Source of the DNA: Strigamia acuminata
Taxonomy: Eukaryota; Arthropoda; Chilopoda; Geophilomorpha; Linotaeniidae
NCBI GenBank assembly: GCA_949358305.1
Contig: OX442314.1
Coordinates: forward strand, 45,392,581 to 45,456,580
DNA: 64,000 nucleotides
Direction: 5' to 3'
This document shows, in pieces, positions 1 to 64,000 of the stretch. The position numbers were made by a program, and so were the translations under genes. Within the stretch, counting starts at the first letter, position 1. Each line of letters starts with the position of its first letter. A model generated the notes under the pieces. The model worked only from the letters and a program-made list of their open reading frames with translations. It did no database searches and was not told where the DNA came from.

Positions 1-535
1 AAAAAAATCGACTTGTCAAAATATCCGCCATGAAAATTGCAAATACGGTGACATTTTTCATGTTTGGTCTTCAAAATATTTCACAAAAAGGGCGGTTATG
101 CAACCACTGAGAAATACTCGGATGAAATGAAATCAAATTCACAAAAATAATGGCAAAATCTATGGAAAATCTACCGAAATGCACAGGAAAATCCAACGTG
201 GTGTGCCGGCGTGCTTCCATTCTCTGCAAGGCGATGGCGGTTTAAACGGGGTTCACATCCTGAAAACACGGGTTCTAACTCCAAGCAGAACCATTCCCTA
301 CACTTTAGCATTTTTAAACTCTTCGATGAAATTAATTGTAAACAGTAACATTTTCGGAATAAATTCATATAAATGACAAAAAAATAATTACCAATAAATT
401 CTTGTTCTTCGTGTCAGCTTCGAAATGTCAAAACCAGGACCACACCGTGCCATTAATGAGTCACGGATGACACCTAGTGTTATAAAGTTTAAGATAAAAA
501 AAATTTCAAATATTAAAAAATTGAATTTACCATCT
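1..535 (+). repeat. Dispersed repeat family 1, copy 1 (distal part)
   Basis: This stretch matches 33950-34495 almost base for base with scattered substitutions. It also matches the two halves at 55985-56263 and 57635-57840. Shared landmarks are the phrase ending ATCCGCCATG near the start and a ...CACCTAGTGTTATAAAG tail. No meaningful ORF exists; the short ORFs on both strands are not conserved between copies. The family is not identified to a superfamily. The window begins inside this copy. Confidence 0.8.
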
Positions 536-1080
536 TTCATTTCCATAAATAAGAACGTTAAAATCCTTACTTACAGACCGTAGGAACCGTAATCACATTC
601 ATATTATTTTATTGCTTTTTTAAGCCAAAATATTGTATACTGTAGAGTAAACCTTTTTTATGCACAATGACCATAAAATTAAAGAATAAACTTTTTAAGT
701 TTTAGCTAGTTTGTTATGTAACGTTAAACCTTTGTTAGTTGATAAGCAAACACATTGTTACCCATTATATTGCAAAAAGTTGTATTCACTTCAATTCGTG
801 CACTTAAGGGTTAAAGTTTGAGTTTTGATTTTTGCCCTTTTCAGAATTTGGTCTGTTTTATTTTTAGTTTGTTTTTTATTTTTTATTGCTACAAAAAATA
901 AGGTTTATATTGGTTATCAAGATAAAGCGCCGTTGCCGGGGCAACAGGTTGCAAGCCCCTATAGTGAGCAGGAAGTGCTTCCTGGAAAAGCAGGAAAAAG
1001 CATAAAAATGAGTCAATCTAAATCCACTTTTTACCCAGTCAAGTCATAAAATTTGCTCTCTGAAAATATCAAGAAGTCAC
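536..1080. other. No recognisable gene
   Basis: AT-rich spacer. A 74-codon ORF at 825-1049 begins with a hydrophobic stretch, but I see no family resemblance, no splice context and no repeat support, so I do not call it a gene. Confidence 0.5.
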
Positions 1081-1255
1081 TTCATTTCGTCGCCATTCAT
1101 TTCGTCGCCCCCGTACTTTATTTTAATAAAGGCTGTGACGAGAAAATTTTTTTCATTTCGTCGCCCTCATTTCATCAACATATCATTTCGTCGCCCTATC
1201 ATTTCATCGCCATATCATTTCGTCGCCATATCATTTCGTCGCCATGTCATTGTTG
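1081..1255 (+). repeat. Degenerate tandem TCATTTCGTCGCC array
   Basis: The 13-mer TCATTTCGTCGCC or close variants recur about eight times with short variable spacers (CATA, CCTA and similar). The same word returns on both strands at 1633-1795 and once near 39530, so it is a dispersed motif and not only a local slippage product. Confidence 0.85.
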
Positions 1256-1344
1256 TGGCATTTCGCCGCCATTGCAGTAGAACACGCCGAAGCGTAACGT
1301 CGTATAGACGTGCGCCGAAACGTTGTAGCAACGTTTCATTTCTT

Positions 1345-1612
1345 CATTTCTTGTGGCCAAATTCTGGCAAACTTGTGGCCAAATTGTGGACAAAATGTGG
1401 CCAAATTGTGGACAAAATGTGGCCAAATTCTGGCAAAATTCTGGCCAAATTCTGACCAAATTGTGGCAACATTGAGGCCAAATTCTGGCAAACTTGTGGC
1501 CAAATTCTGCAAACTTGTGGCAAAATTGTGGACAAATTGTGGCAAACTTGTGGACAAATTGTGGCAAACTTGTGGACAAATTGTGGCAAACTTGTGGACA
1601 AATTCTGGCAAA
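1345..1612 (+). repeat. Minisatellite of TTGTGGMCAAA words
   Basis: A tandem array built from alternating CAAATTGTGG, CAAACTTGTGG and CAAATTCTGG words, with a roughly 22-bp higher-order unit. All overlapping ORFs on both strands are by-products of the repeat because no stop occurs in the unit. Confidence 0.85.
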
Positions 1613-1632
1613 TGTTTCGGTTACTTAGCAGT

Positions 1633-1795
1633 ATCATTTCGTCGCCCTTCTGTTCGGTTTGGGTTGTTTTGGTTGTTCAACCGTATCATTTCGTCGCCCT
1701 TCATTTCGTCGCCCTTTTTCCGTTTTGGGTGTCATTTCGTCGCCAAAAACGGCGACGAAATGACACGGCGACGAAATAAAGGGCGACGAAATGAA
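1633..1795. repeat. Nested inverted TCATTTCGTCGCC block
   Basis: Three direct copies of the 13-mer are followed by three inverted copies. 1731-1744 pairs perfectly with 1751-1764 around a 6-nt loop, and 1701-1715 pairs with 1780-1794 outside it, giving a nested foldback. Confidence 0.85.
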
Positions 1796-2950
1796 GAAAC
1801 CTCGTTGTGAGGTACTTCTTGCCGTTGTAACACGTCAACAGTGAGTTTTCATCGTCTAGTCATTGTATAATTTGTAGCTTTTATTTACGTATTACTGTAT
1901 TTAATAAGTTTTGTATCGATTATTACGTGTAAAGTGTTTCTTTCTCTAATTTATTCTCAGGTCCGAATAAATTAAATGTATTTTGTTTAAGGAAAATTCA
2001 ATTTGTCTTTATTGAATTTTATCTGTCATTTAGGTTAACTTAAGAAATAGTTAAGTTAATCAATTCATTTATTATTAGCATTTTTTTTGCGGTTGAGTAG
2101 ATTTACGGTAATTTAAGTATAAGTCCCGTTGAGGGATCAGTGATTTCTGTAGTAGGTTTCAGTGAGATAATTTTAGTTAAAGCTCAGGATCACTACAATG
2201 TACATCCAAAAAACATTCATTCCAAGTTCAACACAACATCAACCGTCTCATCTCCTTTTAGGTTTTTACCAAAGCTACCTATGGTTATTGGTCTGATGCG
2301 GTCTTGAAAAGAAACTTAAGACGATTGGGCTGAACGTGGTGTGTTTTTGGAGCTGTGTGGAACGATTCAATTTCGTGCATCCTACACTTCAGTACACCTT
2401 GCACGATTTCGTACATTGTAAAGGCTGGTTCACACTGGTGTGGCTGAAGATGAACCATCTACATCTAAAATGTCAAAAAGAAATTCACAGTTTGCAGAAA
2501 TTCAGAGTTGACACTCAAGATTACAAAACAAACACTCAATGAGGCACCTGTTGAGGAATCTGATGGTAATATGCCTTTTATTGTGTGTAACCTCAAAGGC
2601 AGAATAAAAAAATGTAGTGGATACACCATCGTGCCATAGATAATTTTCCACCATGTGCAGGGTTTGAGAGATACCGGTATTCCTATTTCAACAAGTTTCT
2701 TAACTCTGTAAAATTAACAACACTGTGGTGACAAGGTTGTCACCTAAAAAGATTATTATTAAAATTGTATTGAGTTTTTATAAAAGAATTTAATGAGAAT
2801 TTTATATATCCTGTATTTTAAAGAATAAATGTGTTATTTTAAAGTTCTATTTTAGTCTCTAAGAATTCTTAAGTTTTTATATAAATTAACCAAGCTGTTG
2901 TCAGAGTAACCAGTCCTGACAGTCCATGAATTTCTTAATTCCTCAATGAT
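1796..2950. other. Unassigned AT-rich region
   Basis: I see no gene. A 68-codon ORF at 2336-2542 has no recognisable family. Short phrases around 2220-2460 look like decayed coding sequence but cannot be assigned. Confidence 0.4.
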
Positions 2951-3115
2951 GTCAGGCTAAAGGTCCACAACTGCATAGCGTATAACGGTGACAATAACAA
3001 CCTGTTTAACACCGCGCAGTCAATATATCAAAACTGCTTGAGTCACTTCTCCCGTGACGAAGATTCCAACGTCTACGTTGTAGGTGACTTCCAGTTCATC
3101 GTTTACATTTTTTGA
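2951..3115 (+). pseudogene. Possible retroelement endonuclease scrap
   Basis: A 54-codon open segment ends in a stop. It contains NVYVVGDFQ, which resembles the ..VVGDFN core of exonuclease-endonuclease-phosphatase domains in non-LTR retrotransposons. Nothing else of such an ORF is visible, so this is a weak call resting on one motif. Confidence 0.2.
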
Positions 3116-3207
3116 ATGATAGACGTAGTGGATTAGTTTGACATCGAGACAACAATGACGACGGCGCGTTTAACCTCCACATCAGTCCAAATGGGCGGCA
3201 CGTTCAA

Positions 3208-3309
3208 GGTAGGTTCTACCAGCTTTTCACTATTTTTGTAGAGAAGAATGATGTTGTATTGCCATTTCTGTATGCCTTAATGTCGGGCAAAACTGAAGAG
3301 CACTGTTAA
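3208..3309 (+). pseudogene. Possible MULE-type transposase scrap
   Basis: A 33-codon open segment includes VVLPFLYALMSGKTEEHC. This resembles the 'vpllyaLlpnKteetY' stretch of MULE transposase domains common in arthropod FLYWCH/MULE proteins. It is followed directly by about 40 bp resembling the gypsy fragment at 4087 (SKPLVN). It is a chimera of decayed elements; the assignment is by motif only. Confidence 0.25.
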
Positions 3310-3796
3310 GCAGCCATCTCGAAGCCCCTGGTGAATCGTACGAAAGAAGGATGAACAATTCAAAGCTCAACCTTTCCTGCTGAGCAGCGAAAGGATGATT
3401 AGCCTGCTCAAACCTTACTCTGGAACCCAATTAATTTGACATCACAATGACATAAGACATCACAACTTTGTTCACCAACATGGCTGGCTGCATGGAAACA
3501 ACAGCTGGTAGTTATTTTTTTAAATAAAATTAATTACATTTTCTAACTTTAATCATTTTTAATTTTTAGGTTTGGAGAACATCAACATTATAAACGTTTT
3601 AGAGGAAGTGAAACACATTTATTTCCAGCATGGTGGTGTTCACACTGCTACAAGTGTGAACACTCTTGAAAAGAGATTACCCATAGAAATGTTTATGCAT
3701 TTGAGTGATGTTTTGTAATATTTTGATGCCATTAGTGTAGATTCAGTTTATTTAGTTAATTTACGAATTAAACAATTAATAGAATAAATAAATAAA

Positions 3797-4500
3797 TTGA
3801 TTATTTTCAACTTTATCATTTTCTCAAAAACTATTGAACAACATCTCATGGACTTAGACATCGTCTTTGACAAGCTTCGACAAGCCAATTTGAAATTGAA
3901 GCTGAGCACTTTTGGAACCAACACGATAAGATATTTAGGACATGTAATTGACTCAGACCGTGTGTTATCTGACCCAAGGAATTTGGAATCAGTAGCTAAG
4001 TTTCTAGTTCCTACAAATGTGAAATTTCTTCGTGGGTTCTTGGAGTTGTGTTCATACTACCGGAAATTCATCCCCAGTTTTGCAGACATCTCAAAGCCCC
4101 TGGTGAATTTGACAAAAAATGAAAAATTTGATTGGGGACCACCGCATGACAATGCATTTATAAGACTAAAGACTGCCCTAATATCTGTACCAGTGCTCGC
4201 TCATCCAAATTTTGACCAACCAAGTCCGTGCAGTGCTCAAACAAAAAATTAACAATCAGGACCACGTGATTCCCTATGCAAGTAGACTCTTGAGCTAGGC
4301 AGAACAAAACTACAATGCAAAGAAGATTGCAATAACATTTGGAATCCAAAAGTTTAGACTGTATTTACGTGACAAAAAATTCTCTATCATTACTGACCAT
4401 TCTGCATTACAATGGCTAAAATCCAATGGCTAAAACCCAAATGGACGACTAGCAAGATCAAGTTTACGACTAGTGGATGCAAAAATACTGGAATTTATCA
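3797..4500 (+). pseudogene. Ty3/gypsy pol fragment (RT end plus RNase H)
   Basis: The first 145 codons run from just after the expected YLDD box (IIFSKTIEQHL) through YLGHVIDSD, the thumb segment SYYRKFIPSFADISKPL and the tether FDWGPPHDNAFIRLK. This is the classic order of a Ty3/gypsy reverse transcriptase C-terminus. After a frame change near 4225 the RNase H part follows, with IPYASRLLS and FRLYLRDKKFSIITDHSALQ. Several stops and frameshifts make it dead. No LTR or gag is recognisable around it. Confidence 0.85.
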
Positions 4501-4559
4501 CCGCAATGCAACAAATGGAGCAACTTCCGAAAAAACGAAGACGTCCTCTGAAGCAGTTT

Positions 4560-4702
4560 GGCGGTCAATATGGTAGCTGCGGTCGATACAGCCGGAGTCG
4601 ATACGGTAGCTGTGGTCGTACGGATGCAGTCGATGTGGCGGCTGTGGATGATATGGATGCAGTCCATTCAAACGCAGTCGATACAGCTGCAGTCGGGCGC
4701 GT
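4560..4702. repeat. Degenerate GCAGTCGATAC-type tandem repeat
   Basis: Short words such as GCGGTCGATAC, GAGTCGATACG and GCAGTCGATAC recur about ten times. The ORFs across it are repeat by-products. Confidence 0.5.
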
Positions 4703-4896
4703 ATCAATACTGAGATTGCATGTGTAGCGGTTAAATGTCTACATGTCTGGTATCTGACAAATCTTTCTCGCATCTCTACAGTAACCTCTCAAATGTTTTT
4801 TGTATTTTTTTTCAGTTTTTTTTCCATAGTTTGAATATCACTATTTTATTGGTTTTTCTATAACTTCACTTGAAACTTAACCCCTCTTGAATTTTA
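4703..4896 (+). repeat. Dispersed repeat family 2, copy 1
   Basis: Begins GAGATTGCATGTGTAGCGG and includes TCTGACAAATCTTTCTCGCAT and CTATAACTTCACTTG. Related copies lie at 42760, 48200, 49280 and 52515/53060. In the others the sequence continues past CCTTGAATTAAACATG. Here it stops at CTTGAATT, exactly where the proposed Copia-B LTR begins, marking an insertion point. Confidence 0.8.
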
Positions 4897-5127
4897 TGTT
4901 GCAGCCTGACGATGAAAATAGAGTGGATGATGATGTAAAATTATTCAACTGCATTTCTTATAAACACTGGACAGCACACGCTAAAGTAGATGTTGGAATA
5001 ACTTCAGCACACAACGTTAATTTTGAATACATTCACATCACTCCATATTTATTCCTCTTTTGTAACACAACAAACATACAACCAAAAGTCATTGTTACAC
5101 TACTAAGCAACGCATCTAATATCAACA
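4897..5127 (-). repeat. Probable 3' LTR of Copia-B
   Basis: A 231-bp segment bounded by TGTTG...CAACA, located 75 bp beyond the Copia-B pol stop. It abuts family 2 exactly where that repeat is interrupted. On the minus strand it starts TGTTGATATTAG just after GTGGGCGAG, a weak polypurine tract. The partner 5' LTR is missing, so the boundary rests on the termini and the broken host repeat. Confidence 0.45.
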
Positions 5128-5201
5128 CTCGCCCACGTTGCATATTTAGTAATTAAACTATTTCAAATTATAAATGTACATTTTTTGACTCAAATGTTAA
5201 T

Positions 5202-7114
5202 TCAATAAAGTCCGATAAATTTCAAAACATTCTGCAACTTTGGCGCGGATAAGGCCTTCGTCATAATGTCTGCCAGCATCTTATCTGTCGGTACGAACTC
5301 AATGTCATAAACTCCTTTTGCTACATCATCACGCAAAAATAAGACGCGACGCTGGAAGTGTTTTGTGCGTGCGTGGAATTGTGGGTTCTTTGTCAAGGCG
5401 ACTGCAGCCTGGTTATCGCAATACAATTTGATAGGGTGTCGCACGATAGAATCCAACTTGAGCTCACTCAAAAAGGAACTTTGCCATTTAATCTCTTTGG
5501 CTAACTCTACGAGGGCCACGAATTCGGCCTCGCAAGTAGAGAGTGCGACCAATTGTTGCTTGCGCGATTGCCATGTGACGGCAGTGCCGCCAATAAGGGT
5601 TATGTAACCTGCAAATGATTTTGCATCGTGAGACGGGGTGTTCCAGGAGGAGTCAGCAAATCCTCTCAATTGATTTAATTCTCTTCGATAAGTTAACTTG
5701 TAGTCTTTTGTTGCTTTAAGGTATCTCAGGATCCTCTTCTTGGCTGTCCAGTGACATTCAAATGGCTGGGTTAGCCATTGTGATAAACTTGATACCGCAA
5801 AGGCCAAATCGGGTCTCGTGCCTTGTGCTAGATACATCAATGATCCGATAATTTCCATGTAAGGCTTATCCTTGAGTGGATTTCCCTTTGGATAAGTTGG
5901 GTCTTCGAACTTCTGAGCAAGATCCATTGGTGTGTTAACAGTATTGGCATTTTCCATGCCAAATCTTTGGAGTAATTGCTCAATATAAGGCCTTTGGTGG
6001 ATTGCAATAGAGCCATCTTCATCATTAATTTCGACCTGAATGCCGAGTATGTTCTTGACCCGTCCAAGATTAACTATATCAATCTTCTGTCCTATCTTCT
6101 GCAATTGTAAGTTCATAAAGTCTTGGTTATTTGTAAACACCAATAGGTCATCTACATACACGGCCATCCAAATTAACTTTTGATGGTCATAACAAAAATA
6201 TACACACGAATCTATGGGCAACTTCTTAAATCCAACGTCCAGCAATATTCGATTAAGGGCCTCGTGCCATGCTCGCCCAGCTTGCGGAAGCCCGTAAATT
6301 GCACGCAGGAGCAAGCAAACACGAGGTACGTCAAAATCTTGTTCGTAACCGGGTGGTTGAGCCATATAAACAGTTTCTTTTAATTTGGCATGTAAATAAG
6401 CAGCTTTCACATCATAGTGAAAAATTAGTAATTGAAATATTGCTGCCATCGCAAAAAACATGCAAATTGTAGATAAACGAACAACAGGTGAAAATGATTC
6501 TTCAAAGTCAATGCCTTTTGTTATCCTATAACCTTGCGCAACCAACCGTGCTTTAAACTTTGGTAAGTTTGTTCTTGGATCCATCGTTTTCTTGTAAACC
6601 CATCTTGAGCCAATCACTTTGGCTTGTTCTGGTTTTGATACCAGTCTCCAAGTCTTACGTTCTCGCTGCGCATCCATTTCACTATCCATGGCCTTTTTCC
6701 ATTGCTCAGCTTCTTCTGATTCAATCGCTTGCTTATAGTTCCGTGGTTCTATAATCGCTTCTTCAGCATGGTGCGAGGAGCGATCCGTTTCGGGTAAACC
6801 ATTGTCACTAACGTGACGTGCAACATCACGTGCACTCGCCCATCTTCGATCGCGATGTTTACGCCAATCAGCGACCTGATATGGCTGAACTTGTCGACGA
6901 TTTCTAGTTGAATGTTGCCTAACTACAGGTTGATTCTCGTGTTGATCAATAGGCGGTGTTGTTTCAACTTCAACTGGGGCTGACTCCGGTATGTACGACA
7001 TCATTGGCTCCAGTTGAGTATGTTTTTGCAACAAATCACTTCCATTCTTGGTTTCATCAAAACGGACATCACGAGAAATAATTATTTGATTTGTCTGTGG
7101 GTCCATGAATTTCC
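5202..7114 (-). pseudogene. pol: Copia-B pol, 3' part (RT and RNase H)
   Basis: The downstream part of Copia-B pol, read from 7114 down to the stop at 5202. It carries the end of integrase, the Copia RT signature (SRWVYKKT, then KARLVAQGY), the polymerase box YVDDLLVF, and NTPMDLA followed by GTRPDLAFAVSSL. RNase H follows, with GFADSSW, STCEAEFVAL, YCDNQAA and the H-x2-F/ADIMTKAL ending typical of full-length Copia. There are no internal stops. A methionine-initiated ORF from 7106 is not a real start: the true frame enters from 23845 across the Copia-A insertion. The family is certain and the element is inactive as split. Confidence 0.93.
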
Positions 7115-7660
7115 TGTTGGTCTATTGGACCGCCAGTTGTGTCGATGTGACATAAAATCACATTCTTATTGTTTAATTATCTAATCTCGATGTATTTATC
7201 CCGTACTTATTTATATCCGATGATATTTGTTTATTTAGATATTTTACATTTGTTTATTACTATTTAACACACAGTATCATGCTGTGTCCAGTGTTTTCTC
7301 TTAATTCAAGCTTTGTTTGATTATATAATTCGTTTTCACGACACCAGGTGTCGTTACTGCTCTCTTTCACCTTCCAAGATGGCGGCGACCATCGTTTTGG
7401 CTCTCGCCTCTCGTTTTTCACTTTGTAAGGACTTCATTTGTAAGTATTTTGGTTTAGTAAACTTGTTTTTATGTTTTTAAACATTGCTTTGTTTATTGCA
7501 CGACATATAAGCGCATTTGCGCGGTCGTTTTATTCGTTTTTCGCTTCCGACGTCGCCCACACGTTCGCACGAGTAGTGCGACGCCTTCGCGAACATTTTC
7601 GCCACTTTTCGCTCAATATTTCGAGCGGGTTTGGTTGTTTTCCTCTGCTACCGACCTACA
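7115..7660 (+). repeat. Copia-A 5' LTR
   Basis: Starts TGTTGGTC and ends GACCTACA, a 7-of-8 terminal inverted repeat. It holds a TATA box (7322-7328), an 8-bp palindrome ACGACACC/GGTGTCGT around 7339-7355, and a YY1-like site. The last 19 bases include CCTCTGCTACC, which pairs with the adjoining primer site. Confidence 0.95.
7322..7386 (+). promoter_or_regulatory. Copia-A LTR core promoter with YY1/Pho-like site
   Basis: TATATAA at 7322-7328 is followed about 50 bp later by CAAGATGGCGGC (7375-7386), a match to the YY1/Pleiohomeotic consensus. If transcription starts about 25-30 bp after TATA, the site lies just inside the transcript. The same pair is in the 3' LTR at 23501-23565. The function is inferred from motif and position only. 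Confidence 0.55.
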
Positions 7661-7662
7661 AT

Positions 7663-7683
7663 TGGTAGCAGAGGATGGTTTTC
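7663..7683 (+). promoter_or_regulatory. Copia-A primer-binding site (initiator tRNA-Met)
   Basis: TGGTAGCAGAGGATGG, two bases after the LTR end, is complementary to the CCA-bearing 3' end of animal initiator tRNA-Met (...CCATCCTCTGCTACCA). This is the usual primer class for Copia-like elements, though Drosophila copia itself uses an internal tRNA fragment. Confidence 0.9.
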
Positions 7684-8761
7684 ATCCTTTGCACGCTTAT
7701 TTTCCACTAACCGCTGCAGAAAATTCGCGTTTTTCGCGATTTTCGCGGCATTTTTTGTATTTTCAGGTGTTCGCGACGATTTTCGCTATTTTCGGGACGT
7801 TTCACGCCGCCGAATCAACCCTGGATTTATACAACGTCACGACGACGTTGTACACCAATTGTTTTCACCATTTATCGCCGAAAATTCCGCGAGTTTCGCG
7901 AATTTTCGTGCGAATTTATATTTTCAGGTTTCTCGCCATTTTCAAGCTGGATTTCCGTGATTTCTACGTCGACAACGTTCTACCGACGTGCACAAGCAAC
8001 CTGCACTACGCTTCACGTGATTCTCCAGCTAATTTCGTCCGAAATTGTACGGTCTCGCAAATTTCGAGGCGAATTTTCATATTTTTCAGGATTTCAACAA
8101 TTTTCTTTTTCGACAACGTCGACGAGACGTTTTACAACGAGAAACGAGACGATTCTCGCTTCATGCACCCCGGCGTGCATGTAGTATCGCCGATTTTTAA
8201 ATTATTTCGACGATCTGTGTATTTTTCACGAAGAGCCTCGTTAATTCGAGAAGAATTCGGTTTTTCGAAGCCGAATTGCGCTTTTCTAGCGGGTTTTTCA
8301 AGAAAACCCGTCTCGTGCTTTGCCGCGAGCCCGTGTGACCTTCCACGAGGGGATTCATCTATTTCTCCTTCCTGTCGTATTTAAATTGTTAGTTCTTAAG
8401 TGGGTATTTTGGAAAGGGACCTTTAGCATCGGCACTGCCCTACGGACAAGTCTGTCCAAGCGGTGTTTGTATTCTAAAGCAAGGCTGAGCCCTGCGCCAC
8501 CTAGCACTCCCGCAGCCCCAGGTGGCTATAAAGGAAGCTAGGGGGACACTTGCTTTAGGTTCTCAGCCGATTGTAGCATCGGCTCCCCATCTGGGATATC
8601 CGCTTTGAACCACGTGGGAGGTGATTTAGTGAATAGTGCAACGATTTTGTGTGAACAAACATTCGTCCACACTTCTTTGTGCCTTAGTGAAGTGCTTCGA
8701 TCGCCGTTGTACCATTTCCTGAGTCCGTGTGTTTTGCGTGGTGCGCTGAATCTTCGCGACG
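7684..8761 (+). other. Copia-A leader with divergent internal repeats
   Basis: 1.1-kb untranslated leader. Between about 7720 and 8160 three divergent units of roughly 150 bp each carry a TTCGCGATTTTCGCG-like segment, TATTTTCAGG and an AACGTC/GACGTT palindromic word. A 249-codon ORF (7635-8384) overlaps the LTR end, the primer site and this repeat. Its phenylalanine- and serine-rich translation has no recognisable domain and is more likely a product of the repeat than a gene. 8385-8761 is GC-richer and leads into the gag ATG. Confidence 0.6.
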
Positions 8762-10214
8762 ATGCAAAAGACAACGGAAACGACGGTCAGCAGGATTCCC
8801 ATCCTCTCTGTTGGGAATTACGAGCCCTGGCAGAGAGCGATGCGGATGCTTTTGAAGTCCGAGGGCCTTTGGAGGCATGTGACGGAAGAGAAGGAGGCCG
8901 ATCATCTTTTGACTTTAACGGACAAAGAGAAAGAACGTTACATGGTTAAAAAGGACAAAGCTCTCGGACACATTTACATGTATGTCAGCGAACCGAAACG
9001 TTCAGCCTTGGACAATTGTGATACTCCTAAACAGGCATGGGACGTCCTAGCAAAAGCGTACGCGCCTAGTTCGCGGGAGCGACGGGCAGCATTACGGTCG
9101 GAATTCTTGACTTTACATCTCGAAGCCAACGAGGAAATGCAGGATTTCATCAATCGAGTGGATCATTTTGTCCGTCAATTAGCCGACATCAAAGAGGTTA
9201 CGACAGATGATCACCATGCATACCAGTACCTCAACCGACTACCGCCCGAATACGCACAAGCAACGTTCGCTATATATCACTGGCCTGATCAGGATTTTAC
9301 ACCGACCAAAGTCGCTGAACAGTTGATTTCTGAATATCTACGGTTAAAGCCGATGGGATTGCATAATGTACACTCGTCTTCTGTGCATTCGTCTGTAAAA
9401 GGCCAACAACCCCGGAAGAGTTCTCGTCCTCGTCGACCTTTATCCGAAATTAAATGTTTCAACTGTAATGAGATGGGCCACTACGCGAACAAGTGTCCCC
9501 ATCCACGGCGGGAGGATCGCAATCAACCCTCGGCATCAGCTTCTTTCCAACGCTCTCGAAGCAAGAGCAAGAAGCGCAACAAAAACTCCGCGCCCAAACA
9601 CGACGATACGCGTCCGCGAGGCTGTTCTCGTCCGACACGAGAAGGGACATTCTTCGCCAGTGCCCCACAAGCCCCAGCGCGCCCAGTCGCTCATTTCATG
9701 CAATCCAACGAATGGATTGTCGACTGTGGCGCGACGGATTTTGTGGACATCGTGCCTTTCGACATCGAACTCGGACAAGGCAAGTCCAAGGTGACTGGAA
9801 AAGGAAATGTCCGACTGCTTACGAGAATAGATGACTGCGATTGTATCGTGAATTTGACGAATGTACTTTTTGCACCGAACTTCGAAGCCAATTTGATTTC
9901 GGTTTCCAAAATCGATAAAACACGTCATCACATACACTTTTACAACGGTGAAGTCAACATCTATCAATCGGACATTCGAAGTTCTATTCTTCGGGCGAAG
10001 GAGAAGGCTGGATTATATTATGTGGACGGTTTATGTTCAACACCTTCTGTGGCTACGACGGTTTCAATTCCGGTGTCGACGACAATTCCGCCACCAATTC
10101 AACAACCGCCAGTTTTGACTTATGTCACGACAGAAGTGGATTTTGAGAACATTCCGAAACCGAAAAAGGGGAAATCGAGACAAGGAGACATTACGGATTT
10201 TCGCATAGAAATGC
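8762..10214 (+). CDS. gag: Copia-A gag and protease (5' part of a split gag-pol)
   Basis: Starts at ATG 8762 (GCGACG context). The N-terminal 200 residues form a Copia-type gag (UBN2/Retrotran_gag_2-like: LSVGNYEPWQRAMRMLL, then TPKQAWDVLAKAY). A CCHC zinc knuckle, CFNCNEMGHYANKC, lies near residue 235, followed by a basic Ser/Arg/Lys tract. The protease motif is WIVDCGATDFV near residue 318, where most Copia proteases have D-S/T-G. After about residue 400 comes a proline-rich linker. The frame is broken at 10214 by the nested element and resumes without shift at 19563. The apparent stop at 10217-10219 lies in the inserted LTR. Confidence 0.93.
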
Positions 10215-10847
10215 TGTGACGGTTTTTAATGGCTATAAATGCCTATTTTCTATAGAAAAGCGCTGTTGTGTCATTATGACGGTATTTTTACAGTATTCTG
10301 TGTAAAACTGATAAATGTCTAGAATAAAGTCATTTATGATGTTTCAAATACAAAGATGTTCGTTTATTAAGAATAAACACTAATTTCCACATGATACTAA
10401 AGTATCACGGCATAATTACGAAGATTCGTCTGCTAAAACCCGCATTTGTCAATGCTCCATATTGCCACTAGATGGCGCGATCGCAATTAGCGATAAATTC
10501 GAATACGAACTTGAAAACCTCATGATTAAATATAAACGTATATTTAATCAAGTGAATAAATTGTGTTAAATATTAATATAAATATATATTAAATATCTGA
10601 CATTGTTAAATACAATGTAACTTCCATTTCTGCGGGACAGAATGTTTAGCGATCAATCGGTCAACCGATCAATCTGATTGGTGGAACCCATTTCCGGTCC
10701 TGGGTATCCAGTTCCGGTTGTAACAAGGATTAGCATAATTTGCATAAATGCTCCTCCGTATCCACTTCCGGTGATACGGGATTGGAGGGATTCGTGGAAC
10801 CCATGTTCCAATTGGATGACTGGATTAATCCTTAAATCCAGTCAGGT

Positions 10848-10854
10848 TATATAA
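10848..10854 (+). promoter_or_regulatory. TATA box in the LTR of the gag-only element
   Basis: TATATAA inside GGTTATATAAACCC, placing U3 at about 660 bp. The copy in the 3' LTR is at 18267-18273. Confidence 0.6.
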
Positions 10855-11004
10855 ACCCAAACAATCGGCCATTCCGCAGCTCTGTTTGATTATTTTCTGT
10901 TTGGTATTGTTACTTAAGAAATATGATTCGTTGTTCACGTAAAAAAACCTTTTGGTTCTTTGTTGATTTATTCACAAAGAACCGTTGCATGATTCTACAG
11001 AATC

Positions 11005-11247
11005 ATGCCACCGCCGGCAATTGAAGTCGAAGTGCTGGGATCATTATGTTGCATAAATGTTACAGTTTACGGTTGCGACGCCGAAGGAGAACCCGCCGTT
11101 GTGCAATTCAGTATCCTCCGGACAGGACCATGTGGTCTTTCTCGGTATGAACGTATTCCGTTACCGCAAGTAGCATCGTTGCTGTTGAGAATTAGTTCCT
11201 TCACCGGATGGTGCCAAAGCAGTCTGTTTTACAGTAACCACGAGTAG
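11005..11247 (+). CDS. Short ORF inside the LTR (80 codons)
   Basis: Starts MPPPAIEVEVLG, lies downstream of the TATA box and would be one of the first ORFs on the LTR transcript. It is repeated identically at 18424-18666. No domain is recognised. It may be an upstream ORF or chance; identity of the two LTRs says nothing about selection because they were made from one template. Confidence 0.2.
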   Translation: MPPPAIEVEVLGSLCCINVTVYGCDAEGEPAVVQFSILRTGPCGLSRYERIPLPQVASLLLRISSFTGWCQSSLFYSNHE

Positions 11248-12131
11248 CACCAAGTGTTTGGCAAGCTGATTCTCATGGTATTCGATGCCAAAGTAGTCGG
11301 TCTATTATTAGTACCGCGAGAGATTATACTGCTGTGCGGAGCCGCGAGCTATCGACTCCTGTGTACGTGATACCGTCAATCGCCAGACGAACGACCGTGT
11401 CGCGACGCAGGGGACGCTTGATACCGTTCTGCATTGCAAGGCGTATATTTTCTTTCGACGGCAATTGTGTGTTGCGACGGGAAGCCTAATCTTCATTTTA
11501 TTTATAACAGCTAAATATTAACTTGGCGACAAGTTGATTAACCAAGTCAGAAGACTTAATTACGATCACGATTACATCAAAGACGCAAATGTAACTGATA
11601 AGTTGATGACAACTTATCCACAAAAATATCTAAATAAGAATTCACAACGATATGAATTAAATATAATTCATAAGCGGAATATTGATAAGTAAAATGAATA
11701 CATTTACTTACACCAATATCCTCCCAAAGTTGTGGCGGTGCAGACAAAGTCAACCGCAATGCTCAGATCATTCGATTTATCGACGTGCGATAATTTACAC
11801 AGCGAACCAAGGAAACCAGCGAAGCCATATCGGACTCCAGGACACAGCCATCCGGCTTAGATGACATCTGTAAACCAGGTCGAGCGATGGGGAAACCGCT
11901 CCCTTATCCCAGACACGTAATGATATTATTTTAGGACCAATTGGCCTATGCTTTGTATAGTTTAATAGTCAGTTAACTTGCCAAATGTTGGCATTAGTCT
12001 TATGTATAATTTAGCTCACTGCATATTGTTTGCCAACAATAAATTGTCTTGTATTTATCTCGTATTGTATTCACTGTTATTTATCGCGATCTCTTCCCGG
12101 TACCATTGTTAAATGGGAGTTGTGGTCGTCA

Positions 12132-12690
12132 CCGTCACACGTGGAGGTCCCACCGAGATAGGTTGCAATTGATTCAAATGAATTGCAACAGTGAATATTG
12201 AGATAAATATTTTTAACTAAAAGATTTAGTTAAAAATAGACAGATTAGATTTTTCAGTTTATATTTCCATGTGAAGAAGTTAAACTGATGAAATAGAAAT
12301 GTGTAGTAGATTTTCCTTCATTATTTTCGTTCGAAGATTTAAGGGATTTCAAAGACTACCACCTAATCTCACACGTGGAGGTCCCACCGAGATTAGGTTG
12401 CAATTAAATTCGATAGAATTGTAAAAGTGAATTTTGAGATAAATATTTAACTAAAAGATTTAGTTAAAAAACAGACAAGTTTCAAACCATGTTTATTTTC
12501 TTGAGAAACACCAAAACAGTCCTTTAACTAGGAATTTCGGAAGTTATAGACCTATCACACGATCACTGAAATAGGTTGCAAATTAATTCGATCGAATTGC
12601 AAAAGCGAATCTTGAATCCGATATTAACTAAAAAATTTTAGTTAAAACAGACAAATAGATTTTCAGTTTATATTTTCATGTGAAAAGTTA
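12132..12690 (+). repeat. Triplicated primer-binding region
   Basis: Three successive divergent units of about 190-240 bp. Each carries an AGGTTGCAATT...AATTGCAA segment, GATAAATATT and the foldback AACTAAAAGATTTAGTT. Units 1 and 2 both include the CACACGTGGAGGTCCC primer site and the last bases of the LTR. Unit 3 (from about 12545) has lost it. Confidence 0.85.
12142..12159 (+). promoter_or_regulatory. Primer-binding site, tRNA-Gln type
   Basis: TGGAGGTCCCACCGAGAT, two bases after the LTR, is complementary to the 3' end of eukaryotic tRNA-Gln (...ATCTCGGTGGGACCT plus CCA). A second perfect copy occurs at 12376-12393. Confidence 0.85.
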
Positions 12691-15664
12691 AACTGACGAA
12701 ATGGAAACGTTTAGTGAACTCTCTTTACTATTTTCGTTCGACAATTTAAGGAATACGAAGTATTTTAAATAAGAAATCAAAAAAAGTTTCGAGTGAAATA
12801 AGAATACAGATATTTTTTTTTCGAAGTTTGTTTTATTTCGAAAAGCTAAAAACATACAAGTTTAGAAGGCGGACTTCTTACGAATTTATCTTTCCACCTG
12901 AAAAGTTAAAACGAAGAAAACACCGCAACTATTTGGAAATATTTACAAGAAATTAAGTTTCTTGTAACTGTACGTCGACACCGATAGCCAGCGACCACGC
13001 GCCATAGCAATACGCGTCGATCTCCGTATCAAACGCAGCAGGGAAGCTACTCAAACCTTCAACGCAAGGTGCGAACGAATGCTTGGAAATTATGGCGGAC
13101 AACAGATAAAAGACAGCGGAGAAATGTTACAGAAGGTTCGTAGAGATTTATTTAAGTGTCGCGAACTAATTTTTCCACTGCCATCGGTACCAAAGATAAT
13201 TTAGTTGTTGGAGAAAAACAACACACTCCATTTCGCAGAAAAGATTTGCAAATCGAAATGAATATTACCTTTATTTGAAGGAATTAACTATTTTCACAAA
13301 AAGTACATTTTTTCCTTCGGGACAATGGAAATTAAGAAAATATAAAATGGCGGCGAATGAAGTTGCCGACCACGTAGAATAGTATTTTTTACATTGAAAG
13401 TTACGAATCACGATAAACGCTTTCCCTCGGAAAAGTAAAAGGATTTCATTCAATCTTTCCTTTCGGAAATTTAACAGTGTTTTAAGTTTCCAACGATATT
13501 TGGGTCTCCCAAATTTTGAGAATTTCTAAATGAAATTTAGCTGTTTGAAAAACAACGAATATTTTTAGTAATCTAATCGGACATTTTCCCACATGATTTC
13601 TTAAAACCGGAATAACAAATCCATTTGTGGCTATGAACTTTGCCACATGAAATATTTACGGAGCGAATATTTTTTGATTGGATTGAAGCTTTAAAATCAG
13701 ATAGCTGATTTAAACGAAGAAAATAAGTTTCAAAGTAATTATTTTTCTTTCGGAAAAATCAAATAAATCACCGCTGATGAAAAGTTGTATTTTTCCATTC
13801 GAAAAAACTAAGAATTGCACAAGATTTATCTTCTATTTTGAACATAGATTTTATTCGGAAAAGGAAAGATTCTAGATACATTATTTTTCTCTAAAAATTA
13901 AGAATTTAGTCAATTTTCCTAAAGGTTAATGGAATGTCATCATATATTTCGTTCGTAATTTACGTGTTAAAGTTTAATCAGAAAAACGATTGAATATGTT
14001 TTATTTGCGATAAGTAAAAGAAAGGTTCTTTAAAAATGGAATTTCGATGCAAATCCCACAGTAAAGGGAATGTTATGTGTGAGCAATTAACGAAAAGTTG
14101 GAATAACTTCATTTTATTTCATTCAAAAGTAGTTGTGAAAAATCAATTTCAAATATTTTTCAAAGAAAAATTATTTTTATCGGAAAAAAGTAATTTACAT
14201 GTCCTCGCGCGGACCGAGTAGTAAACTGCTTAATTGTGACATCGATACTGTTATTGTGTCACGTGTTATACGGAATTCCAAACCAGTGAATTACGAATTT
14301 TGGCGCGATAGGAATAGAAGTTTGACAGTGAAAGTTCTCCAGATTTGTCTTTTCATTTGAAAAGTTCAAATTGAGGAAATGCTGCAGCAGATGAAGGTAT
14401 TTACGACAATTGAGATTTAAATATTCTTTCATTCAAAAGATAAAAGATCTCTGCAAAAACATCTCGTTATTAGAGATAAGGGGGACGAAAATTATTAAAA
14501 CGAATAATCAAAGACACGTCCTTCGTAAATATCGCAAAGGAATAACTAATTGTGAAAACAATTGTCCGCTCAGGAAAAGTGGAATTTAGCTAGATATTTT
14601 CTTTCGAAAAATCAAAGCAATTGTCATCAAAAAAGAAAGATTTGATGAATAATTTTTACCCAAAAGTCTAAAGGATTGTCGAATAGTTTTCTCCCGAAAA
14701 ACAAGTACACATTTGTACCAATAACTTTATCGTTTAAAGTAAAATTTCGAATATTTTCTTTTGGAAGATTAGAGAATTAGATAATTTTTCTCGCAAAACA
14801 AATTTAAAGAATTTTAACGAATTTTTATTTGTTAAAAAAATTTGTTAAAAAAGGGGGAGATGGATGGTGAAAATTTATTTTTTCACACTCGAAAAATGGA
14901 ATTTAAACCCGAAAAAGTAAAGACTTGGTCAAATTATTCTTCCTATTGGAAATGAATACACAATGTTGGGAATCGAAAATAGATTTCAATTACAAAGGAA
15001 TGATTATTTGAACGATAATTGAATAAGAATAAGAAAAATTGAGAGTTTGAGAAAACTTTATTAAAGTTGTGGTTGTAACGATATCACACACTAACGGAAT
15101 AATTAAAAGAAAAATATTTTTTGAAGAAAAGTTATTTAATTATTTGGATTGGTAAAAATCCCAAAGTTCAAGAAGATTGAAGTAAGTTTATTTTATTTTC
15201 ATTTGAAAAATACAATATTTTACGAATGTCTTCCCGAAGGAATTTTATTTTATCGGTAAAATTGAATCTCGAAGGGAACGGACTTAGTAGAGAACTACTA
15301 AATAGATGTAACGTCCTTTATACCATTGGCCGACACTAACATCCGCCAATCAGAAGTTGGGAGATCTAGGGATCCCCAGCCCCCTGCTATTAAAGGAGGA
15401 CCAGATCAGATACTGATCATTCGCATCCAGACCAGACCAGAAGACGTGTTCCAGAGTCATCTTGACCACGCCGTCCCGATTTCAGTCACGATTCGAATTT
15501 TGTGTGCCGTGTAACCTGCAAAAGCTAACACGTGTCAAACAAACGCGAAGTTTAATTTTATTTTGTCAAAAGTAAAGTTTAGAAGTGTTTCTTGTTGAAA
15601 AGTGTATTATATTCGTCTTCTTTATAAATTAAAGAATTAAAATCGTCAGATTTTGAATTTTTTT
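12691..15664 (+). other. ORF-free leader of the gag-only element
   Basis: About 3 kb with no ORF over 62 codons. The sequence keeps returning to pyrimidine-CG-purine words of the form TTTTC..TTCGGAAAAG or ATTTTCTTTCGAAAAATC roughly every 80-120 bp, so it looks like an ancient, heavily diverged tandem array. At 15301-15500 a slightly GC-richer stretch precedes gag. Confidence 0.7.
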
Positions 15665-17050
15665 ATGGCTCAAAAACCATTGAATATGATCGATCCAAAA
15701 GGAAATAATAAGCAGACAAACTTAAATTTAAGTTCTGTACCACTTGGCGATCAAACAGAAAAGATTCCCGATCATTTTACTCTGTATTGTAATCGTCATG
15801 GACTGGATAAAACCAAGTTTAAAAATATAATCGAAGCTTCAGACTATGTAAAAGCTAGGAACTGGCGAGATCGTACCCAATCTCAATCTTCACATCAAGA
15901 TCCAGTACGGAATCCACAAACATACAGCCGAAACTTAGTGAATCAAGATTCTCATACTATGTTTCAAACATCCAGTAGGGGATCTAACTTAGAAAAGTTT
16001 AAACCACCTAATTCGGTAGATAAGGGGGAAGAGAATTATAAACCTAATAATTCTCGTCCAGAGAGTTCGTTAACTAACCAGTCGGTTGTTCAGAACAAAT
16101 TAAAACTCGTTTACAATCGGGATCAGCTAATTTCAGTTCGATATGCTAATCCAGCTGAAGCACAACGATATGTGGCTAGCCTTAATCTGTCGATTAACCT
16201 ACCGTTATCAAAAGAATTGGGAACCGTAAACAAAAGTTTTGGGCCACCAATATCAACACAAAAGAAAGATGTTCGAGCTGTAAACAAACGTTTGCTGTCG
16301 CCGAATCCCTGCGATGGATTTACAACTTCGTTTTCCAATCCCACGAAAAAGAAGAGTAGTTTGCATACTCCAAACAAACGTTTGCAGTCAAATAACTTAC
16401 AACAACGTGCCCGATCGCCAATCACAAACTCATGTTTGCGGACGAATGATTTGTCTACCCAGAAGAGTCCCCAGCCAAGACAATTCTACCTAACACCCAT
16501 TTCAAATCGGAAAAGGTTCAAACAAACTCTTTTTCCCTTGGAAAAGTATTACCAACACGATACGAGTACAAAAACAATAGTTTCAACTACTCAAATAAGA
16601 GGACCGTTCGATGGAACGTCTCAGGAAAAGAATACTTTCATCACAAAACCGAAAGTTGAAAAAGTCTTGCTCAGTCGGTTTAATACTAGTTCAACCAGCA
16701 ATGAGACCAACAAATATAAATATGGTGAGATTGGCTTACACCATTCTGTTCCTGAAGCTACAAATTCACAAGAGGCCACCTTCACTTATGTCAGGAAATG
16801 TTTTCATTGTAAACAAACGGGACATACCAAACAAGATTGTCCCACATGGTCTAAACGAAAATTTAATGACCAACGTAAAAATTTTGATTATTCAAATGTG
16901 TCAAAAGACTCATTTAAACGACCCCGACAAAATTGGGTCACCACCGAAGTATTAGAACAACGGTTTACGGAAATGGAAAACAGAATAACTGCAGTTATTA
17001 ATAAGTCTATGTCCGACTTATTTGAGAAGCTTTCTCAACACAAAATGTAA
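15665..17050 (+). CDS. Gag-like zinc-knuckle protein of the nested element
   Basis: 461 codons from ATG 15665 (an upstream in-frame TTG at 15653 is not a credible start). The first two thirds are Asn/Ser/Gln/Lys-rich and probably disordered. A CCHC knuckle, CFHCKQTGHTKQDC, lies near residue 381. A predicted coiled coil beginning VLEQRFTEMENRI covers the last 35 residues. I recognise no capsid fold. The stop is followed by 580 bp of non-coding DNA and then the polypurine tract, with no pol. It presumably packages the element RNA. The zinc knuckle is clear; the name gag is inferred from position and knuckle. Confidence 0.8.
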   Translation: MAQKPLNMIDPKGNNKQTNLNLSSVPLGDQTEKIPDHFTLYCNRHGLDKTKFKNIIEASDYVKARNWRDRTQSQSSHQDPVRNPQTYSRNLVNQDSHTMFQTSSRGSNLEKFKPPNSVDKGEENYKPNNSRPESSLTNQSVVQNKLKLVYNRDQLISVRYANPAEAQRYVASLNLSINLPLSKELGTVNKSFGPPISTQKKDVRAVNKRLLSPNPCDGFTTSFSNPTKKKSSLHTPNKRLQSNNLQQRARSPITNSCLRTNDLSTQKSPQPRQFYLTPISNRKRFKQTLFPLEKYYQHDTSTKTIVSTTQIRGPFDGTSQEKNTFITKPKVEKVLLSRFNTSSTSNETNKYKYGEIGLHHSVPEATNSQEATFTYVRKCFHCKQTGHTKQDCPTWSKRKFNDQRKNFDYSNVSKDSFKRPRQNWVTTEVLEQRFTEMENRITAVINKSMSDLFEKLSQHKM

Positions 17051-17254
17051 GATCAAAAGATTTCCCGATTTCAGAGTAACAGAAAAATCCTTTCTCTATA
17101 AATCATGACCTCGTTTTCTAAAGAAAAGGAGAACAAAATATAAAAGTTAGAATTAACAAAATTTTGAAAGGTAATGCTACATTATTAAGACAACTAGTTT
17201 AATTAAATTAGTCAATTGTACAAAGAATACCAAGTGACTCCGGTCATGACAATT

Positions 17255-17262
17255 AAGGGGGA
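17255..17262 (+). promoter_or_regulatory. Internal polypurine tract copy
   Basis: ATTAAGGGGGACAT here mirrors ATTAAGGGGGATG directly before the 3' LTR, 369 bp downstream. It could serve as a second plus-strand primer or be a remnant of duplication. Confidence 0.4.
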
Positions 17263-17623
17263 CATTTTGATTCTTAATTGTCAACTCTTATCATCCGAAA
17301 GCTATTATTGTATATTTATAGCAATACATCTGACTAGGCATATGAAATAAATATTTTGTGATAACACAAATGATGATTTTATGTATGACGAAAGTTTCTT
17401 CAAAAAGAAGACTTGGAAATAAATTCTGGACTTGAATTTAGGCTATTAGAAAAGATTATTTCGGCAGAAATCCAGAACTTAGATAATTCAAGTTAGTTTA
17501 TGTAAACTCAAATTCGAAATTGGAAGTCACAGTATCTCCAAGATACATCAAGTCCGAAAATAGCATTTATGCTAATTAGGAGAATAACGAAAACTCTATA
17601 AAATATTATATAGTTGTGTTATT

Positions 17624-17633
17624 AAGGGGGATG
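17624..17633 (+). promoter_or_regulatory. Polypurine tract of the gag-only element
   Basis: AAGGGGGATG immediately precedes the 3' LTR start TGTGACGG, the expected site of plus-strand priming. Confidence 0.85.
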
Positions 17634-19558
17634 TGTGACGGTTTTTAATGGCTATAAATGCCTATTTTCTATAGAAAAGCGCTGTTGTGTCATTATGACG
17701 GTATTTTTACAGTATTCTGTGTAAAACTGATAAATGTCTAGAATAAAGTCATTTATGATGTTTCAAATACAAAGATGTTCGTTTATTAAGAATAAACACT
17801 AATTTCCACATGATACTAAAGTATCACGGCATAATTACGAAGATTCGTCTGCTAAAACCCGCATTTGTCAATGCTCCATATTGCCACTAGATGGCGCGAT
17901 CGCAATTAGCGATAAATTCGAATACGAACTTGAAAACCTCATGATTAAATATAAACGTATATTTAATCAAGTGAATAAATTGTGTTAAATATTAATATAA
18001 ATATATATTAAATATCTGACATTGTTAAATACAATGTAACTTCCATTTCTGCGGGACAGAATGTTTAGCGATCAATCAGTCAACCGATCAATCTGATTGG
18101 TGGAACCCATTTCCGGTCCTGGGTATCCAGTTCCGGTTGTAACAAGGATTAGCATAATTTGCATAAATGCTCCTCCGTATCCACTTCCGGTGATACGGGA
18201 TTGGAGGGATTCGTGGAACCCATGTTCCAATTGGATGACTGGATTAATCCTTAAATCCAGTCAGGTTATATAAACCCAAACAATCGGCCATTCCGCAGCT
18301 CTGTTTGATTATTTTCTGTTTGGTATTGTTACTTAAGAAATATGATTCGTTGTTCACGTAAAAAAACCTTTTGGTTCTTTGTTGATTTATTCACAAAGAA
18401 CCGTTGCATGATTCTACAGAATCATGCCACCGCCGGCAATTGAAGTCGAAGTGCTGGGATCATTATGTTGCATAAATGTTACAGTTTACGGTTGCGACGC
18501 CGAAGGAGAACCCGCCGTTGTGCAATTCAGTATCCTCCGGACAGGACCATGTGGTCTTTCTCGGTATGAACGTATTCCGTTACCGCAAGTAGCATCGTTG
18601 CTGTTGAGAATTAGTTCCTTCACCGGATGGTGCCAAAGCAGTCTGTTTTACAGTAACCACGAGTAGCACCAAGTGTTTGGCAAGCTGATTCTCATGGTAT
18701 TCGATGCCAAAGTAGTCGGTCTATTATTAGTACCGCGAGAGATTATACTGCTGTGCGGAGCCGCGAGCTATCGACTCCTGTGTACGTGATACCGTCAATC
18801 GCCAGACGAACGACCGTGTCGCGACGCAGGGGACGCTTGATACCGTTCTGCATTGCAAGGCGTATATTTTCTTTCGACGGCAATTGTGTGTTGCGACGGG
18901 AAGCCTAATCTTCATTTTATTTATAACAGCTAAATATTAACTTGGCGACAAGTTGATTAACCAAGTCAGAAGACTTAATTACGATCACGATTACATCAAA
19001 GACGCAAATGTAACTGATAAGTTGATGACAACTTATCCACAAAAATATCTAAATAAGAATTCACAACGATATGAATTAAATATAATTCATAAGCGGAATA
19101 TTGATAAGTAAAATGAATACATTTACTTACACCAATATCCTCCCAAAGTTGTGGCGGTGCAGACAAAGTCAACCGCAATGCTCAGATCATTCGATTTATC
19201 GACGTGCGATAATTTACACAGCGAACCAAGGAAACCAGCGAAGCCATATCGGACTCCAGGACACAGCCATCCGGCTTAGATGACATCTGTAAACCAGGTC
19301 GAGCGATGGGGAAACCGCTCCCTTATCCCAGACACGTAATGATATTATTTTAGGACCAATTGGCCTATGCTTTGTATAGTTTAATAGTCAGTTAACTTGC
19401 CAAATGTTGGCATTAGTCTTATGTATAATTTAGCTCACTGCATATTGTTTGCCAACAATAAATTGTCTTGTATTTATCTCGTATTGTATTCACTGTTATT
19501 TATCGCGATCTCTTCCCGGTACCATTGTTAAATGGGAGTTGTGGTCGTCACCGTCACA
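17634..19558 (+). repeat. 3' LTR of the gag-only element
   Basis: Second 1,925-bp LTR, ending CCGTCACA and followed by the ATGC target duplication. It includes the short ORF at 18424-18666 and a TATA box at 18267. Confidence 0.95.
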
Positions 19559-19562
19559 ATGC

Positions 19563-22500
19563 CACCAATTCCGAAGCAAATTCCGAATCAAATCGTCAAT
19601 CCTATCCAGTCTCAGACTGCTCCCAAATTCACCAATGTCCAGCCTGATCCTCCTGTCCAATCCTATTCCAACGTTCTCCAATCCATTCCGACAACGCCAT
19701 TACCTAATACTCCTCCTGCCATACCTCCTCCTCCGAGCAATCCTTCTAAGTCACCAAAGAAGGCAATTGCTAACCCTGCAAACGTAAAGGATGCTACGGG
19801 TCTATGGCATAGCAGATTAGGGCATTTGCACACTAATGCAATGCGCCTGTTGGCGAATAACGACCAAGTTTACGGAATGGAACCGGGAGAAGTAAAACAA
19901 GAACTTGCCTGCAATGACTGCCGTCTTGCAAAATCAATCAAAATTTCACACAAACCGGACCTTCACCCGAGTACCACCAAAGCACTCGACCTCCTGCATA
20001 TGGACGTGTGGGGACCGGCTCCTGCAACATCTTTCGGTGGAGCTCGTTTCGTTCTAACGATCATTGATGACGCTACACGATATACTTGGATTACCCCATT
20101 GGCGCAAAAGTCCCAAGTCTTCGCATGTTTTAAAGACTTTGCCGCTAGAGTCGAACGGGTTGCGAATACAACGATCAAGGCCATTCGCACAGACCGTGGC
20201 GGAGAATTCATGTCCAATGAATTCGAGCGCTATTTGAAGGACAAAGGGATCCAAGGGCAGCGAACGAACCCATCGAGCCCACAGATGAATGGAACGGCCG
20301 AACGCATTAACAGAACGATGGCAGACAACATCCGCGCGATTCATGAAGAAACCAAACTTCCGGCCGGTCTATGGGCAGAGCTTGCAGTAACTTTCGCTTA
20401 TATCAAGAACAGAAGCCCTCATTCACGCTTGAAAAATCAAGTTCCATACATACTTTGGCGTGAACGGGCATTATCTTTACGACACTTACGAAAGATCGGA
20501 TCAAAATGTTGGGTCCACTACACAGCGTCAGGCCGTAAAAAGCTTGAGCCACGCGCATGGGAAGGATACCTCGTTGGGTACGGGGTCGCGACACGTGGCT
20601 ACAGGATTTGGAATCCCATCGACAATAAAGTCACCGAATCAGCCCACGTTCGCATAGACGAACATCAATCGTACCGCAAATTTCTACGAAATATACCAAA
20701 TGGCAACAACGAGTCCTTTTACGAACCCAACAATGAACAACAAAGAGTGTCATTCAACGACACTGTCCAATATGCGAACTGGTCGATCAAGCCAGCATCA
20801 GATGATGAGCATTCGATATCCGAAGAAAAATCTGTATCCAAGTCGGCTTCTAAATCAAAGACGCCACCTATTCAGATTGTCCACATTCCACCCCCATCAA
20901 CGCCGGAACGACAGTTATTAGAACTTTGTGCATCAACATTGCCGACTCCAGCTCGTGGTTCCGTATCACATCCGATTACTAATGTGGAACACGAACAAAT
21001 AGCTGAAGGGCAGGACACCGACGATGATGTTGAGCAGATCGAGGAATTTGCGGTTCAACCGGACGCGGAAGAATTGCGACTGAATCAGTCTGCCCATGTG
21101 TCACCGGTAACGTCCAATGCCAGTTCTCCCGGCCTTTCACCACCGATGTCACCAAATCGTTTCATCACGTTACGAAAGAAAGCTGGTCCAAACATTCTGC
21201 AGCACACAATGCCAATTTTCGATCAGGGGCAAATGTCTCCATTGCCTCCTGGCGCAACACATGTTGCAGCTCCTTCTGCCGGCAAGACATCATTCTACTG
21301 GCGTTATGTCGGCGGAAACACAGTGTTTCGCAGATGGGTTCGCGAAGAACACCTACGAAAGGACCAACAGCCAGGTTCGATAGATATCGACGTCTACTAT
21401 TTTCCGGAACCCGGCCTTCGACTTCGATCTCGCAGAGACGTCGAAGAGTTTTGTGTCATGAACAATCTCCCTTACGACCCCGAGCTATTCTTTTTCGGCA
21501 ACATAGAACATACGCTACCGACGATTCCTCTTCTACCTCGGCACGTTGCTCACCTCTGTCGCACCGAACCGTCATCGTATGCGGAAATTCCCAAATTCGA
21601 CGACGCTCCAAAATGGCGTGAAGCCATCGATGAAGAGTTAGGAACTTTTAAGGAGCGGGAAATCTATGTCGAAGTGTCAAAACCGCCCGATACGACAATC
21701 CTGGGCTGTAAGTGGATTTTTAAACTCAAATCAGATGCGACCGGCAAGATTACTCGATATCGTGCTCGACTTGTCGCCCAAGGCTTTCGCCAAACCTTCG
21801 GAATCGACTACGACGAAGTCTTTAGTCCAGTAGTAAATTTCGTCCTCATTCGTCTATTCTTTTGCCTTTTGGTAGTGCTACGAGGATGGAAAGACGCACA
21901 TCTCGACGTCAAATGTGCATACCTGTACGGGGACCTGGAGCACAAGGTCTATATGCGCATCCCGGCAGGTGCCACCTGTAACCACCCCGACAACGTTTGG
22001 TTACTCGTGAAATCTCTTTACGGACTCCACCAGTCTGGCCGACAGTGGTATTTGAAACTGGACGAAGCACTTCAAGCCCTCGGATTCCGAAAAATGCCTG
22101 CATGCAATTGCGTTTACATCTATGGCAATTGTGCAGTTATGCTAGTCTACGTCGATGATATTGTACTTTTCTATGCAGCCGACAGTGTTTTGGACCGGAT
22201 TATTCGACTTATCACTTCGAAATTCGACATAGTCAACCTCGGCCCAATTACTAGACTGTTAGGCGTCGAGTTTATCCGCGAGATGGGACGCACTTACATC
22301 TCTCAACGTGCGTACATCGCTAAACTCGTTCAGAAATACGGGACATCGACCAATCGACTCGTTAAAGTGCCAGTGACACCCGGAACCACATTAGTTCGAG
22401 CATCGACAGAAGACCTGATCGATTTTCCCTACCGCTCACTCATCGGGTCATTACTCTTTCTGGCATCACGAACTCGCCCCGACATCTTATTCTCCGTCAT

Positions 22501-23089
22501 CTCGCTTTCGCAATTTAACACATGCTACGATAACACCCACATCCGTGCGCTCCTTCAAGTTCTCCAGTACGTAGCGAATACTATTGATTACCGTATCGAA
22601 CTTTCGAATTGTGCGTCAAGCCAATTATGGGCGTACACGGATGCATCGTGGGCTAGCGATTTGGCAACATCTTTAAGTTTCGGTGGCTTCATAACATATA
22701 TCGGGAACGTGCCAATTGGCTGGTCGTGTCGGAAACAATCGACTGTCGCGTGTTCAACTATGGAAGCGGAATTTCTCGCCCTAGTTGAATGCGTAAAGGA
22801 AACCTTTTGGCTCGATAACATCTTCACCGAATTCCCGATTTTGAACCGTCTGTCTCGTCCGATCATTTACTCAGATGCCCTAGCCAGCATACAATTCACA
22901 TCCAACGACGTGGAAAACTCGAAGACGAAGCATATCCGCGTCAAGTATCACTGGCTCAGGGAATGGTATACGGCAGGCTGTTTTGATCTCCGAAAAGTGT
23001 CCAGCGAGCACAACGTCGCGGACATATTCACTAAGTGGCTCAGTTCAGAGCGTCTTCAGTCGTTGATCTCTCGTGTGTTCCGACTTTAG
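19563..23089 (+). CDS. pol: Copia-A pol: integrase, RT, RNase H (3' part of split gag-pol)
   Basis: Continues the gag-pro frame after the nested insertion; together the parts give 1,660 codons. Seen in order: a proline-rich linker; the GAG-pre-integrase segment GLWHSRLGHLH; the zinc CNDC; integrase catalytic residues in LLHMDVWGP, RTDRGGEF and NGTAERINRT; a long variable region; RT with GCKWIFKLK, ARLVAQGF, CAYLYGDLEHKVYM and YVDDIVLF; RNase H with AYTDASWASD, TMEAEFLAL and DIFTKWLSSERL. No internal stop is present. An ATG at 19559 is the pre-insertion codon regenerated by the target duplication, and 19532-19558 belongs to the inserted LTR. Only the nested element blocks a full polyprotein. 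Confidence 0.95.
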
Positions 23090-23282
23090 ACTTTATCGTG
23101 ACATTCTTTTGTTATTCACCCGACTTCGAGGATCACCGAGTTTCTGCGGGAATATTCGGGCCTACGTGGCGTCTTCAATAACAGTACCCGGCTCGGCGAT
23201 TCGACTCTATTGTTTATTTTCGATTATTATCTACTGTAATTCCAGTAACCGTATTTCTTTTCCCCTGATTCTATCTCCATCG

Positions 23283-23293
23283 AAAGGGGGAAT
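23283..23293 (+). promoter_or_regulatory. Copia-A polypurine tract
   Basis: AAAGGGGGAAT ends exactly where the 3' LTR begins (TGTTGGTC at 23294). Confidence 0.9.
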
Positions 23294-23839
23294 TGTTGGT
23301 CTATTGGACCGCCAGTTGTGTCGATGTGACATAAAATCACATTCTTATTGTTTAATTATCTAATCTCGATGTATTTATCCCGTACTTATTTATATCCGAT
23401 GATATTTGTTTATTTAGATATTTTACATTTGTTTATTACTATTTAACACACAGTATCATGCTGTGTCCAGTGTTTTCTCTTAATTCAAGCTTTGTTTGAT
23501 TATATAATTCGTTTTCACGACACCAGGTGTCGTTACTGCTCTCTTTCACCTTCCAAGATGGCGGCGACCATCGTTTTGGCTCTCGCCTCTCGTTTTTCAC
23601 TTTGTAAGGACTTCATTTGTAAGTATTTTGGTTTAGTAAACTTGTTTTTATGTTTTTAAACATTGCTTTGTTTATTGCACGACATATAAGCGCATTTGCG
23701 CGGTCGTTTTATTCGTTTTTCGCTTCCGACGTCGCCCACACGTTCGCACGAGTAGTGCGACGCCTTCGCGAACATTTTCGCCACTTTTCGCTCAATATTT
23801 CGAGCGGGTTTGGTTGTTTTCCTCTGCTACCGACCTACA
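23294..23839 (+). repeat. Copia-A 3' LTR
   Basis: 546 bp, identical by eye to 7115-7660. It is followed by the TTTCC target duplication and then the interrupted Copia-B frame on the opposite strand. Confidence 0.95.
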
Positions 23840-23844
23840 TTTCC

Positions 23845-24990
23845 ATCCTGGTTGTAAATCAGGGTAACCAACGAATATTACTGGTTTTGCTCTGGGTTCC
23901 AATTTCTTACGATGCTGCTTTGGCACCCAAGCGTATGCCAAGCACCCAAAAATCCGTAGATGTTTAACTGTTGGTTTCACACCGGTCAAGCGTTCTATAG
24001 GAGTTTGTCCAACAAAACGCTTAGTTGGAGACCTGTTTCCAATATGAGCTGCCGTTGCAGCCGCTTCTGCCCAATATTCCATAGGGAGTTTAGCATCCTG
24101 TAACATGGTGCGTGTCTTGTCCAAAATTTTTCTGTTACTGCGCTCAGCGACTCCATACTGGGCTGGGCTATAAATTATAGTTTTCTGATGTTCAATGCCA
24201 TTTTGGGCCATAACATTGGCGAATCTTTTATTCAAAAATTCAGTCCCATTGTCGGTTCTTACAGTCTTGACGCGCATATCGTACTTGTTCTGTTGTACCG
24301 CTAAGAACTCCTTAAATACTTCAGTAACTTGATCTTTAGTTTTTAAAAATTTCAGAAAAATTGCTTTTGAATAATCGTCCACAATTGTATACATGTAAAC
24401 TGATCCTCCACAAGATGGTACGGTCATCGGACCACAAAGGTCCATATGTAGCATCTGGAGAGGTGCAGTACTCTTGATAGACTGGACCGACTTAAATGGA
24501 GAACGAGTAAGCTTTCCTGTCACACACGCCTGACACAAGGGTAATGGCTTGAGATTTTTCAAAAGTAAGTCTTTAACCATGTCCCTTGTGACCAATATCT
24601 TCAAATCCTGAAAGTTTAGGTGTGCAAATCTTCGATGCCAGAGAACAGTGTCTGAATCTTGGTTAGACTGTGTGACGGTTTTCCCAGCAAGGCTAGCCTC
24701 TGCTTCATCAGGTGATATGGAACATCTTCCCAATAAGGCTCTAAATGCAAACAAGGTATTCTTCATCTCTGCCTCCAACACAACTCGAGCATTTATATCC
24801 ACTATCTTACAAAAACTGTCCACGAACAATACAGAGCATCCCTTTTTAATGGCACGGCCAACCGAAAATAAATTGTTCGTTAATGACGGCACATATAACA
24901 CCTCATCCAGGTGTAATGTACAAAAACAGGAGAAATCCTTTCTAACAAGAATAGACGATCACTTCTTGATGACCCACCCTGTCCCCCTTT
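23845..24990 (-). pseudogene. pol: Copia-B integrase part (5' piece of split pol)
   Basis: Reads from about 24930 down to 23845 and joins 7114. It begins in the protease-integrase spacer (LYVPSLTNNLFSV), then WHRRFAHL and CQACVTGK (HHCC zinc domain), and the DDE core with HMDLCGP, RTDNGTEF and GVAERSNRKI. The C-terminal module KKLEPRAKPVIFVGY follows. No stops occur. Near 24975-24990 the minus strand reads AAAGGGGGACAGGG, which looks like a polypurine tract out of place, so the 5' truncation may reflect a template switch or deletion. Confidence 0.92.
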
Positions 24991-25074
24991 GATCTTGATG
25001 TCTAAAAGTTTAAATTACCGATATCACAGTGGCAAACATATTTGATAAAGCAAATAACTGAAGATCTTTTTAAC

Positions 25075-27060
25075 ATCTCGTCAACCTTTAGGGATTGGCA
25101 GCACATTGCAGGTGGATATGAAAAAGATTGCCCAGAAAGAAGATCATTGTTCCATTCCCATACGAAGTGTGACAGCACTAGGAGTGAACTTAACTCGTAT
25201 CCAAATATATCATCAAATGGACATCCGATGATGAAGCCGCTATTTGAGGTATTTTTTTGGACAGACTCGCAGATTTGTCTGCACTGGATCAAAAATACGT
25301 CCAAACGACCGCCAACCTTCGTCCATAATCGAGTCTTAGAAATAAGAGAGAAGTCGAAAATTGACGAGTGGAAACATGTGCCGGGCGTGGAAAATCCTGC
25401 CGACCGCCTAACGAGAGGAATGGACGCAGAAGCGATGATTGCCGAGCGACTTTGGTGGCAAGGACCAGACTGGCTGCGCGGAAGTCGTCGGGATTGGCCA
25501 AACCTACCGACAGAGCCGGTCGAAGAGCAAGACGAAATAGCTGAAATCCACGTCGAGGCGGTGCAGACAGTAACAATTAATATTTTTCCGTTTGCCAGGT
25601 TTGGGTCGCTGTCAAAAGCAATCCGAACGCTGGCATGGGTTTTCAGATTTGCTGACAATGCTGGAAGGCGACAGACAGATGCCAGCCAACGCGGTCGAGG
25701 TCCATTGACGGCCACCGAGTTGAAACGCGCAAGATTCGGTTTAATTCGAATTGCGCAATCGGAAGTTTATGGCCAGGAAATCGAAAGAATGAAGGATGGC
25801 AGACAGGTTCATGGGGAGTCAAAGCTGCGAAATTTGAATCCACGGCTGAACGAAAATGGATTGATTGAGCTGCAAAATAGACTACATGAGTCGCGAGATG
25901 TGCCCACTGCTATACAACCCTTGATTTTGCCTCCTAAACATCAACTGACAAATCTAATTTTACAATTTTCGCATTTACAGGTCCTCCATTGCGGATTGAC
26001 AGCCACGCTGTCCAAGTTTCGAGAAATTTACTGGACCCCATCCGCAAGGAGGACCTTGAAGTCGATGTTGGATCGATGCACCATCTGCAAGAAAATTAAT
26101 GGAAGACTAATGCGAGAGGTGCCACGCGCTCTGCCAGCCGACAGGACGTCCCAATGTCAACCGTTCGCCGTCACCGGAGTCGATTTTGCAGGTCCGGTGA
26201 TAGTAAAGGGACGAAAAACCAAAGCCTACGTAGCGGTTTTCACGTGCGCAACCATCCGGGCAGTTCATCTGGAGTTGGTTCCCTCACTAGCGACGACAGA
26301 CTTTTTGGGCGCATTCGAACGATTCATTAGCCGCAGAGGGCTCCCAAAGACGATGTACAGTGATAACGGGACCACTTTCCACCGTGCCCACTTAGAACTC
26401 GCTTCACTGCTGAACCACACCAAAACTATTTGGCACAAAAGGGTGTCGAATGGAAATTTATCGTCGAAAATGGACCTTGGTGGGGTGGGTTCTGGGAGAG
26501 GATGGTTCAGACTGTTAAAAGGTGTTTAAGAAAAGCCATTGGATCAGCACATCTAAATTTTTACCAACTTGGAACTTTTCTGGCGCAAACGGAAGCTGTG
26601 ATAAATCGTAGGCCAATTACCTACGTCTACGACAAACCAGGTGAAATCGAACCACTCACACCAGCACATTTTCTGACGGGTGTTATGCTGACCCATCTGC
26701 CTGATTCGGGAGCAACAGATGACCGCGAGCCAACGCAAAGGGAGTTCATTCGTCAATGGCGTTATCAGCAACGTGTGTTGCTTTCCTTTTGGACTCGCTG
26801 GTCGCGTGAATATCTGACCGACCTCAAAATTCAGACAGGCAGATCCAATACGCAGGAACTCCAGCTCGACGACGTCGTCATAGTGGAGGAACCATTCAAG
26901 CCACGTTTGAACTAGAAGATGGGCAGAGTGGTCGAAGTTAGACGGGGTCGAGACGATAAAGTCAGATCGTGTGAGCTTGTGCTTGCCAATGGAGGGAAAT
27001 TAAGACGACCCATTCAACGTCTTGTACGCTTGGAAGTGGGTTCTGAGGCTCCCCCGGCCG
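25075..27060 (+). pseudogene. BEL/Pao pol fragment (RNase H end and integrase)
   Basis: From 25247 the translation follows BEL/Pao pol: WTDSQICLHWI, FVHNRVLEI, HVPGVENPADRLTRG and LWWQGPDWL (RNase H tail). Then come the integrase zinc region (HLQVLHCG, CTICKK) and the DDE core with VTGVDFAGPV, MYSDNGTTF and, after a frameshift near 26430, GFWERMVQTVK. A C-terminal segment up to GKLRRPIQRLVRLE follows past a stop at 26913. Two frame breaks and missing gag, protease and RT make it dead. 25140-25245 matches other dispersed copies at 31130 and 43260 and may not belong to the element. Confidence 0.9.
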
Positions 27061-27064
27061 GCAG

Positions 27065-27725
27065 TGTGAAAATCGGGTGATTTTACAGGTTAAATGAACT
27101 GTTATTTAAATTACTAATTGTGTTTCATTATGATATTTTAGTTTGCCATTTTATATTTCATTATATTGCTTTAAATTGTTGATTTGTGTGAATTTGATGT
27201 TGCTACTTTTACATTAATGTTTGTTAATTGCAATTGATTGAGTAATTTGTTATTGTAATTTTTATTCATAGTTGTAGTTTTATTTGCATTTTTATAACCC
27301 TTTATATATAGTTTAAATGATTGTCTATTTTTAGTGAATTTGGTATTTTTATTACATTTCTCATTTTTGTACTTCCTAATATTGCATTTGTTGTTGTAAA
27401 TTTATATTGATGTCTTATTTGAGTGTATTGATCTGTTCCAGTTTTGACTGAGGTTTTTACCCCCACGTTAATCTCTTAATTGGTGGGGTTTTTCCTAACC
27501 TGTGAGCACGACTTTCATTGGTGCTCTGAACGTGTCATTCACATTCCTTTACCCATTTCCCATTGTATTGAAATAGAATAAACTTTAGTGTACTTTTTAC
27601 CTCTAAAACGTGTGGTCGTGTCTCTTCTTCACTCCGACGCCATTTGCAATTTTCATCAAAACCCTCAAGTAACTACATCCATTTGTATCCAGGACTTTGG
27701 AAATTTATTGCTAAGTTTGTACTAC
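27065..27725 (+). repeat. BEL/Pao 3' LTR
   Basis: Begins TGTGAAAATCGGGTGATTTTAC, a small hairpin, right after the pol end. It contains an AATAAA near 27580. The last 200 bp resemble the LTR-like segment ending near 41285 (ACGTGTGGT, GACGCCATTT, ATTTGTATCCA). The exact 3' end is estimated from where that similarity stops. Confidence 0.7.
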
Positions 27726-28046
27726 ATTTATCTTGTGCAAATTTAACAGACCGCATCCTAGAATATTCATAAAATATCCACCAACAGACCCCAAAGAGCG
27801 TTACCAACGGCTACCATTACCAAACCAATACAACAGGATTTACTGTTACCAGCAGCTACCAAATTAAAATTAAATTAAAATTTACCATATTAATTTTCAA
27901 CATGGAAATGTTTGGAAATGTATGCAATTTTGCGAATTTGATCAAATTTTTTGTAGTGTGAGCTCCATGTCCACTCGCATCACGCTTCAACCATCAATGG
28001 CGCTGCAGGCATAAAGGAGGAATCACGTTTAATCTAACTTCTGAGA

Positions 28047-28193
28047 ATGAGTTTTAAAGTTTTGTGTAAAACGTAAGTATATTTGACACTATACAATTGC
28101 ATAACCGAATTTATTTACATCTATATTATTTATTTCCATAGCTGCAATGGCAAGGCATTTTGCCATCATTGCAATAAAATGCAAAAGCCACCT
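28047..28193 (+). CDS. Candidate small two-exon Cys-rich ORF
   Basis: Exon 28047-28072 (ATG) ends at GTAAGT. Exon 28142-28193 follows CCATAG and ends at another GTAAGT. The splice keeps frame and encodes LCKT/CNGKAFCHHCNKMQK, a possible zinc ribbon-like cluster. The next acceptor (TTGTAG, 28254) falls in a dispersed repeat and soon hits a stop. It could be a chance splice pair or the start of a decayed gene. No family recognised. Confidence 0.2.
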
Positions 28194-28199
28194 GTAAGT

Positions 28200-28420
28200 T
28201 TCAAATTTCTCATCGCCAAATTTTTTATTTAGTTTTGGTTATTTATTTATTTGTAGATTGGAATGAGTATGCGAGTTTGTTATTTTTGATGTTTTTTTTT
28301 TTACTAATCCATTGTTTTTATTTACATTTTTTATTGAATAGAGTCTGTTGTGGACTTGTGGACATTTTATTTATTTATTTATTTATTTTTTTTATTAGTT
28401 GTAAGTGCGGCATTGTGTCA
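28200..28420 (+). repeat. Dispersed repeat family 3, proximal block, copy 1
   Basis: TTTGGTTATTT...GTAGATTGGAATGAGTATGCG and GAATAGAGTCTG recur at 45950-46110 and 51450-51600. It is usually followed by dead Copia RNase H sequence. Confidence 0.7.
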
Positions 28421-28617
28421 GATTGACGGGAATTACTTCCGCTTGTGCCACTGACACCCTATGCGTTACGTCTTAGACGCTCGTGTTGTAATCCAATCGA
28501 GCTTTCGGTAAGCATTGCTGTCAGACCAATAATTTTTTCTTCTAATGTTAACATTTGCTCCCACTGCAGTTTCCTGCTCCAAATTTATAAGAGAATGAGC
28601 TTCCGACATTCGAATCA

Positions 28618-28917
28618 ATGAGTGTGATCCGTCCCCAATACGTATCCACAAAAACGCTCACGCAAATACCACTCGACCCCATAGTCAAAGAAAAGGCGAT
28701 AAAACAAACTAAACGTCGCCCACCTCCAGCTCCGCAGCCGCCAGAAAGCACACCTCCGTCTGCGAGTTACCCGGATTTTTAAGAGGTTTACCGAACATTA
28801 TCCCAATCTGGTAGAGCACCTAGATACTCACGCGTTGATGACCGCCCTACCTGACCACGGGAAATCATTCTTCCGTTGGTTCGCTACCAACGCCTCATAC
28901 AAGCAGACCAAACTCTA
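28618..28917 (+). pseudogene. Unidentified broken ORF
   Basis: A 54-codon ORF from ATG 28618 is proline-rich (KRRPPPAPQPPE). A second open segment in another frame (HYPNLVEHLDTHALM to YKQTKL) runs to 28917. Together they look like one decayed coding region with a frameshift near 28770. I do not recognise the protein; a gag region is possible. Confidence 0.25.
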
Positions 28918-29104
28918 GCCAACCCAAAGGAATCTTCGAGGATCCATTACAACAACCAATGTACTTACCAGTGATACAGGTCCAGGTTCACGCCCGTGCC
29001 GGCCATGAACCCACATTTGGACATGAACAGTTTTACATAAATGAAAGTACCGATCCTCGAGATATGTCAACCGGCCTGATCGGAAACACTGTGGTGAAGC
29101 CGCC

Positions 29105-29342
29105 GTTTTCATAGAGCAACTGACGGAAATTGTGTGTGAGACGTACCTCAACCCATGGGGGTGCAAGAAACCAACCTCCTTCAAAGTTGTTTTACTACTA
29201 ATATTAGCCATTACAACACGTTATTACGTAGAATTTATGAAATTTAATGAATTGTATAACACGGAAATGCAAAAGTATATTTTGTTTGTTTGCATTGCAT
29301 GTAGTTCCATTGAGGCAGAGTACCTAGCAATGTTAAATGTAA
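29105..29342 (+). pseudogene. Dead Copia RNase H fragment
   Basis: LNPWGCKKPTSF, then about 120 bp of foreign sequence, then CSSIEAEYLAM, which is the catalytic-region EAEYLA of Copia RNase H. The same 120-bp interruption is present at 48700-48840, so it predates amplification of this family. Confidence 0.7.
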
Positions 29343-30058
29343 CAAGTAAACCAAAAAAACTACGTTTTTGAAAAAGGCTTTTATGCTGTATTCCTGATAA
29401 ATTTGAATCTATGCTAAAAATTTGTCAAATGACAAATCATTTTTTAGCAAAAAAAAAAAAATGTAGCTCAGATCAAAAAGTTATCAGCACCATTTGAAAG
29501 AGCGGCAAATTCTGCACAGGAAACATATTTTTAATTTTTTAAACCGTTCATTTTTCATATTTTTTGTTTTTATGGCTAAATTCAAATTTCTTACTAATTG
29601 ACCATGCGGTAGCTGGCTACAATCGTAAAAAAAACTTTTTTTTTTTTACCGAATCGAAAAAAGAAACATACAGACTTGTGCAGAATGCAATTTCCAATCA
29701 AATGAGCGTGGTTTCAGGATTTTTAAATCCTTTTTTAGTGCCGAAAACATCAAAATTCGTATCGGGCGAACATTAAAGAACACGGGTTCCGCTAGGTGGC
29801 GCTCCGGTATGCTTAAAGTTTGCCGTAAATCAGAGTTTTCAGCATTCGTACTTCCAGTCCACAGCGCCGAAAAATGAGTCTTTTTTTTATTTCTTTTTTT
29901 CATAATGTGTAGAATGACCTGTTCTAGGGCGGTACAAAGCACAAATTTTAATTTTTTGTTACGGTGAATTGATTTTTGGAAAAAACACCCAAAATTAGAC
30001 AAACCGGAAGTTGAAACACACACACAGACAAACATTCAAAGTAAGTTAAATAAAAGCC
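29343..30058. mobile_element. Insertion within dead Copia fragment
   Basis: The copy at 48860 reads ATGTAATAAAGGACGC without interruption. Here about 0.7 kb lies between ATGTAA and TAAAGGACGC. AAAGGCTTTTAT near the left end and ATAAAAGCCTTT at the right end are inverted repeats. It contains A/T homopolymers and an ACACACAC run. Probably a MITE; no coding capacity. Confidence 0.5.
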
Positions 30059-30099
30059 TTTAATAAAGGACGCATAATGAATTTCCTCTATTTTTGAAA

Positions 30100-30385
30100 A
30101 ATGCTGTGTGTGGGACTGGGAGATGGTCAATGTGTCCCGACCATCTCTACACAGATTCTCTATCCTCAATATTTCACCCCCTTCTAACGATATAGAAAAC
30201 ACTAAAACAGATCATATTAGAATCAGATACTGTACTATTTTATTAGAGACTGGTTCGAACGTGGTCATTTCACACTGTAAAAACTTCCAGGTGACTGGAA
30301 CGTAGCCACCATTTTTACCAAATGGTTTAATGTCAACAGGATGGTGGCCTTAAGTCAGCTAATCTTCACTTCGAAGTAGAGGTGA
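30100..30385 (+). pseudogene. Dead Copia RNase H C-terminal fragment
   Basis: Reads SSNDIENTKTDHIRIRY, WFERGHFTL and GDWNVATIFTKWFNVNR with frame breaks, homologous to the end of Copia-A RNase H (TSNDVENSKTKHIR, VADIFTKWLS). Related copies are at 46600-46666/47469-47580, 48960-49130 and 51900-52110. Confidence 0.8.
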
Positions 30386-30439
30386 CCCCCATTGAGATAT
30401 GTCGACCGGCCTGATCGGAAACACCGTGGTGGAGCATCC

Positions 30440-30668
30440 ATATAGAATTTTTCTTGATGGTTGTAATTTTGTCCACTTCAATTCCACTTGAAGTTTCCTA
30501 TGTTTACACCGTCAACCACTGCGAACTAGTTCAGAAACATTCCGAATTATTTTGAAGAAAAACAGCAAATCGACTGTTTGATGTCCCCAACGTTGTTGTC
30601 GAAGCCCTTACCAGCTTCAGACCAGGAATTTTCATTCATCATCTTTTTGATGTGAAGTTCCAATAAAA
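30440..30668 (+). repeat. Dispersed repeat family 2, distal part
   Basis: ATATAGAATTTTTCTTGATGG through GTCCCCAACGTTGTTGTCGAAG matches 49530-49760 and partly 53265-53380. 30394-30437 also matches 29056-29100. Confidence 0.75.
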
Positions 30669-31384
30669 TATACAGTGTTCACTTTAACGAGAATTTCAAA
30701 AATCTGTATTTATATAACGGAAAAAATTCACGAAAAGCGGTTTTTTGCAAAAACTCGCCACCTCTAGAACCAAAACATAAGACTAGTAAAACAGCAAACT
30801 TTTGCAACAGACTGGGCAAGCAGCACTCACAAGCAACGAAATTAACAAAATTTAAGTCTATTTTTTGTTTCAATATTTCTTTTTTTTTTAATTAGTTTAA
30901 TTTTTCCCACAAATAAAGAAAATTGTAAAACACAAGAAAAATTTTTCTTCCATGTGAAGATAGTTTTGTGTTGTGCAATGCCATTTCACTTTGTCAAAAA
31001 CCATAAATACACAAGCAAACCATCACTACTGTACAAGTGCGACTGTGACCACTCGGCCACCCAAGGGAGGCCAGCATCACTACCACACACCGCCCAATGG
31101 CCACAACGTTTTCTTCCAATAAGAAAAACATCGTTCCATTCCAATTCGAAGTGTGAAAGCACTAAGAAGGAACTTAACTCATATCCACACATCCAAATAC
31201 ATCATCAAATGGACATCCGATGATGAAGCCGCTATTTGACATTTGATTGATCTGCCATTTTTGTTTGTGTTGTTTGTTTGTTTAGGTTAAGTGTTTATGA
31301 TTTAATTACGTGCCTGTCAATAATTATCATTTAGTTGGTTTGGGTTATTTGGGTTACAAACTGTAAAAGTTTAATTCTTTAAAC
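30669..31384. other. Unassigned, with one short dispersed repeat
   Basis: 31130-31240 (TTCCATTC..CGAAGTGTGA to GACATCCGATGATGAAGCCG) matches 25140-25245 and partly 43262-43335. The rest shows no gene. Confidence 0.5.
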
Positions 31385-32150
31385 CTTCATTTCAAACCAA
31401 CGGTAACCTGCCATTGTTGCGTCTGTCTACGCGTGCTCAATAAAGTTTTGATGTAAATTATAAATTGTTGTACAGTATGTATTTAATATTTGAAGAGTTG
31501 TGACACCAACTAATGAAGTATACTCAGACTCACCATAAGAGACACACCACTAACACCAGTTCCTATTGGCCGCCTATTCACTGGTGTAGGGCTACATAAA
31601 AGTAGGCCAAAATACAAACGCCTGAGTTACGGGAAGCCATTTTGTGTCCAGACATAACAATCAATCTTACATTTGAAAAGCAGCTGGAGAAAGCAACCGA
31701 TAAATTTAACGAACTAAACAATCATGTAATTTGAAGAAGTTAAAACATAACACATTGCTTTCAGACTTTTTAAAATATTTTTTTACTACATATAAGTCAA
31801 TTTACATCTTTTCAAACACCGAAAATAATCAAAGTAATTACAATTACAACAAACCTACTTTTCCTGGTAGAATAATACAGGCAACAGTCAGGAGTAAATA
31901 GGCTCGGCCACAGTTTCCTGTGGGCTCGGCCAATAGGAACTGGTGTTAGTGATGTGTCTCTTATGGTGAGTCTGAGTATATTTGCCTTTTCCTGATAGAT
32001 CCTTCTATGTGGCTAGGCATTTTAAAAAGGACACAATAGGAAACTTGTAAACAACCGCCGAACATTTGAAAAATACCACAAAAACTCCACTACTATAGCC
32101 AACCAAGACAATGAACTAGGGTCTGTCTCCATCAGCCAGACAAATAGTAC
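31385..32150 (+). repeat. Dispersed repeat family 5, copy 1 (interrupted)
   Basis: CTGCCATTGTTGCGTCTGT...ATTTGAAGAGTTGTGA...AATGAAGTA, interrupted by the 31521-31978 element, then TTTGCCTTTTCCTGATAGATCC...GCAATGAACTAGG. An uninterrupted copy lies at 45210-45490. Confidence 0.75.
31521..31978. mobile_element. TA-flanked MITE with 52-bp TIRs
   Basis: Terminal inverted repeats start TACTCAGACTCACCATAAG, 52 bp with one mismatch (31521-31572 against 31927-31978). TA flanks both ends, and the sister repeat at 45330 shows the empty site AAGTATTTG. The interior has no ORF. The TA target suggests a Tc1/mariner-related source. Confidence 0.9.
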
Positions 32151-32249
32151 CGTAGTAAAGAAACTATTTTTGTCAGTTCGACCAGAACAAAAATCCAGTG
32201 ATTTTTTTTCTGGATTTGCAATTGTTTTTTTCGCGACTCTAAATGCGCC

Positions 32250-32395
32250 TCATTTTAAATAAGCACTTTGTTTGTTTTTCTTTAATCTAATTTTTATCTA
32301 ATTCATATTATTGTTGTTTGAATTTATTGCATACTCATTTATTATTGGTTTTATTTCATTTTTAAATCGAGGACTTTAACCTCTATAACCCCGTC
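32250..32395 (+). repeat. BEL-like LTR family 4 fragment
   Basis: Matches the middle of the family at 43470-43570 and 50440-50525 (ATTATTGTTGTTTGAATTTAT..., TTTTTAAATCGAGGACTTTAACC). Confidence 0.65.
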
Positions 32396-33160
32396 TGTCC
32401 GTCCGTGCGCATCAATTCCGCCAAAACAAAAGCAGCTAGAGCCAAACGGGCATGCAACTGCAATGAACTCAGCATACCAATAATAGGTTCCTAAGACCTC
32501 CGGTTTTATAAAAAAAAAACTGGTTTATTAGTCTTTTAGTCGTCTATTACAACCTGTACCGGAAATGACATATTATTTAGGCGATGGCAAAATGATCATT
32601 TTTGATCGAATTTTGGTGGGATTTTGTTTGTTGTTGCTTTTATATTTTGGCCAAAAATATTATTTTTCATTACTTTATTTTTCTTTTATTTTGGTGTTTA
32701 ATTTAGAAACAGACGGACAGATATATTTCTTTACAAAAAAGTGTAGGAGGGGTTTAAAAGTCTAATACCATGCAGACAACTAATAACTTTTATTGTAAGA
32801 AAAATTACGATATGGTATAAGCATGATAATAACTATAATTTTTCTTGTTTTTTTATAGATGTTAACGGTGATGTCCTTTACTTACAAAGGGTCACAAATC
32901 AAATTCCCAAATAATCTGAATATTGAATTAAATTTAAATTTTGTTAAATCAGCTTTATCTGAAGAATTATCTGAATTGTTATTGTTCTAAATGCATTTTT
33001 AGATAGACATCTAAACCTGATGTTTAGAAAGTCTAATAAAACGGTTCTGTCCGTCCGCATCCATATCTCAAAAACAATAGCAGGTAGAGACAAACGGACA
33101 ACTGCAATAAATTCAGCGAACCTGTATTAGGTTCCTAAGGTCTTTTTGCATTACAGGTAT
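32396..33160. repeat. Paired TCTGTCCGTCCG repeats
   Basis: 32390-32510 and 33030-33150 are diverged direct copies containing CTGTCCGTCC, a CAAAA.CA..AGC.AG.TAGAG core and ATTAGGTTCCTAAG. Between them is AT-rich sequence without a gene. Confidence 0.55.
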
Positions 33161-33179
33161 TTACTTGTTTACTAATTAA

Positions 33180-34495
33180 ATGTGGGCTTACAATATAAAG
33201 AGAATTGTAAATGCCACATTTATATAAAATGTGGGCTTACAATACAAGGCATGTAATTTTTACTAATTAGAGTTTGCTCTACAACCTTATAATGGGTAAT
33301 TATTGTTGGACAGGACTCTTATTTTAACCAATACTCTTCTGGAACTGAGTAGTGATAGAAGCAGCTATTGTAAAGTAATAATTCACCGACAAAGTTTAAT
33401 TGCTCATAAGTCATAATCATTCTAGAATTTAGAAACTCAAGTATAAAAATACCTGGTCTCAGTGTTCTGATAAGAATTATATGTAGACTGCCCGTAAAAC
33501 CTAAAGTCAATTGAACTGCCCTAATGTAGAAAGGAAAAAATATCTGATTCAATTTAACGTATTTCAAAATGTCGGTTTACATAACTAGAAATATTATAAA
33601 TGCCACATTTAAGAAAATGTGGGCTTACAATATAAAGAGAATCGTAAATGCCACATTTATGTGAAATGTGGGCTTACAATACAAGGAAAATAAAGTTAAA
33701 AAAAAATAGTATCAAATTCAAAAATGAAGAAAATTAAACACACTAAAGAAATGAGTTAAATATCTGCTGCCCAAATTGACCAGAGCTCTCTTTGGTTCCA
33801 CCAAGACGAGTAATGTCATCCATTTCGCCAGGGGTGACCACGAGTATTTAGAGAGTTGGATTTTACACCCCCGAAAATAAACTTGCCGAAATTTTACATT
33901 TATCGGACGAAAATATTTCGTCCAACTTATCAAATCAAATCAATATACCATTCTTGAAATATTCAACTTGTCAAAAAATCCGCCATGAAAATTGCAAATA
34001 CGGTGACATTTTTCAGCTTTGTTCTTCAAAAAATTTCACTAAAAGGGCGGTTATGCAACAACTGAGAAACACTCGGATGAAATTAAAGCAAATTCACGAA
34101 AGTAATGACAAAATCTATCGAAAATCTACCGAAATGCACAGGAAAATCCAACGTGGCGTACCGGCGTGCTTCCATTCTCTGCAATGGCGATGGCGATTTA
34201 AACGGGGTTCACATCGTGAAAACACGAGTGCTGACTACAAGCAGAACCATTCTCTACACTTTTGCATTTTTAAACTCTTCGATGAAATTGATGCAAACAG
34301 TAAAATTTTCGGAATAAATACATATCAATTAAAAAAATATAATTATCAATAAATTCTTGTTCTTCCGTGTCAGCTTCGAAATGTGAAAACCAGGACCACA
34401 CACCATGCCATTAATGAGTCACGGATGCCACCTAGTGTTATAAAGTTTAAGATACAAAAAACATTTCAAATATTAATAAATTGTATTTACCACAA
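33180..34495 (+). repeat. Dispersed repeat family 1, copy 2 (most complete)
   Basis: Includes the block TACTAATTAGAG..GGGTAATTATTGTTGGA and two tandem TGCCACATTT..AAATGTGGGCTTACAATA units (33599-33690) with an internal palindrome. The distal part is shared with 1-535. Relative to copy 3 it carries an extra 150 bp at about 33775-33920 flanked by CCAA. No coding capacity seen. Confidence 0.8.
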
Positions 34496-35309
34496 AAAAA
34501 AACAAAATAAACCGAGCGAAACAATAAATTAAAGAAAAATTTTTTTCTCAATCAATTTCAATGTCAGTAAAAACACCGTATATCGTCTAACACTATCGCT
34601 ACGCTATAATCTGATGCAATAGCGGAAATAAAACTGAATGACAAATGGCGTGCCGTCACGGACCTACCATTCAGAATTTGCAGTTGATTCCAAACGATCA
34701 AAACGAAAACATACATATCTATCCGAAGAAATCGGGCACGATATTACTGGTGACGGATCGAGGGATAAACCATTGAAAACATTGCTAGAACTAGAAGTGA
34801 GTTAACGAGGCTTACGATAGACACGAATTGTCGGTTTCTTCTTATTATTTGTATTGAATGAATATTCAACTGCAAACACATCCCTTTTACAAAGTTTTAT
34901 TAAAAAGCAAACACTATGATAAATCTTTGAAGAAAATATTACTAACATGTTGACTTTTATATTCAAGCAAATAAATCCCATCCCATAAATTATAAACATT
35001 GACATTGCTCAAACTTGTCAAAAGCAAACATGCTTTCTGTTTGCCTTGGCTCATTTTATGCAGTCAAAACATCTTATTTAAACAAACCAGTGACATTTTT
35101 AAATATTGAAACAAGTTGTGTTTCTCAACAAAATTGCCCTTTCCATTCATTATGGGTAAACACCACGTTGAAAAAGTAAATAATTCATGGAAATTAAAAA
35201 TATATATACCGATTAGATTTGCAGGAACTCACTCCGTTGCACGACTGAAATGCTGTTTCAACATTCGTAAGTAAAACATAAAAAACATTTGTGATCCTAA
35301 CCTAAGACA
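34496..35309. other. 5' flank of the channel gene, no gene recognised
   Basis: AT-rich. A short open phrase around 34640-34800 is not recognisable. No clear TATA box or initiator for the downstream gene could be chosen. Confidence 0.4.
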
Positions 35310-38300
35310 ATGGGTGAACGCAAACTGATTCGGCCATTTGAACGGATCCAACAACGTCGACAAAGAAAAATGCAACACCTTGTTGGCAACTTTGAACGGA
35401 TCCAACAACGTCGACAAAGAAAAATGCAACACCTTGTTGGCAACGTGATGGCAGAACATTCGGAGATCCCAGCATTTATCAAATCTATTAAGAACATTTC
35501 AAAAAATAAGATAAAGATATCTATTGTTTTATTTACACTGCTCATTGTGAATTTGGCAGTGTGTTTTTTCCAAACCGGAGAACGCATTTGGCATTACTTG
35601 AACGAACCAACAACAGTCGATGCATATTTTATTGAAACCACATACGGCGCTTTCCCAAATGTTTATATTTTCCCAGAAACAACGCGAGAATATCAAAATT
35701 TTCTTGCAGAAAAAACGGGCAGAGCAGTATTCCGAGGAACCTGTAATGGATACTATGATCTGAGTACCAACTATGAAATTTCAATACCAGAAATTGTAAG
35801 ATATTTGAATATCCCCAGTTACATAACTGATGCATACTTCACAATGGTAAATCCCCATTTTCCCTTTTCATTTTATCAAGAAATAATGAAATACCTTTAC
35901 AGGGAAAAACACAAAGCAATTTTGAAATCCAAAACTATCTTAATCTTCTACAGCCGGTTGCTCAGGTTTCAAGCCGTAAGTTTAAAAAAATAAATACACC
36001 CACATTAATTATTATAAACGTTCTTTTTCTTTAGCTTTGCAAATTTTATTTGGAAATGTTAATTACAAGATGGCCATCAAACTAAAATTTCCTAGAGACT
36101 GTCGTTATGCTGACGTGAGTCTTTAATTAAAATAGGGGGTAGTAACCATGCACGTTACAAAGTGATTAAATAAATAATGAAATACATAATATAACTACTT
36201 ATCAAACAATTTCTTACAAAATAAGAAAAACCTGTAATGGCAATTGGAAAAAATTGTAATTTTCTAGTTAATTCAAAGTGTTCTATTTCTTTTTAAATTT
36301 TGTAGGTATTAATAGATTCATCGCCTGTAGCTCATCTTAAATACGAAAAAAGTGCTACACTGCAATTAACACGCTCTAATGGAACGAAAAAACTTCCAGT
36401 TAAAACTATTGCTACAACTATTGTGCAAAAAGTAAGACAACCAAAGTAGAAGTTTGTTGCAATTTAGTTGGGAAGTGTAATTTAGACACAAAGTATACTG
36501 TACTCTGTCCAGTACAGTTTAGTCTGGAGGGCATGACCTAAAATTCGAGTTTGACTTAATCTGACCTATCAGATCTAGTCAAACTCAAATTTTAGAGCAT
36601 GCCCCGCCGTAGCCGGGTAGATAAATACAACCAATCATTATTACGTGTAAATTCTCTTTATGGTATTTCAATTTTACAAGTCTAAATTCATGTTTCAGTA
36701 TAACTTCATCAACACAAAAAGAAATCCTTGTGATGACAACTTAATCGGCTGCTTGCATCCTTGTCTCCTCAAACTTATTACTTGCAGGTACTGTACATGT
36801 GTTTTAGCACATTATTCCATTCGTTTACTCTGAACCGAAACTTTGAATGCACCTAATGTTACTGAACTCATTTTTCAGATCTCCGTTTTTTAAATCAGGA
36901 CACCTGCCAAAATGCAACGACTCTTACATAAGAAAGCAATATAGAATGGTGTTAATATTCACTCTTAAAACAGATCTAAGAAAACATTGCAAATGTCGCA
37001 ATTTATGTGAAGTGACAAAACTAAGCATTAGCTATGAAGAATTGCTTAGTTCTGAGATTGCTCTCGATGTTATAGTTGCTAATAATAATGTCCGAACATT
37101 GCAAGAACGTTTTTCGTACGACATTATTTCTTTACTGTGTGACATTGGTGGAAACATCGGACTCTACTTCGGAATGTCTTGTTTAACGCTTGTCCAAATA
37201 TTTATTCACAGCTGCAAAATGCCCTTCGTGAAGTTCAGAAAACTGACAAAGGCAAATTCCATGATGAAAGACAAAATTCAGACAATACTTGAAAGAAGTC
37301 AGAAAACACAACAAAAATTCGTTGTCCAGCAGAGACTAAAATACTTGGTTTTGACAATTCTGATGCTCTTGTCAGTTTATAATGTTTACAATCAAATTGG
37401 TACTTACCTGGATTTTCCAATCGTCAAAACTGTTAGTCTTGTAAGAGACAACATTATCCATTATCCACTCATTGTCAATTGTCCAGACACTTATTCAATA
37501 TATAAGGCTAAGGAAGAGTTAGCAAAAAACCTTAGCACAGTTTGCTCTAATTACCAACTCTTTGATTTACTTCATGCTAAATCTCGATTTGTAAACAATT
37601 CACTCCAATTATGGAACCACTAAAGATATTGATGGAATATACTTAAACGAAATGACAAAAAAGTTGAGAAAATGGACCAAAGTAAGAAATTAAAATTTAA
37701 AAAAACCCATACATAAATAATTTTATTATTTGGACTTTAACATCACTTAGTAAAGAGTTAGTTGTCATTGAGCCAACTAAAATAATTACACATGCCAGAA
37801 TTTTTACTGTAATTAGCAATTGCGTTTACAAATAATTTCTTTTTTTAGTATGCCGAAGTGGATCTCACAAGTGTCAACATATCATACATGTCCACAGTGT
37901 TTGGAATGTGCACAGTGTTTAAGAAAGGTGCAAATAATTAACAAAACTCAAATATTTTATCGTTCACTTGTATATGTTTACAGTTGAGGAGCAATATATT
38001 CCAAAGAAAAACAGAATAAGATTTAAGGAAGGAATCCAGTATTTTGCCCGAAGCTGCAGTACACCTCAACCAGTGAGATAATTTGTGAATTCATTTGTCA
38101 TTCAGATGTTTATTTCTTTGAACTCGTTGTAGGACTTCATTCTGCCACAAAATCAATTTTTTCATCCTAAACACATTTATTACAGATACGATAACTTTAA
38201 CGTTAAAATCGATCTTCGGCGTCAAACGGTAGAATTTGTGCACATGGTAACCCAGCACGTTATTAACTGAATTCGTTTCTTTCAGTTAATTCGAGTAAAT

Positions 38301-38835
38301 GTTCCCAACCGTTTATGTCAGGCGAATGAACTTGTTGCCGAATGTGAACAGAAATGTTTTAAAGCAAAGCTTGACCAGGAACCATTCGAATGCAAGTCAG
38401 TATCCATAATTTAAGATATTTTAAGACAATAGCATAAAAGACAATAAATCTCAACCTACTATAAATAAAATGCACTAACGCTTTTCGCATCATATCATTA
38501 GATTACCTTTTATGGAAAACAGTTCATTACCATTCTGCGAGGATCACATAACAGCGAAGAGAACTACCAAACAATACATGGGGATTCAATTCAAGACAAA
38601 TCCTCAGAAAGACTGCTCCTGTGCAGTACGCTGTGAAGAATCAATATTCATACCTCTAATAAATAAAGAAAAAGGGCTCGACTATGAGATGAAATACAGT
38701 ATTGACAGCAACATCCGAGAAGTGATAAAAGAGGAGACAGAAATTTCCATTGTGAAATTACTTTGTCAAATTGGATCAATTTTTGGTATCTTGACCGGTC
38801 TCTCAATATTTTGCCTTGTTGAACATTTCATTTGA
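35310..38835 (+). CDS. Tandem (two-unit) DEG/ENaC sodium channel
   Basis: DEG/ENaC (pickpocket-like) cation channel protein of the plasma membrane. Exons: 35310-35846, 35903-35975, 36035-36114, 36306-36431, 36699-36787, 36879-37681 (with a 1-nt frame problem at 37609-37610), 37849-37927, 37984-38072, 38133-38228, 38286-38395, 38502-38835. All junctions are GT-AG and phases agree; the total is about 804 residues. Unit 1: TM1 at residues 68-88, Cys-rich extracellular loop, TM2 with LLCDIGGNIGLYFGMS (GXS filter GMS, near residues 386-412). Unit 2 follows in the same exon after a linker of about 45 residues: TM1 YLVLTILMLLSVYNVYNQI, a PLIVNC segment, a Cys-rich loop, and TM2 LLCQIGSIFGILTGLS with filter GLS. 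It ends just after TM2. Family members normally have one unit and assemble as trimers. The start ATG is tentative, since in-frame Met also occurs after the N-terminal duplication. Confidence 0.85.
35337..35444 (+). repeat. Exact 54-bp tandem duplication in the channel N-terminus
   Basis: 35337-35390 and 35391-35444 are identical and encode FERIQQRRQRKMQHLVGN twice, in frame, in the cytoplasmic tail before TM1. Perfect identity implies a very recent duplication. Confidence 0.95.
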
Positions 38836-39606
38836 TACCACCTCAAAATCTTTAACTGCATCTCGCCTACCGTAGTATACAGATACACCAAACTGGATAG
38901 ATAATTCTTATTCCACAGTAGTCTAGTTGTTACACTTGTGTTATCTCCTCTCTGAATATTGAAGCCTTGTATTGTTATTTTTAGGTTATGTCCTTTGTAT
39001 TTCACCGCTAGGGTGACGATTTGCACCAAGCTTCAAAGGAGTTTTATTGTTATTAGTAGGAAAATATTGATTTTCTTTGTTATGCCCATTTACAGTAGTT
39101 GAGTTGTTATCTTTATGCTAATTAAATTGGACGTGTTTAATTTTTTTCTTTTGAGGATTGTTTTTCCCGCAATGCAGCGCTGTGAGAGCGCATTTATGTC
39201 CTCCAGCATGGATTGCAGGGTATCCGGACGTTTTCCAACCAGACAGATAAGGTGATTGAATGAAGTTAACCAAGCTACAGTTAGCACTACTTTTGCTGAG
39301 AACATACTGCAAAAACTGGCGTTTCTAAGAGTGTGGTGTGGGGTTTGTACGAGATCAAACAAAGCAAAACGAGGTCAAACAGTGAAGCCAACATTAAGGA
39401 GGTGTTTTTTGATTGAGATTCAATAACGTGCAACAGGAAGCGTACGCAAAGAATCATAAATTATCATAAGGTTACTTTGTTCCTTTGAAATTGTACCTGT
39501 GAACCCCGAAGATGGGGTTGAAGTCGGGTCATTTCGTCGCCGATGGTTTCGTAGTCTTAGTGCCAAAAAATCAATGTTCTTACTAATTTTTTTGTGGGTC
39601 ATCCAA
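38836..39606. other. Unassigned spacer
   Basis: No gene recognised. A 90-codon minus-strand ORF (39090-39362) has no family resemblance that I can support. A single TCATTTCGTCGCC occurs near 39530. Confidence 0.4.
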
Positions 39607-40900
39607 ATGGATTTTTCGCGTCAAAACAGACAAAAATGGAAAGATTAAACGATATAAAGCTCGACTTGTGGCACTTGGGTGTACACAGAGGCCCGGGATG
39701 GATTATCAAGAGACATATTCTCCGGTTATCTGTATGGAAACATTGAAGATGCTTATCAATATAGGAGCAAAGAAAGGGATCACAATTGAACAGGATGACG
39801 TGAAAACTGCATACCTTCACGGGAAAAAACAAATTACATGAATGAACCATATGGATATCAAAGCAAGAAAAAGGGAAAAACGTGTCGCATCTTGAAGAGT
39901 ATTTATGGCCCTAAAACAGAGCGGTTGTTGTTGGTTCGAAAAAATGCATGAAGAATTGGAAAGACTCGGTTTTAACCTTCCCATAGCCAAGCCTAGTTTC
40001 CACCATTGCTAGCTGTGGTTGGTCAAATCGGCCTTCTTTTAAAATGCTTCTGCGCATGTGAAGAATCTTATTTCTCCAGGTGCAATCGCATTTTTCCTGG
40101 CCTCAGCACATGTTATAATGTGCTCAAACCAGAAAAAATGCGATTGCACCTGGAAAATTAAGATTGTGCACATGCGCAGAATCGTTTCAATATACCGCCT
40201 AGTGCTAAAAAGTGGCAAAACAGTGTACGGCGCTCGTGTAATGGTGTTTTATGTTGTAAATATTATTCATTTTTCTTGTTTAACTTATTACTTATCAACA
40301 TAATATTAGAAGTTAGTTATTATAAATTTAGAAAAAAAATTTTTGGAGGAATTAAAGCTGGTCCCCTAAATTAATTTTCAGGAAAAAAAAAGTTACAGCT
40401 ATTTTACTACTTTTTTTATTTTTCTGACCCACCATGGCTATGGGAAGGTTAAAGAGTCATTATGTGATCCATGTTTGTATCTCCTTAAACAAGGACCAGA
40501 TTTCCTTTATCTAGGCATCTACGTTGATGATATCGTCATGTTAAGCTCTACTCCAGAATTTAAAAAGGAGGTTATGGCTCAACTATAAAAGGAAATTGAG
40601 TTGGTGCATCTTGGAGAGTTAACATTTATTCTCGGTCTTGAAGTCGACCAAAGGGAAGATGGGATTTTTTTAAGTCAACACAAATACGTGTAGAAGCTTT
40701 TGGAGAAGTACGGTGTACACAAATCAAGACCTAGACAACTTTAAAGACAGTCTGCTGGTCGATCCGACATTTTACCAATAGATGATCGGCTTAGTCATGT
40801 ATTTGGCGACCAGAACAAGACCTGACGTCAGCTATGCGATTAGTGCTCTATCGCAATACAACAAGGATCCAAGGGCAATCCATTTGCAAGCTGTAAAACG
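39607..40900 (+). pseudogene. Dead Copia RT fragment (Copia-C)
   Basis: From TGG 39607: WIFRVKTDKNGKIKRYKARL, MDYQETYSPV and IEQDDVKTAYLHG (RT). After frame breaks and the MITE at 39976-40448: LYLGIYVDDIVM (YVDD box), LTFILGLEVDQ, and RTRPDVSYAISALSQYN. It stops abruptly where the BEL-like LTR starts. Several stops are present. Confidence 0.88.
39976..40448. mobile_element. piggyBac-type MITE with internal foldback
   Basis: 473 bp flanked by TTAA (39972-39975, 40449-40452), with 14-bp terminal inverted repeats CCTTCCCATAGCCA. A long imperfect palindrome at 40041-40187 (arms of about 70 bp, including TTCTGCGCATGTG and CCAGGTGCAATCGCAT) fills the centre. No ORF. It is inserted into Copia-C. 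Confidence 0.92.
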
Positions 40901-41285
40901 TGTGAAAATCTGATAATTTTACAGATGATTTATATGTTATTACAGAGTATTTGTGAAGTGTTATATTTAGTGATTGTAGTATTTTATTTGTTTTATTTAC
41001 ATTTTGCACTATTTCCATATTTGTCAGAGTCAACCCTCCTCAATCTTAATCCTTTAATTGAGGGTTTTCCCTTAGTTTGTTGAACTCCAGTTTTCCTGGA
41101 AATATGTGGGTCATCCACTCAAGACCCCTTTCTTTTGCTTTAAGAATAAAGTGTGTTACCCTTGTTTTTAAGACGTGTGGTTTTGCTTCATTTCTCTGCT
41201 CAAGACGCCATTTTATATTTCATGTATCTCCTCAAAACTAAAACATTATTTGTATCCAAGAACTAAAGAATTTATTACTAGGTTT
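40901..41285 (+). repeat. BEL-like LTR, second type
   Basis: Starts TGTGAAAATCTGATAATTTTAC, the same hairpin design as 27065. It has AATAAA near 41145, and its 3' part resembles 27600-27720. No pol follows, so it is a solo LTR or a truncated copy. Confidence 0.65.
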
Positions 41286-42640
41286 GAACAATACTTAATT
41301 TTATTTTATTTTATTTATAGTGTCATGTTTGTTTACTTTTGTATTTACATTTATTGGCGCCAGAGGGCTTTTATCTGAATGTGTAGCTTCTCTCATGTCA
41401 CGTGTATAGTTTTTCACTTTGCGACCTTGCAAACTGTTTTCAATCGATAGTACGCTGCTGCTATAGGCGCTTCAACTCTGTTTCCATCCCCCCCCCCTTA
41501 GTGCCAGTGGCTTACACAGAAGAATACGGAAGTAACGTATGGGTCTTCATTTATGGATGCCTTAAAATCCTTACAACAATTAACGTAAACAAGTCAATAT
41601 TATATTCTAAAACATTTTTAAGTGACCATTTGGTGCCTATGCATGAATGTAGCATCATTTGAAGTTTTGAAGCAAGCCGAGCGACTCCACCCAGTGGCAG
41701 CCCACCAGCGTAATGGCACCATCCTTAACCACATTCAGTTTTAGGTTATGTGATGTAATGTTATGTTTTGTGTCTAAGTTGAGTTGCTTGAGCAGCAGTT
41801 GAAAGAAAGTGATTGCCAGTCTGTGTCTTAAACTACAACTGCTTTATTCTTGAGAGAGAGCAAGGAAGAGAACAACAGCACACCGATAGGTTACATAATT
41901 GTTAGGGGTCACGCATTGAAAGTAAGATAGTAATATAAGAGGAACTGCATAGGGGTAATAACAGGAGATAACATTTCACTGTGAAACACTGCAGACTTGT
42001 TTGTATATTCACTATTTAATATTTATTCACTCAGGAATATTTATTGCAACTCCGTTAAAGCGATTCAAAGAGAAATGCCAGGAAGCCGAACGGCGAAAGC
42101 AACCAATAATGACCAAAGCAACCTAATGGCGAAAGCAACCTATAATGCCGAAAGCAAACCAATTAGATGCCCAGAGAAGCCCTATGCAAACAATTCTGTT
42201 TTCTCACTGTCCTTATTTTTGATGACAATTTTGAGTGTAATTCCGGTTTTTATTCACATTTAAATTTTATCATAATATAAAGCTTCAGAATAAAATAACT
42301 TTTTTTTATTAATTATATATTTACAATTTTTTATATTTTATTATATCTTTTTCTGGTCCATTTCGCAACCCCTAGAAGACCTGAAACAGCATTCAACTGG
42401 TTCCGCCACTTGAATTCCGGGACTTTTTTGAATTAATTTGATATTTATTGTTTGACCCATATTCTCAAGCGTCACATGACCAGTCTGGGCAGCAAAGATT
42501 AGGAATAATCTCTTCCAGTTCGGCAAATGTGTCTTTTTTTCTATTTAAGTCTCGAATGAACGAAAAGAGAAAAAACGAAAGACCAAAACTACAACCAACG
42601 ACACGTTTGCGACCATGCCAGTTGTGGTGATGCCGCTGAT
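41286..42640. other. Unassigned region with short ORFs
   Basis: An 88-codon ORF (from TTG 41997 to 42263) ends in a hydrophobic segment and is preceded by repetitive GCGAAAGCAACC words. A minus-strand open segment around 42465-42640 is Lys/Glu-rich. Neither is recognised and neither has splice or repeat support. Confidence 0.35.
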
Positions 42641-43340
42641 AAATTGTAGAGCGGCCGACGGAGATTGTGTGTAAGACGTACTTCAACCCACTCCATTGTA
42701 TTTTAAGTCGAGTTTGGATTTGTTTTATTGCTCGCTTCAAGTTTGTATTTATTGTATATTATATTGAGATCACATATGTAGCAGTTAAATGTCTACATTG
42801 GTGTCTGACAAATCTTTCTCGCATTTCTACAGAAACGTCTTAGGTTTTTTTATGTATTTTTGATCAGTTTTTATTTCCATTGTTTGAATAGCACGATCAG
42901 GCATGTAAATTATTGGTTTTTCTATAACTTCACTTGTAGCTTAACCCCCTTGAATTAAACATGTTATTGTTATTTGGAACACACACTATATGGAATTTTT
43001 CTTTATGGTTTTAATTTTGTCCACTTCGAGAAAGAGGGATAGAAGAAAAACTCAGAGAGGCATTTTCCGATATGTTGGAAGCAAGTTATGATCCAGCTGA
43101 TTCATCATTCCATTAATTCATTTTCTGATATATTGGAAGCAGCCGATTCATCATTCCATTAATTCGTGATGGTTTTAACAACAAACTTTGTTTGACAATG
43201 TTTACAAATTCGCGATTTTTGGAGAAACTCGAATGCAACACGACCCAGTACTATTCGGGTGAAGACGGTAGGAGTGAACTTAACTCATATCCACATATCC
43301 AAATATATCATCAAATGGACATCCAATGATGAACCCGAGC
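42641..43340 (+). repeat. Dispersed repeat families 3 (tail) and 2, plus short repeat
   Basis: 42641-42760 matches the 48080 and 52410 tails (GGCCGAC.GAGATTGT..., CAACCCACTC.ATTGTAT). 42760-43030 is family 2. 43262-43335 matches the short repeat at 25140 and 31130. Confidence 0.7.
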
Positions 43341-43357
43341 CTTAATATTTAATTGGG

Positions 43358-44070
43358 TGAAAACCGTGTGGTTTTACGGGATATTTGAAGTTGTATGTTT
43401 TGACCAATTGTATTACGTTTAGTTATGTATATGCATTTTAAATATGCACTTCATGGTTTTTTTTAATTTAATGTTTGTCTAATTCACATTATTGTTCGGT
43501 TTGAATTAATCTCATACTCATTTGTTATTGGTTTTATTTCATTTTTAAACCGGGGACTTTAACCCCTGATGCCCTTTCAATGTTTGGTATGTGCACTTAT
43601 CATTAATTACACCCATCTGTTAAGGTGCAACTCTTTACGCCAATAGGAGCGTTTATTGTAAATTCACACTATCCAGTTGAACTCCTGCTACGAAGAAAAG
43701 TAGTTCCCCATAATTTTTAGTCTTTTCCAGAATAATAATGGTTGAAATGATGTACATTTAATGTTATATGTAATAAAACATGTTTTCCATCTTTGAAATA
43801 AAGTTTTATGGTATTTTTAATTAAAACAAATTTCTTTTTATTTTAGTGCTTGCTTTGTCTAGAAAGCACATGTTATTTGAATTTTGTATTAGTCTGGTGT
43901 TTTGGGTCTTTTTTTATATATCACTACACAAGTGAAATGGCTCGGCCAATGGGAGCCAAGCTTCCAGGGGGGCCTTTTGAGCGTTGAAAGAGTATAGTAG
44001 TGTAATTTTAGACTCAAGACTGTGTGCGTTTTCTTCCACTCGGACTGCCATTTTGAAAATTGATCAAACA
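43358..44070 (+). repeat. BEL-like LTR family 4, solo copy
   Basis: Begins TGAAAACCGTGTGGTTTTAC (hairpin start), includes AATAAAG near 43797, and ends with GGACTGCCATTTTGAAAATTG, resembling the U5 of the other BEL-like LTRs. No coding region is attached. Partial copies occur at 32250, 49890 and 53610. Confidence 0.6.
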
Positions 44071-44963
44071 AACTATTTAACTTCAATTCAACATTTGTTT
44101 ATTGGGATTTTAGATTTTTAACAATTTAAATTGAGAACTACCGGTAGTCTCACACTTGACAAATTGTGCAATTGATGTGGAAGAACAACTACAGGATTAC
44201 TAATCACATTAATGTCAAATTCTCCATCAAGTTCTGCTACTTTTCTTTCTGATTTATTTATAAGGATAAAACATTTCAGAGAAATTTATATCACAAAATT
44301 TGCTACGTTTTTTTTTTAAACTGAGATAGGTGATATCTTTTTAGCAAATCAGGGGATTTGAGTCAATTTGGAGTTTGCAGCAAACAAAGTTGATGTGAAT
44401 TTGTTCCTCATTGATAAAAGCTAACACAATTAGGAAATTACCGAGAATTCACATTAAGAGGATAAATAAAAAAATCAAAATTTTATGATTTTGTCACTAG
44501 TTATTGTGAACGACAATTCGCAGCATTGTCAACTAGCCTTTATCAAATGATTTGGTATTTGATATGCTTCATTGTGAACACAGTTCATGTAAACCCCACG
44601 AAATTATGTCCAAAGTAATTATTTTTTTACTTTTGCTAAGCCAGTCGTACATACTAAAGTTGGCATGTGTTTTTTACTAATTAGAGTATGCTCTACTACT
44701 TTAGAATGGGTAATTGTTGTTGGACGGGACCCTCATTTTAACCAACACTCTTCCGAAACTTAGCAGGGAAAGAGGCAGCGAACAGACATCTCTTGCCGAC
44801 CACAAGATGAGGTAGTAAATAATTAATCTGTAATGCCTATGACTGTTTATTCTAGGCATCATCTGACACTGAACCTGTGAAGTATTGTAAGGTAATAATT
44901 CACCAATAAAGTAAAATTGCTAATAATTTATTTATATAATTTAGAAACTCAAGTATAAACATA
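44071..44963 (+). repeat. Family 1 upstream block, copy with truncation
   Basis: 44430-44963 aligns with 50840-51070 and 55030-55625 (ATATGCTTCATT.TGAACACAGTTCATGTAAACC, TACTAATTAGAG). It ends at ACATA, where a GC-rich MITE copy has inserted. 44071-44430 is unassigned AT-rich DNA. Confidence 0.65.
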
Positions 44964-45190
44964 CCGTACCGCCCCGTTTAAACGCCCGGGCGTTTAATTG
45001 TTTTTTTCCCAGCTGCTTCCCCGGCGCCTATTTGAAACCCGGCGCTAAATTGAACCCGGCGCATAACCGAAAATTCGCCGATTTTGCACAAAAAATGCCG
45101 ATTTTTCGACCAAAATCTCCAATTTTTTTTACAAAAAATCTGTGATTTTTGGGGATCCGGCGCTTATTCGGGGCCGGCGCTAATTTAGTG
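44964..45190. mobile_element. Truncated copy of GC-rich TA MITE
   Basis: Starts CCGTACCGCCCCGTTTAAACG next to TA, as does 49919. It contains the GGCGC..TTTGAAACCCGGCGC theme but lacks the right inverted repeat. Confidence 0.75.
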
Positions 45191-45204
45191 AACCGCCGAT
45201 GACT

Positions 45205-45490
45205 AAAAGGTAATCTGCCATTGTTGCGTTTGTGTATCCGGGATACATGCAACAATACGCACGACCAATGATAAATAAATTGTTGTACAGTATGCATTTA
45301 ATATTTGAAGAGTTGTGATACCAAACCAATGAAGTATTTGTCTTTTCCGTATAGGTCCTTCCACGTGGTTAGGTATTTTAAAAAGTATACAATAGCAAAC
45401 TTGTAAACAACCGCAAAACATTCGCAAAACAACAAAAACCTCTCTACTATTGCCAACCAAGGCAATGAACTGGGATTGTCTCCAAGGCCC
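45205..45490 (+). repeat. Dispersed repeat family 5, copy 2
   Basis: GGTAATCTGCCATTGTTGCG... to ...GGCAATGAACTGGGATTGTCTCC, uninterrupted relative to 31385-32150. It gives the empty site for the 31521 MITE. Confidence 0.75.
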
Positions 45491-45559
45491 AGATCATCAA
45501 GAGAGATGAACAAATATGACTGATCGCCACCCAGAATTTCCATAAAATATTTACCAACT

Positions 45560-45945
45560 GTAAACAAATGATTCCTGCAAACGTTAGATTAGCATTGCAA
45601 CATGACAATTTTAATGGAATGCCCGTAACAGTATGTCCTTTTTGCCGTAGAAGATTCAGATACGTAAGATTTAATAATTTTTCTGCATAAAATTTATTTT
45701 TTAACTTTTCAATTGATTTTTTAGTCATTCAGAGGTCAGTTGCTCGGAGCCAGGTGGCGGAATGAAAACCAGATGCAACATTAACAACATTCTATTTTCT
45801 ATTTAAAAAATTTTTTTTTTCAATTTACTTAACTAAAAGTTAAAAACTAAGTTGTGAGACAGACCCAACCATCGAAGGCGACTGGTTCACAGATCTTCTG
45901 GTTCCAAAGTTGCCACCAATTTTTTAGCACAAATCAATCTTTTAT
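45560..45945 (+). repeat. Dispersed block shared with 51070-51400
   Basis: GCAAACGTTAGATTAGCATTG..., TCATTCAGAGGTCAGTTGCT.GGAGCCAGGTGG, AAAAACTAAGTTGTGAGACAGACC. A short open phrase includes VCPFCRRRF, but I do not recognise a protein. Confidence 0.7.
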
Positions 45946-46666
45946 ATAGTTTTGGTTAGTTATTTTTTTTGTAGATTGGAATGAGTATGCGAGTTTGTTA
46001 TTTTTGATGTTTTTTCACTAATCCATTGTTTTTATTTACAGTTTTTATTGAATGGAGTCTGCTATATTGACATTCCGATGGGTGGTGAGGGGTCGTAATA
46101 TGTTATGAATATCAAAGATTGACAATTGAAGTTTAATGCGTCCTCATCATTGTACATTGAGCGGACAAGTGAAACAAAAGAAAGTGACCACTCCAAATAT
46201 GTAGGAGCGTCATCACGTGATACAAAAACATAAATTACACAATCAACGACATCAAGTGGTGATTTTCACATCAAATATTCCCAACATAATACCCCTCAGG
46301 ACATATCGGGATGGTAACTTGGCTGCATAGTTCCATGAAGGCAGAGTACCTAGCAATGGTACATGTATTAAAAGAAAGCATAATGGGTTTTCCTCTATTT
46401 TTGAAAACTGCTGTCTGTGGGAGATGGTCAATTTTATTTATTTTATTTATTTTTTTTAGAAGTTGTAAGTGCGGCGTTGTGTCAGATTGGAGGGAATTAC
46501 TTCCGCTTCTGCCACTGGCATCCTGTGTGTTTTGCCTTAGATGCCCGTGTTATAATCCGATCGAGCTTTCAGTAAGCATTGCTGTCAGACCAATAATATG
46601 TTCTTCTAATGATATAGAAACCACTAAAACGCATCATATTAGAATCAAACGTGGCCATTTCACACT
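45946..46666 (+). pseudogene. Dead Copia family 3 copy (RNase H remnant)
   Basis: Family 3 block, then a 46311-46664 ORF remnant containing SSMKAEYLAMVHVLKES and SSNDIETTKTHHIRI, both RNase H motifs, separated by about 200 bp of unrelated sequence. It is interrupted at 46666 by a MITE and resumes at 47469. The parallel copy at 51450-52110 is uninterrupted there. Confidence 0.75.
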
Positions 46667-47465
46667 AGGCGCATTCGAAAAGTCATTAAAACGAGTGTAA
46701 ACGTGTTTACACTAGTTTTCACACGACATTTACACAAATTAATTCGTGTAAACGTCGTGTAAACTGGTTAAACGAAAACGGCCTGTACGCCACGTTTACG
46801 ATTAAAATCTCTGTGCAACGAGTTTTCTCCTTCAAATCGGGTCTTGCTAGCAGCCATCTTAGATTTTTGTTAGATCGGTTGGAACGATTTCCATCGTAAG
46901 AACAATTTTGCAGCAGTTATTAGCCTCATTCTTGCAATCGAATGCGGCCGATGTTTGGCTCATTTGTGCGATCGAATGCGGCCGGTGTTCGATCGCATAT
47001 GTACGATCGAATGCGGCCGGTGTTCGACCGCATTTGTGCGATCGAATGCGGCCGGTGATCGACCGTATTTGTACGATCGAATGCGGCCGGTGATCGACCG
47101 CATTTGTACGATCGAATGCGGCCGGTGTTCGACCGCATTTGTACGATCGAATGCGGTAGAACACCGGGCGCATTTGTGCGATTGAGGTGAATGTTCAGTC
47201 AATTTACCGTTTTTAAATAAATATTAATAATAAAAATAATTTAACTAAATTTACATTTTGTAATCATGTTTTTATAATCTCCTGTTCTTTTTAGAGTAAA
47301 CAACAACACTATGGTTATTATTTGGGCTAATTTATTTACACTTGAATTTAGACTGAAATTTACACACAAATTTATTTTTAAACTCGAAAATTGGGTCGTT
47401 TAACTTGACATTTACATCATCAGTTGCACTGGTCGTTTAGTGCAAATTACTTTTCGAATGCACCT
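46667..47465. mobile_element. MITE with 17-bp TIRs and an internal minisatellite
   Basis: Terminal inverted repeats AGGYGCATTCGAAAAGT, with a 3-bp duplication ACT (46664-46666, 47466-47468). The empty site CACACTGTCATT is preserved at 51997-52008. 799 bp, no real ORF. The 3-bp target would suit PIF/Harbinger-like elements, but the TIR is not one I can assign. Confidence 0.88.
46925..47190. repeat. 35-bp hairpin minisatellite inside the MITE
   Basis: About seven units of GATCGAATGCGGCCGGTG plus TTCGACCGCATTTGTAC. Within each unit AATGCGG pairs with CCGCATT. ORFs on both strands here are by-products. Confidence 0.9.
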
Positions 47466-47468
47466 ACT

Positions 47469-48190
47469 GTCATTTCAGGTGACTGGAATGTAGCTGCCAT
47501 TTTTACCAAGTGGTTTAATGTCAACAGGACGGTGGCCTTAAGTCAGCTAATCTTAACCTTGAGTTAGAGGTGACCCCCCATCAACATTGTGGGGGTGATT
47601 GTGCTGTTTTGGGGGTGCAATGTCACCGGGATGGTGATAATGCGCTGTGTTCCAACTTCCAACATTTGTACGCCAAATTTGGATCACCGAATTCAAATAA
47701 TTACGCACTTTGACATTTAACTGTTTTCCCCAATTTCACGTACAAGTCGAGTCTGGATGGCCAATATTCTACCAAGTCGGAAAAGCTCATCGTCGGTTCG
47801 ATATTTACTTATCTATGGATATTTCCAACAAAATAGGCCTTTGTCGAACAATCCAATACACAAATGAGCTATTCTAATGTTTGGAATAAGAAAGGCAAGC
47901 CAAATGGAGTGTTTCCACACCGAACTCCATCCAACCCAAAGAAATCTTCGAGGATCCATTTTAACAACCAATATTCTTACTTCTTACCTATCACCCCCTA
48001 TAACCGAATAAATCAATTCGATGACCAGGACTGAAGCCAACGCAGATTTTTATAAAGCGGCCGGCAGAGATTGTTTTCGAGTCGATGAAACGATCCGACC
48101 CGGTTTTTGAGACGCATCTCAACCCACTCTATTGTATTTCAAGTCCAGTTTGGATTTGTTTTATTGCTCGCTTTAAGTTTGTACTTGTAT
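47469..48190 (+). repeat. Dead Copia family 3, tail copy
   Basis: GTGACTGGAATGTAGC..TTTACCAAGTGG encodes DWNVAAIFTKW, the last RNase H motif. A non-coding tail follows, shared with 52010-52500. Compared with that copy, 47655-47845 is extra sequence. Confidence 0.7.
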
Positions 48191-48490
48191 TTACATTATA
48201 TGAGATTGCATGTGTAGCGGTTAAATGTCTAAAGAGGCCCAATGGTATCTGCCGTGAATCTTTTTTGTATTTCTGTTCAGTTTTTGTTTCCATTGTTTGA
48301 ATATCACTATCTTCATTGAGTGCAGGCATGAAGATTATTGATTTTTCTATAACTTCACTCATAACTTAAACCCCCTTGAATTAAACATGTTGTTGTTATT
48401 GTTATTTAGAACTATAAGGAATTTTTCATCATGGTTTAAATTTTCTCCACTTCTAAGTCCAGTTAAAGTTTCCTACAATTATACCGATCA
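48191..48490 (+). repeat. Dispersed repeat family 2, copy 3
   Basis: GAGATTGCATGTGTAGCGG to AATTTTCTCCACTTC; internally shortened (TCTAAAGAGGCCC). Confidence 0.75.
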
Positions 48491-48589
48491 CTCATAGTCA
48501 TATGAAATTATTGTTACATGTGTTATATGTCATAAATACGTCGCATTACTCGCTGGACTTGTCCAAATGTGAAAATAGCAGTCCATATG

Positions 48590-49130
48590 CTTACACAGAT
48601 GCATCCTGGGCAACAGACCTGTCACATTGCAAGAGTTTGAGGATTTATCTTGCATCTTGAAGGCACAGTCATCTTATGGGGGTGCAAGAAACCAACCTCC
48701 TTCAAAGTTGTTTTACCACTAAATTAGCCATTACAACACGTTATTACGTAGAATTTATGAAATTTAATGAAATGTGTAACACGGAAGTGCAAAAGTATAT
48801 TTTGTTTGTTTGTTTGTTGCATTGCATGTAGTTCCATTGAGGCAGAGTACCTAGCAATGATAAATGTAATAAAGGACGCATAATGAATTTCCTCTATTTT
48901 TGAAAAATGCTGTGTGTGGGACTGGGAGATGGTCAACATATCCCGACCACCTTCGTACACAGATTCTCTCTCGTCAATATTTTCTTCTAACGATATAGAA
49001 AACACTAACAAGTGAAACGGGTGATATTAGAATCAGATACTATTTTATTAGAGACTGGTTCGAACGTGGTCATTTCACACTGTCAAAACTTCTAGATGAG
49101 TGGAATGTAACCGCCACTATATCTTCGCTA
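48590..49130 (+). pseudogene. Dead Copia family 3 copy (RNase H)
   Basis: AYTDASWATDL, the first RNase H catalytic region, then GCAAGAAACCAACCTCC, the shared 120-bp interruption, IEAEYLAMINVIKD, and SSNDIEN..DIRIRYYF..WFERGHF. It is the longest view of this dead family and aligns with Copia-A RNase H throughout. Confidence 0.85.
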
Positions 49131-49279
49131 AGAAGGGGACGTTTGTCGTTTGGTGATCCCACAGTCACCAATAATAATGTTTCATTTTTATTAAGTTTTA
49201 AGTGTAAAATTAATATGTTCATGTAAGATATTAAGTGTTTAATAAACACCATTTATTTTTATTAAATTTATGATTTATT

Positions 49280-49770
49280 TATTGAGATTGCATGTGTAGC
49301 CGTTAAATGTCTACAGAAGCCCATTGGTGTCTGACAAATCTTTCTCGCATTTCTACAGAAACCTCTGAGGTTTTTTTTTATGTATTTTTCATCAGTTTTT
49401 GTTTCCATTGCTTGAATATGAATATCACTCTTATTTAGTGCAGGTAAGTAGAATATTGGTTTTTTCTGAAACTTGAATTCTAACTTAACTCCCTTGAATT
49501 AAACATGTTATTGTTGTTATTTGGAACACAAACTACATAGAATTTTTCTTGATGGTTTTAATTTTGTCCACTTCAATTCCACTTGAAGTTTTCTATGTTT
49601 ACACCGTCAATAACCACTGAACTAGTTCAGAAACATTCTGAATTATTTTGAAGAAAAATAGCAAATTGACTGTTTGATGTCCCCAACGTTGTTGTCGAAG
49701 CCCTTATCAGCTTCAGACCAGGAAGTATCATTCATCATCATCTTTTTGATGTGATGCCGTTAGCTAACCT
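49280..49770 (+). repeat. Dispersed repeat family 2, longest copy
   Basis: From GAGATTGCATGTGTAGCCG through the distal GTCCCCAACGTTGTTGTCG part. It links the blocks found separately at 4703 and 30440 into one family. Confidence 0.8.
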
Positions 49771-50527
49771 GGAACCAACATTTCACCACCACTAGAGAAA
49801 CCATCGTCCTTCAGGAAGGGATTCCTCTTCATCCCTTAAACTTGAAGGAAAAACCAGACTTCGACGTGTATGGACCGGTATGTTTAATTGTCTGAAAACC
49901 GTGTGGTTTTACGGAATACCGTACCGCCCTGTTTAAACGCCCGGGTTCATTTAAGCGCCCGCCCCGTTTAAGCGCCTGGCAGTCATTGGCCCAAAAGTTT
50001 ATAGGCGCCGGGCCCGTATAAACGCCGGGCTTCAAATAGGCGCCGGGTCAACGGGTACGTCCAGATAACGTGCCGAAATCTGCACATAAATTGACGCTAT
50101 TCCAATTGTTGGCACTTCCAATCCAGGTGCCTTTGCTATTTCAGACCATTGATTAGCAAAATGGGACGTTTAGGTTAATATAAAATAAAAATAATAAAAA
50201 TTTAATTCAAAAAATTTTTATTATTCCAAAAAAAATTTTTTTCTGCAGTAATCTAGATTTTTGTTGGGTTAAGCGCCGGTCCCGTTTAAACGCCGGGCTT
50301 CAAATAGGCGCCGGGAGGGTCGGTCAAAAAAACAAATTAAACGCCCGGGCGTTTAAACGGGGCGGTACGGTATTTATATTGACCAATTGTATTACGTTTA
50401 GTTATAGGTATTTTAAATATGCACTTTGTTTTTTTTATTCTAATGTTTGTCTAATTCATATTATTGTTGTTTGAATTTATCGCATACTCATTTATTATTG
50501 GTTTTATTACATTTTTAAATCGAGGAC
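49771..50527 (+). repeat. Composite: decayed ORF tail plus BEL-like LTR family 4
   Basis: 49771-49880 matches 53466-53610 (CACCACCACTAGAGAAACCATC). 49892 onward starts the LTR-like GAAAACCGTGTGGTTTTACGG, split at 49917 by a MITE and resuming at 50371 to TTTTTAAATCGAGGAC. Confidence 0.65.
49919..50370. mobile_element. TA-flanked MITE with GC-rich TIRs
   Basis: 452 bp flanked by TA (49917-49918, 50371-50372), with termini CCGTACCGCCCYGTTTAAAC extending about 28 bp. The empty site GGAATATTTATATTGA is at 53633-53648. The interior repeats AGGCGCCGGG words in both orientations and has no ORF. Confidence 0.9.
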
Positions 50528-50682
50528 CAGTGCTGGACTGGCCCGGCAGGCTACCGGGAGCTTCCCGGTGGCCCGTGGCCGCTGTGGTCTGTCGCGGCCT
50601 GCTGTGGCCTGTCTCGACTTCATTAATTGTGGCCTGGACACTCAGATTTCTCGGCAATAAATTTGTTCCCAGTCTAGCCATG
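50528..50682. mobile_element. hAT-type MITE, copy 1
   Basis: 155 bp between TCGAGGAC (50520-50527) and TCGGGGAC (50683-50690), an 8-bp target duplication. The ends are CAGTGCTGGACTGGCC and, inverted, CATGGCTAGACTGGG. The empty site is the related LTR at 43550. Confidence 0.85.
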
Positions 50683-51405
50683 TCGGGGACTTCTGTTGCC
50701 CGTTCCATATTTGGTATGTGTTCCATCTTGAATTACATGCATCGGTTAAACGGGCAACTTGGCAACTTGGCAACTGTTAAACGGAGCTTTACACGCCTGA
50801 TAGGAGGGCTTCCGATAAGAATACAATTGCAGCTCGTAGGATTCACATTAAGAGAATAAAAGAAAAAATCAAATTTTTATGTTAAAAAAAAAATCACTTT
50901 TCTGCCTATATCTCTGCAATGGAGCCAGATATGCAAATAGTGCACACGGGAATCGATTTTTCAGCTAACTTTACATATTTTCTGCTTGTTTTGGGCACTT
51001 TTTAAATTTTTGTATCCGATATGCTTCATTATCTATTTTATTGTGAACACAGTTCATGTAAACCAAATGATTCGTGCAAACGTTGCATTAGAATTGAAAC
51101 ATGACGATTTTAATGAAATGCCCGTAAGAATCAGATACGTAAGATTTAATAATTTTTCTGCATAAAATTTATTTTTTAACTTTTCAATTGATTTTTTAGT
51201 CATTCAGAGGTCAGTTGCTTGGAGCCAGGTGGCGGAATGAAAACCAGATGTAACATTAACAACATTCTATTTTCTGTTTAAAAATTATTATTTTTTTTAA
51301 TTTACTTAACTAAAAGTTAAAAACTAAGTTGTGAGACAGACCCAACCATCGAAGGATTGGTTCACAGATCTTCTGGTTCCAAAGTCGCCACCAAGGGAAT
51401 TTCTT
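50683..51405 (+). repeat. Family 1 upstream part and shared block
   Basis: 50690-51070 matches 54905-55275. 51070-51400 matches 45560-45945. The 131-codon ORF 50464-50859 runs across LTR and MITE and is not a gene. Confidence 0.65.
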
Positions 51406-51429
51406 TTTTATTACTAATTCAATTTTTTA

Positions 51430-52510
51430 GCACCAAGCAATCTTTTATATAGTTTTGGTTAGTTATTTTTTTGTAGATTGGAATGAGTATGCGAGTTTGT
51501 TATTTTTGATGTTTTTTCACTAATCCATTGTTTTTATTTACAGTTTTTATTGAATGGAGACTGTTATTGACATTCCGATGGGTCGTGAGGGGTCGTAATA
51601 CCCCTCAGGACATATCGGGATGGTAACTTGACTGCATAGTTCCATGAAGGCAGAGTACCTAGCAATGGTACATGTATTAAAAGGAAGCATAAAGGGTTTT
51701 CCTCTATTTTTGAAAACTGCTGCCTGTGGGAGATAGTCAATTTTATTTATTTATTTATTTTTTTTATTAGTTGTAAGTGCGACATTGTGTCAGATTGGAG
51801 GAAATTACTTCCGCTTGTGCCACTGACACCCTATGTGTTTCGTTTTAGATGCCCATGTTATAATCCAATCGAGCCTTCAGTAAGCATAAGCATTGCTGTC
51901 AGACCACTAATATGTTCTTCTAATGATATAGAAACCACTAAAACATATTAGAATCAAATACTATTTTACTGGAAACTGTTTCAAACGTGGCCATTTCACA
52001 CTGTCATTTCAGGTGACTGGAATGTAGCTGCCATTTTTACCAAGTGGTTTAATGTCAACAGGACGGTAGCCTTAAGTCAGCTAGTCTTAACTTTGAGTTA
52101 GAGGTGACCCCCATCAACATTGTTGGGGTGATTTTGCTGTTTTGGAGGTGCAATGTCACCGGGATGGTGATAATGCGCTGTACCAGGCCTTTGTGTATCA
52201 ATCCAATACACAAATGAGCTATTCCAATGTTTGGAATAAGAAAGGCAAGCCAAATGAAGTGTTTCCACACCGAACTCCATCCAACCCAAAGAAATCTTCG
52301 AGGATCCATTTTAAACACCAATGTTCTTACTTATTACCTATCACCCCCTATAACCAAATAAATCGATCTGATGACCAGGGCTGATGCCAACGCAGATTTT
52401 TATAGAGCGGCCGACAGAGATTGTTTTTGAGGCGTATCTCAACCCACTCTATTGTATTTTAAGTCGAGTTTGGCTTTGCTTTATTGCTCGCTTCAAGTTT
52501 GTATTTATAT
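51430..52510 (+). pseudogene. Dead Copia family 3, uninterrupted copy
   Basis: Parallels 45946-46666 plus 47469-48190: AGTTCCATGAAGGCAGAGTACC (KAEYLAM), TTCTAATGATATAGAAACC (SNDIET), and GACTGGAATGTAGCTGCC (DWNVAA). It supplies the empty site for the 46667 MITE. Confidence 0.75.
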
Positions 52511-52514
52511 TATT

Positions 52515-53475
52515 CTGAGATTGCATGTGTAGCGGGAAACAAGGCGCAACGTTGGTGGCTAGCCCTTAAGCCAAAGCCGAAAACATGGCAAGCTTAACCA
52601 GATTCGCACTCACTATCTTAGGCTGAACGCGCAAGAAAGTTAATATTCTTAATTTATTTATTAATAATTTCACCTTATTTCATTATGTCGAGAGAGTTGA
52701 AAAGCAGTGGGAATTTTTCCATCGTGCGCGACCCATTTGACGCGGAATGAATTGGCAACGAAGCAAACTGGACAACAATACGACCAGTTAAGATGGGCAC
52801 GCGCGGAACAAAACGAACTTTTGTTAATTCAATGCCTGCAACATACAGGAACACCCTGACGAATACCATTGCTGGGGCCAATATACTAGGACTAACAACA
52901 ACTGCCACGTCCACCCCAGCTAATTTTCTGGCGACGCCATCTTTCTTTTCACCAGAATTGTCAAGGATATCAATGGATCCCGTCACATTACAAACGGAAA
53001 CACTATTGATGTCAGATATGCGCAATCAATTCTTTATCCAGGCTCAAGGGTTGCTACATGAAACGCCCACTGGTGTCTGACAAATCTTTCTCGCATTTCT
53101 ACAGAAACATCTGAGGTATTTATGTATTGTTCATCAGTTTTTGTTTCCATCGTTTCAATATCACTCTTTATTGAGTGCAGGAAAGAAGATTATTGGTTTT
53201 TCTGTAACTTCAATTTTAACTTAACTCCCTTGAATTAAACATGTTATTGTTGTTATTTGGAACACAAACTACATAGAATTTTTCTTGATGGTTTTAATTT
53301 TGTCCACTTCAATTCCACAGCGATAGTTCGGAAACATTCCGGATTTCTTTGAAGAAAAACAGCAAATCGCCCGTTTGATGAATAGAACTGCACAGACCCA
53401 ACCAACCAAAGCGATAAAACCTTCCTTGTTACCCGGTAGTCTATAACCCGGGCCCGTCTTGCATGTGATGCCGTT
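52515..53475 (+). repeat. Dispersed repeat family 2, copy 5, with insertion
   Basis: GAGATTGCATGTGTAGCGG, then about 520 bp of unrelated sequence (52540-53060), then TGGTGTCTGACAAATCTTTC onward. The insert contains a 95-codon ORF (52793-53080) without a recognised family. No clean target duplication was found. Confidence 0.6.
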
Positions 53476-53960
53476 AGCTAACCGGAACCAACATTACACC
53501 ACCACTAGAGAAACCATCGTCCTTCTGGGAAGGGATTACTCTTCATCCCTTAACCTTGAAAGGGAAAACCAGATTTCTACATGTATGGACCGGTATGTTT
53601 AATTGTCTGAAAACCGTGTGGTTTTACGGAATATTTATATTGAGCAAATGTATTACGTTTAGTTATAGGCATTTTAAATATGCACTTTGTTTTTTTTTAT
53701 TCTATTGTTTGTCTAATTCATATTATTGTTGTTTGAATTTATCGCATACTCATTTATTATTGGTTTTATTACATTTTTAAATCGGGGACCAGTGCTGGAC
53801 TGGCCCGGCGGGCTACTGGGAGTTTCCCGGTGTCCTGTGGCCGCTGTGGTCTGTCGCGGCCCGCTGTGGCTTGTCTCAACTTCATTAATTGTGGCCTGGA
53901 CACCCAGATTTCTCGGCAATAAATTTGTTCCCAGTCCAGCCATGTCGGGGACCCCTGTTG
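53476..53960 (+). repeat. BEL-like LTR family 4 with hAT MITE copy 2
   Basis: Parallels 49771-50690 without the TA MITE. The hAT MITE occupies 53790-53944 with TCGGGGAC on both sides, at the same position as in the other copy, so MITE and LTR were amplified together. Confidence 0.75.
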
Positions 53961-54894
53961 CTGTCATGATGGTTGAGCGATGGCTGATCGTATAGTGGTG
54001 AAAAATTACGAGTGGCTTGGGATCCAAAATCGAGACAACATCCAGCTGGGCCAACAACGCACCGGTGGGAAAGCGAGTTGTTTTACTCCTCGAGCATAAT
54101 AAAAGCAGCAGCGATATAAAAAAGGTGTTTAATCATCAATTTTCTTTGTAACAAGCAGAGAGCACACTCACAACAATCTTGTGTGCTCCTGAACAATCAA
54201 CTAAATAGAGAAGAATTCAGAAAAGCTCTCATGAACTTCCATACATCAGTATTTTTAACCAAACAGATAGACACTATAGGCTACCGTATAAGGTGCACAG
54301 AAATTCCAAAGAGAATTACACAAGAAAAACTACAGATAACTTAAAATGAAGTGATTCATAATGACCACAAAAGGTATTTTAAATTAACAGTTAACTCAAC
54401 AGATAACAGGAATGTTTTAATCCTTTTAAAACATCCTCAAAGCATTTGGAAATGAAGCCAGCCAATAGGAAAGCATCACTCCATTACAACCGGTACTAAT
54501 TAGACAAATGAATAGTTAAAAACTCAAATCTAAGTAAAAACTTTTGTAATCAGTTCCAATATTTTCTTATTAATAACAAATTAATTATCCAATACTAAAA
54601 CCCTTGGTATTTGTCTAATTTCAAATGCAAACAATCATCAGGACTGTATCACACCAAAATGGCTTCCTCAATTAATACAAATTAATTGGTTAGTTAATTA
54701 TAAAATTAACTCATGAGGAAAACCTGAGAGACTTAAAGAATCACTGGGATTGCAACTGGACTGTGTCAGATAAGAGCCCTTTTTAAATCTAATTTAAGAT
54801 TGTAAATTAAAAACAATGAATTTTATTTTCTAGGAACTAATGATTTAACGTCCAGACAAGTGACTGGCTCATGACACTCCATGTTGCTGGAAAC
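53961..54894. mobile_element. 934-bp insertion with 10-bp direct repeats
   Basis: ACCCCTGTTG at 53951-53960 and 54895-54904 flanks the insert; the related copy at 50687 has a single such site. TGTCATGA near the left end recurs inverted near the right end (TCATGACA), giving weak inverted repeats. No ORF. The class is undetermined. Confidence 0.65.
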
Positions 54895-54904
54895 ACCCCT
54901 GTTG

Positions 54905-56263
54905 ACCGTTCAATGTTTGGTATGTGTTCCATCTTTAATTACATGCATCGGTTAAACGGGCAACTTGGCAACTGTTAAACGGAGCTTTACACGCCTGATA
55001 GGAGGGCTTCCGATAAGAATACAATTGCAGCTCGTAGGATTCACATTAAGAGAATAAAAGAAAAAAATCAAATTTTTATGATTGTCACTTTTTCTGTTAA
55101 AAAAAATCACTTTTCTGCCTATATCTCTGCAATGGAGCCAGATATGCAAATTGTGCCCACGGGAATCGATTTTTCAGCTAATTTTACGTATTTTCTGCTT
55201 GTTTTGGGCACTTTTTAAATTTTTGTATCCGATATGCTTCATTATCTATTTTATTGTGAACACAGTTCATGTAAACCCAACGAAATTATCTTCGAAGTAA
55301 TTATTTTTTTACTTTCGCTATGCTAATGGTACAAAATAAAGTTGGCATGTGATTTTTACTAATTAGAGCATGCTCTTATAACGAGTAATTATTGTTGGAT
55401 GGGACCCTCATTTTAACCATCACTCTTCTGGAACTTAGCAGTGAAAAAGACAGCGAACAGAATTGACTACAGGATGAGTTAGTAGATAATTTATCTATAT
55501 TACCTGTGGCTGTTCATTTTAGGCATCATCTTACACTGAACCTGTGAAGTATTGAAAGGTAATAATTCACCAATATAGTGAAATTGCTAATAATCTATTT
55601 CTAGAATTTAGAAACTCAAGTATAAACATACTTGGTTTCAGTGTTCTGACAGTTTTTACTGTCAGTCTACATATAATTCCTAAGAGCCAACTGAACTGCC
55701 ATAATGTACAGAAGGTAAAAAATATCTAATTCAATTTAACTCTTTTCAAAATGTGGGTTTACAAAACTAGAAATGTTATAAATGCCACATTTACGAAAAT
55801 GTGGGCTTACAATATAAAGAGAAATGCAAATGCCACATTGATGTATAATGTGGACTTACAATACAAGGAAAATTCTAAGTATGGGCTTACAGTAGAAAAA
55901 AATAATATCAATTTTAAAAATGAAGAAAATTAAACACTAAAGAAATGAGATAAATATCTGCTGTCCAACTTATCAAATCAATATACCATTTTTGAAAAAT
56001 TTGACTTGTCAAAATATCCGCCATGATAATTGCAAATGCGGTGACATTTTTCACCTTTGGTCTTCAAAATATTTCACCAAAAGAACGGCTATGCAATGAC
56101 TGAGAAACAATTGAATGAAGTTAAAACAAATTTACCAAATTAATGGTAAAATCTATCGGAAAATTCGACATGAACAGTAAAATCCAACGTGGCGTGTCGG
56201 CGTGCCTCCATTCCAAAGCGATGGCGAGTTAAACGGGGTTAACTTTGTGTAAACACGGGTTAT
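54905..56263 (+). repeat. Dispersed repeat family 1, copy 3 (left half)
   Basis: The longest copy of the family, running from the GGTTAAACGGGCAACTTGG block through the TGCCACATTT/AAATGTGG units (55774-55860) to AAACACGGGTTAT, where the serpin-bearing element interrupts it. Confidence 0.75.
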
Positions 56264-57634
56264 GACATCGGCGCCACCAATCCCCACTCTCCTTCAATTC
56301 CGCCAATCCTGTCGCTCCATGTATTTTCACCACCAGACGGCGCGAAATTCAATTTTGCCATTTGTTGTGCATGTTTTTTATCGCCGTACTGATTGAATAC
56401 GACTATTCAAGGAATGATCCAATATAATTGCTACAACTGCGCCAACTAGCGACAAATTATGACATCTGTGCCTGTTATGATTCGGTCAATAATAATCATT
56501 AACACTAATAAACATGTAAATGATCGTATATTTTTATTGTGAGTCGTGTGAAAACTGAAATAACATTTACAATATATTGACAACTAACAATATATGCACA
56601 AATGTAAAAATACAATATTCACAGCAAACGAGCAATTCAAAAAGAACATTAAGAAGAGACATGATGAACATTTGGTGAAAAGCTTAATTATTATCGTACG
56701 AGTTGTAACTTTGACTAACGCCTGGAGATTAAAAGCAACATTTATCTATTGAAATCAATTCGTGTGTCATTACTGGAGATCTGACAGTGCCAACACCTCA
56801 AACATGGCAGAGCATTCCGACGATTCCGACAATTCCGACGTCCGTATATTAACCCAAAAAGGACTGGAATTCACCTTGCGTCAAGTGTAGCTGGAAATGA
56901 TGAAAATTTATTGATCAGTCCATTCAGCATTAGCGTGGCGCTAGCTATGACTCTAGCTGGCGCCAAAGAAAACACTGCAAAACAGATGAAAGATGTCCTC
57001 AAGTTGGGATAGTCATTCGCCACCGATTCATCCATTCACGAAGCATTCCATGAAATTATTGATTCTCTTCTGGGCTCACAGGATTCTCCCATCAAATTAC
57101 ACATTGCTCATCGCATGTACGTCCACAACGATGCAAACATTTTGGCAGACTTCAGAGGCGTATTGGAAGAACATTACAATACTTCGTCGACTGTCGTTGA
57201 TTTCTGTTCAGACGCTGAAAAAATTCGATCAACAGCTGGGATGTTTTCCAGACATTGCGAAGGCGCTGATGAGCCTGAATTTAGAGCAGACCATCCTTTC
57301 CTCCTATTCATCAAAGATACTCGAAGTGCAGGCCTAATTGTACATATTAAGTTGCCACTTGTTGAAACTATAAAGATAATGAAAAATTAAATAGTTGAAA
57401 AATGTTGTCGATAAAAAAGTCAAACCTATTGAACCTAGTCACAAATTGTATTCATTGTTGAATAAAAAAAATTAAATTTCAAGCAAACTAAACATTTTGT
57501 TCTATATTAACACAATTTCAAAACTTTAGATCACCTAAAACGGAGCTCGTTGCTGTGGCAAATGGTGGTGAAAATAGATGGAGCGACGGGATTGGCGGAA
57601 TTGAAGGAGAGCGGGGATTGGTGGCGCCGATGTC
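56264..57634. mobile_element. TIR element carrying a broken serpin copy
   Basis: 1,371 bp with 72-bp terminal inverted repeats (56264-56335 against 57563-57634, three mismatches by eye) beginning GACATCGGCGCCACCAATCC. It interrupts family 1, whose sequence continues at about 57650 (AACTAC..CAGAAC). No transposase is present. The target duplication could not be defined. The interior holds the intronless serpin fragment at 56808-57390. Confidence 0.85.
56808..57390 (+). pseudogene. Processed, internally deleted serpin
   Basis: Serpins are serine-protease inhibitors. The start MAEHSDDSDNSD shifts frame near 56880. The main frame then gives AGNDENLLISPFSISVALAM and AKENTAKQMKDVLKL, the canonical N-terminal helices. 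After a TAG at 57009-57011 it reads IAHRMYVHNDANIL, then jumps to FRADHPFLLFIKD, the conserved C-terminal strand. About 250 residues, including the reactive-centre loop, are missing. It has no introns. It cannot encode an inhibitor. It sits inside the TIR element and was probably captured as a cDNA-like copy. Confidence 0.88.
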
Positions 57635-57840
57635 TCCCATGTGTAGAACTACAGAACAATTCCCTACATTTTTGCATTTTTTGTTTCTTCGATGAAATTA
57701 ATGCAAACAGTAAAATTTGTTGAATAAATTCATGTAAATAAATAAAATAATTATCAATAAATTCTTGTTTTGTGTGTCAGTTTTTAAATTTCAAGACGCC
57801 TTCGTCATCTTACAGTCGCCATCTAGTGGCTCACATTATA
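57635..57840 (+). repeat. Dispersed repeat family 1, copy 3 (right half)
   Basis: GAACAATTCCCTACATTTTTGC through AATAAATTCTTGTT and TGTGTGTCAG, matching 285-420 and 34245-34375. Confidence 0.85.
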
Positions 57841-58667
57841 ACTATTTACATCAACACCACACTATTTATCAGCACACTATTTACTCTATGCTATTTATCT
57901 GCTATTTATTCATTTTCAGTTTGTTTCCAACTTAAGAATTCAGAAAACTGGATTTACTGGGAATTAGAAAAAAATTATTTCATCCAAAAACAAAATCTGG
58001 CATAAACTCGTAATTAGACCTTACAAAACCACTATTAATGGAGAGAAAAATCATAAAATTATTTTAATTTGTTGGAACAAGTTTATTTTTGTTCCTTGCA
58101 CAAATATTTTCTACAGCATTTGTCTGAAAGTCGCACAAAAATGCATTTTTTACTAAAGATTATTGAACATTCAAAACCATATGGCCTCTTTCGGCCACCG
58201 TACTGTCAAATAGTACCTCTAAGCATAGAGTATCGGTCTTTGTTTAGTTGTTGATGCTCTCAGCAGAGCCAAGCGCGCGTTAAATATTTTAAGAAAAAAA
58301 TGGTGCCGGGCAGCTTATTTATATCACTTATCTCGTTTCTATGGATATCGACAACAATTTCACGTGCGTAACTCACTTTTAGCAAGAGATTCTCGTTGAT
58401 TTTAATTTATTTCTTCAATAGTTGCCTGCCGAATTCCGTTCGTAATACAAGGCCATTGGTTTTCAAGGGAAAATGGTGTCAACACGGTTACGGAATTCGA
58501 TTCAAATTCGATGACAAACAGAGGAACGTGTTTAGACATAGGAAACACGAATAATGACAATTTTACATTTGTTTTTCAGACCAAGTATTTTATTTTTATT
58601 TTTTTCTTTCGGTGCCAGAACGAGGGTGTTATAGGCGGGCGGTGACAAATGATCAGCGGTTAAATCG
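57841..58667. other. Upstream region of the last gene, no gene recognised
   Basis: AT-rich, with a possible promoter stretch near 58315 (TATTTATATCAC). Two short ORFs (57772-58005, 58069-58254) lack recognisable features. Confidence 0.4.
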
Positions 58668-61600
58668 ATGGGCGGTGCCGCTGAGGCTGTTTTGCATTTT
58701 GTGCTTCTTTTTGCATGTAATGTGCCAGTGTTTTCGGTTTTAAAGTGCAGTTTTGCATACTGGTAGTGTTTTTGAATAGAATATTGAAGGTTTATTTCGT
58801 GGATATGGATTTTATTTGTGTTAAGGAATGTTCATTTCTGGTAGAAATGTCAGTTTGTGGTGAAAATGGGGTTAATTTTGGTGTAAAAAGTTTATTTTCG
58901 TAATTGGAAGTGAAGTTTTGTGGCTGAAAGGACTAAAAATACGTGAGAAATTGTTTGTTCGTGTAAAAATTGTCAATTTCGGAATGAAAACCTTAAATTT
59001 ATGTCCAATAATGTCTAACTTTTGCTCAAAAAAATTCTAATGTGGTCCAAAATGGTCAAATTATTGTCTAGAAGGTAAAATTTAATCCAAAAATGTCAAA
59101 TTTGCTCGAAAAATGTTAAATTTAGTCCAAAAATGTCAAATTTAGTTCATAAATGTCAAATTTTGTCCAAATTTTGTCTAAAAATGTCAAATTTTGTCCA
59201 AATTTTGTCTAAAAATGTCAAATTTTGTCCAAATTTTGTCTAAAAATGTCAAATTTTGTCCAAATTTTGTCTAAAAATGTCAAATTTTGTCCAAATTTTG
59301 TCTAAAAATGTCAAATTTTCCAAATTTTGTCTAAAAATGTCAAATTTTGTCCAAATTTTGTCTAAAAATGTCAAATTTTGTCCAAATTTTGTCTAAAAAT
59401 GTCAAATTGTGTCTAAAAATGTCAAATTTTGTCCAAATTTTGTCTAAAAATGTCAAATTTTGTCCAAATTTTGTCTAAAAATGTCAAATTTTGTCCAAAT
59501 TTTGTCTAAAAATGTCAAATTTTGTCCAAATTTTGTCTAAAAATGTCATATTTTGTCCAAAAATGTCAAATTTCGTCCAAAAATGTCAAATTTCGTCCAA
59601 AAATGTCATATTTCGTCCAAAAATGTCAAATTTCGCCAAAAAATTATCGAAATTTAGTCCAAAAATGGTGACGGGTCATTTTTGATCTTAAATAACACAA
59701 TTTGTCGTAAATATTGTAATTTTGCACTTATTTCGTGCATAAAACAGCCTCTCAAATTCATTCTGGCGTCTACTGAGCCCCGAACACTCACTATCTCACC
59801 GAATATTTCTTATTAATCGAATCAACTCCTCAATTTTTATCACACTTTTTCTTTTTCTTTTCAGTAACTGTTATTCATGTGTTCGCATTTTAGTCCGCAC
59901 AATCAACCTAGTGGAGAAATTAGAAAGTACAATCCCGAATTTCATTAAATTAAATTAAATTAAACCATTTTCATAATAACACTTTTCAATTTCGCAGCCG
60001 AATGCGTCAATTTGCCGTTCGGTACCCCACCAACCCTGTCGGAAGTGTGCAAATACCTCGACTCGACGCAGAACATGATAACGATGTTCAACGAGAACCC
60101 GACGCCATTGAATTGCCGCTCCAGCTTGGAAGGTGTTTGGCATTTCGCGTACCAGCGCCGCGACATGTTCACCGGCGAGTGCGCGAACCGCGAGGCGAAC
60201 ATCACGTCGTGCCAGACCCCTGGCACGCAGTTTAACATAGAAAATCAGCAGTTTATTATTAATTATAAGAAATGCGAGGGAATGGATAAAAGTATCGATG
60301 CTGGTGAGTGCAGTTTTATTTATTTTTTAGGTTTTTGAGTAAAATGTGTTGATTTCTTTCATGATTTTTTTGCAGATGTTTACTATAGTTGTTTGGGCGA
60401 TTGGTTTGTGGATAAAAATCACTATTTTGCAGCTGTGAACTCGAAGGAGTCGCGAAAGGAGGAAAAATATCGATGTTTTGTATGTATAGAATTGTGAAAT
60501 GTTATTGCCATGATGTGAAATGAAATTGCATTGTTTTTGGTGTATCTACGTTCATTTCTGCACGTAGAAGTGATGGTTAGGTTTATTTTTACACGTTAAG
60601 ATGCATTTTACACCAAACAATGCATTTTTTGCACAAAACAAATAAATTTTTGCATCAAACAATGCATTTTTCGCATCACAAAATGCATTTTTCGCATCAC
60701 AAAATGCAATTTTCGCAGCAAATAATGCAATTTTTGCATAATACAATACATTATTTGCTACAAATGCTTATTTACACATGGATAACACCTATAAATGCTT
60801 ATTTACACATGGATAACACTTATAAATGCTTATTTACACATGGATAACACCTATAAATGCTTATTTACACATGGATAACACCTATAAATGCTTATTTACA
60901 CATGGATAACACCTATAAATGCTTATTTACACATGGATAACACCTATAAATGCTTATTTACACATGGATAATACCTATACATGCTTATTTTCACATGAAT
61001 AATATCTAGAAACGCTTGTTTTTAATGTTTACACTTGGATAACATCTAGAAATGCTTATTTACACATAGATAACACTCATTTCCATGTATTTGCGACATA
61101 CAATTCAAATTTACACGTAGAAAAGCTTATTTACACATAGAAATGCATTATTATATTATTTTTGTTTCTAAAATGATTTTATTTTTATTTTTTTTTTTTA
61201 GTTGAAAAATCGTGACGACGATTTATACCTTGGAATCTCAATTACCCCGGACTGCAGCGTGCTTAAAACTCCACAAGAAAGTCCCGAGCGGCTTCATTTA
61301 ACCCCTGCCAAAGCCGAGATTGTCATTCCCGGTTGCAATTTCCCACAAAATTTCACCGGCTCATGGATCAACACGGCAAACATCGACGCCGAGGTGGTCA
61401 TGAATACTACGCACATCATTGAAACGTGGCACCCGGACACTTACCGATATCGAAGACACATCTACGTGTGCCAAGAGCAGCGCGGAAGTCGCTACATGTT
61501 GGCCAGATTGGGTGTTGACGGATGGTAACTTGAGTAGTTTTTCACTTTGCTGTCTGTCAGGGGCCCCAAAATTTAATATTTTATCATTTTACAGATTTAT

Positions 61601-62614
61601 TGAACTCCTTCATATTTTTACGAGACCCCAAATTAAGGGTGCGTTTGAATCGGTTTAAAAATTTCGGATGGATAAACCAATTATCCAATCCTATCTGTAA
61701 AAAAAATGGTGGCCCATCCAATCCTATCCTGATTCAATTCAAACAGACTGCGGATTGTGGATAGAATCGAGTCCCAAACATCTAAACGTCTCAAAATGAT
61801 GAATTAAGTGCAAAAATGATCAAAAGCTGATGAATTAAGTGCAAAAATGACCAAAAACTGATGAATTAAGTGCAAAAATGACCAAAAACTGATAAATTAA
61901 GTGCAAAAATGACCAAAAACTGATGAGTTAAATGCAAAATGACCAAAAACTGATGAATTAAGCACAGAAATGACCAAAAAAAATTGAATCATGTGCAAAA
62001 TTGACCAAAAAAAGTCGAAAAGTGGGGAAAAAAAGTTTTTAAAATTATGTGCATTTAAATCCCTCACTTTGGCATAAGCACCACAAACTCAAAAAAAATT
62101 TATTTCATTTACAGCAAAAAAATTTTGGATTATAATGATCGGTTTTGGTTGTTTTCCCCAATCCTATCCAGAATATATGGATAAAATTTTGGATTATCCA
62201 ATGCGATTAAAAAAAAATCGGATCGATTTGGGACCATCCGAATCCGACTCAATTCAATCCGAACTCGGTTTGTATCCTATCCGACCGCACCCTTACCCCA
62301 AATATGGAGCCCCATATTTCCTGTACATTTTGGATGGGCCAATTTTTTTGTGGTGGGTTGTTGGGCTCCGTATTGTCACGCGTACAAGCAGTACTGTAAA
62401 CCAGCGGGCTTTGACTCAACATGTTAAATAATTGAATTTAATGTTTAATTTTTCAGTCAAAAGGATTACATTTGCTATGAATTTCTCGCTCGGCATCACA
62501 ATATCATTCGGTTCAGAAAGGGAAATGCGATGTGGATTAATCGATTCCATACTGTCTGTTCGTGGGTTTCGTTCCCAAACAAACTAGATTGGAGTTACAA
62601 CATCATGATTTGTA

Positions 62615-62652
<38 letters not shown>

Positions 62653-63660
62653 GTTTTAAAAAAATTGTGTAAATTGTTTTTATAGTGAAGGATCCGATAC
62701 CGATCCGGTGTCCGATCGCCGGGAAATTCAGGTTTGATCAGCGGGGCGACATTCCGTTCACGACGCGAATCAGGGGTGGAATTACGCAGTCGCCCCGGCC
62801 TAACGTGTATTGCAAGGAAAATATATCGGATTTTTCCGTTTGCGATGGTGACCAGCGACAAATTTTAATCGATGCCAATTATTGCTTGTCGGTGGATTAT
62901 CTGGGCCGACCAGTCGACATTTACAGTAAGTATGATTCTTTTTTTTGAGAAAAGAATATTTTTATGCGAAATAAACCAATTTATGCATTAAAAGCCAAAA
63001 AAATTAACTTTTATGACATCAAAAAATGCATTGCGACACCAAACAGAGCATTTTTATGGAAAAAAATGATTTATGCTAAAAAAAAATCCATGCTTAAGCC
63101 TAAAAATCATATTTTCGTAATGCTCAAAGAATGCATTACAGTACTAACAAAAATCATTACAGTGCTCAAAAAATGTATTTTTAAGCTCAAAAAATTTATT
63201 TTTCAGCTCAAAAAATTTATTTTTAAGCTCAAAAAATTTATTTTTAAGCTCAAAAAATTTATTTTTAAGCTCAAAAAATTTATTTTTAAGCTCAAAAAAT
63301 TTATTTTTAAGCTCAAAAAATTTATTTTTAAGCTCAAAAAATTTATTTTTAAGCTCAAAAAATTTATTTTTATTTCTATTTATTTGTATAACCATTTATC
63401 TTGTATTCTAGGTGATCCCGATTACATCATGAGCTGTGTTGGCTTTTGGAAAGAGAATCTCCGCTCTTACTTAATCACAACCGATGAGGAAGACGCGTTC
63501 AATCGCTTTCGTTGCTGGGTCTACCAGAGAGCCGATTTGAACAGTGTCATGATGTCATACGGCGTCGGTGACTATTGCAACACTAATCAACGCGTAGACA
63601 GCTTCAACTTTTCCGAAGGAGCCTCCACCGCCATCTACATGACGGAATACGAACGCGAAC
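58668..63660 (+). CDS. Secreted Cys-rich protein, DUF7042-DUF7045-like (5' part)
   Basis: Multi-exon gene running off the right edge. Secure exons: 59998-60303, 60376-60479, 61202-61524, 62457-62611, 62686-62925, 63412-63660, all GT-AG with consistent phases. A possible first exon is 58668-58716, encoding MGGAAEAVLHFVLLFA and splicing in phase to give a signal peptide before ECVNLPFG. The protein has many spaced cysteines and motifs such as YSCLGDWFVDKNHYF, KYRCF, GSWINTANIDAEVV, DGCQKDYIC, VYCKENISDFSVCD, YCLSVDYLGRPVDIY and CWVYQRADLN. The order and spacing resemble the conserved arthropod proteins annotated with DUF7042, DUF7043 and DUF7045, whose function is unknown. It is probably extracellular. 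The introns contain tandem arrays. The last exon ends in phase 1, so coding continues beyond the window. Confidence 0.75.
59040..59660 (+). repeat. 31-bp minisatellite in intron 1
   Basis: The core unit GTCCAAATTTTGTCTAAAAA plus TGTCAAATTTT repeats about twelve times with exact 31-bp spacing (for example 59165 and 59196). It is flanked by shorter, diverged variants. Confidence 0.95.
60600..60750 (+). repeat. 21-bp minisatellite in intron 3
   Basis: Units of AATGCATTTTTCGCATCAC plus AA, about six, increasingly diverged at the ends. Confidence 0.85.
60762..61060 (+). repeat. 31-bp minisatellite in intron 3
   Basis: AAATGCTTATTTACACATGG plus ATAACACCTAT repeats about eight times. Starts at 60762 and 60793 confirm the 31-bp spacing. 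Confidence 0.95.
61785..62000 (+). repeat. 31-bp minisatellite in intron 4
   Basis: GATGAATTAAGTGCAAAAAT plus GACCAAAAACT, about six or seven units at 31-bp spacing, unrelated in sequence to the arrays at 59040 and 60762. Confidence 0.92.
62619..62651 (+). repeat. Poly-T run after a splice donor
   Basis: About 35 T residues directly after GTAAG of the exon ending at 62611. Length is likely variable and prone to sequencing error. Confidence 0.9.
63165..63372 (+). repeat. 21-bp minisatellite in intron 6
   Basis: CTCAAAAAATTTATTTTTAA plus G, about nine to ten units. Because 21 is a multiple of three and the unit lacks stops, long spurious ORFs appear on both strands. Confidence 0.95.
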
Positions 63661-63719
63661 GTAAGTCCCGCACAATGCGAGCACGAAACGATCATTTTCC
63701 TTTATTCAGTTTTTGATGA

Positions 63720-64000
63720 GGTATGAGGTAAAGGAGGAAAAGGAAAAACGGGTAATTTTCTTATTTTCCATTTTTCTTATGGAAAATTCAACAGGAAAAC
63801 GAAAAAAGAAAAAAGGACCGTTTTTCTTATTTTCGTTTTCCTGTTGAAAACCGATAGGAAAAGGAACAAAGGAAAATGCTCGCTTTTTTATTTTCCTAAT
63901 TTCATTTTCCTAAAAAAAATTTTTCCAAGATTCTTTAATTGAACTACAAATTCTTTAATTAAACTACAAATTCTCTAACTAAACAACAAATTCTCTAACT
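63720..64000. repeat. Low-complexity GGAAAA/TTTTCC region and AAACTACAAATTCT repeats
   Basis: The intron after the last exon. GGAAAA and TTTTCC words alternate so the region can fold on itself. It ends in a short tandem array of AAATTCTTTAATT-type units cut by the window edge. Confidence 0.7.

What the first reader, a model, noticed from the sequence alone, without database searches (positions are those of the whole stretch)
35310..38835. Two DEG/ENaC channel units fused head to tail in one gene
The exon from 36879 encodes TM2 of unit 1 (GGNIGLYFGMS), a linker of about 45 residues and TM1 of unit 2 without a stop. Five downstream exons in matching phases complete unit 2, including its own GXS filter (GLS). 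DEG/ENaC channels assemble as trimers from single-unit subunits, so a concatemer poses a stoichiometry puzzle. Alternatively, transcription might produce two products.
Basis: partly seen in the sequence, partly recalled or inferred. Interest (0 to 1): 0.88.

Follow-up and report, generated by a model that had tools for sequence, protein, structure and literature searches.

The report
Hundreds of fused two-unit centipede channels
A soil centipede carries hundreds of ion-channel gene copies in which two copies of a normally single subunit are joined into one reading frame, an arrangement that does not fit the three-part channels this family is known to build; the copy in this window is a damaged one.

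Summary
The fusion is real and reaches far beyond this locus. The window is Strigamia acuminata (geophilomorph centipede), contig 1. An 11-exon gene at 35310-38835 holds two DEG/ENaC units; exon 36879-37681 runs through unit-1 TM2, a 43-residue basic linker and unit-2 TM1 without a stop.

The architecture is intact elsewhere. Three capped searches of the same genome give 301 distinct loci with such an exon (this one included), in several divergent subfamilies; 226 lie in 29 clusters. Five stop-free two-unit genes were modelled nearly end to end. The linker is coding-constrained (median dN/dS 0.45). Two separate parts of unit 2 each group together in trees, without full support, favouring one old fusion. 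Apparent single-unit genes coexist.

Best reading: natural two-unit DEG/ENaC subunits, probably sensory receptors, filling two of three trimer positions. Continuity is shown by sequence; transcripts, assembly and function are inferred. The listings of my ten paper searches showed no description.

The parts
35310..35846 (+). exon 1: start, unit-1 N-terminus and TM1 (TM1 about 35514-35576)
   Evidence: ATG; donor GTAAAT; N-terminus MGE(R/H)KL shared with L040 and L044
35337..35444 (+). perfect in-frame 54-nt tandem repeat in exon 1 (18 aa twice)
35903..35975 (+). exon 2, unit 1
   Evidence: AG/GT bounds; homologous in L039, L042, L044
36035..36114 (+). exon 3, unit 1
36306..36431 (+). exon 4, unit 1
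36699..36787 (+). exon 5, unit 1 (ends in phase 2, split R codon of C-R-x-P-F)
36879..37681 (+). exon 6, the fused exon: end of unit 1 with TM2, linker, start of unit 2 with TM1; frame broken near its end
37147..37179 (+). unit-1 TM2 start GGNIGLYFGMS with filter GMS (37171-37179)
   Evidence: motif counted genome-wide
37207..37335 (+). linker, 43 residues, strongly basic
   Evidence: 39-43 residues, mean net charge +10.2 (range 5 to 15) over 30 family members, the window copy included
37336..37401 (+). unit-2 TM1 region
   Evidence: hydrophobic stretch LKYLVLTILMLLSVYNVYNQIG; in other members this part matches the start of Pfam ASC
37592..37623 (+). zone in which the reading frame changes: this copy is broken here
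37849..37927 (+). exon 7, unit 2
37984..38072 (+). exon 8, unit 2
38133..38246 (+). exon 9, unit 2
38286..38395 (+). exon 10, unit 2
38502..38835 (+). exon 11: unit-2 TM2 with filter GLS (38797-38805) and stop

Best explanation
The locus is a frameshifted member of a very large family of natural two-unit DEG/ENaC channel subunits in the centipede Strigamia acuminata. Origin: two single-unit genes lay head to tail; the last exon (TM2) of the first and the first exon (TM1) of the second became one exon, losing the first gene's stop and most of the second unit's N-terminus; this most likely happened once, and the fused gene then multiplied in tandem arrays. Product (inferred): one polypeptide, inside-TM1-ectodomain-TM2-cytosolic basic linker-TM1-ectodomain-TM2-inside, with two selectivity filters. 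Working (inferred): the linked pair takes two neighbouring places of a trimeric cation channel and a third subunit, most simply one of the single-unit DEG/ENaCs in the same genome, takes the third. The size, clustering and fast divergence suggest sensory, probably chemosensory, receptors. My split: single polypeptide 0.9; sensory role 0.65; two-plus-one assembly 0.45; this window copy a pseudogene 0.85.
For: Open fused exon at 301 distinct loci, a lower bound since the searches score only about 150 candidates each. Five genes without internal stops from query residue 1-17 of 792 to the stop: L039, L040, L041, L042, L044; L051 from residue 44, where its locus begins. Intron phases 0,1,0,0,2 in both units in the window model and in 4 of 7 distinct loci with ten or more modelled introns: L039, L042, L044, L051. 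Linker 39-43 residues, mean net charge +10.2, n=30; median dN/dS 0.45 (linker, 421 pairs), 0.42 (unit 1, 429), 0.47 (unit 2, 431) among 431 of 435 pairs with dS 0.05-1.5. Both units carry a filter and in L040 both exceed the Pfam ASC cut-off. Unit-2 rows of the sampled fused subfamilies form one side of a branch for the N part (12 rows, 88/91) and the C part (9 rows, 89/86). The second G of the TM2 GG motif is replaced in 9 of 9 unit-2 rows (8 S, 1 N) and is G in 19 of 19 unit-1 and single-type rows. Single-type genes: stop 17-23 residues after the filter in L001-L005; L002 holds start and end of what looks like one single-unit gene. L006: a TM2 exon with a stop, and the next TM1-bearing frame opening 330 nt later on the same strand. 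Nearest solved relatives are centipede sensory DEG/ENaCs PDPNaC1 and BRTNaC1.
Against: No transcript, protein or current was examined. Unit-1 rows do not form one group; their unity is not rejected (p-AU 0.31, 0.29); no unit-2 support is starred, and the program warns of long branches meeting (L074 with L075), so several fusions remain possible. No direct evidence for a third partner, for 2+1 or for chemosensation. The closest 14 pairs have whole-exon dN/dS of 0.26-1.17, mostly 0.6-0.8, so some copies may be under weak constraint or decaying. Of 7 distinct loci with ten or more modelled introns, L040, L041 and L049 differ in phase at one or two junctions or have an extra intron, real or aligner error. 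L039 (same gene as L027) has SLS instead of G-x-S in unit 2; L052 has two stops in unit 2. The protein search with the L040 product found nothing at E<=1e-3; I do not know how much animal sequence that database holds.
Confidence: 0.72

Rival explanations
1. Two-unit proteins assemble without a partner: three polypeptides supply six units that form two trimers, one of unit 1 and one of unit 2, or two polypeptides form one trimer with a spare unit.
For: Both units keep TM1, TM2, cysteine motif and filter; no third partner is identified.
Against: Unit 2 lacks the G-containing motif before TM1 that is seen in 10 of 10 single-unit, unassigned or B-type unit-1 rows (by eye), so a unit-2-only trimer would lack it in all subunits. 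This is weak evidence.
Confidence: 0.35
2. The two units are made as separate products, by alternative promoter and polyadenylation or by cleavage of the linker.
For: ATG codons lie in the linker of the window copy (37261); the linker is rich in basic residues.
Against: No stop lies inside the fused exon in 147 of 150 scored matches, so unit 1 has none of its own; the linker is coding-constrained; by topology it is cytosolic, where furin-type cleavage is not expected (inference).
Confidence: 0.07
3. The window locus alone is a chance fusion or a misassembly of two neighbouring genes.
For: This copy is frameshifted and stands in transposon-rich sequence.
Against: The same kind of fused exon recurs at 301 loci on seven chromosome-size contigs and six small ones; reported assembly QV 59.6.
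Confidence: 0.02
4. Fusion happened several times independently, one per subfamily, because tandem single-unit genes lie very close.
For: L006 suggests single-unit neighbours a few hundred bases apart; unit-1 rows are mixed with single-type rows in the C-part tree.
Against: Unit 2 groups together in two separate parts of the protein and shares the GG to GS/GN change.
Confidence: 0.25

Closest known systems
DEG/ENaC (Pfam ASC PF00858) channels, e.g. ASIC1, insect pickpocket
   Same: Each unit has TM1, cysteine-bearing ectodomain, TM2 and a G-x-S filter; in L040 both units score over the ASC cut-off
   Different: Known members carry one unit per polypeptide and form trimers (established knowledge, recalled); here two units are joined by a 39-43 residue linker, and unit 2 lacks the motif before TM1 (by eye)
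Centipede (Scolopendra) BRTNaC1 (8ymr/8ymw) and PDPNaC1 (9jf7)
   Same: Best sequence matches of the L040 product among solved structures: PDPNaC1 2.2e-6 with its best stretch in unit 1, BRTNaC1 3.4e-6 with its best stretch in unit 2; PDPNaC1 is an antennal homotrimer (abstract start)
   Different: Single-unit chains of 421 and 431 residues; proton-dissociation and heat gated (passages). Those passages name no expansion or fusion
Insect pickpocket expansion in crickets
   Same: Clustered, lineage-specific duplication of DEG/ENaC genes (passages of PMC8203789). Passages of PMC7738191 say that family members were shown or suggested to be chemoreceptors in insects and mites
   Different: Cricket class V has 14-15 genes; the passages seen mention no two-unit genes
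Two-pore-domain K+ channels and four-repeat Na+ channels (recalled)
   Same: Subunit duplication and fusion reduces the number of chains per channel
   Different: Those divide evenly into a four-fold pore; two units do not divide a three-fold pore

Membership tests
DEG/ENaC (PF00858) | PF00858 match over gathering cut-off in each unit | tested here: met
   L040 unit 1 (with linker) 46.7, unit 2 28.3 bits, cut-off 23.6; in the broken window copy unit 1 43.6, unit 2 only 16
DEG/ENaC (PF00858) | G-x-S selectivity filter in TM2 | tested here: met
   Unit 1: 28 GMS, 1 GVS, 1 GMC of 30; unit 2: 10 of 12 A-type models G-x-S (12 models, 9 distinct genes); the other two models, L027 and L039, are one gene with SLS
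DEG/ENaC (PF00858) | C-x-C...C ectodomain cysteines before TM2 | tested here: met
   C-x-C-x3-C in 27 of 28 C-part rows of both units and single types (first C missing in S_L005), alignment, read by eye
DEG/ENaC (PF00858) | His-Gly type motif before TM1 (recalled) | tested here: inconclusive
   A G motif without the His in 10 of 10 single, unassigned and B-type unit-1 rows, A in its place in 5 of 5 A-type unit-1 rows, not seen in the 12 unit-2 rows (by eye)
DEG/ENaC (PF00858) | One unit per polypeptide (usual, not formally defining) | tested here: not met
   Two units in one open gene
DEG/ENaC (PF00858) | Trimeric assembly and sodium or cation current | not testable with these tools
   needs protein or electrophysiology
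Sensory/chemoreceptor gene family | Large, tandemly clustered, fast-diverging family | tested here: met
   226 of 301 loci in 29 clusters of three or more; median dN/dS of the whole fused exon 0.44-0.51
Sensory/chemoreceptor gene family | Expression in sensory neurons, ligand response | not testable with these tools
   no RNA or physiology data

The most novel reading that the evidence does not exclude
Geophilomorph centipedes, in whose sequenced member no insect-type odorant receptors were found, built a separate receptor system from covalent DEG/ENaC pairs: hundreds of two-unit tuning subunits that each need a shared single-unit co-subunit to complete a trimer, a trimeric-channel counterpart of OR-Orco, with the linker enforcing a fixed order of unequal positions round the pore.
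Probability: 0.28. Interest if true: 0.95.

Novelty: new variant of a known kind. Interest (0 to 1): 0.86.

Why it matters
DEG/ENaC channels are three-fold, and their subunits are thought of as single units. A family with hundreds of natural two-unit copies suggests that evolution has kept a covalent pairing that does not divide the trimer, so subunit order and stoichiometry, normally studied with artificial concatemers (recalled), could be read from natural ones. It may also be a large sensory receptor family in a group where no insect-type odorant receptors were found (S. maritima, section 14 of PMC4244043). That paper lists sodium transport among functions enriched in lineage-specific duplicates, alongside taste (section 9); its chemosensory section covers GR, IR and binding-protein families, not DEG/ENaC.

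Tried and rejected
Rejected: chance fusion at one locus; a third unit: unit 2 is followed by a stop in all nine distinct A-type loci whose end was reached (L039-L044, L046, L051, L052) and in L058, L072, L074 and L075; an ordinary intron repairing the window frame; transposon origin of the family (tandem clusters, shared introns; inference). The fold of the window exon 6 alone had mean pLDDT 33 and was not used. The protein search gave no hit at E<=1e-3. Rfam and tRNA scans of the window were empty. The unit-2 end of the L054 gene was not seen among frames of 60 or more codons in the 1.9 kb fetched downstream (L076). The count search with the L054 exon never ran.

Limits of counts: 301 counts exons, not proven genes, and includes the window; six of the 301 lie on small contigs and some may be alternate haplotype copies; 17 of 150 listed rows were dropped because they did not span both TM helices (none of the 150 and 137 rows); one search had one match more than it listed. 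Of 72 C-terminal PF00858 hits, 59 had no listed fused exon within 6 kb, but some of these lie inside the fused clusters and may be unit 2, and for most single-type genes only the last exon was seen. dN/dS used 30 distinct fused exons from 39 of 44 loci; 5 loci failed the motif filter. In one search, 9 of 37 loci were not modelled because they lack the exact motif used for orientation. The test of the phase-2 intron (14 of 17) cannot tell a split codon from an ordinary AGA or AGG arginine codon, so it is only consistent with a shared intron.

Full report
Origin of the window. The held genome is 237,517,015 bases in 157 contigs, and the window is contig 1, 45,392,581-45,456,580.

The gene. I modelled eleven exons on the + strand. 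Unit 1 is exons 1-5 plus the first part of exon 6; unit 2 is the rest of exon 6 and exons 7-11. The frame of that exon, however, ends at TAA 37621-37623, and unit 2 continues in another frame. In the eight paralogs inspected the same region is one frame. This copy is therefore broken; with the reported QV an assembly error is possible but unlikely.

The family. With the exon-6 protein as query the genome gave 150 scored matches (of 1619 first-look candidates), the window itself included, 147 of 150 without an internal stop. A degenerate pattern for the unit-1 filter with up to one mismatch gave 187 hits, the reversed control 0. Four of the longest open frames in the PF00858 list, too long for a last exon (C8:11.12, C1:27.69, C1:16.79, C1:7.35 Mb), proved to be fused exons of other subfamilies; other long frames of that list were not looked at. 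Two of the four used as queries gave 137 and 151 matches. The union, requiring coverage of both TM helices, is 301 distinct loci; 226 lie in 29 clusters of three or more with gaps under 100 kb.

Gene models. Several loci are overlapping fetches of one gene. Five genes run from query residue 1-17 of 792 to the stop without internal stops: L039, L040, L041, L042, L044; only L040 and L044 align from residue 1. L051 runs from residue 44, where its locus begins. L052 has two stops in unit 2; L047, L048, L049 and L050 were followed only in part, as were L043, L045 and L046. The phase series 0,1,0,0,2 stands in unit 1 and again in unit 2 in the window model and in 4 of 7 distinct loci with ten or more modelled introns (L039, L042, L044, L051); L040, L041 and L049 differ at one or two junctions or by an extra intron. 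This is the mark of two whole genes joined at an exon. A phase-2 intron at C-R-x-P-F in other DEG/ENaC exons is consistent with the sequence (14 of 17), but that test cannot exclude plain arginine codons.

Constraint. Over 30 distinct A-type fused exons, 431 of 435 pairs with dS 0.05-1.5 give median dN/dS of 0.42 (unit 1), 0.45 (linker), 0.47 (unit 2); the 14 closest pairs have 0.26-1.17 for the whole exon, mostly 0.6-0.8. The linker is held at 39-43 residues with mean net charge +10.2. This fits a coding, cytosolic linker and a fast-diverging receptor family; the high values of the closest pairs also allow weak constraint on young copies.

Unit differences and origin. Unit 1 and unit 2 of L040 are 26% identical over 147 residues. 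In 9 of 9 unit-2 C-part rows the second G of the GG motif is replaced (8 S, 1 N); 19 of 19 unit-1 and single-type rows keep it. Single-type, unassigned first exons and B-type unit 1 have a G motif before TM1 (10 of 10 rows by eye), A-type unit 1 has A there (5 of 5), and I see no such motif in the 12 unit-2 rows. Trees of the N part and the C part, made separately, each put all unit-2 rows on one side of a branch (88/91, 89/86), not at the starred level and with a warning of long branches; unit 1 does not group but grouping is not rejected (p-AU 0.29, 0.31). One fusion before the subfamilies split is favoured, not proven. L006 shows what a precursor may have looked like: a TM2 exon with its stop, and the next TM1-bearing frame opening 330 nt later on the same strand.

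Single-unit relatives. L001-L005 end 17-23 residues after the filter and carry GG, not GS; in L002 the first and the last exon of what looks like one single-unit gene lie in one locus. Of 72 C-terminal PF00858 hits 59 have no listed fused exon within 6 kb. This is an upper guide to the single-unit number among the hits scored, since some of the 59 lie in the fused clusters.

Homology tests. Both units of L040 exceed the Pfam ASC cut-off (46.7 and 28.3 bits against 23.6), and L051 gives two stretches with 106 bits in all. Among solved structures the L040 product is nearest to PDPNaC1 (best stretch in unit 1) and BRTNaC1 (best stretch in unit 2), both single-unit channels of the centipede Scolopendra, with ASICs behind (PMC12714832 seen as abstract start and passages).

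Mechanism. Shown: continuous two-unit coding in the modelled loci and a continuous fused exon in many more, two filters, a constrained linker. Inferred: one polypeptide, cytosolic linker, sensory role, single-unit partners. Unshown: assembly. A trimer cannot be made from two-unit chains alone without a spare unit or a second trimer, so I favour two places from the pair and one from a single-unit subunit; the absence of the pre-TM1 motif in unit 2 speaks mildly against unit-2-only trimers.

Literature. Ten paper searches, including the phrases two ASC domains, two ENaC domains, two-domain ENaC and fused ENaC, showed no two-unit DEG/ENaC in the rows listed; the library is open-licence PMC only. 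The S. maritima genome paper (sections 9 and 14 and passages read) reports sodium transport among functions enriched in lineage-specific duplicates, and its main text has no occurrence of degenerin or sodium channel. That enrichment may be this family in the sister species; this is my inference.

Noticed in passing
window 5202-10219, 19532-24958, 39560-40913: Several Ty1/copia-like open reading frames, some long, one degraded just downstream of the gene; a BEL/Pao-like stretch at 25006-26915. Named by eye only.
   Followed up: no
window 33173-33710: 45- and 101-nt repeats with AAATGTGGGC and GCCACATTTA ends upstream of the gene.
   Followed up: no
window 36529-36604: 36-nt inverted repeat with a 4-nt loop inside intron 4.
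   Followed up: no
window 62949-63716: Open frame made largely of a repeated KKFIFKL-like unit.
   Followed up: no
L006 (C6:3523627-3526974): Apparently two single-unit DEG/ENaC genes head to tail, the second's TM1-bearing frame opening 330 nt after the first's last exon; a possible picture of the state before fusion.
   Followed up: partly
C1:4.2-8.1 Mb (L056, L059-L062): A second large fused subfamily, 74 loci brought in by its own query in this region, with a more canonical start of the second unit (EPVTKTV) than the window type.
   Followed up: partly
C6:3.7-4.2 Mb: A further cluster of 23 fused exons, distant from the L056 query (about 30% identity), not fetched.
   Followed up: no
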